A DNA stretch of 35,738 nt from Dehalococcoidia bacterium. Lineage in GTDB: Bacteria; Chloroflexota; Dehalococcoidia; Tepidiformales; Tepidiformaceae. Position numbers and translations under genes: made by a program. The DNA is taken from contig VXLW01000043.1 in the NCBI GenBank assembly GCA_009841435.1, positions 1 to 35,738 on the forward strand, given 5' to 3'. The notes under the pieces were generated by a model that was not told the origin of the DNA, made no database searches, and worked only from the letters and a program-made list of their open reading frames with translations. Below are positions 1 to 35,738 of the stretch, in pieces; the stretch's first letter is position 1, and each line of letters opens with the position of its first letter.

Positions 1-24
1 TATACCACCACGCCCTGGGACGCC

Positions 25-447
25 TCAGGCGGGCACGATCCGGATCTGGGAGCGGGGGGCGGAGCGGTCGCAGGTGGGGCAGTGGTAGACCACATCGACG
101 CCGTGCCCGCAGCGGTGGTCGACGATGCTGAGGTCGTGGTCGGTGTGGCGTTCGCCCCAGGTCGCAAGCGCGCCCACCACGACACCGAGCGAGTGACCCT
201 TCGCGGTGAGGAGATACTCGGCGCGGGGCGGGTGGTCGCTGTAGAGGTGGCGCTCGACCAGCCCCTCGCTCTCCAGCAGCTTGAGGCGGGAGGAGAGGAC
301 GCTGCCCGTGATGCCCTCGACGGAGCGGCGTAGGTCGGTGAAGCGCGCGTCGCCCTTGAGCAGATCGCGGACGATCAGGAGCGTCCAGCGATCGCCGACG
401 AGATCGAGGGTGGAGGCGACAGGGCAGCGGACGCTTCGGGAGGTCAT
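25..447 (-). CDS. HxlR-family winged-helix transcriptional regulator
   Basis: Predicted DNA-binding repressor or activator of about 140 residues, the usual length for HxlR proteins. The N-terminal part shows the family signature: a Cys near the start (RCPVAS), then LDLVGDRWTLLIVRDLL, the recognition-helix region ITGSVLSSRLKLLESEGLV and the wing with a YLLTAKG ending. The C-terminal tail has HRCGHGVDVVYHCPTC, whose Cys/His pairs could bind metal, which is less usual. I chose the ATG at 447; the reading frame stays open further upstream, but that part overlaps fbiC on the other strand and looks like shadow sequence. It is divergent from fbiC with only 88 bases between the starts, so it may regulate itself and fbiC. 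The ligand is unknown. Confidence 0.88.
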   Translation of the reverse strand: MTSRSVRCPVASTLDLVGDRWTLLIVRDLLKGDARFTDLRRSVEGITGSVLSSRLKLLESEGLVERHLYSDHPPRAEYLLTAKGHSLGVVVGALATWGERHTDHDLSIVDHRCGHGVDVVYHCPTCDRSAPRSQIRIVPA

Positions 448-472
448 GCGGGCTCCAGTGAGTTGTGACGAG

Positions 473-499
473 CTACCGAGTCGTATTGTACTATCGAGT
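473..499. promoter_or_regulatory. Divergent hxlR/fbiC promoter region with 9-bp direct repeat
   Basis: The intergenic segment contains CTACCGAGT (473-481) and CTATCGAGT (491-499), identical at 8 of 9 positions and 18 bp apart start to start. On the minus strand the sequence between them reads TACAAT (490 to 485), a fair -10 hexamer for the HxlR gene. On the plus strand TACTAT (489-494) could serve fbiC, but no well-spaced -35 was found. The repeats bracket both candidate -10 elements, so they are plausible operator half-sites for the adjacent HxlR protein. This is inference from position and repetition only. Confidence 0.35.
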
Positions 500-535
500 T
501 CCGGCCCGGGTCGATGAGCGGGCCCCGGAGTGCGA

Positions 536-2965
536 ATGCGCGAAACGACCGAGGCTGTGCTGGCGCGAGCGCTGGCCGGCGTGAGCCCCACCCACGACGA
601 GGCTCTCGCCCTTGCTTCCGAGACGGACCTTGCCGCCCTGACGGCGGCGGCCGGCGCCCTTCGCGACCAGGCCCACGACCACGTCATCTCCTACTCGCGC
701 AACATCTTCATCCCGCTGACCAAGCTCTGCCGCGACGTCTGCCACTACTGCACATTCGCCCAGCCCCCGAAGCGGGGCGAGCGCGCCTACATGAGCATCG
801 ACGAGGTGCTGGAGATCGCGCGGGCCGGGGCGGCGGCCGGCTGCACGGAAGCGCTCTTCACGCTCGGGGACAAGCCCGAGCTGCGCTACAAGGTGGCGCG
901 CGAGGAGCTGGCCACGCTCGGCCACGAGACCACCATCTCCTACCTGGCCGAGGTCGCCGGCATCGTGGCGGAGGAGACGGGGCTGCTGCCCCACGCCAAC
1001 CCGGGCGTCATGACCCGCGAGGACATTGCCCTGCTGCGGGACGTCTCCGTCTCGCAGGGGATCATGCTGGAGAGCATCTCGCCGCGGCTGCTGCAGAAAG
1101 GGGAGGTCCACTACGGCTCCCCGGACAAGGACCCGGCGGCCCGCATCGAGACGATGCGGCTCGCGGGCGAGCTCCAGGTGCCGTTCACCTCGGGCATCCT
1201 GATCGGCATCGGGGAGACGCGGCTGGAGCGGATCGAATCGCTGCTGGCCCTGCGCGACGTACACGAGGCGCACGGGCACATCCAGGAACTGATCATCCAG
1301 AACTTCCGGGCCAAGCCCGACACGAAGATGGCGGACGCGCCCGAACCAGACTTCGACGACCTGCTCTGGACGCTCGCGATGGCGCGCATCCTGTTCGGGC
1401 CGGAGATCGGGGTGCAGGCGCCCCCGAACCTGATGCCGGAGTCCTACGGGAAGCTCGTGGCGGCGGGCCTGAGCGACTGGGGTGGCGTCTCGCCGCTCAC
1501 GATCGACCACGTGAACCCGGAGGCGCCGTGGCCCCAGCTCGACGAGCTGCGGCGGCAGACGGAGGCGGCCGGCCACCACCTGGCCGAGAGGCTCGCGGTC
1601 TACCCGAGCTACGCACGCGACAGCGACCGCTGGCAGAGCAAGGAGATGGCGACGCAGGTGCTGCGTTCGATGGACGCAGACGGCTTCGCGCGCGAGGGCG
1701 AGTGGGCACCGGGCGCCGTGCTCGAACCGCCGCCCGGCTACACCTTCCCGCGGGAAGAGCCTGCCACGATGCCCCCGCACTCACCCGTGCCGGCGTTGGT
1801 CGCGAAGGCGCAGCGGGGGGAGGAGCTGGAGGAGGGGGAGATCGCGCGGCTGTTTGAGGTGCGCGGACCAGAGTTCGACTACGTCTGCGCCGCCGCCAAC
1901 GATCTCCGCGCCGAGGTCTCGGGCGACATCGTCCGGTACGTCGTCAACCGCAACATCAACTACACGAACATCTGCTACTTCAAGTGCCAGTTCTGCGCGT
2001 TCTCGAAGGGCAAGCTGAGCGAGAACCTGCGGGGCAAGCCGTACGACCTCGGACTCGACGAGGTGGTTCGGCGCGCCCGGGAGGCGTGGGACCGCGGCGC
2101 CACCGAGGTCTGCATGCAGGGCGGGATTCACCCCGACTACACGGGCGAGACCTACCTGCAGATCTGCGAAGCGGTGAAGGACGCCCTGCCGGACATGCAC
2201 GTCCACGCCTTCTCCCCACTGGAGGTGCATCAGGGCGCGGAGACGCTCGGCATCCCCGTGAAGGAGTTCCTGGGGCGGCTGAGGGACTCCGGACTGGGGA
2301 CGCTGCCCGGCACCGCCGCCGAGATCCTCGACGACGAGGTCCGCGACACACTCTGTCCCGACAAGCTCAGCACGGACCAGTGGCTCGAGGTTGTCGGCGC
2401 CGCGCACGAGGTCGGCTTCACGACCACGTCGACGGTGATGTACGGGCACATCGACGGGCCCGTTTCCTGGGCGCGGCACCTGCTGCGCCTGCGCGAGCTG
2501 CAGGCGCGCACCGGCGGCATCAGCGAGTTCGTGCCGCTGCCGTTCGTGCACATGGAAGCGCCGATCTACCTGAAGGGCCGCGCGCGCAAGGGTCCAACCT
2601 GGCGCGAAGCGATCCTGATGCACGCCGTCTCGCGGCTGGCGCTGCACCCGCTCATCCCGAACATCCAGGTGTCGTGGGTGAAGATGGGGGTCGAGGGGTC
2701 GAAAGCGGCGCTTCTCGCCGGCGCGAACGACATGGGCGGCACGCTCATGAACGAAAGCATCAGCCGGGCGGCGGGCGCGAGCCACGGGCAGGAGATGCCA
2801 CCCGAGGCGATGGACGAGCTCATCACGAGTATCGAGCGGCTGCCCCGGCAGCGCACGACGACGTACGGCACGCCGCCGGAGGAGCGCCAGCGCACCTCCT
2901 ACGGTGCAGACGAGCTCACGCCGATCGTGCTGACGCCGGTCAAGAAGTACGCGCGCTCGCGCTAG
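536..2965 (+). CDS. fbiC: FO synthase, fused CofG-CofH (FbiC), F420 biosynthesis
   Basis: Bifunctional radical-SAM enzyme that makes 7,8-didemethyl-8-hydroxy-5-deazariboflavin (FO), the chromophore of coenzyme F420, from tyrosine and a flavin-pathway uracil intermediate. About 809 residues, close to actinobacterial FbiC. Two radical-SAM domains are visible, each with a CxxxCxxC cluster motif: CRDVCHYC (Cys 65, 69, 72) in the N-terminal CofG half and CYFKCQFC (Cys 480, 484, 487) in the C-terminal CofH half. CofH-type text such as CMQGGIHPDYTGETY and MYGHIDGP is present. ATG 536 is preferred because GGAG (527-530) lies 5 bases upstream, whereas the GTG at 530 overlaps that SD. The stop codon overlaps that of the convergent methyltransferase gene in one CTAG. 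No fbiA, fbiB or cofC/cofD is in this window; several predicted F420 users are. Confidence 0.96.
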   Translation: MRETTEAVLARALAGVSPTHDEALALASETDLAALTAAAGALRDQAHDHVISYSRNIFIPLTKLCRDVCHYCTFAQPPKRGERAYMSIDEVLEIARAGAAAGCTEALFTLGDKPELRYKVAREELATLGHETTISYLAEVAGIVAEETGLLPHANPGVMTREDIALLRDVSVSQGIMLESISPRLLQKGEVHYGSPDKDPAARIETMRLAGELQVPFTSGILIGIGETRLERIESLLALRDVHEAHGHIQELIIQNFRAKPDTKMADAPEPDFDDLLWTLAMARILFGPEIGVQAPPNLMPESYGKLVAAGLSDWGGVSPLTIDHVNPEAPWPQLDELRRQTEAAGHHLAERLAVYPSYARDSDRWQSKEMATQVLRSMDADGFAREGEWAPGAVLEPPPGYTFPREEPATMPPHSPVPALVAKAQRGEELEEGEIARLFEVRGPEFDYVCAAANDLRAEVSGDIVRYVVNRNINYTNICYFKCQFCAFSKGKLSENLRGKPYDLGLDEVVRRAREAWDRGATEVCMQGGIHPDYTGETYLQICEAVKDALPDMHVHAFSPLEVHQGAETLGIPVKEFLGRLRDSGLGTLPGTAAEILDDEVRDTLCPDKLSTDQWLEVVGAAHEVGFTTTSTVMYGHIDGPVSWARHLLRLRELQARTGGISEFVPLPFVHMEAPIYLKGRARKGPTWREAILMHAVSRLALHPLIPNIQVSWVKMGVEGSKAALLAGANDMGGTLMNESISRAAGASHGQEMPPEAMDELITSIERLPRQRTTTYGTPPEERQRTSYGADELTPIVLTPVKKYARSR

Positions 2966-3810
2966 TTCGCGCCCGGCGGACTCCAGCTCACCACTCCAAG
3001 CACGCCCGGGTCCCAGTTGAACTCGACGCGCCCGTCCTCGTCGTGGATGTAGTCGGGGAGGATGTAGCGGATCCGCTCGTCCTCGGGGCTGCCCTCGGCC
3101 ACCCAGAGTTGCTGGCGGAGGAAGCGGAGGATGTCGTCTTCAGTGTCGTAGGCGATGCCCCCGTATTCGACAAACGACACCTCACAGAGGCGTCCACGTG
3201 CGAGCTGGAGGGCGAGGAACTCGGGCAGGGCAGGCAACGGGTCGCGGGGCTCGCCGTGGACCGCCTCCCAGAAGGGGTCGGCGCGAGAGGGCGGAGGGCG
3301 GCTGAGCAAGGCGGCGATGCACAGCCGCCCAGCGGCTTTGTCCATCGCGTCGAGGAAGGGTCCGAAGTCCTCGATGTCGTAGCCGACGTGCGAGATGAGC
3401 GCGACAGCGGCGTGCAGGGCCTCCTCGCAGGGCCAGGTGGCATCTACGACGCGGATGTTGTCGATGCCGTGCTCGGCCATGCCCTCGGTCAGCACCTCGC
3501 GCATGCCCTCGGAGGGCTCGACGGCGATGACCTCGCGGGCGTGGAGGGCGAGCGGGAGCGAGTAGCGTCCCCCGCCGGCACCGATGTCGAGCACGGTGTC
3601 GTCGGGCCGGACGAGGGCGCGGAGGGCGTCGAGGGTAGCGTCGCCTTCACGACGCGGATCGGCGCGGAACCAGGACGCGATGGGCGCGTAGAAGTCGCCG
3701 CGCTCGGGCAGGACGAGGCGGCGCCGCTCGACCTGCTCGCGGTTGCGCCGGACGCGGTCGGCCCAGGCGGCGAGGGCAGCGGTGGGGTCGGGGCGGAGGG
3801 GGTCACTCAT
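2962..3810 (-). CDS. Class I SAM-dependent methyltransferase
   Basis: About 282 residues with a Rossmann-type methyltransferase core. Motif I is VLDIGAGGGRYSLPLA, followed by the acidic loop VIAVEPSEGM and motif-II-like text around NIRVVDATWP. The N-terminal 80 residues (SDPLRPDP through FYAPIASWF) and the C-terminal tail, rich in acidic and aromatic residues, probably form the substrate cap; the substrate cannot be named. The ATG at 3810 is chosen over an in-frame start at 3828, because the stretch before it is short and not family-like; no clear SD is present before either. The gene is convergent with fbiC and both TAG stops lie in the palindrome CTAG at 2962-2965. It is divergent from the rhodanese gene, 89 bases between starts. 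Confidence 0.82.
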   Translation of the reverse strand: MSDPLRPDPTAALAAWADRVRRNREQVERRRLVLPERGDFYAPIASWFRADPRREGDATLDALRALVRPDDTVLDIGAGGGRYSLPLALHAREVIAVEPSEGMREVLTEGMAEHGIDNIRVVDATWPCEEALHAAVALISHVGYDIEDFGPFLDAMDKAAGRLCIAALLSRPPPSRADPFWEAVHGEPRDPLPALPEFLALQLARGRLCEVSFVEYGGIAYDTEDDILRFLRQQLWVAEGSPEDERIRYILPDYIHDEDGRVEFNWDPGVLGVVSWSPPGAN

Positions 3811-3899
3811 TGGGGCAGCGTGGCACATCCCTCAAGCCCTCGCCAGACGGCCTGTGCGTGCTAGGCTTCCTGTCACAACGCACACGAGAGGCAGTTCCT

Positions 3900-4253
3900 G
3901 TGGCTACCAAGGATCCACGCGAGCCGTTCACGAGGCTCTCGATCGAAGAGGCGAAGGAGAAGCTCGACAGCGGCGATGCCGTGATGGTCGACGTGCGGGA
4001 CCCGCACGAGTACGTCGAGGTGCACGCGAAGGGCGTGCGCCTGATTCCCGTAAACACCGTGATGAACGAGCTGGACCAGATCCGCGAGTTCGCGGGGGAC
4101 AAGCAGGAAGTGCTGTTCATCTGCAAGATGGGGGGCCGCAGCGCCCTCGCAGCCGAGTACGCGACAGCGGCGGGCCTCGACGAGCTCGAGCTGTTCAACG
4201 TCGAAGGCGGCACGGACGCCTGGGCGGAGGCGGGGTTCCCGACAGGGGATTAG
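3900..4253 (+). CDS. Rhodanese-like domain protein
   Basis: Single rhodanese domain of about 117 residues, a usual length for stand-alone sulfurtransferases of the GlpE/PspE type. The N-terminal half has the CH2A-like stretch VMVDVRDPHEYVEVHAKG; the active-site loop is FICKMGGRS, with the catalytic Cys that would carry the persulfide; the C-terminal end reads VEGGTDAWAEAGFP, typical of the family. It has no signal peptide, so it is expected in the cytoplasm. GTG at 3900 is chosen because AGAGG (3887-3891) lies 8 bases upstream; the open frame extends to 3810 but that part is unlike the family. The sulfur acceptor is unknown. It lies upstream of rpoD but is separated from it by an independent promoter. 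Confidence 0.88.
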   Translation: MATKDPREPFTRLSIEEAKEKLDSGDAVMVDVRDPHEYVEVHAKGVRLIPVNTVMNELDQIREFAGDKQEVLFICKMGGRSALAAEYATAAGLDELELFNVEGGTDAWAEAGFPTGD

Positions 4254-4293
4254 TCCCACCCCTTTGGCCGCCGTCTTGAGGCCCGGCCTGGGC

Positions 4294-4322
4294 TTCAGAT
4301 CGCCGCTCATTTGTGCTATACT
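4294..4322 (+). promoter_or_regulatory. Likely housekeeping promoter of rpoD
   Basis: TTCAGA (4294-4299, 4 of 6 to the -35 consensus), a 17-base spacer, and TATACT (4317-4322, 5 of 6 to the -10 consensus). TG two bases before the -10 (TGCTATACT) makes it an extended -10 as well. A start near 4329 would leave a leader of about 57 bases before the ATG at 4386. It stands in the only gap between the rhodanese gene and rpoD. Best-formed promoter in the window by eye. Confidence 0.6.
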
Positions 4323-4385
4323 GATTTTGGCGTCGTGTGTCCGCGCGCCATCCCAATTCCTGTACCGGGGGTACCTGTCAGCCGC

Positions 4386-6020
<1,635 letters not shown>

Positions 6021-6041
6021 ACGGTTTCCGACCGGCAACCC

Positions 6042-6497
6042 TTACGCCGACGCCGCCTCCCGCCAGAGGCGGCGTCCTGTTGCCAGCCACAGCATGGGAC
6101 CGACGGAGTCGAGGAGCAGCCAGATGACCGGCTGAGCCTGGGCGGAGTCCCCGTAGACCTGCATGAGCCAGGACCAGGCGAGCAGGATTGCGTGCACCCC
6201 GCCGACGTAGAAGAGGCCATTTGCCTCAAGGTAGGCACGCCAGTTGTTGGCCTCTGGAAGCGCCGCGTCGTGGCGGCGCTTCCAGAGGTAGGCGAAGAAC
6301 AGCACCAGGAGCGAGCCCGCCATCATGAACGGGTCATAGGCTTCCCAGTAGGTGAAGTCGGGGTCGTGATCGGGCTGGTAGAAGGGCGTGATGATCAGGT
6401 GAACAACCGTCGCCCCCGCCAGGAGCAGCAGGTACAGCGCGACTACGCGCTTCACGACGGCCAGGTTCTGATCAGTCACGGGCTCCAAAGGGCGCAT
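6042..6497 (-). CDS. Four-helix membrane protein, tandem paralogue 3 of 3
   Basis: Unrecognised integral membrane protein of about 151 residues, last gene of a three-gene minus-strand set. Four hydrophobic segments are visible (VVALYLLLLAGATVVHLII; MMAGSLLVLFFAYLW; LFYVGGVHAILLAWSWL; VIWLLLDSVGPMLWLA). It shares with its two neighbours a Y-L-x-L-x-G stretch in helix 1, a Pro-x-Tyr after it, Trp-x-x-(Tyr/Phe) and Asn-Gly-x-Phe before helix 3, Asp-x-x-x-Pro-x-Leu in helix 4 and a terminal LWRE. The first ATG (6497) overlaps the upstream gene by 26 bases; a GTG at 6479, with TTTGGAG before it and a short overlap, gives an N-terminus closer to the paralogues, so the start is uncertain. Function unknown. 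Confidence 0.72.
   Translation of the reverse strand: MRPLEPVTDQNLAVVKRVVALYLLLLAGATVVHLIITPFYQPDHDPDFTYWEAYDPFMMAGSLLVLFFAYLWKRRHDAALPEANNWRAYLEANGLFYVGGVHAILLAWSWLMQVYGDSAQAQPVIWLLLDSVGPMLWLATGRRLWREAASA
6049..6076. terminator. Hairpin at rpoD 3' end, possible bidirectional terminator
   Basis: Perfect 11-bp inverted repeat GACGCCGCCTC / GAGGCGGCGTC with a 6-base loop, 28 bases after the rpoD stop and inside the last codons of the convergent membrane protein gene. No clear U-run follows on either strand, so it may terminate poorly or need a factor. It is the only strong structure at this convergent junction. Confidence 0.45.
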
Positions 6498-6906
6498 GAG
6501 GCTCGCGCCAGAGCTTGATCGCCATCGTGACGGCGAGCATGGGCATGGCGATGTCGATCACCACCCAGAGGAAGGCGACGGGCGCAAACCCGCCCTCGCC
6601 CCACTGGCTTGCGAACCAGTTATTCAGGAAGCCGAGGAGGAGGGCCACGGCAATGTGGAACCGTCCATTGGCGACGAACCTGTCCCAGCTACTGGCGTCG
6701 TCGGCCAGGGACTTCGTTCCGACGAAGGTCACCAGAACAAGGAGGATGGCGGCGACGGCCATGAACCAGTTCAGGATGTCCCACACGTCGCTGGCGTCGG
6801 CCAGGTTGCCCTGGCCCGCATAGAGCGGGGAGATGACGAAGTAGGCTCCTACGGCCAGCCCCACGAGGAACAGGTAGACGGCGAAGAGTCGGTGTACGGC
6901 TGCCAT
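6472..6906 (-). CDS. Four-helix membrane protein, tandem paralogue 2 of 3
   Basis: About 144 residues with four predicted membrane helices (LFAVYLFLVGLAVGAYFVI; WFMAVAAILLVLVTFVG; IAVALLLGFLNNWFA; FLWVVIDIAMPMLAVTMAI). The match to the third paralogue is obvious in VYLFLVGLAV versus VYLLLVGLAV and in WFMAV, VANG, IDIAMP and LWRE. Its start is well supported: AAGGAGG lies 7 bases before the ATG at 6906. It begins 36 bases after the upstream paralogue ends and overlaps the downstream one, so all three are probably cotranscribed. No Cys/His cluster, charged helix residues or known catalytic motif were found. Function unknown; inner-membrane location is inferred. Confidence 0.78.
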   Translation of the reverse strand: MAAVHRLFAVYLFLVGLAVGAYFVISPLYAGQGNLADASDVWDILNWFMAVAAILLVLVTFVGTKSLADDASSWDRFVANGRFHIAVALLLGFLNNWFASQWGEGGFAPVAFLWVVIDIAMPMLAVTMAIKLWREPHAPFGARD

Positions 6907-6942
6907 GCAGCTTCCTCCTTGCTATGGCCCGGGAGTACGGGC

Positions 6943-7365
6943 CTAGGCGCTCGCTTCTCGCCAGGAACGGAGCCCGTGCACCACGAACAGGATGGGCATG
7001 GCCGTGTCGACGATGTGCCAGATGACCCAGCTCGCGCGCTCCGGGTACGTACCCCACTCAACCCAGAACCAGGCGGGGAAGAAGGCCAGGGAGAGCGCCA
7101 CAAGTCCGTAGAAGAGGCCATTCACCTCGACGTATTGCCGCCAGGGGGCGTCGTCCCCGGTGGAAGCGTCGAAGGCGCGCTTTCGGAGGTACGCTCCCGC
7201 CACGGCGAGCACGAGGCCGACTGCCATGAACCAGTCGAGAACCTTCCAGACCGTGAGGTCGGAGTCGTGGTCCTCATAGAAGGGGAAGATGATGAACTGG
7301 ACGGCCACTGCGAGACCGACCAGGAGCAGATAGACCGATACGAGTTGCTGGAGCGCTCCCGGCAT
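6943..7365 (-). CDS. Four-helix membrane protein, tandem paralogue 1 of 3
   Basis: First gene of the paralogous trio, about 140 residues. Four hydrophobic segments: VYLLLVGLAVAVQFIIF; WFMAVGLVLAVAGAYL; GLFYGLVALSLAFFPAWFW; WVIWHIVDTAMPILFVVHGL. It ends in SWREASA, nearly identical to the WREAASA end of paralogue 3. GGGAGG lies 6 bases before the ATG at 7365, so this start is preferred to an in-frame one at 7395. It is divergent from the Nudix gene, 116 bases between starts; no convincing promoter hexamers were found there. I do not recognise the family. Confidence 0.78.
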   Translation of the reverse strand: MPGALQQLVSVYLLLVGLAVAVQFIIFPFYEDHDSDLTVWKVLDWFMAVGLVLAVAGAYLRKRAFDASTGDDAPWRQYVEVNGLFYGLVALSLAFFPAWFWVEWGTYPERASWVIWHIVDTAMPILFVVHGLRSWREASA

Positions 7366-7481
7366 CTTTACCTCCCTGTGCGGGAACCGTACCACGCGTA
7401 TTCAGTCAGCATGCTTACGGGCCTCGGGCGCTACCCTGACACCTCGCGGCGGGCCCGCAGCGAGGCCCGGTTGGAGGCGGC

Positions 7482-8018
7482 ATGACGGATCATCCGAAGT
7501 TCATCGGCAGCGAAACCGTGTTCGAGGGGCGGCTGTACGACGTGCGCCTGGACACGCTGCAGTCGCCGGAAGGGCACACGTTCCGGCGGGAGATGGTCTA
7601 CCACCCGGGGGCGGTCTGCATGACTCCCGTGGACGGCGACGGGCGCCTCCTGCTGGTGGAGCAGTACCGGCACGGGGCGCGCACTCGGCTGCTGGAGATT
7701 CCCGCCGGTACGCTCGAACCAGGCGAGGACCCGGCCGAGACGGCGGCACGGGAGCTGCGCGAGGAGGTGGGGATGCGGGCTGGCGAGGTGGAGTCGCTGG
7801 GCGGGTTCTGGATCGCGCCGAGCTACGCGACGGAGTACATCCACCTGTTCCTGTGCAGCGACCTGACTCCCGACCCCCTGCCGGGCGACGAGGACGAAGA
7901 CATCGAGGTCTTAAAGCTGACGCGGGACGAGGCGGTGGCGGCGGTGGACGAAGGACGCATCATCGACGCGAAGTCGATTGCGGGCATCCTGCGCTGGGAG
8001 CGCCTCTCGGGGCGCTGA
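7482..8018 (+). CDS. Nudix hydrolase, ADP-ribose pyrophosphatase-like
   Basis: About 178 residues, typical of ADP-ribose pyrophosphatases. The Nudix box is complete: G76-x5-E82-x7-R90-E91-L-x-E94-E95-x-G97, where the RELREE glutamates bind the metal ions. Text before the box (MTPVDGDGRLLLVEQYRHG, LLEIPAGTLEPGE) and after it (GGFWIAPSYATEYIHLFLC) fits the ADPRase subgroup, in which the protein dimerises by swapping the N-terminal strands. Likely reaction: ADP-ribose to AMP and ribose 5-phosphate, clearing ADP-ribose released in NAD turnover; other nucleotide sugars remain possible. GGAGG at 7473-7477 precedes the ATG. Single gene, convergent with the coiled-coil gene and 10 bases from it. Confidence 0.9.
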   Translation: MTDHPKFIGSETVFEGRLYDVRLDTLQSPEGHTFRREMVYHPGAVCMTPVDGDGRLLLVEQYRHGARTRLLEIPAGTLEPGEDPAETAARELREEVGMRAGEVESLGGFWIAPSYATEYIHLFLCSDLTPDPLPGDEDEDIEVLKLTRDEAVAAVDEGRIIDAKSIAGILRWERLSGR

Positions 8019-8028
8019 AAGAAATCTG

Positions 8029-8451
8029 CTAGGTCCCCAGAAACAGACCCACCATGATGCCAACGGTCGACACCCAGGCGCCGCCTGCCAGCAGATAGAG
8101 GTTGTTGAAGCGGTTGTCGATCCTCGCCTCGAGATTGAGAACGCGGTGGTTCTGCTCGCGCATCTCCTCACGCAGCGCTGAGGTGCCCTCGGCCATCTCC
8201 TCGCGAAGGGAACTGACCTCGGAGTCCACGTGCTCGCGAAGGGAACCAACTTCGGAACCCACATGCTCGCGAAGGGAACCAGCTTCGGAACCCACGTGCT
8301 CGCGAAGGGCGTCGAACCGTTCGTTTGTCTCCCTATGGTGCTCGTCCACCGTTTGGCGCAAGGAATTGAGAGCGAGGGCGAGATCACCTAGTCGCTGGTC
8401 AACCTGTTCGTAGGTGCCTTCGAGCCTGCTGAGACGCTCTTCGGTCGTCAT
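8029..8451 (-). CDS. Repeat coiled-coil protein with C-terminal membrane helix
   Basis: About 140 residues. Residues 1 to roughly 115 are almost entirely heptad/hendecad coiled coil, with a central array of 11-residue units of the type SLREHVGSEVG, then SSLREEMAEGTS and ALREEM. The C-terminus (LYLLAGGAWVSTVGIMVGLF) is a single membrane helix, so it is probably a tail-anchored rod facing the cytoplasm. ATG 8451 is preferred, with AAGG 6 bases upstream; the TTG at 8466 is the only alternative. TATGAT on the minus strand (8471-8466) could be its -10, giving a very short leader. Low-complexity coiled coils align spuriously with many proteins, so no family is assigned. Confidence 0.72.
   Translation of the reverse strand: MTTEERLSRLEGTYEQVDQRLGDLALALNSLRQTVDEHHRETNERFDALREHVGSEAGSLREHVGSEVGSLREHVDSEVSSLREEMAEGTSALREEMREQNHRVLNLEARIDNRFNNLYLLAGGAWVSTVGIMVGLFLGT
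8200..8310. repeat. 33-bp tandem repeat inside coiled-coil gene
   Basis: Three full 33-bp units (8200-8232, 8233-8265, 8266-8298) and the start of a fourth (from 8299), each beginning CTCGCGAAGGG on the plus strand. Thirty-three bases equals eleven codons, so copy changes keep frame and one hendecad of coiled coil is gained or lost per unit. Units two and three differ at only two positions (8255 region and the penultimate triplet), suggesting recent duplication. Confidence 0.85.
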
Positions 8452-8511
8452 GATTACCTTGCACAATCATAGCAGGACGGCGGCACCATGGCGCAAGGGG
8501 CCCCGAGTGCG

Positions 8512-9369
8512 CTAGCCGCCGACCTCGCGCCAGTAGCGTTCGAGCGCCTCGATGTGGTCGCGGGGGCTCTCCAGACCGGCGTTCATCGTGCGCATGGAGA
8601 CGTAGTCGACTCCCGTTTCGCGCCAGCGGTCCACCTCGGCGGCCCAGTTCTCGGGGCCATCACCGTAGTTCATCATCGCCTCAAACCCGAAGCTCCCGGG
8701 ATCGCGGCCTTCCTCCTGCAGGTAGCCGCGAATCGTCTCGACGGTGTTGCGTGCGTCGGGGCTGCCGTTGCCGAAGACGAAGCCGTCGCCGATACGGGCG
8801 GCGCGCCTGAATGCGGGGTCACTGAAGCCGCCGAACCAGATGGGGATGCGGCGGCCGGGGAGGGGCTTGAGCCCGGCGCGGTCGATCCGGTGCCAGTTCC
8901 CGTCGAAGTCGACGATGGGTTCGGCCCAGAGCTGCCGCAGCACCTCGACCTGTTCTTCCTGGCGCTTCCCCCGGTTGGTGAAGTCCTCGTTGAGGGAGTC
9001 GTACTCAACGTAGTTCCAGCCGGTGCCGATGCCGAGCCGCAGCCGGCCGCCCGAGAGGATGTCCACTTCCGCCGCCTGCTTGGCGACGAGCGCCGTCTGG
9101 CGCTGGGGAAGGATGATGACGCCGGTCACCAGCTCCACGCGCTCGGTGATGGCAGCGAGGTACCCGAAAAGGACGAAGGGCTCGTGGAAGGCGGACTCGT
9201 GGGTGTAGGGGCCCCACAGCCGCGGCTCACGCTCGGGGAGGGCGCCGAGGACGTGGTCGTAGGCGAGGATGTGGGAGTAGCCGAGGCCTTCGGCGGTCTG
9301 GGCGAAATCGCGGATGACGGACGGGTCCGAGCCGATCTCCGTCTGGGGGAAGATGGCGCCGATCTGCAT
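8512..9369 (-). CDS. LLM-class F420-dependent oxidoreductase
   Basis: Luciferase-like monooxygenase/F420 oxidoreductase family member of about 285 residues with a TIM-barrel fold. Family text is visible in order: MQIGAIFPQTEIG at the start, GYSHILAYDHVLG, LAAITERVELVTGVIILPQR, VDILSGGRLRLGIGTGWNY, and PIWFGGFSDPAFRRAARIGDGF, the phosphate-binding part of the cofactor site. This subgroup usually uses F420 rather than FMN, which fits the fbiC gene upstream, but the cofactor is inferred. The substrate cannot be told. GGGAG lies 6 bases before the ATG at 9369. It is downstream of the copper-chaperone operon on the same strand, 77 bases from pcuC, so cotranscription is possible. Confidence 0.9.
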   Translation of the reverse strand: MQIGAIFPQTEIGSDPSVIRDFAQTAEGLGYSHILAYDHVLGALPEREPRLWGPYTHESAFHEPFVLFGYLAAITERVELVTGVIILPQRQTALVAKQAAEVDILSGGRLRLGIGTGWNYVEYDSLNEDFTNRGKRQEEQVEVLRQLWAEPIVDFDGNWHRIDRAGLKPLPGRRIPIWFGGFSDPAFRRAARIGDGFVFGNGSPDARNTVETIRGYLQEEGRDPGSFGFEAMMNYGDGPENWAAEVDRWRETGVDYVSMRTMNAGLESPRDHIEALERYWREVGG

Positions 9370-9446
9370 GTGAGGCTCCCTGTCTGGTGGAAGTGGCGTG
9401 AGTCTACGCGAGCCCCGGGCGGGGTAGCGCCAAAGACCAAGCAGGG

Positions 9447-9947
9447 TTACTCGTGGTCCATTTCCCCGTGGTCCACGTCGCCGTTGCCGTCGCCGAACTC
9501 CTGGACGTGGACGGTGATCGTCATGCGCCCGGCTGTCTCGAACTCGAGGACAACCTCGAAGGTGGTGCCGGGCTCGGGTATCTCGTCGACCCCCAACACC
9601 ATGACGTGATAGCCGCCCGGCTCGAGGCTGACGTGGCCTCCGGGGTCGATGGGGATGCCGCCCTCGACGGCGCGCATCATCGAACTGCCGCCCTCGGACA
9701 CGATCTCGTGGACCTGCGCGTCAGCAGCGATCTCGGCGGAGGCTCCGACGAGCCGGTCGCCGGGGCCCGTGCTGCGGATGTCGAAGTAGACGGCGCCCAC
9801 GTCCGTCGTCGTGAACCGGGCGCGGGCGTTCGTTATCTCGATGGAGTCGCCGTCGTCCTCGTCGTCGCAAGCGACGAAGGTCCCCATGGCGAGCACCGCA
9901 AGGGGGGCGGCCGCTAGCCGCCACCAGGCTCGTGGGGGCGACGTCAC
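9447..9947 (-). CDS. PCuAC-type periplasmic copper chaperone lipoprotein
   Basis: About 166 residues. A signal peptide with lipobox-like MGTFVAC (Cys 27) predicts membrane anchoring outside the cytoplasm. The Cu(I) site of the PCuAC/DUF461 family (H-x10-M-x21-H-x-M) is visible as H80, M91, H114 and M116, with one residue more in the second gap. The C-terminal tail is rich in His, Asp and Met (DVDHGEMDHE) and could bind additional copper. The role is delivery of Cu(I) to the CuA or CuB centre of cytochrome oxidase, together with the Sco1 protein encoded just before. Its GTG start overlaps the sco1 stop as GTGA, which indicates translational coupling. Confidence 0.9.
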   Translation of the reverse strand: MTSPPRAWWRLAAAPLAVLAMGTFVACDDEDDGDSIEITNARARFTTTDVGAVYFDIRSTGPGDRLVGASAEIAADAQVHEIVSEGGSSMMRAVEGGIPIDPGGHVSLEPGGYHVMVLGVDEIPEPGTTFEVVLEFETAGRMTITVHVQEFGDGNGDVDHGEMDHE

Positions 9948-10669
9948 GAAGGCTCCTGCCAGCCGTTCTCAGCGAGGAGGGGAAGGTCGTGCTCCATGAT
10001 CTCGCGGAGGCCGCCTCCCTGGAGGAAGGGGTAGACGATGTGCCCGAGGTTGTCGGGGGTGTAGGCGATCAGGAAGGTGGCGTGGTTCACCGTGTAGCGC
10101 CCATCGCCGATGTCACGTTTCGTGATCTGGGGCATGCCGAGGAAGGTCAGCAGCGAAGAGAGCGTGTCCGGTTCGATGGTGAGGCCGATGAAGCTGGAGT
10201 CGAAGAGGTCGACCCAGCGGCGGATGGCGGCCGCATCGTCGCGTTCGGGATCGGTCGTGATGAAGACGACGCGGATGCGTTCGACGAGCTCCGGATCCAT
10301 GGCCTCCAGCACCTTCGAGAGCTCGAGCAGGTGGGTCGGGCAGATGTCGGGGCAGTGGGTGTAGCCAAGGTAGAGCAGCGTGAGGTAACCCTCGGTCTCG
10401 ACGAGGAAGTCGAAGGGGTCGCCGTTCGTATCGGTCAGGACGACATCGGGCTTGGGGAGGGGCGGGGTTGCGCGGGCGCCGCGATAGGCGACCGTGGGGG
10501 CTTCGCCGGCGGAGGAGGCGGCAGTGGTGGCTCCATCGTCACTACCGTTTTCGTCGACGGTTTTCGGCGGGCCCGAGACCTCGAAAGGAGCCTGGTTCCC
10601 CTCCTCGCTGCTACAGGCCACGAGTACGACGGCGAGCAGGGCGACAACGAGAAGCGTCAGGAATCGCAA
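9944..10669 (-). CDS. SCO1/SenC copper metallochaperone, cytochrome oxidase assembly
   Basis: About 241 residues: lipoprotein signal with VLVAC (Cys 19), a low-complexity Asp/Ala/Ser linker to about residue 70, then a thioredoxin-like Sco domain. The copper ligands are all present: the CPDIC motif (Cys 106, Cys 110) in YTHCPDICPTHL and the distal His 196 in VNHATF. Sco proteins reduce and load the CuA site of cytochrome c oxidase, outside the membrane. The start is an unusual TTG at 10669, chosen because GGGAG lies 7 bases upstream and the signal peptide begins there. The SD sits across the ctaG stop, so this gene is coupled to ctaG, and pcuC follows by a GTGA overlap. Confidence 0.93.
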   Translation of the reverse strand: MRFLTLLVVALLAVVLVACSSEEGNQAPFEVSGPPKTVDENGSDDGATTAASSAGEAPTVAYRGARATPPLPKPDVVLTDTNGDPFDFLVETEGYLTLLYLGYTHCPDICPTHLLELSKVLEAMDPELVERIRVVFITTDPERDDAAAIRRWVDLFDSSFIGLTIEPDTLSSLLTFLGMPQITKRDIGDGRYTVNHATFLIAYTPDNLGHIVYPFLQGGGLREIMEHDLPLLAENGWQEPS

Positions 10670-10680
10670 GGCTTCACTCC

Positions 10681-11727
10681 CTACTGCTCACGCGGCACGA
10701 ACGGGCGCCACTCGTTGCTGGTGTCGGCGGCATCGAGACGGCGGCCCACGCGCTCTTCGTGCGAGGCCCACTGCCAGGCGACGATCAGCAGCGCGATCAG
10801 CCCCAGCGCCTCACCGGCGATGAACATGATCGCACCCGCAATCTGCTGGTCCAGCAGGGGGCCGGGGCCCCAGGCGCGCGGGATGACGGCCAGCTGCTCA
10901 TAAATGACGTTGTCGGGCTCGTGAAAGATCAGGCCGAGGAGGGCATGGATGGGCACGAGCGCAAGCAGGTAGACGAGTCGGACGGGGTAGGAGAGGTTCC
11001 AACGGGTGGGGTTCCCGCCGATGACCGGCCACCAGTAGTGCAGTCCCGCGAAGAGGAAGATGGCGTAGCCGATAAAGTGGAGCGGCGCATTCTCGAGGCT
11101 CGCCTCGAAAGCGGGGGTGATATACCAGAACAGTGGGACGGCGGCGAAGAGGAACACGCCCACGAGTGGGTGCGTGAAGGCGCGGAAGGCTCCCGCGTGC
11201 AGCACCGGGTAGATAACGCGCCGGCGGCGCTCCTTGCCGGAAGCGATGAGCCAGAGCGTCATGGGCGCTCCGAGGAGGATGAGCGGCGGCGCGATGGTGA
11301 TGAGGATGAAGTGCTGCACCATGTGCAGGGTCAGGAAGGTACCGTCGTAGGCGGCGATCGGGCCGAAGACGGTGAACAGCACGAGCGCGAACCCTCCGAG
11401 GAAAGCCGCCACGCGACGGTTCGAGACGAGCTGCCGCGCGTGCGAGGCCTGCGCGCGTTGGCGGGTGCGCAAGTACCAGACGGCGGCGAGCGCGATGAGG
11501 AAGATGGGGATGGGCTCGATGGCGAAGGTGAAGATCGCCTGCGGGAACTCCGGCGGAGGTACTTCCGCCCAGGTGCAGACCCAGATCCAGCCCGCGCCGC
11601 CTCCATCGCCAGCACGAAGGGCGATCGTGCCGACGATGCTCACCACCAGCCCGCCGAGGAAGGTCAGGAACAGCGTCCGGTCAGTGGAGTAGAGGGAGGT
11701 GAGAGCCGTCGCCTTCATGGTCGCCAT
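10681..11727 (-). CDS. CtaG-type cytochrome c oxidase assembly factor (caa3_CtaG family)
   Basis: Polytopic membrane protein of about 348 residues with roughly seven to nine hydrophobic segments. The family signature is visible: HMVQHFILITIAPPLILLG followed by PMTLWL, and later WWPVIGGNP, HALLGLIFHEPD and DQQIAGAIMFIAGE, with conserved His residues facing the outside. CtaG proteins of this type are needed for formation of active caa3-type oxidase, probably in CuB insertion; the Bacillus protein is the reference. First gene of a ctaG-sco1-pcuC operon on the minus strand. AGGAG lies 9 bases before ATG 11727. The upstream region carries a perfect CRP/FNR-type palindrome. Confidence 0.9.
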   Translation of the reverse strand: MATMKATALTSLYSTDRTLFLTFLGGLVVSIVGTIALRAGDGGGAGWIWVCTWAEVPPPEFPQAIFTFAIEPIPIFLIALAAVWYLRTRQRAQASHARQLVSNRRVAAFLGGFALVLFTVFGPIAAYDGTFLTLHMVQHFILITIAPPLILLGAPMTLWLIASGKERRRRVIYPVLHAGAFRAFTHPLVGVFLFAAVPLFWYITPAFEASLENAPLHFIGYAIFLFAGLHYWWPVIGGNPTRWNLSYPVRLVYLLALVPIHALLGLIFHEPDNVIYEQLAVIPRAWGPGPLLDQQIAGAIMFIAGEALGLIALLIVAWQWASHEERVGRRLDAADTSNEWRPFVPREQ

Positions 11728-11760
11728 TGCTGCCGGCTCCTGTTCGTCCAGCCTACCTCC

Positions 11761-11778
11761 TTGTGATTCTTCTCACAA
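11761..11778. promoter_or_regulatory. CRP-type operator upstream of ctaG-sco1-pcuC
   Basis: The sequence TTGTGATTCTTCTCACAA is an 18-bp inverted repeat, TTGTGA-N6-TCACAA, containing the exact TGTGA-N6-TCACA core recognised by CRP-family regulators. It lies 33 bases upstream of the ctaG start and 16 bases after the end of the CoA-transferase gene, so it can only serve ctaG if it is an operator. The left arm on the minus strand (TTGTGA) could double as a -35, with TAGGCT 17 bases on as a weak -10. A stem-loop role is possible, but there is no U-run. No CRP-family regulator gene is in the window. Confidence 0.6.
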
Positions 11779-11792
11779 TTGCGGTATGGCCT

Positions 11793-14255
11793 TCACCGCG
11801 GGGGGCTGTCGGCGACAACGCCGGCGGACAGGAGCGCGGTGTACTCGTCTCCACTGTAGCCGAGGAGGTCGCTCAAGATCGCCTCGTTGTGCTGCCCGAG
11901 GGTCGGGGCGCCTGCGAAGCGCTCGACGGGCGTCTCGGAGAGGTGGATGGGAAAGCCCGGAAACTCGCGACGTCCGGCGTCGGGGTGGTCGATGGGCACA
12001 ATCATGTTGCGGGCGCGCAGGTGGGGGTTGGCGACCATCTCCAGATTCGAGAGGGCCGGACCAGCGGCCACTCCCGCCTCCTGCAGGAGCACGGCCACCT
12101 CGTGGGCATCGCGGTCGGCCGTCCAGGCGGCGATCTCGGCATCGATGGCGTCGTGGCGGCGGCGACGCTCGGCCTCGCGGTGCAGAGCCGGGTCCGCGAG
12201 CGCCGGGTTTTCGATAAGCGCCGCCAGCGCCTTCCAGGCGTCGTCCGACTGCACCGTGATCGCAACCCAGTTGTCGTCCCCGCGACAGGGGTAGACACCC
12301 TGCGGTGCGAACGCCGGGGAGCGATTGCCGCGCCTCTCTGGAGGCTCCCCTCCAGGAGAGGCGGCGATGACGAACTCGCCGCCGATGGAGACGTACGACT
12401 CGAGCTGCGAGAGGTTCACGTAGACCGCCCGGCCTGTGCGATCGCGCTCGCGGAGGGCATCGAGGAGGGCGAACGTGCCCGTCAGGCCGCCGATCCCGTC
12501 GGGGAAGGCGGCACCCTGCTTCACGGGTCCGCCTCCCTCGTATCCCGTAGTCGCGGCAAGGCCCGAGTGCGCTTCGAGAATGGGTCCCCAGGAGCCACGA
12601 TCGCGGTAGGGCCCCGTCGAGCCGTAGCCGGACATGGAGATGCGTACGATGCGGGGGTTGATGGCGGCGACCGCCTCGAAATCGAAGCCGAGGCGGTCGA
12701 GGGCGCGGGGCCGGTAGTTGTCGAGCAGGATGTCGGCTTCGGCGAGCAGGCGGCGGAAGACCTCGCGGCCGGACTCGTCCTGCAGGTCCAGGGCAAGGGA
12801 ACGCTTATTCCGCTGCATCTTGTTGAAAGGACCATTGCGGTTCCAGGGGCGTTCGCCGGGGTCGGCGTCGGGGAAGATGCCGGCGCGGTAGGCGGGCGGA
12901 GGCAGCTCTCCCCAGCGCCAGCCCTCAGGGGCGCGCATGGGTGAGCCATCAGGCCGGAGGCCGTTACCACGCGCGCCGGGATGCTCGATGCGGATGACAT
13001 CGGCGCCGAGGTCGGCGCAGAAGCGAGCAGCAAGCGGCCCCGCCCACGCGATTGAGAGCTCCACCACCCGCACGCCCTCCAGCGGCAGGGGAGGGGGAGC
13101 AATCGATGGTGTGGGAGAGGGGACGGAAGTCTCGCCCGGGGCCAGGTCGGCCAGCACCGTTTCCGTGTCTTCGCCGAGTTCGGGAGCGCGGGAACGCCCT
13201 TGGCCGACGATCGGACCACGCACGGGCAGTGAGGGCGCGACCACGTCCTCGCCGAGATGCGGCAGCGGCTGCCAGAAGCCGCGGTCGGCGAGCTGCTCAT
13301 CGTCCTGGACGCTGAGCACATCGAGAACAGGGCTCGTAGGGACGTTGCACTCCTGCAACCGCTCGACGATCTCGCGCCGAGGGCGCTCCAGCAGCCACGG
13401 CAGGATGATGGCGTCGAGCTCGGCAGCGTTGTCGAAGCGATCGCCGCCGGTGGCGAAGCGCTCGTCGTCGAGGAGCTCGGGCATCTCCAGGGCGAGGCAG
13501 AACCCTTCCCATTGGGCCGGACTCGAGACAGCGATGCAGACGGCGCCGTCCTGGCAGGGGAGGATGCCGAGGGGGTGGAACGACTCGGCGTGGCGGTTCC
13601 CGGAGCGGCGCTTGCGAACGCCCTGGTGGGTCGCGAGCACGATGCTCCACTGGTGAAGGGCCGTCATCGCATCCATGGCCGCAACATCCACGAGCTGGCC
13701 TCGACCGGTGTGTTCGGCGGTACGGAGCGCCGCCATCGCGCCGACGGAGGCTGTGAGACCATTGACGTAGGCGCACCAGGGGCCACCAGCCTGCAGCGGC
13801 TCGCGGTCGGGATCGCCGGTGATGGCGGCGTAGCCACTCATCGCCCAGTCCACGAGGTCGGACGAGCGCCGGTCCGCGTATGGCCCCGTGAGTCCGAAGG
13901 GACTGCAGACAACGGCAACGAGGCGTGGATTCCGGGAGCGGAACCGCTGGATGCCTGCCTCGACCACCGCGGGCGTCTTGCCTGCCTCGACGTCGACCTC
14001 GTCGACGACGATGTCGGCCGTCGCGACGAGGCGGTCGAGGTCGCCATCAGAGAGGACGGCGGAGTGCTTGTACATCCCGAGGTACTCGAAAAGGGCAGAG
14101 CGCCCGTTGGGAAGCAGGGGGTGGGCGGAGCGCAGCGGGCTTCCCCCAGCCGGCTCGCAAGTCACGACGTTCGCGCCGGCGCCCGCGAGGAGGCGCCCGC
14201 AGTACGCGGAGGCGACGCCGCCTCCCAGCTCGACTACGGTAACGCCGTCGGCCAT
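11793..14255 (-). CDS. Fused double-domain CaiB/BaiF (family III) CoA-transferase
   Basis: About 820 residues, twice the usual 390-430. Two family III CoA-transferase domains are joined by a proline-rich linker (about residues 376-391, PSPTPSIAPPPLP). Domain 1 starts ADGVTVVELGGGVASAYCGR; domain 2 starts LEGVRVVELSIAWAGPLAAR. Domain 2 keeps the catalytic Asp position (GAAFPDGIGG, D586) that forms the acyl-anhydride and CoA-thioester intermediates. Domain 1 has CAYVNGLTA there and no acidic residue between 153 and 180, so it is probably non-catalytic. It should transfer CoA to an unknown carboxylic acid in the cytoplasm. ATG 14255 lies 4 bases after the carboxyltransferase stop; the open frame further upstream is the shadow of that gene. 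Confidence 0.9.
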   Translation of the reverse strand: MADGVTVVELGGGVASAYCGRLLAGAGANVVTCEPAGGSPLRSAHPLLPNGRSALFEYLGMYKHSAVLSDGDLDRLVATADIVVDEVDVEAGKTPAVVEAGIQRFRSRNPRLVAVVCSPFGLTGPYADRRSSDLVDWAMSGYAAITGDPDREPLQAGGPWCAYVNGLTASVGAMAALRTAEHTGRGQLVDVAAMDAMTALHQWSIVLATHQGVRKRRSGNRHAESFHPLGILPCQDGAVCIAVSSPAQWEGFCLALEMPELLDDERFATGGDRFDNAAELDAIILPWLLERPRREIVERLQECNVPTSPVLDVLSVQDDEQLADRGFWQPLPHLGEDVVAPSLPVRGPIVGQGRSRAPELGEDTETVLADLAPGETSVPSPTPSIAPPPLPLEGVRVVELSIAWAGPLAARFCADLGADVIRIEHPGARGNGLRPDGSPMRAPEGWRWGELPPPAYRAGIFPDADPGERPWNRNGPFNKMQRNKRSLALDLQDESGREVFRRLLAEADILLDNYRPRALDRLGFDFEAVAAINPRIVRISMSGYGSTGPYRDRGSWGPILEAHSGLAATTGYEGGGPVKQGAAFPDGIGGLTGTFALLDALRERDRTGRAVYVNLSQLESYVSIGGEFVIAASPGGEPPERRGNRSPAFAPQGVYPCRGDDNWVAITVQSDDAWKALAALIENPALADPALHREAERRRRHDAIDAEIAAWTADRDAHEVAVLLQEAGVAAGPALSNLEMVANPHLRARNMIVPIDHPDAGRREFPGFPIHLSETPVERFAGAPTLGQHNEAILSDLLGYSGDEYTALLSAGVVADSPPR

Positions 14256-14259
14256 GCGG

Positions 14260-15852
14260 TCAGGGGCGAACGGGGCCCTTGGGACCGAGGTTGCGCCGCA
14301 GGGTCTCCTGGGCGCTCTCGATGAAGCGGCAGATGATGGGGCGCGTCTCGCGCGGGTCGATGATGTCGAGCACTTCGAACGCCTCGGCCACCTTGAAGGG
14401 GGAGCGCCCCTGCAAGAGTCGCTCCTCGATCTCGGCGCGCCGGGCCTCGGGGTCGTCGGCGTTCTCGATCTCTCGGCGGTACGCCGCGGCGACGCCGCCC
14501 TCGATGGGGATCGAGCCCCACTCGCCGGAGGGCCAGCCGAAGCGCATCTTGAGGGCGCCCGGGCCGCCCAGACAGGAGGCGGCATCGCCGGCCATGCCGT
14601 ACGACTTGCGCACCTGGATCGCGATCGAGGGGATCGTCGCGGTCGACCCTGCCACGACCGCACGCATCCCGGCCCGCATCACACCTTCGCGCTCAGAACG
14701 AGAGCCAATCATGAAGCCGGGCACGTCGACGAAGAGGACAACGGGAATGCTGAAGGTGTTGCAGAGATCGACGAAGTGGGTCTGCTTGTCGGCCGAGTCG
14801 GCGGTCATGGCGCCGGCGTAAACCTTGGGGTCGTTGGCGATGACGCCCACCGGGTAGCCGTCGAAGCGGGCGAAGCCGGTGATGAGGCTGCGGCCGAAGG
14901 AGCGGCGCATCTCGAAGAACTCGCCGCCATCCACGACGTGCCCGATGAGCTGGCGCATGTCGTACCAGCGCGTGCGGTCGCGGGGAACGATGGAAAGGAG
15001 GGATTCCTCGCGGCGGTCGGCGGGGTCGTCGGTGGGGGCACGAGGCGGCATTTCCCAGACGTTCTGGGGCATGTAGCTGAGGAAGGCGCGAATCTGGCGG
15101 AAGGCATCTTCCTCGTCCTCCGCCTCGTTGTCGACGACGCCGCTGGTGCGGACGTGCACACCGACCCCGCCAAGCTCCTCCTTGGTCAGGTCCTCGCCGA
15201 TGGCGCGCTTCACGACGGGCGGTCCGGCGGCGAAGACCTGCCCCTGTCCCCGCACCATGACGCTGAAGTGCGAGAGCACGGCGCGTCCGGCCACATGTCC
15301 GGCGGATGGGCCGACGATCGCGGAGCAGACGGGCACCTTGGACAGGAGCTCGGCATCACGCGCCCACTGGTTGCCGTCGGGAAGGTGCATGCGGCCGGCG
15401 TCGTCGTAGCTGCGCGCGGAGGCGCCGGCGCCGTCGGCGAACTGGATGAGAGGGATGCGGCGCTGGAGGGCAGCGGGCTGGAGCCAGCGGCCCGGCCCCT
15501 TGCCGCCCCCACCCGAGCCGCCGCGCACGGTGAAGTCCTCGCCACCAACGCAGACTTCGCGGCCATCGACGGTGCCCAGGCCGAGCACGTACCCGGCGGG
15601 AATAAAGTCGGTCAGGCGGCCGTCGGGGTCGTACTCGCCCGTGCCGGCCATACCCCCGACCTCGAAGAAGGAGCCGGGGTCGAGGAAGCCGTCGATGCGC
15701 TCGCGGATGGTGAGCTTTCCCTGGGCGCGCTGGCGGGCGACGCGTTCCTCGCCGCCCATGCGGCCGGCCAACTCGCGGCGCCGCTCGATCTCGTCGACGG
15801 AGTCGGACCAGGACGCAGATGCGTCCTTGCGGGACTCGGCATCTGTGGCCAT
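14260..15852 (-). CDS. Acyl-CoA carboxylase carboxyltransferase (beta) subunit
   Basis: About 530 residues, the normal length for the propionyl-/methylcrotonyl-CoA carboxylase beta subunit family. The N-terminal half carries RQRAQGKLTIRERIDGFLDPGSF and the acyl-CoA site region QFADGAGAS; the C-terminal half carries VIANDPKVYAGAMTADSADK, LFVDVPGFMIGS and IAIQVRKSYGMAGDA, the biotin-binding crotonase-like part. It transfers carboxyl from carboxybiotin to an acyl-CoA. No biotin carboxylase or BCCP gene is in the window, so the partner must lie elsewhere. The motif normally reading DSGGA is DGAGA, a subgroup variant. ATG 15852 is preferred, with GGGGAGG 5 bases upstream; GTG 15858 would overlap that SD. 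Probably cotranscribed with the fused CoA-transferase. Confidence 0.9.
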   Translation of the reverse strand: MATDAESRKDASASWSDSVDEIERRRELAGRMGGEERVARQRAQGKLTIRERIDGFLDPGSFFEVGGMAGTGEYDPDGRLTDFIPAGYVLGLGTVDGREVCVGGEDFTVRGGSGGGGKGPGRWLQPAALQRRIPLIQFADGAGASARSYDDAGRMHLPDGNQWARDAELLSKVPVCSAIVGPSAGHVAGRAVLSHFSVMVRGQGQVFAAGPPVVKRAIGEDLTKEELGGVGVHVRTSGVVDNEAEDEEDAFRQIRAFLSYMPQNVWEMPPRAPTDDPADRREESLLSIVPRDRTRWYDMRQLIGHVVDGGEFFEMRRSFGRSLITGFARFDGYPVGVIANDPKVYAGAMTADSADKQTHFVDLCNTFSIPVVLFVDVPGFMIGSRSEREGVMRAGMRAVVAGSTATIPSIAIQVRKSYGMAGDAASCLGGPGALKMRFGWPSGEWGSIPIEGGVAAAYRREIENADDPEARRAEIEERLLQGRSPFKVAEAFEVLDIIDPRETRPIICRFIESAQETLRRNLGPKGPVRP

Positions 15853-15899
15853 CGTCACCTCCCCGAACGGTCTTTCCGGGCGTTCGAATCACCCGCAGT

Positions 15900-15942
15900 G
15901 TACGCCGCATGCCGCCCGCGCAATCGCCCCGCGACGGCGTAC
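15900..15942. promoter_or_regulatory. Inverted repeat in divergent SDR/carboxyltransferase promoter region
   Basis: GTACGCCG (15900-15907) and CGGCGTAC (15935-15942) form a perfect 8-bp inverted repeat with a 27-base gap, centred in the 132-base region between the two divergent starts. The right arm is followed at once by TGGTAGAAC (15944-15952), a possible extended -10 for the SDR gene. Two half-sites bound by one dimeric regulator, with looping, are possible; chance is not excluded. Confidence 0.25.
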
Positions 15943-15984
15943 GTGGTAGAACCTTCCGGCGGCAAACGGCCGGGGAGAGCTGAC

Positions 15985-16746
15985 ATGGACATCAATGGAC
16001 TGAGCGCGATCGTGACGGGCGGTGGTTCGGGACTGGGCGAGGCGACGGCGCGTGAGCTGAACGCGCACGGTGCGAAGGTCGCGATTCTCGACCTGGGGAG
16101 CTCGAACGGCGCGGAGGTGGCGGCGAGCCTCGGCGGGCTCTTCACCGAGGCCGACGTGACCAGCGACGAGCAGGTGACAAAGGCGGTCGCCGACGCGGCA
16201 GCCGCGCACGGCGGGGTGCACATCCTCATCAACTGTGCGGGAATCGCGACGGCGGAGCGCACCGTGGGGAGGGAAGGTCCGGCGGACCTGGCGCTGTTCA
16301 CACGGACGGTGAACATCAACCTGATCGGAACGTTCAACGCGATCCGGGTGGCGGCGACGGAGATGGTCAAGAACGACCCCACCGAGGACGGCGAGCGGGG
16401 CGTGATCATCAACACGGCCTCGGTGGCGGCGTTCGAGGGGCAGATCGGCCAGGCGGCCTACTCAGCCTCGAAGGGGGGCGTGGTGGGCATGACCCTTCCG
16501 ATCGCGCGGGATCTGGCGCGCAACGGCGTGCGCAACAACACGATCGCGCCGGGCCTCTTCCTGACGCCGATGCTCCTGGGTCTGCCGGACGAAGCGCGCG
16601 AAGCGCTGGGCAACATCACGCCCTTCCCAACGCGCCTGGGGAAGCCGGAGGAGTATGCACAGCTCGCCTGCTCGATCATCGAGAACCCGATGATCAACGG
16701 GGAGACGATCCGGTTGGACGGGGCGCTGCGGCTGGCGCCCCGGTAG
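15985..16746 (+). CDS. SDR dehydrogenase, 3-hydroxyacyl-CoA dehydrogenase type 2-like
   Basis: Short-chain dehydrogenase of about 253 residues. Cofactor motif TGGGSGLG (11-18), an Asp at 36 (AILDL) that favours NAD over NADP, NCAG (83-86), and the catalytic set Ser 146, Tyr 159, Lys 163 (INTASVAAFEG, AAYSASK). The text DVTSDEQV, INTASVAAFEGQIGQAAYSASK-like order and IAPGLFLTPML closely follow the HSD17B10/type 2 hydroxyacyl-CoA dehydrogenase group, so oxidation of a 3-hydroxyacyl-CoA to a ketoacyl-CoA is likely. GGGGAG lies 7 bases before ATG 15985. It is divergent from the carboxyltransferase and ends 3 bases before the convergent Ddn-like gene. Confidence 0.92.
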   Translation: MDINGLSAIVTGGGSGLGEATARELNAHGAKVAILDLGSSNGAEVAASLGGLFTEADVTSDEQVTKAVADAAAAHGGVHILINCAGIATAERTVGREGPADLALFTRTVNINLIGTFNAIRVAATEMVKNDPTEDGERGVIINTASVAAFEGQIGQAAYSASKGGVVGMTLPIARDLARNGVRNNTIAPGLFLTPMLLGLPDEAREALGNITPFPTRLGKPEEYAQLACSIIENPMINGETIRLDGALRLAPR

Positions 16747-16749
16747 GGC

Positions 16750-17202
16750 TCACCGCCTCCGGAGGCGGACGACGGGGATCTGGCGCGGGTTGGCTCGCTC
16801 CTGGTACTCGGTGTAGGGCGGGTAGGCGGCGGCTGCGATCGCCCAGAGACGGTCGCGCTCCTCGCCCTCGACGACCTCGGCGCTGACGGGGATGCGGCGG
16901 GTGTTCACGCGCAGCCAGGCCTGCGGGTTGGCGACGAGGTTGGGGAACCACGAGGGATGTGCGGGCGCACCGCCCTTCGAGCCGATGAGCACGAAGTCCC
17001 GATTGTCGCGGAAGAAGAAGAGGGGCACGGAGCGGAGGTCGCCGCTCGTGCGGCCAATAGTCGTGAGCATGGCCGTAGGGACGTAGGGCACGCCGCTCTG
17101 GCGGCTGATGTGTGCGCTCACGACGGACCAGCCGAGGAAGCGCACAAGGAAGCTCTCGACGGGTCGCAGGATGTTGAGACGCGTGAGGATGTCGAAGAGC
17201 AC
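16750..17202 (-). CDS. Ddn-like deazaflavin (F420)-dependent nitroreductase-family protein
   Basis: About 150 residues, the usual size of the Ddn/DUF385 family of split-beta-barrel proteins known from mycobacteria. The family core is clear: TTIGRTSGDLRSVPLFFF, VLIGSKGGAPAHPSWFPNLV, NPQAWLRVN, and a C-terminal WAIAAAAYPPYTEYQ. Members bind F420H2 and reduce quinones, nitroimidazoles or enones; the natural substrate here is unknown. GTG 17202 follows GGGAGG by 7 bases. It sits downstream of the crotonase and aldolase genes on the same strand, but a strong hairpin separates it from them. Confidence 0.88.
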   Translation of the reverse strand: MLFDILTRLNILRPVESFLVRFLGWSVVSAHISRQSGVPYVPTAMLTTIGRTSGDLRSVPLFFFRDNRDFVLIGSKGGAPAHPSWFPNLVANPQAWLRVNTRRIPVSAEVVEGEERDRLWAIAAAAYPPYTEYQERANPRQIPVVRLRRR

Positions 17203-17223
17203 GGGTCAGCCTCCCGGGAGCGG

Positions 17224-17249
17224 AGCGGGCGGCCCGAAAGCCGCCCGCT
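17224..17249. terminator. Hairpin between crotonase and Ddn-like genes
   Basis: Perfect 10-bp inverted repeat AGCGGGCGGC / GCCGCCCGCT with a 6-base loop, 24 bases after the crotonase stop on the minus strand and just before the Ddn-like gene SD. No U-run follows, so it may be a Rho-aided terminator, an attenuator or an mRNA-stabilising element. Confidence 0.45.
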
Positions 17250-17273
17250 GGTGCTTGTTGCCTCGCGACCGGG

Positions 17274-18140
17274 TCAGTTGGCGGCGGAGGCTTCCTTGCG
17301 AGCGCCACCACCGGGCCTCGGGGCCGCGCCCTCGCCCTGGTAGATGCCAGCGCCGCTGACCTCGCGCCAGTGCGTGTGCGCGAGCGTGTGCATGATGAAC
17401 ACGGCCTGCTGGGCGGTCCAGAGACCCTGCGCGTCCTGCGTCTGGTTGACCGCTTCCTTCGTGATCTTCAGGCCGAAGGACGGCTTCTCCGCGATCTTGC
17501 GCGCGAGATTCTCGACGTACTCGCTGAGCTCGTCGCGCGGGACGACCTCGTTCACCATGCCCGCCTCGTAGGCACGCTGGGCGCTCACCCAGTCGCCCGT
17601 GTAGAGCATCTGCCGGGCGAGGCGGTGGCCGAACTCCCACGGATGAGCGAAATACTCGACACCGGGGATGCCCCAGGCCACGACGAGGTCGCGGAACTCG
17701 GCATCGTCGGAGGCGATGATGATGTCGCAGACCCAGGCAAGCATGAGGCCGCCGGCGATGGTCTTGCCCTGCACCTCGGCGATCATCGGCTTGGGGAGGT
17801 TGCGCCAGCGGCGGCACATCTGGAGGTAGATCTCCTCCTCCTTGGCCATCGCGCCCTCGGCGCCTTCCAGGTCGAAGTTGGCCCACGTGCCGACGGGGCG
17901 GACGTCGTTGAAGCCGAGTCCGGTGCCGCCGCGCATGTCGTGGCCGGAGTTGAAGTGGGGGCCCTCGCCGCTGAGGATGATGACCTTCACCTGGTCGTCC
18001 TGGTTGGCGTAGTCGAAGGCGTCGTTCAGGTCGCGGGTGAGCCGCAGGTCCTGGGCGTTGCGCGCCTCAGGGCGGTTCATGCGGACGCGCACGATCTCGG
18101 GCGTCAGGTTCTCGTAGAGGACGGTCTGGTACTCAGGCAT
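17274..18140 (-). CDS. Crotonase-fold protein lacking both hydratase glutamates
   Basis: About 288 residues, enoyl-CoA hydratase/isomerase family. CoA-binding and oxyanion-hole text is intact: VRVRMNRPEARNAQ at the N-terminus, FNSGHDMRGG (64-72) and VQGKTIAGGLMLAWVCD (123-139). However, ungapped alignment on the Cys-Asp of WVCD to rat enoyl-CoA hydratase puts Met 133 at the Glu144 position and Val 153 at Glu164, so simple hydration of enoyl-CoA is unlikely; another crotonase-type reaction is expected. The C-terminus has a glycine-rich tail. ATG 18140 follows GGAG by 6 bases. It lies between the HpcH-type aldolase and the Ddn-like gene on the minus strand. Confidence 0.86.
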   Translation of the reverse strand: MPEYQTVLYENLTPEIVRVRMNRPEARNAQDLRLTRDLNDAFDYANQDDQVKVIILSGEGPHFNSGHDMRGGTGLGFNDVRPVGTWANFDLEGAEGAMAKEEEIYLQMCRRWRNLPKPMIAEVQGKTIAGGLMLAWVCDIIIASDDAEFRDLVVAWGIPGVEYFAHPWEFGHRLARQMLYTGDWVSAQRAYEAGMVNEVVPRDELSEYVENLARKIAEKPSFGLKITKEAVNQTQDAQGLWTAQQAVFIMHTLAHTHWREVSGAGIYQGEGAAPRPGGGARKEASAAN

Positions 18141-18170
18141 GGGGCACTCCCCTCCTGCGAAGGTGCGGTG

Positions 18171-18194
18171 AGTATACGCGCCTCGAATAGGCGC
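18171..18194 (-). promoter_or_regulatory. Candidate -10 and hairpin upstream of crotonase gene
   Basis: In the 70-base gap after the aldolase gene, the minus strand reads a small perfect hairpin GCGCCT-ATTCG-AGGCGC (18194-18178) followed at once by TATACT (18176-18171), 5 of 6 to the -10 consensus and 30 bases before the crotonase start. No -35 is seen at the right distance. It may be a terminator stem joined to a weak promoter. Confidence 0.3.
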
Positions 18195-18210
18195 CGGAGC
18201 CGAGGACGGC

Positions 18211-19038
18211 TCAGATCGTCTCCTCCGACTCGCCGACGTCGGTTGCGTCGCCGCCGCCGACCTCCTCGCCGGCTGCGCGGATAGCGCCAAATTCTTCGCG
18301 GAAGGCGTTGTGCACGGCGCGCGTCTCGGTGCAGTGCAGCACGAAGCGGGCGCCTTCGCGCAGCCACTTCTGCGAGAGGTCGACGGTCTGGTGGTGGATG
18401 AGGACGGGGACGTTGCGGGCCTGGCAGGTGGCGATGATGGTGCGCAACGCGGCCTCGTAGTCGGGGTGGTCGTACTGGTCGGGGACGCCGAGGGAGATGC
18501 TGAGGTCGTTGGGACCGACGAAGATGGCGTCGACGCCTTCGATCGCGACGATGTCATCGAGGGCCTCCATCGCGGGCACGCTCTCGATGCCGACGATGCA
18601 GACGCTGTTGCGGTTGCGCCGCTCGAGGTACTCGCGGGAGGCGTCGCTGGGGAACTCGCCCTGCTCGACGACGCGCCGGACCAGCTCGCCCTTGAGGGGC
18701 CGCCACTTGGTCGCGCCCACCACCTCGCGGACCTCGCCGGGGGTCTCGCAGTAGGGGGCGAGGATGCCCTGCGCGCCCGCGTCGAGCGCCATGGTGATGT
18801 AGTGGGAGCTGGGGATGGGGACGCGGACGATGGGGACGACGTCCACGCTCGTGAGGCCCGAGAGGAGGTCGGCGATTTCGCTGCGGCCGCGGGGGGCGTG
18901 CTCGCTATCGATGATGACGTAGTCGAGGCCGAGGCCGGCGATGGTCGTGGCCCAGCGGGGGTTGCGGGCGGCGGAGAGCATCGTCCCGTAGACGATGCCT
19001 CCCGCGCGTGTCTTCGCCTTCAAATCTGCACCGTTCAT
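18211..19038 (-). CDS. HpcH/HpaI family aldolase
   Basis: About 275 residues, class II metal-dependent aldolase of the HpcH/HpaI (2-keto-3-deoxyacid) family. Active-site residues are all in place: His 47 in IDSEHAPRG, Arg 72 in IVRVP, Glu 152 in VGIESVPAMEAL and Asp 178 in FVGPNDLSISLG, the last two being metal ligands in HpaI. GAQGILAPYCETP and the WRPLKGE loop also match. Typical reaction: reversible cleavage of a 4-hydroxy-2-ketoacid to pyruvate and an aldehyde; some relatives act on CoA thioesters. ATG 19038 with GGAGG 5 bases upstream is preferred to 19095. Divergent from the kinase genes. Confidence 0.88.
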   Translation of the reverse strand: MNGADLKAKTRAGGIVYGTMLSAARNPRWATTIAGLGLDYVIIDSEHAPRGRSEIADLLSGLTSVDVVPIVRVPIPSSHYITMALDAGAQGILAPYCETPGEVREVVGATKWRPLKGELVRRVVEQGEFPSDASREYLERRNRNSVCIVGIESVPAMEALDDIVAIEGVDAIFVGPNDLSISLGVPDQYDHPDYEAALRTIIATCQARNVPVLIHHQTVDLSQKWLREGARFVLHCTETRAVHNAFREEFGAIRAAGEEVGGGDATDVGESEETI

Positions 19039-19134
19039 GGGGGCCTCCGGGTGGGTTGTGGCACTAGGGATACGAGGTGTGGGCGTGGTCTGCAAGATGA
19101 GGTCCCCCTACGATGCCCGGCTGGAGGGAGTCCT

Positions 19135-20232
19135 ATGTCGAACCTGCCCATTCCGCTGGCCTACGAGGACTTCACGCCCGACTGGGCGACCGACGCCCTG
19201 CGCTCCAGTGGGACGCTTGAGGACGAGCGCGTCACCGCGGTCGAGACGTCGCCGGTAGGCGAAGGCTTCGGCTTCCTCGGTTCGCTCGCGCGGCTATCCC
19301 TCGCGTATGACCGGCCGCGTCCGGGCGCGCCGGCGACGGTTGTGGCGAAGTTCCCCACACCGGTCGAGATGAACCTGGCGCTCGCGCTCCAGTACCAGGT
19401 GTACGAGCGCGAGGCGCGCTTCTTCAACGAGATCAAGAGCAGCATCAGCGCCATGCCCACGCCGGAGGCCTACTACGTCGACATCAAGGAGTCGGGCCAG
19501 GGCGTGATCCTGCTCGAGGACCTTGACGGGAGGGGCCAGGTTGGCGACCAGCTTGCCGGCGCCTCCCTGAAAGAGGCCGAGCAGCTCATGACGCAGATCG
19601 CCGACCTGCACGCCACCTGGTGGGACCGGGCGGAGGAGGAGACGATCTCCTGGGTGCCCGCCTTCGACGGCCCCGTCTGGGCCATGACGGCACAGACCTT
19701 GCCTTCCCTCTGGCCGACCTATCAGCAGGACTCCAGCCACATGCTCCTGCCCGGGATGGCCGACATCATCGAGCGCACCTGGGAGGGGCTGCCGTGGCTG
19801 GGCCAGCAGCTGAGCCGCGGCCCGATGACGCTCGTGCACGGCGACTACCGGCTCGACAACATGTGCTTCCCCAACCAGGAGGGCGAGCCCATCATCGTCT
19901 TCGACTGGCAGCTCATGTCGCGTGGCCGGGGGCCATACGACGTCGCATATTTCATGAGCCAGAGCGTCGATGTGGAGCTGCGGCGCGAGCACGAGCGATC
20001 GCTGGTGAAGCGCTACCACGACGGCCTCGTGGCCGGGGGCGTGCGCGACTACTCCTTCGACGACTGCTTCGAGGACTACCGTCTGGCGACGCTCTGGTGC
20101 GTGATGTATCCCGTGGCGATGGGCGGGGGCATGGCGGCCAACGAGCGCGCCCTGGAGATCGCGGCGGAAATCTCGAAGCGCTCCTTCAATACGATCCTGG
20201 ACCTCGATTCGGTCTCGGTCCTGCCCAGCTGA
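19135..20232 (+). CDS. Small-molecule phosphotransferase (CHK/ecdysteroid-kinase-like), copy 1
   Basis: Protein-kinase-fold phosphotransferase of about 365 residues. The catalytic loop is VHGDYRLDNMCF (H235 onward) and the metal-binding Asp follows in IVFDWQLMSRGRGPYDVAYF. The region GVILLEDLDGRG corresponds to the hinge and LIAKF/VVAKF to the nucleotide-binding Lys. This pattern belongs to the EcKL/CHK-like group, which phosphorylates alcohol groups of small molecules; the substrate is unknown. The gene is the first of a tandem pair with the next gene, sharing most of its length. GGAGG-type SD lies 4-8 bases before ATG 19135. It is divergent from the aldolase gene with 96 bases between starts. 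Confidence 0.86.
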   Translation: MSNLPIPLAYEDFTPDWATDALRSSGTLEDERVTAVETSPVGEGFGFLGSLARLSLAYDRPRPGAPATVVAKFPTPVEMNLALALQYQVYEREARFFNEIKSSISAMPTPEAYYVDIKESGQGVILLEDLDGRGQVGDQLAGASLKEAEQLMTQIADLHATWWDRAEEETISWVPAFDGPVWAMTAQTLPSLWPTYQQDSSHMLLPGMADIIERTWEGLPWLGQQLSRGPMTLVHGDYRLDNMCFPNQEGEPIIVFDWQLMSRGRGPYDVAYFMSQSVDVELRREHERSLVKRYHDGLVAGGVRDYSFDDCFEDYRLATLWCVMYPVAMGGGMAANERALEIAAEISKRSFNTILDLDSVSVLPS

Positions 20233-20283
20233 GCGGTCACAGTCTTCCAGCCATCAACCACCACCGGTAACGGAGCGTGCCCC

Positions 20284-21387
20284 ATGAGTGACCTGCCTAT
20301 TCCCCTGTCGGCCGAGGACTTCACCCCGGACTGGCTGACCGCCGCCCTGCGTTCGAACGGAACAATCGAGGACGAGCGGGTCGTCTCCGTGGAGGCGATC
20401 CCCATGGGCGAGGAGTTCGGCTTCCTCGGGTCCCTCCTGCGGCTGTCGCTCACCTACGACCGGCCCCGGGCGGCCGCGCCCGCGACGCTGATCGCGAAGT
20501 TCGCGGCGGGCGCGGAGATGAACCGCGCGTTCGCCCGCCAGTACGGGATTTATGTCACCGAGGCGCGCTTCTTCCAGGACCTGCAGCCCTCGCTGACGGC
20601 GATGCCCACCGTTCAGGCCGTCTACACCGACTATGACTCCGCCGCCGGCGATGGCGTCACCATCCTCGAGGACCTGCAAGGGAAGCTCCGCATCGGCGAC
20701 CAGATGGTGTCGCCCCCGCACACCGAGGCCCTCAAGATCGTCGAGCAGTCGGCAGGACTGCACGCGACCTGGTGGGGCAAGGCGGACGCGGACGATCTGG
20801 CCTGGATTCCGAAGACGGACGGCCCGGTGTGGGCGATGGCGCCGGCGACGCTGCAGGGCTTCTGGCCGGTGTACCAGCAGAACTTCGGGCACATGCTCAC
20901 GCCCGACCTGATCTCGGCGGTGGAGCGGACGTGGGCGCAAATGGACTGGGTCTTCAAGCGCTTCGCGACGCCCCCGATCACCGTCATTCATGGGGACTAC
21001 CGGCTCGACAACATGTTCTTCCCCGACCGCGAGGGCGACCCCATCACCGTCATCGACTTCCAGCTGATGGCGCGCGGGCGCGGTCCGTACGACATCGCCT
21101 ACTTCGCCAGCCAGAGCCTGGACGTGGAGCAGCGCCGGGCGACCGAGCGCGAGCTCGTGCGCCACTACCACGACACGCTCGTGGCAGCGGGCGTACGGGA
21201 CTATTCGTTCGACGACTGCTTCGAGGACTACCGGCTGGCGACGCTCTGGTGCGCCGTCTACCCGATCGGGATGGGCGGGGGGCTTGCCGGGGACAGCCAG
21301 CGGCACCTCGACCTGGCGACGGAGGTCTCGCGCCGCTGCTTCACGGCGATCGTGGACCTGGACGCCGTCTCGACCCTGCCGAGCTGA
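20284..21387 (+). CDS. Small-molecule phosphotransferase (CHK/ecdysteroid-kinase-like), copy 2
   Basis: About 367 residues, clear tandem paralogue of the preceding kinase gene: the starts MSNLPIPLAYEDFTPDW and MSDLPIPLSAEDFTPDW, the segment GVRDYSFDDCFEDYRLATLW, and the ends LDLDSVSVLPS and VDLDAVSTLPS match almost throughout. Catalytic loop IHGDYRLDNMFF (H236) and IDFQLMARGRGPYD are intact, so both copies should be active. Differences lie mainly in the middle (residues 85-215), the part that usually sets substrate choice in this fold. CGGAG lies 8 bases before ATG 20284; 51 bases separate it from copy 1, so cotranscription is likely. It ends one base before the convergent DinB-like gene. Confidence 0.87.
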   Translation: MSDLPIPLSAEDFTPDWLTAALRSNGTIEDERVVSVEAIPMGEEFGFLGSLLRLSLTYDRPRAAAPATLIAKFAAGAEMNRAFARQYGIYVTEARFFQDLQPSLTAMPTVQAVYTDYDSAAGDGVTILEDLQGKLRIGDQMVSPPHTEALKIVEQSAGLHATWWGKADADDLAWIPKTDGPVWAMAPATLQGFWPVYQQNFGHMLTPDLISAVERTWAQMDWVFKRFATPPITVIHGDYRLDNMFFPDREGDPITVIDFQLMARGRGPYDIAYFASQSLDVEQRRATERELVRHYHDTLVAAGVRDYSFDDCFEDYRLATLWCAVYPIGMGGGLAGDSQRHLDLATEVSRRCFTAIVDLDAVSTLPS

Positions 21388-21388
21388 G

Positions 21389-21874
21389 TCAGGCGCCGGC
21401 TGCTTCGAGCGCTCCCTCGATCTCGCCGAGGTGGGCCTCGACATGCATGGTCATCGACATGAGGACAAGGTCCGACATCTGGATCTCGTTGGGCATGATG
21501 GGGAGCTTGACGGGCCGCGCCAGTGTCTCATCGTCGAGACCCCCGATGCCGGTGACCGCCTCTTCGTAGGCGGCGTGCATCTCGTCGAGAATCTCGGCGG
21601 CGGACATGCCGGCCCGTTCGGCGATCTGCTGGGCGTTCATCGCCTCGCCCTCGTCGGCGGGCGGCGACTCGGCGCCGGAGTCCGCCATGGCGCTCACCAT
21701 CTCGATGAGGGGGAGGGGATTGGCGCGGGCGGCGAGGTGGCTGAGGGTGTCACGCACATTCCAGTCACCTTCCGCGAGGGGAGCCTCGGGCGCGGCAATA
21801 ATGCGCTCGCGCAGCGCCTCGCCGCGGGCATCGGCGTTACGGATGGCCTGGACAATGGCTTCGCGGGTGGCCAT
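21389..21874 (-). CDS. DinB/mycothiol-S-transferase-like four-helix protein
   Basis: About 161 residues, predicted four-helix bundle of the DinB/YfiT/maleylpyruvate-isomerase N-terminal superfamily. The metal-ligand pattern is visible: a His in WNVRDTLSHLAA (after helix 2 start) and two near the end in MTMHVEAHLGEIE. Members bind a divalent metal and often move a low-molecular-weight thiol onto a substrate; the actual activity here is unknown. ATG 21874 with GAGGAG 6 bases upstream is preferred; the upstream open frame has no family resemblance. Convergent with the kinase pair and divergent from the flavoprotein gene. Confidence 0.75.
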   Translation of the reverse strand: MATREAIVQAIRNADARGEALRERIIAAPEAPLAEGDWNVRDTLSHLAARANPLPLIEMVSAMADSGAESPPADEGEAMNAQQIAERAGMSAAEILDEMHAAYEEAVTGIGGLDDETLARPVKLPIMPNEIQMSDLVLMSMTMHVEAHLGEIEGALEAAGA

Positions 21875-21987
21875 TAGGGACTCCTCTCGTATCGACCTAT
21901 CGTACGGTGCCCGCATTCTCGCCTCTGCGGGCAAGGGATGCCACAAACGTGGTTGACGGTGCCGCGACCGGTCCAGAGAATCGCGCG

Positions 21988-23202
21988 GTGCCTCATCCCG
22001 ACCGAATCGCCATCGTGGGGGCTTCCCTGGGCGGCCTTCGCACCGCGCAGGCGTTGCGCGGACGGGGCAAGTTCGAGGGGACGATCACCCTCATCGGCGC
22101 CGAACCCCACTACCCCTACGACCGACCGCCCCTCTCGAAGCAGGTGCTGGCAGGCGAGTGGGGTCCGGAGCGCACCCTCCTCGACCCGCCCGACAAGGTC
22201 GACGAGCTCGGGCTGGACCTGCGGCTCGGCGCGCGGGCCGAGGGACTCGACCTGGAGGCGCGCGACGTCGCACTGAGCGACGGCGAGCGCGTCGGCTTCG
22301 ACTCGCTCATCATCGCGACCGGGGCGACCCCGCGGACGCTCCCGAACACGCCGGACCTCGCCGGGATCTACACGCTCCGCACCATCGACGACTCGATGCG
22401 AATCCGCGCCGAGCTGGCCCAGGGGCCGCGGGTGGCGGTGGTGGGAGCGGGGTTCATCGGGGCGGAGGTGGCGGCCGTGGCGTGCAGCGCTGGGCTTGAG
22501 GTGACGCTCATCGAGGCGCTGCCGGCACCGCTCGCGAACGCCGTGGGCACGGATGTGGGCGAGGCATGCGCGGCGATGCACCGCAGCCACGGCGTGGATG
22601 TGCGCTGCGACACCCTCGTGGCCGGTTTCGAGGGCAGCGAGCGCGTCGAGCGGGTGGTGCTCGCCGACGGCTCGAGAGTCGAGGCGGACCTGGTCGTCGT
22701 CGGCATCGGGGTCGCGCCGGAGACGCGCTGGCTCGAGGGCTCGGGACTGGAGCTCCGCGACGGCGTCGTCTGCGACGCCACCTGCGCGGCGGCGCCAGGC
22801 ATCTACGCGGTCGGGGACGTGTGCCGCTGGTACAACCCGATCTTCGAGGAGGAGATGCGGGTCGAACACTGGACGAACGTGATCCACCAGAGCCGCCACG
22901 TCGCACGCAACCTTCTGGCGGAGCCGGGCGAGGCGCGGCCATTCGCATCGGTGCCGTACGTCTGGTCTGACCAGTACGACGCGAGCATCCAGTCGCTTGG
23001 GCACCCCCGGGCGGAGGACGAGGTCGAGGTCCTGCACGGCTCGCTGGAGAGCCTCGAGTTCGTGGCCGGCTACCAGCGAAACGGGATCATCGTGGGCGGC
23101 CTGACATTCAACATGCCCCAGCAGCTCTCCTCGTACCGCCCCCTCATCGAGCAGCGCACCCCCTGGGAGGCCGTGCTCGAGCACGCCCAGGCGATGGGCT
23201 AG
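21988..23202 (+). CDS. FAD-dependent ferredoxin reductase-type oxidoreductase
   Basis: About 404 residues, class I pyridine nucleotide-disulfide-type flavoprotein of the rhodocoxin/putidaredoxin/BphA4 reductase group. FAD-binding fold at the N-terminus (IAIVGASLGGLRTAQALRG), TGATPRTLP at the junction, NAD-binding fold (VAVVGAGFIGAEVAAVACSA), the FAD closing motif GIYAVGDVCRW, and a C-terminal reductase domain with VPYVWSDQYDASIQ. There are no redox-active Cys pairs, as expected. It passes electrons from NAD(P)H to a ferredoxin that feeds an oxygenase, but neither partner is in this window. The start is uncertain: GTG 21988 fits the family length; the frame is open to GTG 21907. Confidence 0.88.
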   Translation: MPHPDRIAIVGASLGGLRTAQALRGRGKFEGTITLIGAEPHYPYDRPPLSKQVLAGEWGPERTLLDPPDKVDELGLDLRLGARAEGLDLEARDVALSDGERVGFDSLIIATGATPRTLPNTPDLAGIYTLRTIDDSMRIRAELAQGPRVAVVGAGFIGAEVAAVACSAGLEVTLIEALPAPLANAVGTDVGEACAAMHRSHGVDVRCDTLVAGFEGSERVERVVLADGSRVEADLVVVGIGVAPETRWLEGSGLELRDGVVCDATCAAAPGIYAVGDVCRWYNPIFEEEMRVEHWTNVIHQSRHVARNLLAEPGEARPFASVPYVWSDQYDASIQSLGHPRAEDEVEVLHGSLESLEFVAGYQRNGIIVGGLTFNMPQQLSSYRPLIEQRTPWEAVLEHAQAMG

Positions 23203-23254
23203 GAAGCCCCCCGACCGCGCGGGTATCATCGCCGCGCCACTGGGGAGGCTGGGC

Positions 23255-24250
23255 ATGGACCTCGCAGAGCTCTCCGAACGCCTCGTGCCGTTCTGTCGTG
23301 AGCACCTGGGCGACCCCGCGGCCACGGTCTCGAACGTCGAAACGATGCCGGGGCACGCGGGCTTCTCCTTCGGCTTCACGGCCACCGCCAACGGCGAGTC
23401 CAGCTCCTACGTGTTGCGTGTGCCCCCGCCGAACGTGCGGCGGGTTGGCACCGCCGACGTGATCCGGCAGGCGCGCGTCGTGCATGCCCTTCGGGATACC
23501 GATGTGCCGGTCGTGGACGTGATCTGGTCGAGCGAGGACGAGCGCTGGTTCGGCTCGCCCTACTTCATCGTGAACAAGCTCCAGGGAGACGTGCTGCGGA
23601 GCGACTGGGGCTGGGATATGCCGGCGGAGGAGATGCGCCCGGTCGCTTTCCAGGCGATGCGCGCGCTCGCTTCGCTGCACCTGCTCGACTGGCGGGAGTA
23701 CGTTCCCGACGACGGACCGCCGCTCGAGCTGGAGCCGGACGTGACGCGCTGGGACCGCTTCTACGAGCGCTCCGGTGACATGGACCTCGTGGCGCTCGCT
23801 CCGGACGTGCGGGAGAAGCTGCTCGAACGGCTGCCGGAGGAACCCCGAATCGGCATGTTCCATGGAGACTTCCAGTGGTCGAACGTGTTCTACAGCTTCG
23901 ACGGCAAGCTGCAGGCGGTCATCGACTGGGAGCTGTGGGGCGTGGGGGCGACGCTGAACGACCTCGGCTGGGTGATCACGTTCGCCGACGCGGAGGCGTG
24001 GAAGCATGGCCTCCGGCACGCGCTGCCTCCACCCGACGACCTTATCGCCGAGTACGTCGACACCTACGGAAGCGACCCGGGCGACATCGCCTGGTACCGG
24101 GCGCTGGCGGCCTACAAGTTCGGGATCATCAGCGGCTTCAACCTGTACCTGCACCGTACCGGGAAGCGCCCGGACCCCTCGTGGGAGGACACGGCGCTCT
24201 CGGCGCCTTTCCTCATGCGGCGCGCCCTCGAAGTGCTCGACGGGGGGTAG
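23255..24250 (+). CDS. ACAD10/11-type phosphotransferase (hydroxyacyl kinase-like)
   Basis: About 331 residues, aminoglycoside-phosphotransferase fold. Catalytic loop FHGDFQWSNVFY (H203) and metal site AVIDWELWGVGATLNDLGW match the kinase domain fused to ACAD10/ACAD11 in animals and the stand-alone bacterial LvaA group, which phosphorylates 4-hydroxyacyl-CoA esters. The N-terminal lobe reads YVLRVPPP and the hinge YFIVNKLQG. Because acyl-CoA genes follow directly, phosphorylation of a hydroxyl on an acyl or acyl-CoA is the best guess; antibiotic resistance is unlikely. GGGGAGG lies 6 bases before ATG 23255. First gene of a six-gene operon; 5 bases to the next gene. A possible -10, TATCAT, is at 23224-23229. 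Confidence 0.85.
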   Translation: MDLAELSERLVPFCREHLGDPAATVSNVETMPGHAGFSFGFTATANGESSSYVLRVPPPNVRRVGTADVIRQARVVHALRDTDVPVVDVIWSSEDERWFGSPYFIVNKLQGDVLRSDWGWDMPAEEMRPVAFQAMRALASLHLLDWREYVPDDGPPLELEPDVTRWDRFYERSGDMDLVALAPDVREKLLERLPEEPRIGMFHGDFQWSNVFYSFDGKLQAVIDWELWGVGATLNDLGWVITFADAEAWKHGLRHALPPPDDLIAEYVDTYGSDPGDIAWYRALAAYKFGIISGFNLYLHRTGKRPDPSWEDTALSAPFLMRRALEVLDGG

Positions 24251-24255
24251 GCGCC

Positions 24256-25515
24256 ATGCCGGGCCCTCTCGACGGCATCCGCGTGCTCGACTTCACCCGT
24301 CACCTGGCGGGGGCGGGCTCAACGCGCATCCTCGCGACACTGGGGGCGGAGATCCTGCGCATCGAGTGGCCGCACCCACCGGCGCTCGACTTCCTGCGGC
24401 TCTCGGGGCCGCACGCCGACGGCAGGCCGGGGATGAACCGGGGCGGGTTCTTCGCGCAGGTGAACGTCGGCAAGAAGAGCGTCGCCATCGACATGTCGAC
24501 CGAAGCGGGGAAGGACATCGCGCGGGAGCTGATTCCGCACTGTGACGTGCTGGCGGAGAGCTTTTCGCCCGGCGTGATGAAGCGCTGGGGGCTGGACTAC
24601 GAGGCAGTGCGGGCAATCCGGCCCGACATCATCTACCTGTCGGCGTCCGGGTTCGGGCAGACGGGTCCGTACGCTGGCTACCGCTCGGTGGGGCCGACAG
24701 CGCAGGCGTACAGCGGATTGACCGCGACCTCGGGATTGCCCGACCGCGAGCCCGCCGGCTGGGGCTTCTCCTACATGGACCACATGGGCGCGGTGATGAA
24801 CGCAGCCGCCATCCTGATGGGCCTCGAACGACGGCGAGCGACGGGCGAGGGCGAGTTCTTCGACGCGGGACAGAGCCAGCACGGCTGCGCGCTTCTTGGA
24901 CCGATGCTGCTCGACGTCTCCCTGAACGGCGCGCAGGTACGCCCGAAAGGCAACCGCGACCTGTACGGCAACTTCTGCCCGAACAGCGCATACCGCTGCC
25001 GGGGCGAGGACTCCTGGCTCGCGATCTCGGTGCGGGAGCCGAGCGAGTGGGCGGCGCTGTGCAAGGTCATCGACGCCGACGACCTCGCCGCGCGACCGGA
25101 CCTCGTGACGCTTGCGGGACGGCTCGCGCACGAGGACGAGATCGACGCGCGCGTCGAGGCGTGGACGAGGTCGCGGGACGCCCGGGAGACGATGGTGGTT
25201 CTGCAGGAAGCGGGCGTGCCGGCGGGGGTCGCGCAGACGGTCGAGGACAAGGTGCACCGTGACCCACAGCTCGCCTTCCGCGGGCTCTACACGAAACTCG
25301 ACGACCCGGTGCTCGGGGAGCGCCGGTACGAGGACATCCCCGTGACCATGAGCGGCTTCGACGTAGGCGTCAGCAGCCCATCGCCGTGGCTCGGGGCGGA
25401 CACGCGCGATGTCCTGCGCGACCTGCTCGGATACCCGGAGGAGCGCCTCGAACAGCTGAAGGCCGACGCCATCATCGACGACGCGATCACGCTGGAGGAG
25501 GCGGAGGCGGTATGA
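24256..25515 (+). CDS. CaiB/BaiF CoA-transferase with catalytic Asp (subunit A)
   Basis: Family III CoA-transferase of about 419 residues. N-terminal motif DGIRVLDFTRHLAGAGSTR, the region KKSVAIDMSTEAGKDIAREL, then SASGFGQTGPY and the catalytic segment SYMDHMGAVMNAAA with Asp 175 at the acyl-anhydride position; it ends with the swapped C-terminal part RDVLRDLLGYPEE. It should move CoA between acids in the cytoplasm; donor and acceptor are unknown. Its TGA stop overlaps the next gene's ATG as ATGA, so it is translated together with a second, Asp-lacking family III protein. The two probably form one enzyme. Confidence 0.92.
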   Translation: MPGPLDGIRVLDFTRHLAGAGSTRILATLGAEILRIEWPHPPALDFLRLSGPHADGRPGMNRGGFFAQVNVGKKSVAIDMSTEAGKDIARELIPHCDVLAESFSPGVMKRWGLDYEAVRAIRPDIIYLSASGFGQTGPYAGYRSVGPTAQAYSGLTATSGLPDREPAGWGFSYMDHMGAVMNAAAILMGLERRRATGEGEFFDAGQSQHGCALLGPMLLDVSLNGAQVRPKGNRDLYGNFCPNSAYRCRGEDSWLAISVREPSEWAALCKVIDADDLAARPDLVTLAGRLAHEDEIDARVEAWTRSRDARETMVVLQEAGVPAGVAQTVEDKVHRDPQLAFRGLYTKLDDPVLGERRYEDIPVTMSGFDVGVSSPSPWLGADTRDVLRDLLGYPEERLEQLKADAIIDDAITLEEAEAV

Positions 25516-26690
25516 GCCGGACGCTCGAGCACCTGACAGTCGTGGAGCTGGCGGGGCCGCGCACGGAGTGGTGCGGAAAACTGTTCTCTCAGGCGGGGGC
25601 GCGGGTGGTGCTGGTGGAGCCTCCGGGCGGGGCGGAAACGCGCCGCTACGGGCCGTGGTTCCAGGGTCGCCGGGACGGGGAGTCGAGCCTGCACTTCTGG
25701 CACTACAACACCGACAAGGAGAGCGCCGTCCTCGACCTGACGGCCGGGGACGGTCGCGAGGCGTTCCTGCGGCTGCTCGGGGAGGCGGACGTGCTGCTCG
25801 ACGGAAGCGAGGCGGGGGGCCTGGAGGGGCTGGGGCTGACGCGCGAGGCCATCGGGGAAGCGAACGACCGGCTCGTACACGTCGCCCTGACGCCGTTCGG
25901 GCAGGAGGGGCCGATGGCCTCGTGGCTGGGGAGCGACCTCGTTCACCAGGCGCTGGGCGGCCAGATGATGATGAACGGTTACGACGACATGCCCGAGAGC
26001 CCGCCCGTCAACGGGCAGGGGAACCAGGCAGGGCATATGGCCGGGAGCTGGGCCTTCATCGCGGCGTTGGCGGCGCTGCAGGCGGGCAAGGGCTCGTTCA
26101 TCGACCTGTCCGTGCACGACGCCAGCGCGGGGATGACGGAGAACGCCCTGCCCCAGTTCGACTACACGGGGAAGGTGGTGACGCGACGGACGGGTCGCCA
26201 CGCGAGCGTCGCGCCTACGCCGGCGTGGCAGCACCGCGCCGCCGACGGGCGCTACATCAACGCGCAGCTCGTGAACGTGAGTCCGCGAGCCTGGGAGGGG
26301 CTGGTCTCGTGGCTCGACGAGCACGGCATGGCCGAGGACCTGACCGACCCGAAATACTTCGTGCCCGAGATCTTCCGCGAGGAGGCGGACCACATCTCGG
26401 ACGTGATCGGCAAGTTCGTGGCGACGAAGACGGCAGATGAGATCTTCCACGGGGCGCAGGCGCGGGCGCTTATCTTCAGCGCCATCCTCAACCCGGAGGA
26501 CCTGCTGGATGACCCCCACCTTGCGGCGCGCGACTTCTGGATCGAGCTCGACCACGGTGAACCGGAGGGGATGCTGCGTTACGCGGGCAGCGCCTTCGTC
26601 GCGCAGAACTCCGAAGTGCGGCCGCGGCGGCGGGCGCCCCGGCTCGACGAGCACGGCGACGCCGTCCGGGGCGGAGGGGCGGACGGATGA
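25512..26690 (+). CDS. CaiB/BaiF-type protein lacking catalytic Asp (subunit B)
   Basis: About 392 residues, family III CoA-transferase fold: LEHLTVVELAGPRTEWCGKL at the N-terminus, ESAVLDLTAGDGREAFLRLL, LTPFGQEGPMASW and the segment NQAGHMAGSWAFIAALAAL. At the place of the catalytic Asp there is Ala 173 or Gly 174, and no acidic residue lies between 163 and 197, so it is probably a non-catalytic partner. The binding segment GGAETRRYGPWFQG early on is present. It overlaps its neighbours by ATGA on both sides (25512 and 26687). Comparable two-subunit family III enzymes are known in anaerobic toluene degradation (BbsEF), which is the closest known precedent. Confidence 0.87.
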   Translation: MSRTLEHLTVVELAGPRTEWCGKLFSQAGARVVLVEPPGGAETRRYGPWFQGRRDGESSLHFWHYNTDKESAVLDLTAGDGREAFLRLLGEADVLLDGSEAGGLEGLGLTREAIGEANDRLVHVALTPFGQEGPMASWLGSDLVHQALGGQMMMNGYDDMPESPPVNGQGNQAGHMAGSWAFIAALAALQAGKGSFIDLSVHDASAGMTENALPQFDYTGKVVTRRTGRHASVAPTPAWQHRAADGRYINAQLVNVSPRAWEGLVSWLDEHGMAEDLTDPKYFVPEIFREEADHISDVIGKFVATKTADEIFHGAQARALIFSAILNPEDLLDDPHLAARDFWIELDHGEPEGMLRYAGSAFVAQNSEVRPRRRAPRLDEHGDAVRGGGADG

Positions 26691-27121
26691 GTGGCGGGGA
26701 TGCAGCCGTCACGAAGCCCGTACCGGTCCCGGATGAGTTGACGGCGCCGTTCTGGGAGGCGGCCAACCGGGGCGTGCTCGCAATCCAGCACTGCACAGCC
26801 TGCGAGCGCTACGTCCATCCGCCGGAGGCCGTCTGCCCCGACTGCCAGGCCTCGGAATTGACGTTTCGCGAAGTTAGCGGTCGGGCGCGCCTCTACACGC
26901 ACACGATCGTGCGGGACAACGTCACTCAGGGGTTCGCAGAGGACGAGCCGTACGTGATCGGCATCATCGAGCTGGTCGAGCAGGAGCGGCTGGTGCTGGT
27001 CGCCAACGTCGTGGGCGTGGCGCCCGAGGACGTCCGCATCGGGATGCCGTTGCGGGTCACCTTCGAGCGGCTGACGGATGAGATCGCGCTGCCCCAGTTC
27101 ACGCCAGACGAGGGGGACTGA
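26687..27121 (+). CDS. DUF35 zinc-ribbon/OB-fold acyl-CoA-associated protein
   Basis: About 144 residues. A rubredoxin-like zinc ribbon, CTAC (Cys 36, 39) and CPDC (Cys 50, 53), is followed by an OB-fold beta-barrel (VSGRARLYTHTIVRDN through VIGIIELVEQERLVLVANVVG). Proteins of this type bind acyl-CoA and work with thiolase-fold partners; the best studied are the DUF35 domain of ChsH2 with the aldolase Ltp2 in steroid side-chain degradation, and acetone/acetoacetyl systems. The gene directly downstream encodes such a partner, with no base between the stop and its GTG start. It starts within the previous gene's stop (ATGA). Confidence 0.92.
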   Translation: MSGGDAAVTKPVPVPDELTAPFWEAANRGVLAIQHCTACERYVHPPEAVCPDCQASELTFREVSGRARLYTHTIVRDNVTQGFAEDEPYVIGIIELVEQERLVLVANVVGVAPEDVRIGMPLRVTFERLTDEIALPQFTPDEGD

Positions 27122-28312
27122 GTGGCCAGCGAACTCTCGGGCCGGGCGGCGATCGTGGGCCTCGGGTACTCGAAGCTCGAGCGTCGCTCGCCGCGGCCGC
27201 TGGCCCACTTCGCCCGGGAGGCGGCGGAGGCGGCCGTCGCCGACGCCGGCCTCACCATCGACGACATCGACGGGCTCGGCACGATTCCCAACATCGCCGC
27301 CTACGGCAATACCGGCGACCTCGAAGGCATCGACATCGTGACGGTCCCCAACATGGTGCGGATGCTGGGGCGGGAACACGGCATCCGCTGGCACGTGCAG
27401 ACGCCGGGGCTCTGCCCAGACACGATCATGGCGGCAGCGGCGGCGGTCGCCTCGGGAGCGTGCACCTACGCGCTCGTGTGGCGGGCCGTAAACGTGCCGA
27501 AGGGCCGGTACAGCGACTTCTCGATGGCCCAGGCGCGCGGCGAGCACCAGTTCCGGGCGCCCTACGGCTTCACGATGCCCGCGGCGTGGCAGTCGGTCGC
27601 GCTTAGGAAGTACATGCACGACCACGGGTCGACGCGGGAGGACATGGCGGCGTTCGTCGTGCAGAACCGCGAGAACACGCAGCTCAACCCGAAGGCGTAC
27701 TGGTGTGGCACGCCCCTCACCGTAGAGGACTACCTGGAGGCGCCGATGGTGGCCGACCCGTTCTGCCTGTACGACTGCGACATCCCCGTGGACGGGTGTG
27801 TTGCCGTCCTGCTCGCGAGCGCCGAGCGCGCCCGCGACCTCCGTCAGCCGCCCGCCTACATCACCGGATACGCGCAGACGACCTGGCCGACGCGGGGCGG
27901 TTTCACCGATTCGGAAAACATGTGGGAGGGCGGAGCGGCGCTGGGGGAGAAGCTGTGGGCCTCGGCGGGGATGGGGCCGGACGACATCGACGTGGCGATG
28001 CTCTACGACGGCTTCAGCATCTTCCTCTACGTCTGGCTGGAGGCGCTCGGGTTCGTAGGTCGCGGGGAGGCGGCAAGCTACATCGCCTCCGGGGCGACGG
28101 CACTCGACGGCGAGCTTCCGCTGAACACGTCGGGCTGCTCGCTGGGCGAGGGCCGTCTGCACGGGATGGCGCAGATCAGCGAGGCAGTGCTGCAGGTTAC
28201 CGGGCGTGCGGGAGCGCGCCAGATTGAGGGCGCGGCCCACACCGTCGCCACGGTGGGCGCGGGGACGCTCGCCAGCGGCGGACTCATCTTCAGCAGGGAG
28301 GCGCGAGCATGA
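27122..28312 (+). CDS. Thiolase-fold protein, Ltp2-like (lipid-transfer/aldolase type)
   Basis: About 396 residues, SCP2-thiolase superfamily. AAIVGLGYSKLERRSPRPL at the N-terminus, DAGLTIDDIDGLGT, the region QTPGLCPDTIMAAAAAVASG, DVAMLYDGFSIFL and the C-terminal LNTSGCSLGEGRLHGMAQI. In normal thiolases a nucleophilic Cys precedes the A-x-x-x-A helix; counting back from the helix-ending SG puts Pro 95 there, and Cys 98 is three residues late. Together with the DUF35 partner this suggests a retro-aldolase or condensing role like Ltp2, not simple thiolysis. GTG 27122 immediately follows the DUF35 stop; the gene ends in an ATGA overlap with the oxidoreductase gene. Confidence 0.88.
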   Translation: MASELSGRAAIVGLGYSKLERRSPRPLAHFAREAAEAAVADAGLTIDDIDGLGTIPNIAAYGNTGDLEGIDIVTVPNMVRMLGREHGIRWHVQTPGLCPDTIMAAAAAVASGACTYALVWRAVNVPKGRYSDFSMAQARGEHQFRAPYGFTMPAAWQSVALRKYMHDHGSTREDMAAFVVQNRENTQLNPKAYWCGTPLTVEDYLEAPMVADPFCLYDCDIPVDGCVAVLLASAERARDLRQPPAYITGYAQTTWPTRGGFTDSENMWEGGAALGEKLWASAGMGPDDIDVAMLYDGFSIFLYVWLEALGFVGRGEAASYIASGATALDGELPLNTSGCSLGEGRLHGMAQISEAVLQVTGRAGARQIEGAAHTVATVGAGTLASGGLIFSREARA

Positions 28313-29151
28313 AGTTCGGCACCGTCATCCACGGCATCCGGGGCGAGGCGCTTGTCGCGGCGGCGCAGAAGGCGGAGGAGCTGGGGTTCGAGTCACTCTG
28401 GCGCCCGGACCACCTCATCTTCCCGACCGAGATGCCCTCGACGTATCCCTACGCGGAGGACGGGCAGGCGCCCCTCGACCCGCGCTGGCCCTTCATGGAC
28501 GGGCTCACGGTGTTCACCTACATCGCCTCGCACACGACGACGATCCGGTTCGGGACGGCCGTCTTCATCCTGCCCCTGCGCGACCCGGTGTCGACGGCGA
28601 AGACGGTGGCCGATCTCGACTACCTGACGCGTGGGCGGGTCCTCTTCGGCGTGGGCGCGGGCTGGCTGGAGGAGGAGTTCGACATGGTCGGGCTCGACTT
28701 CCACACGCGAGGGGCGCGCATGGACGAGTGCATCGCCGTGCTGCGAGCGCTCTGGACGGAACCCGAGCCGGAGTTCCACGGCAAGCACTACGACCTCGGC
28801 CCGGCGGCGTTCGAGCCGAAGCCGTTCCAGAAACCGCACCCGCCCATCCTCGTGGGGGGCGAGACGCCCGCGGCGCTGCGTCGCGCGGCTCGCCTGGGGG
28901 ACGGCTGGTATGCGCTCCGGCACACACCCGAGAGCGCCCGCGAGCACATCGCGAGGCTGACGGAACTCCGGGAGCAGTACGGCCGCGCCAACCTACCGTT
29001 CGACGTGACCGTGAACGGCTCGCCTTCGATCACGCGGGACGAGGTGGAGGCGCTGGAGGAGGCGGGGGTGAACCGCATCGTCGTGACACTGTGGCGATCG
29101 TCCCGAGACGCCATCCCGGCCCTTGAGGAGTTCGCCGAGCGCTTGCTGTAG
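28309..29151 (+). CDS. LLM-class F420-dependent oxidoreductase
   Basis: About 280 residues, luciferase-like TIM-barrel. Family text: MKFGTVIHGIRGEALVAAA, FESLWRPDHLIFPTEMP, YIASHTTTIRFGTAVFILPL, LDYLTRGRVLFGVGAGWLEEE and PPILVGGETPAALRRAARLGD. The GAGWLEEEF segment and RDP after the inner barrel strand are usual for the F420-linked subgroup. Likely hydride transfer between F420 and an alcohol, ketone or acyl-CoA double bond; the operon context suggests an acyl-CoA intermediate. Last gene of the six-gene operon, overlapping the thiolase gene as ATGA. It is about as similar in layout to the window's other two LLM genes as to distant family members, so not a recent duplicate. Confidence 0.9.
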   Translation: MKFGTVIHGIRGEALVAAAQKAEELGFESLWRPDHLIFPTEMPSTYPYAEDGQAPLDPRWPFMDGLTVFTYIASHTTTIRFGTAVFILPLRDPVSTAKTVADLDYLTRGRVLFGVGAGWLEEEFDMVGLDFHTRGARMDECIAVLRALWTEPEPEFHGKHYDLGPAAFEPKPFQKPHPPILVGGETPAALRRAARLGDGWYALRHTPESAREHIARLTELREQYGRANLPFDVTVNGSPSITRDEVEALEEAGVNRIVVTLWRSSRDAIPALEEFAERLL

Positions 29152-29174
29152 GGCACAGGCGAAATCGGGCCTCG

Positions 29175-29183
29175 TGCTACACT
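29175..29183 (+). promoter_or_regulatory. Extended -10 promoter of amidohydrolase gene
   Basis: TGCTACACT: TG, one base, then TACACT (4 of 6 to consensus), 28 bases before the ATG. It lies in the 60-base gap after the six-gene operon and resembles the rpoD promoter text TGCTATACT at eight of nine positions. No -35 found. No clear SD precedes the ATG. Confidence 0.4.
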
Positions 29184-29211
29184 CTGACAAGCGCCATCCC
29201 GCGTCCCCACG

Positions 29212-30093
29212 ATGAAGATCTTCGACGTTCACATCCACTTCCCGCGCGACTGGGAGAAGCCCGACGCCGACCCGGCGCCCTTGATCGAGCGCCTCGCAGA
29301 GGTTGCGACGGCTGCCGGAATTACGAAGGGCTGCATCCTGACGGGCGGGCGCTTCGGACCGACCTACGAGCGAGGCATCGAGATCCTGCAGGAGTACCCG
29401 GACCTGTTTGTGCCGGTGGCGATGATTGACCCCGAGGTGATCGGCCGGGACGAGGTCAAGGAGCTCCACGCGATGGGGTACCGCGGCCTGAAGCTGATCG
29501 GCGTGGCACGCCGCTACGACGAGCCCGACTACCTGCCCACCTACGCGGCGGCCGAGCGGCTGGGGATGCCGGTCCTGTTCCACCTGGGCGTCATCGGCGG
29601 CGGCATCGACTACTCGATCACGCACCCGCGACGCGACCCGCAGGCGGCAGCGATGTACCGCCGCATGCAGGAGATGCGCGGCCGCTGGCCGATGCGCGAC
29701 GTCTCCGCGGAGCGCATGTCGCCGGTCCACCTGGACACGATCGCGCAGCGCTTCCCCGACCTGCGCATCATCGGCGCGCACCTCGGGAACCAGGGCAACT
29801 ACGAGTACGCGACTTCCATCGCCCGCTGGCGGACGAACGTCTCCCTCGACATGAGCGGCGGTGAGACGATCGAGCGGCACGCGGTCGAGCTGGGGCTAAT
29901 CGGGGGCGAGATCGGCATCGAGAAGCTGGTGTTCGGCTCGGACTGCGGCATGGACGACATCCGCGAGCACATCGACCGCTTCGAGGCCATCTACGACCAG
30001 CTGGGGCTGTCGGAATCGGACCGCGAGCGCCTGTGGTGGCGAAACGCGGCGGAGATCTACGGGTTCGAGGAGCCCACGCTCGCGGAGGAGTAG
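29212..30093 (+). CDS. Amidohydrolase family 2 (ACMSD-like) metal-dependent hydrolase/decarboxylase
   Basis: About 293 residues, TIM-barrel metal enzyme of the amidohydrolase-related group. Metal ligands are visible in order: the H-x-H pair at residues 7 and 9 (FDVHIHF), His in VLFHLGVIGGG, His in IIGAHLGNQGNY and Asp in LVFGSDCGMDD. Family members include ACMSD and 2,3-dihydroxybenzoate or resorcylate decarboxylases and simple hydrolases of cyclic compounds, so either decarboxylation or hydrolysis is possible. It follows the CoA operon by 60 bases with its own extended -10 promoter, so it may be co-used but is not cotranscribed by necessity. A membrane protein gene follows closely. Confidence 0.86.
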   Translation: MKIFDVHIHFPRDWEKPDADPAPLIERLAEVATAAGITKGCILTGGRFGPTYERGIEILQEYPDLFVPVAMIDPEVIGRDEVKELHAMGYRGLKLIGVARRYDEPDYLPTYAAAERLGMPVLFHLGVIGGGIDYSITHPRRDPQAAAMYRRMQEMRGRWPMRDVSAERMSPVHLDTIAQRFPDLRIIGAHLGNQGNYEYATSIARWRTNVSLDMSGGETIERHAVELGLIGGEIGIEKLVFGSDCGMDDIREHIDRFEAIYDQLGLSESDRERLWWRNAAEIYGFEEPTLAEE

Positions 30094-30156
30094 GCGCTGG
30101 AAGCGGAAGCCCGGGCCGAGCCACCAATCCCCTCGCTGACGGCGACGGGCCGCGCC

Positions 30157-30891
30157 GTGGTGCTGGGGGGACTCGCAATGGCGGGCCTCGCCGCCTACCT
30201 CAACTTCCGTCCTGAACAGCACTGGATCCTGGCCCTCACGGCACTCATCGCGGCAGCGGGCGTGGAGAGCGCCGTCCGCTCCCACCCCGACTGGCGCGGA
30301 AGCCCCTTCGGCTCCCTGAGCTACGCGCTGCTTCCCTTGCTGGGAGTGCTCGGCGCGGGCCTCTTCATCGACGAGGCGGTCAGCGGGTACGCACGGCTGG
30401 CGGCGGGGCTGGCGGCGGGCGCCGCGACGGGGCTGCTGCTGTACGCGGAGTACCACGCGGTCTCGCCCAGCCGTCCACTCTTCGGGCCGATGCGGCTCGT
30501 GCTGGCGGTGGTCACGTACCTGGTCGCGCTGGCGCTCTTCACGGTGTTCTTCACGCATGACCTGAACCTGCCCGCATCGGCGGCGGCCGTCGGGGTCCTC
30601 AGTTTCGCGCTGGCGCTCGACCTGCTGCGTGAGAGCCGTGGGCGGGGCGCATCGTCGCTGCTGGCGGCGCTGGCGATCGGTATCTCGCTGGCCGAGCTGC
30701 GCATCGCGCTCTACTACTTCCCGCTCGACGACCTGCTGACGGGCGCGCTCATGATCATTGGGTTCTACGTCGCGACCGGGCTGGTCCACCACCTGCTCGA
30801 CGAAGACCTGAAGCCCTCGACCATTGCCGAATACCTCGTCGTGGCCGGGGTGAGCGCCGCGGTCGTCGTGATTGCACGGCAGTACCTGTAA
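30157..30891 (+). CDS. Polytopic membrane protein, unknown function
   Basis: About 244 residues from the GTG at 30157, with seven or eight hydrophobic segments (for example VVLGGLAMAGLAAYLNF, LLPLLGVLGAGLFI, LVLAVVTYLVALALFTVFF, LAALAIGISLAELRIALYYF, AEYLVVAGVSAAVVVIA). No recognised motif. The start is uncertain: the frame is open back to the amidohydrolase stop, ATG 30178 has a G-rich SD but cuts the first helix, and CTG 30097 has a perfect SD (GGAGGAG, 6 bases upstream) and would add a soluble N-terminus EAEARAEPPIPSLTATGRA. GTG 30157 is listed as a middle choice. The next gene, exonuclease III, starts 3 bases after the stop. Confidence 0.72.
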   Translation: MVLGGLAMAGLAAYLNFRPEQHWILALTALIAAAGVESAVRSHPDWRGSPFGSLSYALLPLLGVLGAGLFIDEAVSGYARLAAGLAAGAATGLLLYAEYHAVSPSRPLFGPMRLVLAVVTYLVALALFTVFFTHDLNLPASAAAVGVLSFALALDLLRESRGRGASSLLAALAIGISLAELRIALYYFPLDDLLTGALMIIGFYVATGLVHHLLDEDLKPSTIAEYLVVAGVSAAVVVIARQYL

Positions 30892-30894
30892 GCG

Positions 30895-31668
30895 GTGGCG
30901 ACGCTGCGCATCTGCTCCTGGAATGTGAACGGCCTCCGCGCGGGGCTGCGCTCCGGGAACTTCCCCGCCTGGCTCGAGGAGACAGCGCCCGACATCGCCG
31001 GGCTGCAAGAGGTGAAGGCGCGTCCCGAGCAGGTCGAGGAGCAGCCTTGGCTCGAGGCCGGGTACGAGGCCACCTGGCACCCGGCCGAGGAACCGGGGTA
31101 CAGCGGCGCCATCCTCCTGACGAAGCAAACTCCCGCCGGCCTGCGCCTCGGGCTGGAGACGCCCGAGTTTGAACGCGAGGGGCGCGTGATCGAGGCGGAC
31201 TACGGAGACTTCGTGCTGCTGACCTCGTACTTCCCCAACGCCGGCCGGAAGCTCGCGCGGCTCGACTTCAAGCTCGCCTACTACGAGGCCTTCCTGGAGC
31301 GCATCGTGGCGCTGCGGGACGAGGGCCGGAGCGTCGTGTTCATGGGCGACATGAACGTGGCTCACGGCGAGATCGACGTGGCCCGCCCCAACGAGAAGGA
31401 GACCGGCTTCCTGCCGGTCGAGCGCGAGTGGGTCGACCGCGTGATCGAGAGCGGCTTCGTCGATACGTTCCGGGCGCTGCACCCGGACCAGGCAGACGCG
31501 TACAGCTACTGGGACCCGTGGCGGGAGCGGCGCAAGCGGAACATCGGCTGGCGGATCGACTACGTGTTCGTCAGCGAGGACCTGCTGCCGTCGGTGCGGA
31601 GCGCGTTCATCGAGCATGAGCAACTGGGTTCGGACCACTGCCCGGTCGGCATCGAGCTCGACCTCTAG
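30895..31668 (+). CDS. xth: Exodeoxyribonuclease III, AP endonuclease
   Basis: About 257 residues, the normal size of ExoIII/ExoA-type enzymes. All motifs are present in order: ICSWNVNGLRA at the N-terminus, LQEVKARPEQ (metal-binding Glu), Tyr-rich SYFPNAG, GDMNVAHGEIDVA with the catalytic Asp-Asn pair, WRIDYVFVS, and the closing GSDHCPVGIEL with the Asp-His pair. It cuts DNA 5' of abasic sites in base excision repair and removes 3' blocking groups. GTG start at 30895 is supported by the motif distance (Trp-Asn-Val at residues 9-11). It ends in TAG within CTAG, overlapping the convergent MFS gene's stop. Confidence 0.95.
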   Translation: MATLRICSWNVNGLRAGLRSGNFPAWLEETAPDIAGLQEVKARPEQVEEQPWLEAGYEATWHPAEEPGYSGAILLTKQTPAGLRLGLETPEFEREGRVIEADYGDFVLLTSYFPNAGRKLARLDFKLAYYEAFLERIVALRDEGRSVVFMGDMNVAHGEIDVARPNEKETGFLPVEREWVDRVIESGFVDTFRALHPDQADAYSYWDPWRERRKRNIGWRIDYVFVSEDLLPSVRSAFIEHEQLGSDHCPVGIELDL

Positions 31669-32894
31669 CGGGGCGACGCGCGGGCGGGCTCACGAGCCCG
31701 CGTCAGGGTCTCGCGCACGAGCAGGAGCATGATGACTCCGCCGGCGAGCCCGATGATCCCGGTGACCGCGGCCGCGGCGTCAAGCGTGAACAGGTCTTCG
31801 AGCCCGCCGATCGCGGGCGGCGCGGCGACCGCGCCTACGTCCCCGACTAAGCGCCAGAGCCCGAGGAACTCGCCCGCGGCATCGGGTGGGGCGAGGTCGG
31901 CGCCGAGGGTCATGACGGCACCGCTGCCCAGCCCGTTGCCGAAACCGGAAAGCAGTCCCACCAGCAGGAACGAGACGAAGCCGGCCGTGAGCGGCATGAG
32001 GAGCAGGCTGGCGGAGAGCACGAGCAGGCTCGGCACGATGACCCACTTCCGTCCCCAGCGGTCCATGACCACCCCCACGGGATAGAACATGACCATGTCG
32101 ATGGCGGAGGCGAGCCCGAAGATCAGGCCGATTTCGAAGGGATCGAGGTCGAGGGCTTCCCTGCCCCAGACGGGGATCAGGAACTGGCGTCCGTGGCGGA
32201 TGAGCACGAGCGTGATGGCGACCGACCCCGCGACGATGAGGCTGCGGCGTTCGGCCAGGGCGACACTGCGGAGGCTCACGTGAGGACGCTCCGGGGTACC
32301 CGCGTCGCCCCCGCGAGGCTCAGGAAGGCGGGTCGCGACGAGAAGGGCCGCTACACCGACAACCACGGCCTGGGCGAAGAACACGGTTTCCAGCCCGCCG
32401 AACTGGGCGATCGCGCCGCCGACGATGGGTCCGGCGAAGAAGCCAACGCGCGTCACGCCGCCGACGAGCGAGAGGGCGCGTCCGCGGTACTCGACCGGCA
32501 CAGTCTCGGTCATGTAGGCGAGTCGCGAGACGTGCCAGAGCGCGAAGGCGACGCCGTTCAACAGCGTGAAGAGGCCGAGGGTGGCGGGACCGCTGCTGAA
32601 CCCCATCGCTGCCGCCGTAACGGCGGTCAGCACCACGCCGGACGTCATGGTGACGCGCCCGCCGAGGCGGCTCATGAGGAGGCCGGAGGGAACATCGCCG
32701 ATCATCGAGCCGGCGCCGCGGGCGGCGAAGATGATGCCGCTGAGGAAGACGCTCGCCCCGAGCTCGTCGGCGAACTGGGGGATGGCGGGGATGATCATCC
32801 ACTGGCCGATGCCGAAGAAGAGGGCAGGCAGGTAGATGCCGCCGATCAGCGAACGCAGGTCGAACGACTGCGCCTGACCGGGGATGACGCGCAT
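31665..32894 (-). CDS. MFS transporter
   Basis: About 409 residues with twelve hydrophobic segments in two sets of six. The intracellular loop 2-3 signature is present (SGLLMSRLGGRVTM; a second in MDRWGRKWVIV), and helix 5 has the glycine-rich SLVGGVTRVGFFAGPIVGG text of drug/proton antiporters; the middle cytoplasmic loop reads RLPEPRGGDAGTPERP. An efflux or small-molecule export role by proton exchange is likely; the substrate is unknown. ATG 32894 is the first start in frame and fits the family; no good SD is seen. It is convergent with the exonuclease gene (shared CTAG stop) and divergent from tRNA-Pro, which starts 65 bases away. Confidence 0.9.
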   Translation of the reverse strand: MRVIPGQAQSFDLRSLIGGIYLPALFFGIGQWMIIPAIPQFADELGASVFLSGIIFAARGAGSMIGDVPSGLLMSRLGGRVTMTSGVVLTAVTAAAMGFSSGPATLGLFTLLNGVAFALWHVSRLAYMTETVPVEYRGRALSLVGGVTRVGFFAGPIVGGAIAQFGGLETVFFAQAVVVGVAALLVATRLPEPRGGDAGTPERPHVSLRSVALAERRSLIVAGSVAITLVLIRHGRQFLIPVWGREALDLDPFEIGLIFGLASAIDMVMFYPVGVVMDRWGRKWVIVPSLLVLSASLLLMPLTAGFVSFLLVGLLSGFGNGLGSGAVMTLGADLAPPDAAGEFLGLWRLVGDVGAVAAPPAIGGLEDLFTLDAAAAVTGIIGLAGGVIMLLLVRETLTRAREPARASPR

Positions 32895-32958
32895 TGGGGA
32901 AGCCTACGCGGGCAAGGCGAGGGTAGGAGGGGGATCGTGTACGCTTCGATGGCCGCGT

Positions 32959-33035
32959 CGGGGCGTGGCGCAGCCTGGTAGCGCACTTGACTGGGGGTCA
33001 AGAGGTCATCGGTTCAAATCCGGTCGCCCCGACCA
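32959..33035 (+). tRNA. tRNA-Pro (GGG anticodon)
   Basis: Complete 77-base cloverleaf with encoded CCA: acceptor CGGGGCG/CGCCCCG, D stem GCGC/GCGC with the GG of the loop, anticodon stem CTTGA/TCAAG around loop CTGGGGG (anticodon GGG at 32993-32995), variable loop AGGTC, T stem ATCGG/CCGGT with loop TTCAAAT, discriminator A. All stems pair, with one U-G in the T stem. It reads CCC and CCU proline codons. Confidence 0.95.
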
Positions 33036-33084
33036 GCAAAGCCCTGCAAACTGGGTTCTTGTCGGCCCACGACCCCACCTTCGA

Positions 33085-33387
33085 CTAGGCCCAACCAGCC
33101 CACGGGGGCGGTAAGCCACAAGCAAAGCGGATGAGAAACAGGGTCGCGACGGCCAGACGACCCGCACCCCGCGCAACGGGACCGAGTTCCGAGGAAATCA
33201 GGTTCTCACGCATAGCTGCCTCTGGGTAAGTGAGCCACGGCAATGCCCACCGGTAACGCCAATTCTTGATGGGTACCCTTGCGCTTCTCTGCTCAAACCG
33301 AGCCTTCTGAGCGCAGTAGGCACCCAGCAACTCGCAGAACAGGACGAACGCAAGGACAGCCACGGTCACTTCGTGCCACAAGTCCAT
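33085..33387 (-). CDS. Doubtful small membrane protein
   Basis: Open frame of about 100 residues between the two tRNA genes. Two hydrophobic segments are present (TVAVLAFVLFCELLGAY near the start and LAVATLFLIRFACGL near the end), so it could be a small membrane protein. Against it: no convincing SD before the ATG at 33387, no family resemblance, and a base composition clearly less GC-rich than neighbouring genes. No competing frame is better. Treat as possible gene only. Confidence 0.35.
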   Translation of the reverse strand: MDLWHEVTVAVLAFVLFCELLGAYCAQKARFEQRSARVPIKNWRYRWALPWLTYPEAAMRENLISSELGPVARGAGRLAVATLFLIRFACGLPPPWAGWA

Positions 33388-33450
33388 CCGTCAATGTCCC
33401 GTACTTGGCCTTGCTTAAGAACCGGTCTGTTGGACGCTTGGGAGTGTTGC

Positions 33451-33476
33451 CACGGTAGGACGCACGGTCTACCGTG
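33451..33476 (-). terminator. Hairpin downstream of minus-strand tRNA
   Basis: CACGGTAG / CTACCGTG, perfect 8-bp inverted repeat with a 10-base loop, 9 bases past the 3' end of the minus-strand tRNA. Position fits a tRNA terminator; no U-run follows on the minus strand. Confidence 0.4.
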
Positions 33477-33485
33477 CGCTTCGGC

Positions 33486-33561
33486 TGGTGCCCCCGGCGG
33501 GACTCGAACCCGCATCCGGCTTTTCGCAAGAGAGCTGCTCATCCAATTGAGCTACGGGGGC
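33486..33561 (-). tRNA. Unusual tRNA, anticodon reads TGC but identity doubtful
   Basis: Seventy-six-base cloverleaf with encoded CCA. Acceptor GCCCCCG/CGGGGGC, D stem GCTC/GAGC with a short 8-base loop AATTGGAT, T stem GCGGG/CCCGC with loop TTCGAGT, 5-base variable loop, discriminator A. The anticodon arm is GCTCT-CTTGCGA-AAAGC, with a C-A mismatch at 30-40; the loop places TGC (33526-33528), an alanine anticodon. But the G3-U70 pair needed for alanine is absent (C3-G70), while the D loop has A20 after GG, as in arginine tRNAs. It could be a decayed tRNA-Arg, or a non-standard tRNA. The flanking hairpins are strong. Confidence 0.7.
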
Positions 33562-33570
33562 TACCCCAAT

Positions 33571-33603
33571 CGAGAGGCGGGCGTCTCTAGCGCCCGCCTC
33601 TCG
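33571..33603. terminator. Strong 13-bp hairpin upstream of minus-strand tRNA
   Basis: CGAGAGGCGGGCG / CGCCCGCCTCTCG, perfect 13-bp inverted repeat with loop TCTCTAG, ending 10 bases upstream of the tRNA 5' end. No U-run. On the minus strand TGGTATAAG (33613 to 33605) is a good extended -10, so a transcript could start within the hairpin. Could be terminator of plus-strand transcripts or a processing signal. Confidence 0.4.
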
Positions 33604-33929
33604 GCTTATACCACTAAGACTGCTGAGCAATTCTCGCGATACTCCTGAAGTCTCGCACGTTAACCCCCCGATGAGTCCCCTATGTCGCGAAGGATTCACG
33701 GAACGCCACCCGCTTATGCCAAGACTCACAACGCTGGTTGCGCACGGCACAAGAGGCCTCTCCGCCCACTGCCCGCCACAGCTAGAATGCACGGCGCTTA
33801 GAGATTCCTAAGTCGTAGGTCCGCGCGGGTCGCGGACCGGGCCACTAATCGTCCGCTACACGTCCGCTCCTGAAGCTGAACCCCTAGGGGACAGCCGGGA
33901 GCAGTCCTCTAAGGGATAGAGCTATAGCT
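33604..33929. other. Gene-free intergenic region with palindromes
   Basis: About 325 bases with no convincing coding frame. It holds a perfect 8-bp hairpin GGTCCGCG-CGGGT-CGCGGACC (33818-33838), the palindrome CCCCTAGGGG (33881-33890) and the palindrome AGCTATAGCT (33920-33929) directly abutting the GTG of the next gene. No good promoter with both hexamers was found for that gene. Less GC-rich than the rest of the window, so possibly older mobile-element remains, but no integrase or repeat supports this. Confidence 0.5.
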
Positions 33930-35012
33930 GTGAAATACTGCGTATTCGTGGTGCTGATCGCCGTGCTGATCCTGGGTGGCGCCGTCGCGTGCGAGCCCGA
34001 GGAAGGGCCCGGTACGGCGCCAACGGCCTCACCCGCAACGGCGCCCCCGGAGACGGTAACCGAGGCTCCGGCAACCTCCACCCCGTCGTCTGAACGCACT
34101 CCTGTCTCTACCCCGTCGCCAACGCCAACCGAAGCCGCTGAGGTGGCGACGACCTACGTGGTGCAGGCGGGCGACGTGTGCTGGCGCATCGCGCAGGAAT
34201 TCGGCATCTCGACGTCGCGGCTGCTGGAAGCGAACCCCAGGATCGACGCGAACTGCAGCAATCTCAGGGTGGGGTGGGAGCTCGTCATCCCCGGCACTGG
34301 GGCTGCCGTCTCCCGGTCAGAAGGAACGGCCACGGCCGCTGCCGCGACACCACGCGCGACGACGACGGAGCCGGGGCAGGGGCCCTCGGAGGAACCAGAG
34401 TGGTGCGACGACCGGCCCTCATGGTCGGGCGAGGCGCGCGACCTGCTCGACGGGGCGAGGGGGTTCTACAGCCTCGATTCGCTCAACGGTGACGGGCATC
34501 GCGACCACGTGCTCCCCTGGTCCGTGCTCTGTGAGCTGGTGGACAGCGAGGCCGAGGCTCGCGTCGCCTACAACGACATCCAGAACCTCGTGCCCACGGT
34601 CGCCAGGTTCAACCTCTCGAAGTCGGACGACCTCGCGCACGAGTGGCTTCCGCGATGGCGGTCGCTCGACGTGGAGGGCTACAGCGCGAACGCGTGCGCG
34701 TACGCGACCCGCTACTGGGACACGGCCAGCCGCTACGGCCACGTCCTCAGTGCCGGGGAGACACGCGCGCTCGGGAGTGCGTGCTCCTCGACGGATTCAT
34801 CGGGCTCGACTTCGGACCCCACGCCCACCGAAGCCTCCAGCACGCAGACGCAGCGCACCTACGCGTCGTGTGACGCAGCTGAAGCGGCAGGTGAGCGCAG
34901 GCAGCAGGGGTGCAGTCGGGGGACGTGTCCCGCAGGGGGCAGGGGCTTCCCGGCGGAGATGGTGCCGAGCGCCCGGGACGGGGACAGCGACGGGGTTGTC
35001 TGCGAGGAGTGA
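33930..35012 (+). CDS. Secreted LysM / HNH-like nuclease / Excalibur lipoprotein
   Basis: About 360 residues. Lipoprotein signal with lipobox LGGAVAC (Cys 21); a Thr/Pro/Ser-rich spacer to about residue 72; a LysM domain (75-121, [20 protein letters not shown] to WELVIPG) that should bind peptidoglycan or chitin; a second low-complexity linker; an HNH-like module (about 165-265) with RDHVLPW (Asp 192, His 193), NDIQNLVPT (Asn 215, 219) and FNLSKSDD, as in secreted DUF1524/GmrSD-type nucleases; and a C-terminal Excalibur calcium-binding module (about 311-359) with [12 protein letters not shown]. Likely a cell-wall-bound nuclease outside the membrane. GTG 33930 is the only start before the signal peptide; the SD (AAGGG) is distant. 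Ends 4 bases before the convergent LLM gene. Confidence 0.85.
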
Positions 35013-35016
35013 GCCC

Positions 35017-35738
35017 CTACAGCCCCAGCGACTCCGCCGTGCTCTCGACGAAGGCGACGACGTCGTCGCGGATGGGGTCGGGATCGTCGGTGGGGAGCAT
35101 GAGGTGGCGGGGCATCGGGGCGAGGCGGTGGACGCCGACCTCGGCGAAGCGCTCGACGGTCTCGCGGTCGAGGCGACCGCGAGGCGTGATCGTGATCTCG
35201 AGGGGTCCGAGGTAGTCGGGGCGCTCAACCTTCTCGGCGGCCTCGTCGAGGGCCCTGATGGCGGCGGCCGCCCCCTCGACATCCATCATGAACCCGTACC
35301 AACCGTCGCCCTGGGTGATGGTGCGCCGGTGAGCGGCGTCGGAGTAGCCGCCGATCACAATGGGGGGATGGGGCTGCTGGACGGGGAGGGGACGGGACTG
35401 GATGCCGGCGAGCGAGGTGAAGCGACCTTCGAAGACCGGCTTCTCCTGCGTCCAGAGCGTGCGGAGGACTTCGATGTGTTCGGACGTGCGGGCGCCGCGC
35501 TCGCGGAAGGGGACGCCGATCGCGTCGAACTCGCCTTCGACCGAACCGACACCCACGCCGAGGATGAGGCGCCCGCCAGAGAGCACATCGATGCCGGCGA
35601 GCTCCTTGGCGAGCACGACGGGGTTGCGCTGGGGCAGGAGCAGGATGCCGCTGGCCAGGCGGACGCGCTCGGTTGCGCCGGCGAGGAAGGCGAGCGTCGC
35701 AACGGTGTCGGCGAGGGGGGTGTCGGGGACGAGGGGGG
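35017..35738 (-). CDS. LLM-class F420-dependent oxidoreductase (5' end outside window)
   Basis: Partial: the frame is open to the window edge and the missing start lies beyond 35738. About 240 residues are visible: LAGATERVRLASGILLLPQR, NPVVLAKELAGIDVLSGGR, LILGVGVGSVEGEFDAIG, PPIVIGGYSDAAHRRTITQG, then the family C-terminus. The text matches the F420-linked luciferase-like group (TIGR03619-type layout), and the GTG at 35616 is internal, since the family sequence continues upstream of it. Substrate unknown. It is the third such gene in the window and is convergent with the LysM nuclease gene. Confidence 0.88.
   Translation of the reverse strand, partial: PLVPDTPLADTVATLAFLAGATERVRLASGILLLPQRNPVVLAKELAGIDVLSGGRLILGVGVGSVEGEFDAIGVPFRERGARTSEHIEVLRTLWTQEKPVFEGRFTSLAGIQSRPLPVQQPHPPIVIGGYSDAAHRRTITQGDGWYGFMMDVEGAAAAIRALDEAAEKVERPDYLGPLEITITPRGRLDRETVERFAEVGVHRLAPMPRHLMLPTDDPDPIRDDVVAFVESTAESLGL

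Follow-up and report, generated by a model that had tools for sequence, protein, structure and literature searches.

SAR202-type Chloroflexota are credited with the oxidation of recalcitrant dissolved organic matter because their genomes hold large CaiB/BaiF and luciferase-like (LLM) gene families. LLM proteins can be FMN monooxygenases. Among the described systems closest to the locus analysed here, anaerobic toluene degradation combines a two-subunit class III CoA-transferase, BbsEF, with a two-subunit thiolase, BbsAB (passages of PMC10818641), and BbsAB is counted among the DUF35 complexes (PMC12329534). In the steroid aldolase TcLtp2 the catalytic base is Tyr294, and SCP2 thiolases carry an HDCF motif (PMC12329534). 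Bile-acid degraders shorten the side chain with a CoA-ligase, the aldolase Sal, the aldehyde dehydrogenase Sad and a second CoA-ligase; the free aldehyde released by the aldolase is oxidised and then re-activated to a CoA thioester (passages of PMC8399759).

In the present study, we analysed a stretch of 35,738 nucleotides from a Dehalococcoidia bacterium (contig VXLW01000043.1, hereafter the window), with the following features:

24256..25515, + strand: CoTA, predicted catalytic subunit of a class III CoA-transferase (Pfam CoA_transf_3, E 1e-100; Asp175)
25512..26690, + strand: CoTB, class III CoA-transferase, predicted Asp-less partner (Pfam CoA_transf_3; nearest to the BbsE chain)
26687..27121, + strand: DUF35/ChsH2-type Zn-ribbon and OB-fold protein, predicted partner of Ltp (Pfam zf-ChsH2, OB_ChsH2_C)
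27122..28312, + strand: Ltp, thiolase-fold, Ltp2/Sal-like putative retro-aldolase of a YDG..GRxHG subfamily (6ok1_A, E 6e-56)
28309..29151, + strand: LLM, luciferase-like oxidoreductase of the TIGR03619 (Rv2161c) 'F420-dependent' family (258 bits)
23255..24250, + strand: APH-fold kinase of the ACAD10/11 (LvaA) kind; neighbour, not core (Pfam APH)
29212..30093, + strand: amidohydrolase_2 protein; neighbour, not core (Pfam; family-wide gene)
21988..23202, + strand: ferredoxin/NAD-reductase-like FAD enzyme; neighbour, not core (Pfam)
530..2965, + strand: bifunctional FO synthase CofGH of F420 biosynthesis; context (NCBIfam equivalog, 1142.9 bits against a cut-off of 1018)
11793..14255, - strand: fused double class III CoA-transferase; context (Pfam, two stretches; Asp-less N half, Asp-bearing C half)

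The first-pass annotation had described six coupled genes at 23255-29151, from the kinase to LLM. The ORF list and the Pfam matches confirmed all six identities and positions on the + strand, together with the gaps of 5 and 0 bases and the three ATGA overlaps that join them. Each of the six frames was backed by codon-position GC, and dN/dS against three genus relatives ranged from 0.06 to 0.28. The order of the six genes was conserved within the genus; the ATGA joints CoTA/CoTB and CoTB/DUF35 were each kept in six of six genus relatives and the Ltp/LLM joint in five of five. The gap between the kinase and CoTA measured 5 bases in three of six relatives and was less certain in the other three (21-23 bases, at an extrapolated place without a start codon). 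The six are genuine, closely coupled genes that evolve under purifying selection. A weak test of the + strand from 21000 to 32000 found no terminator-like site. Stops were reported inside some of the sequence matches, and these may be terminal stops included in the alignment.

For the transferase pair, the best solved relative of CoTA was the BbsF chain 9fn0_B (E 4e-59), and that of CoTB was the BbsE chain 9fn0_A (E 1e-53; the next match had 7e-32). Asp175 is present in CoTA, while Asp is absent from the corresponding place in all eight CoTB-type sequences (CoTB and seven aligned relatives), which upholds the active/inactive pair claimed at first pass. As read from its alignment with CoTB, BbsE also lacks the catalytic Asp, and both proteins have an NQA stretch where it would be. 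The dN/dS of CoTB was 0.09-0.13 among the genus relatives. The source genome holds 47 class III transferase domains, and the same split into Asp-bearing and Asp-less partners recurs in six of the eight tandem pairs and in four of four fusions read there. Judged by these likenesses, CoTA and CoTB are most likely a BbsEF-type class III CoA-transferase, from which we infer that they form a heteromer.

The DUF35 gene was found less than 300 bases from the Ltp gene in 78 of 81 loci, and the closest solved relatives of the DUF35 protein were 9myr_B and 6ok1_B. Ltp matched Ltp2 (6ok1_A) at E 6e-56 and the solved benzoylsuccinyl-CoA thiolase at E 4e-25, and its AF2 model (pLDDT 85) likewise gave 6ok1 as the best fold match. 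These matches support the earlier reading of the two proteins as a predicted Ltp2-like aldolase. In the alignment, Tyr295 of Ltp falls on Tyr294, the catalytic base of TcLtp2, and the Tyr of this YD motif was present in 98 of 100 aligned sequences. In contrast, the known catalytic acids Tyr344 (Ltp2) and Cys304 (Sal) are replaced in Ltp by Arg345 and Gly297. The motif itself is YDGF, the HDCF-type thiolase motif not being present, and 10 of 12 aligned family members have Ile, Val or Thr in place of Cys98, the cysteine nearest to the nucleophile region. Among 99 aligned Ltp relatives, YDG[FY] occurred in 94 and GR[LIM]HG in 93; this YDG..GRxHG signature is unlike those of Ltp2, Sal and thiolases. 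Because its catalytic acids are replaced, Ltp, which keeps the Tyr base, is classed as related to Ltp2 and Sal and as neither of them, and an aldolase activity would be extrapolated from a different active site. Searching plasmids with Ltp yielded 26 records; identity was 33-39% in the 25 listed.

LLM passed the curated cut-off of TIGR03619 (258.2 bits against 166.9). F420 synthesis genes are present in the source genome, CofGH inside the window and CofD elsewhere, and 51 first-look LLM candidates were counted there. The F420 link of the first-pass annotation was thus borne out for synthesis of the cofactor; its use by LLM is probable from family membership, and the cofactor is not fixed, since the TIGR03619 score and the presence of CofGH and CofD decide neither for F420 nor for FMN. 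The new F420-linked catabolic route suggested at first pass is a possibility on these data.

Orthologues of CoTB and LLM co-occurred in an identical set of 9 of the 38 family genomes, and Ltp was present in 8 of these; the ninth (G008, 69% complete) had no Ltp match. In a member of another genus (G011), the DUF35, Ltp, CoTA and CoTB genes are adjacent in an order that differs from that of the window, and LLM is encoded on the opposite strand, about 3.5 kb away from Ltp. An LLM gene lay no more than 3 kb from Ltp in 5 of 15 lineages, whereas 0 of the 28 control DUF35/Ltp paralogues had one at this distance (p 0.003). Beyond the family, a transferase was near Ltp in 5 of 13 lineages and in 4 of 28 controls (p 0.11, uncorrected). 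Over all lineages, the uncorrected p values for this association varied with the clustering level and distance chosen, being 0.03 (3 kb) and 0.07 (6 kb) at 75% clustering, and 0.09 (3 kb) and 0.16 (6 kb) at 85%. A pair or fusion of transferases occurred within 3 kb in 7 of 15 focal lineages; in four of these seven the transferases found their best matches within the source genome in CoTA/CoTB or the nearest paralogues of that pair, and in three (L101/L111, L117/L118 and L109) the transferases were of another type. The association of transferases with Ltp beyond the family is weak, and the idea that a transferase pair accompanies Ltp everywhere is unsupported, as a pair or fusion within 3 kb is also seen in 4 of the 28 controls and three of the seven lineages have another type.

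We give a probability of about 45% to the reading of 24256-29151 as an accessory five-gene catabolic cassette for CoA loading, retro-aldol cleavage and redox of the carbonyl fragment, of which we infer the order and direction. In this scheme, the CoTA/CoTB heteromer would load an organic acid with CoA at no direct ATP cost, CoTA bearing the catalytic Asp and CoTB serving as a structural or substrate-binding partner. DUF35 and Ltp would form a ChsH2-Ltp2/Sal-like complex for the retro-aldol cleavage of a beta-hydroxyacyl-CoA, giving a short acyl-CoA and an aldehyde or ketone. LLM would then oxidise (or reduce) this carbonyl fragment, probably with F420, and an acid product, if formed, could be re-loaded with CoA by CoTA/CoTB. 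Such a scheme would parallel the shortening of the bile-acid side chain, with a CoA-transferase for the ligase and LLM for Sad. Its observed basis consists of the gene identities, co-inheritance, the Asp pattern, the active-site signature and the F420 synthesis genes. The shared distribution of CoTB, LLM and Ltp, the adjacency in G011 and the occurrence of LLM near Ltp argue for it, as do the kinship of each transferase to a different subunit of one solved heteromer and that of Ltp to Ltp2 by both sequence and fold. Against it, a dehydrogenase or hydratase for making the beta-hydroxyacyl-CoA is absent from the cassette genes, the active site of Ltp differs, LLM may be of the FMN type, and the transferase association is weak beyond the family. 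An extended form is doubtful, in which the cassette would be an undescribed, self-contained chain-shortening loop: Ltp, with Tyr295/Arg345 as a further active-site type among the DUF35-dependent thiolase-fold enzymes, would carry out the retro-aldol cleavage, the released carbonyl would undergo F420-coupled oxidation, and the active/inactive transferase pair would re-activate the acid in an ATP-free step. If this is true, the many transferase pairs in genomes of this kind would serve as one interchangeable device for the entry of substrates from recalcitrant organic matter.

The first-pass annotation had included the kinase in the route, where it would phosphorylate a stubborn hydroxyl of the cassette substrate ahead of cleavage. 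The kinase lies 5 bases from CoTA, adjoins it in the six genus relatives compared and retains the catalytic motifs HGDFQWSN and DWE; its solved relatives include ACAD11 and 3dxp. The role is nevertheless very improbable on its distribution. Of the 38 family genomes, 30 carry the kinase, and 22 of these 30 lie outside the genus. In G035, which belongs to the same genus, the kinase and the upstream genes are kept, the five-gene cassette does not stand behind the kinase, and no match for Ltp, the CoTB orthologue or LLM was found. In cassette-bearing G011 (78% complete), no kinase match at E 1e-50 was found. Furthermore, in 12 of the 19 loci read outside the genus the gene just upstream of the kinase encodes an acyl-CoA dehydrogenase, as in LvaA/LvaC, and 1 of 15 lineages has the kinase within 3 kb of Ltp; directly upstream of the kinase in the window is the FAD reductase. 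Because the kinase is family-wide, is cassette-free in G035 and follows the dehydrogenase in those 12 loci, the six-gene pathway was rejected, and the unit is five genes, 24256-29151, with the kinase outside. What stands of the six-gene claim is the order and the overlaps within the genus, while the kinase parts from the other five and the cassette of G011 is rearranged. Two further neighbours were rejected as members, namely the amidohydrolase (29212-30093), which is present in 31 of 38 family genomes, and the FAD reductase (21988-23202), which stays beside the kinase in G035 and is separated from it by 671 bases in L021. A clean empty site was not found, the kinase and amidohydrolase of G035 being about 47 kb apart.

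Three other readings concern the five genes themselves. The products could act in a beta-oxidation like that of BbsEF and BbsAB, with CoTA/CoTB loading a succinate-type acid and DUF35/Ltp acting as a thiolase on a 3-oxoacyl-CoA. The transferases point this way through their closest solved relatives, and at E 0.001 DUF35 has a single NCBIfam match, to BbsA, although at 25 bits, far below the cut-off of 250. We regard this as unlikely, since Ltp is nearer to Ltp2 than to the benzoylsuccinyl-CoA thiolase, has YDG instead of the HDCF of SCP2 thiolases (PMC12329534) and a Cys98 that is poorly kept in the family, and is accompanied in the cassette by no BbsG-, BbsH- or BbsCD-like gene. In another reading the cassette would run forward, an aldol or Claisen-type condensation building a metabolite: synthetic thiolase-fold/DUF35 complexes such as PhlABC are among the fold matches of Ltp, but two degradative aldolases are among its closest solved relatives and the genes further upstream are of acyl-CoA catabolic types (enoyl-CoA hydratase, HpcH/HpaI lyase, carboxyltransferase), which makes synthesis quite improbable. 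A possible, if doubtful, alternative would make LLM an FMN monooxygenase, of the type II Baeyer-Villiger or the alkanal type, which acts ahead of CoA loading and cleavage to oxygenate a ring ketone, as proposed for SAR202 in passages of PMC5395668. Expansions of LLM (FMNO) and CaiB/BaiF are described together in parts of the accounts of SAR202 and of sponge SAR202 symbionts, whereas the TIGR03619 score and the F420 synthesis genes lean the other way without settling the cofactor.

Under the preferred reading, that of a five-gene cassette for loading, cleavage and redox, the locus would tie one CaiB/BaiF and one LLM member to a defined cleavage enzyme inherited together with them, and it offers one small testable gene set in place of a genome-wide expansion. 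Many of the transferases are Asp-bearing/Asp-less pairs or fusions, so that counting genes may give too high a figure for independent enzymes. The kinds of enzyme are known; for a pathway with the five-gene combination, no description was found among the matches listed in the openly licensed PMC literature. The earlier statement that no described pathway has this exact set needs qualification, as part of the set, BbsEF and BbsAB, is described for the bbs pathway (passages of PMC10818641).

Compared with known systems, the resemblance to LvaA/LvaC and ACAD10/11 concerns the neighbouring kinase and the acyl-CoA dehydrogenase upstream of it in the 12 non-genus loci, and thus a gene outside the cassette. 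The 47 transferase domains and 51 LLM candidates resemble the CaiB/BaiF and FMNO/LLM expansions of SAR202 (PMC5395668, PMC6306507), a comparison that rests on gene-family likeness and not on membership of the source organism in SAR202; the passages of these two accounts that bear on it give counts and possible roles (one passage likens some to DddD), and not active/inactive pairs or a DUF35/Ltp cassette. With the bbs pathway the cassette shares two class III subunits, CoTA and CoTB each being nearest to a different chain of BbsEF (PDB 9fn0), and a two-subunit thiolase-fold enzyme (BbsAB). It differs in that the thiolase-fold partner is Ltp2-like and not BbsB-like and that an LLM gene is added. 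The BbsG dehydrogenase, BbsH hydratase and BbsCD dehydrogenase were not found among the genes at 21.9-30.1 kb, and the closest genes found for an enoyl-CoA hydratase and an SDR are 6-8 kb upstream, the hydratase on the other strand. The Ltp2-ChsH2(DUF35) steroid aldolase (PDB 6ok1) is like Ltp in sequence, fold, the adjacent DUF35 gene and the base Tyr, while Ltp has YDGF for YDHF and Arg345 for the TcLtp2 acid Tyr344; no steroid-ring gene was found among the Pfam-named genes, in a scan that covered part of the window genes. From Sal-Shy(DUF35) (PDB 9myr) the cassette differs in having YDGF for YDCY, a DUF35 protein without the MaoC hydratase domain, a transferase instead of a ligase, and LLM instead of the NAD aldehyde dehydrogenase Sad. 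The proposed logic would nevertheless be alike in both, namely release of an acyl-CoA, a carbonyl product, its oxidation and a new thioester (passages of PMC8399759).

In the present study, six open reading frames were confirmed at the positions and with the families (Pfam) named by the first-pass annotation:

23255-24250, +, kinase (APH)
24256-25515, +, CoTA, Asp-bearing class III CoA-transferase (CoA_transf_3)
25512-26690, +, CoTB, Asp-less class III CoA-transferase (CoA_transf_3)
26687-27121, +, DUF35 protein, ChsH2-type partner (zf-ChsH2/OB_ChsH2_C)
27122-28312, +, Ltp, thiolase-like putative retro-aldolase (Thiolase_C_1)
28309-29151, +, LLM, luciferase-like oxidoreductase (Bac_luciferase)

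The joints described, gaps of 5 and 0 bases and three 4-base overlaps, were borne out, and the proposed check of gene order gave an identical six-gene order in six genus relatives, one of which (L021) is cut inside Ltp by a contig end. The CoTA/CoTB and CoTB/DUF35 overlaps were retained in 6/6 of these relatives and the Ltp/LLM overlap in 5/5. Synteny within the genus also takes in flanking genes, ExoIII and MFS among them, and on its own therefore carries little evidential weight. Compared with three relatives, dN/dS was 0.06-0.28 for the six genes; CoTB (0.09-0.13) and CoTA (0.09-0.12) evolve at about an equal slow rate, therefore CoTB is not decaying. The window forms contig C7 of a 2.7 Mb genome (90% complete). 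Among named records, those closest to it are MAGs labelled 'Chloroflexi bacterium' and 'Dehalococcoidia bacterium', with Ltp 98% identical in JAPPAK010000008.1 (isolate IRC1_bin_31), and going by isolate names we read these MAGs as putative sponge-associated SAR202 relatives.

We concluded that the unit of inheritance is 24256-29151 and that the kinase is an older neighbour. Among 38 family genomes (own genome counted), Ltp was present in 8 (E up to 1e-80), and the CoTB orthologue (61-100% identity; other matches listed at most 41%, the line being set after this gap had been seen) and LLM (E up to 1e-70) in the same 9, the ninth being G008, 69% complete in 340 contigs. These nine genomes span three genera, so the independent events are few. 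Two genus members, G028 and G035, lacked Ltp, the CoTB orthologue and LLM, the three cassette genes profiled across the family. The kinase was found in 30/38 genomes and the downstream amidohydrolase in 31/38, and the kinase had no match in cassette-bearing G011. G035 retains a run of enoyl-CoA hydratase, HpcH/HpaI, one EcKL-type kinase, DinB, FAD reductase and APH kinase (76% identical to that of the window), behind which the five cassette genes were absent over the 19.9 kb stretch that was read. G011 has the genes side by side as DUF35-Ltp-CoTA-CoTB, an order differing from the window, and carries LLM on the opposite strand at a distance of about 3.5 kb from Ltp; CoTA and CoTB of G011 are 64% and 62% identical to the window pair, whereas the next transferases of the window genome reach 43% and 35%. 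Hence, the six-gene unit of the first-pass annotation was not upheld, since the kinase separates from the other five.

The kinase has ACAD11 among its solved relatives and bears HGDFQWSN and DWE. Outside the genus, 19 of 23 kinase matches were examined, the remaining 4 belonging to the genus of G022. An acyl-CoA dehydrogenase lies directly upstream on the same strand in 12/19 loci, as in the LvaA/LvaC or ACAD10/11 arrangement given in the available part of PMC12440821. One locus (L235) has just a partial one, about 0.8 kb from the kinase at a contig edge, and 6/19 are without one so placed, L249 having it on the other strand. The kinase was within 3 kb of Ltp in 1/15 lineages (Ltp clustered at 75% identity). 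A second, partial kinase match (88% identical, 165 residues) was seen in a genus member (G034:C1:256061-256555, L236). Tandem ecdysteroid-kinase-like (EcKL) paralogues (19135-20232 and 20284-21387, +; 59% identical) were both retained in the genus relatives read, with one homologue in the G035 stretch.

Two features of the window concern F420 and deazaflavin:

530-2965, +, bifunctional FO synthase CofGH (F420)
16750-17202, -, deazaflavin-dependent nitroreductase-family protein

CofD was above its cut-off elsewhere in the genome and LLM scored above the TIGR03619 cut-off. The putative use of F420 by LLM is not proven by CofGH, CofD, the nitroreductase-family gene or the TIGR03619 match. The window holds two more LLM proteins, at 8512-9369 (-) and 35017-35736 (-), 33-40% identical to 28309-29151.

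The neighbourhood of Ltp was evaluated in 81 loci, the window plus 80 named (best 80 of 179, from Chloroflexota, Nocardia, Rhodococcus, Sphingobium, Binatia, Rokubacteria, Acetobacteraceae and others), and DUF35 was within 300 bases of Ltp in 78/81. Clustering at 75% Ltp identity gave 17 lineages, 15 of which had at least one member with 3 kb of flanking sequence on each side; 28 other DUF35/Ltp paralogues (20 YDCY-type from the class and 8 own-genome) served as controls. With p values uncorrected and controls from one class, LLM was found within 3 kb in 5/15 lineages versus 0/28 controls (p 0.003), beyond the family in 4/13 (p 0.007), and within 6 kb in 5/13 versus 2/28. On the same terms, a tandem or fused transferase was found within 3 kb in 7/15 versus 4/28 (p 0.03), within 6 kb in 7/13 versus 6/28 (p 0.07), beyond the family in 5/13 (p 0.11), and at 85% clustering in 7/19 (p 0.09) and 7/15 (p 0.16) within 3 and 6 kb. 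By best BLAST match in the window genome, these transferases were of window-pair type (window pair, C117, C31, C14) in 4/7 lineages and 1/4 controls, and of other types in 3/7 lineages and in Amycolatopsis, Sphingomonas and Sphingobium fusions farther off. In four Sphingobium loci (L095, L096, L099, L120), conserved in gene order, a PQQ-type dehydrogenase, an other-type fused double CoA-transferase and an LLM gene lie no more than 9 kb from the Ltp subfamily gene.

CoTA is nearest to BbsF (9fn0_B, E 4e-59) and CoTB to BbsE (9fn0_A, E 1e-53; next match 7e-32). The window genome has 47 class III domains, and in the 39 aligned (41 rows, two repeats) the catalytic Asp was present in 27 and missing in 12. 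Ten of these 12 are paired in tandem with, or fused to, a domain that has the Asp, and the other two (C1, C22) begin less than 150 bases from a contig end. One member was Asp-less in 6 of 8 tandem pairs read, both had Asp in 2 (C3, C72), and in 4/4 fusions read in the window genome the Asp is missing from the N half and present in the C half. Counted as adjacent same-strand class III domains among the matches listed, pairs or fusions numbered at least 10 in G000, 16 in G033, 11 in G035 and 10 in G022. One fusion lies in the window:

11793-14255, -, fused double class III CoA-transferase, Asp-less N half and Asp-bearing C half
14260-15858, carboxyltransferase, adjoining the fusion
15985-16746, SDR, near the fusion
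17274-18140, enoyl-CoA hydratase, near the fusion
18211-19023, HpcH/HpaI-type lyase, near the fusion

Both by sequence and by fold (AF2 model pLDDT 85; Foldseek), the best match of Ltp was 6ok1 Ltp2. The catalytic residues are Tyr294 and Tyr344 in Ltp2 and Tyr302 and Cys304 in Sal (PMC12329534); the window Ltp shares the catalytic Tyr (Tyr295), but has Gly297 and Arg345 at the places of the Sal Cys304 and Ltp2 Tyr344 acids. In alignments not dereplicated, YDG[FY] was found in 94/99 and GR[LIM]HG in 93/99 other sequences, and Arg345 in 94/100 and His347 in 95/100 with the window counted. None of the 8 Ltp paralogues of the window genome has both motifs; two carry YDCY, as in Sal, and C117b combines YDGF with GRSRV. 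The subfamily is patchy, with matches in 17/393 genomes and 8/226 genera of the class (E 1e-75), compared with 70/294 genomes for a YDCY-type paralogue (E 1e-90).

The cassette is a new combination of known enzyme kinds, with a cleavage enzyme of different active-site signature. Open-literature paper searches gave no published description of this gene combination among the matches listed; SAR202 and sponge-symbiont papers, in the parts available, report the expanded families. In the best-fitting scheme, an acid would be loaded with CoA and cleaved by retro-aldol reaction, the carbonyl fragment would be oxidised or reduced, and the acid may be re-loaded with CoA; we infer this order of steps. 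Bile-acid degraders, in the available part of a review (PMC8399759), use a CoA-ligase, Sal, Sad and a second CoA-ligase for the same scheme, and thiolysis, as stated there, would spare ATP-dependent re-activation. In comparison with these degraders, the CoA-transferase here would escape the ATP cost of re-activation.
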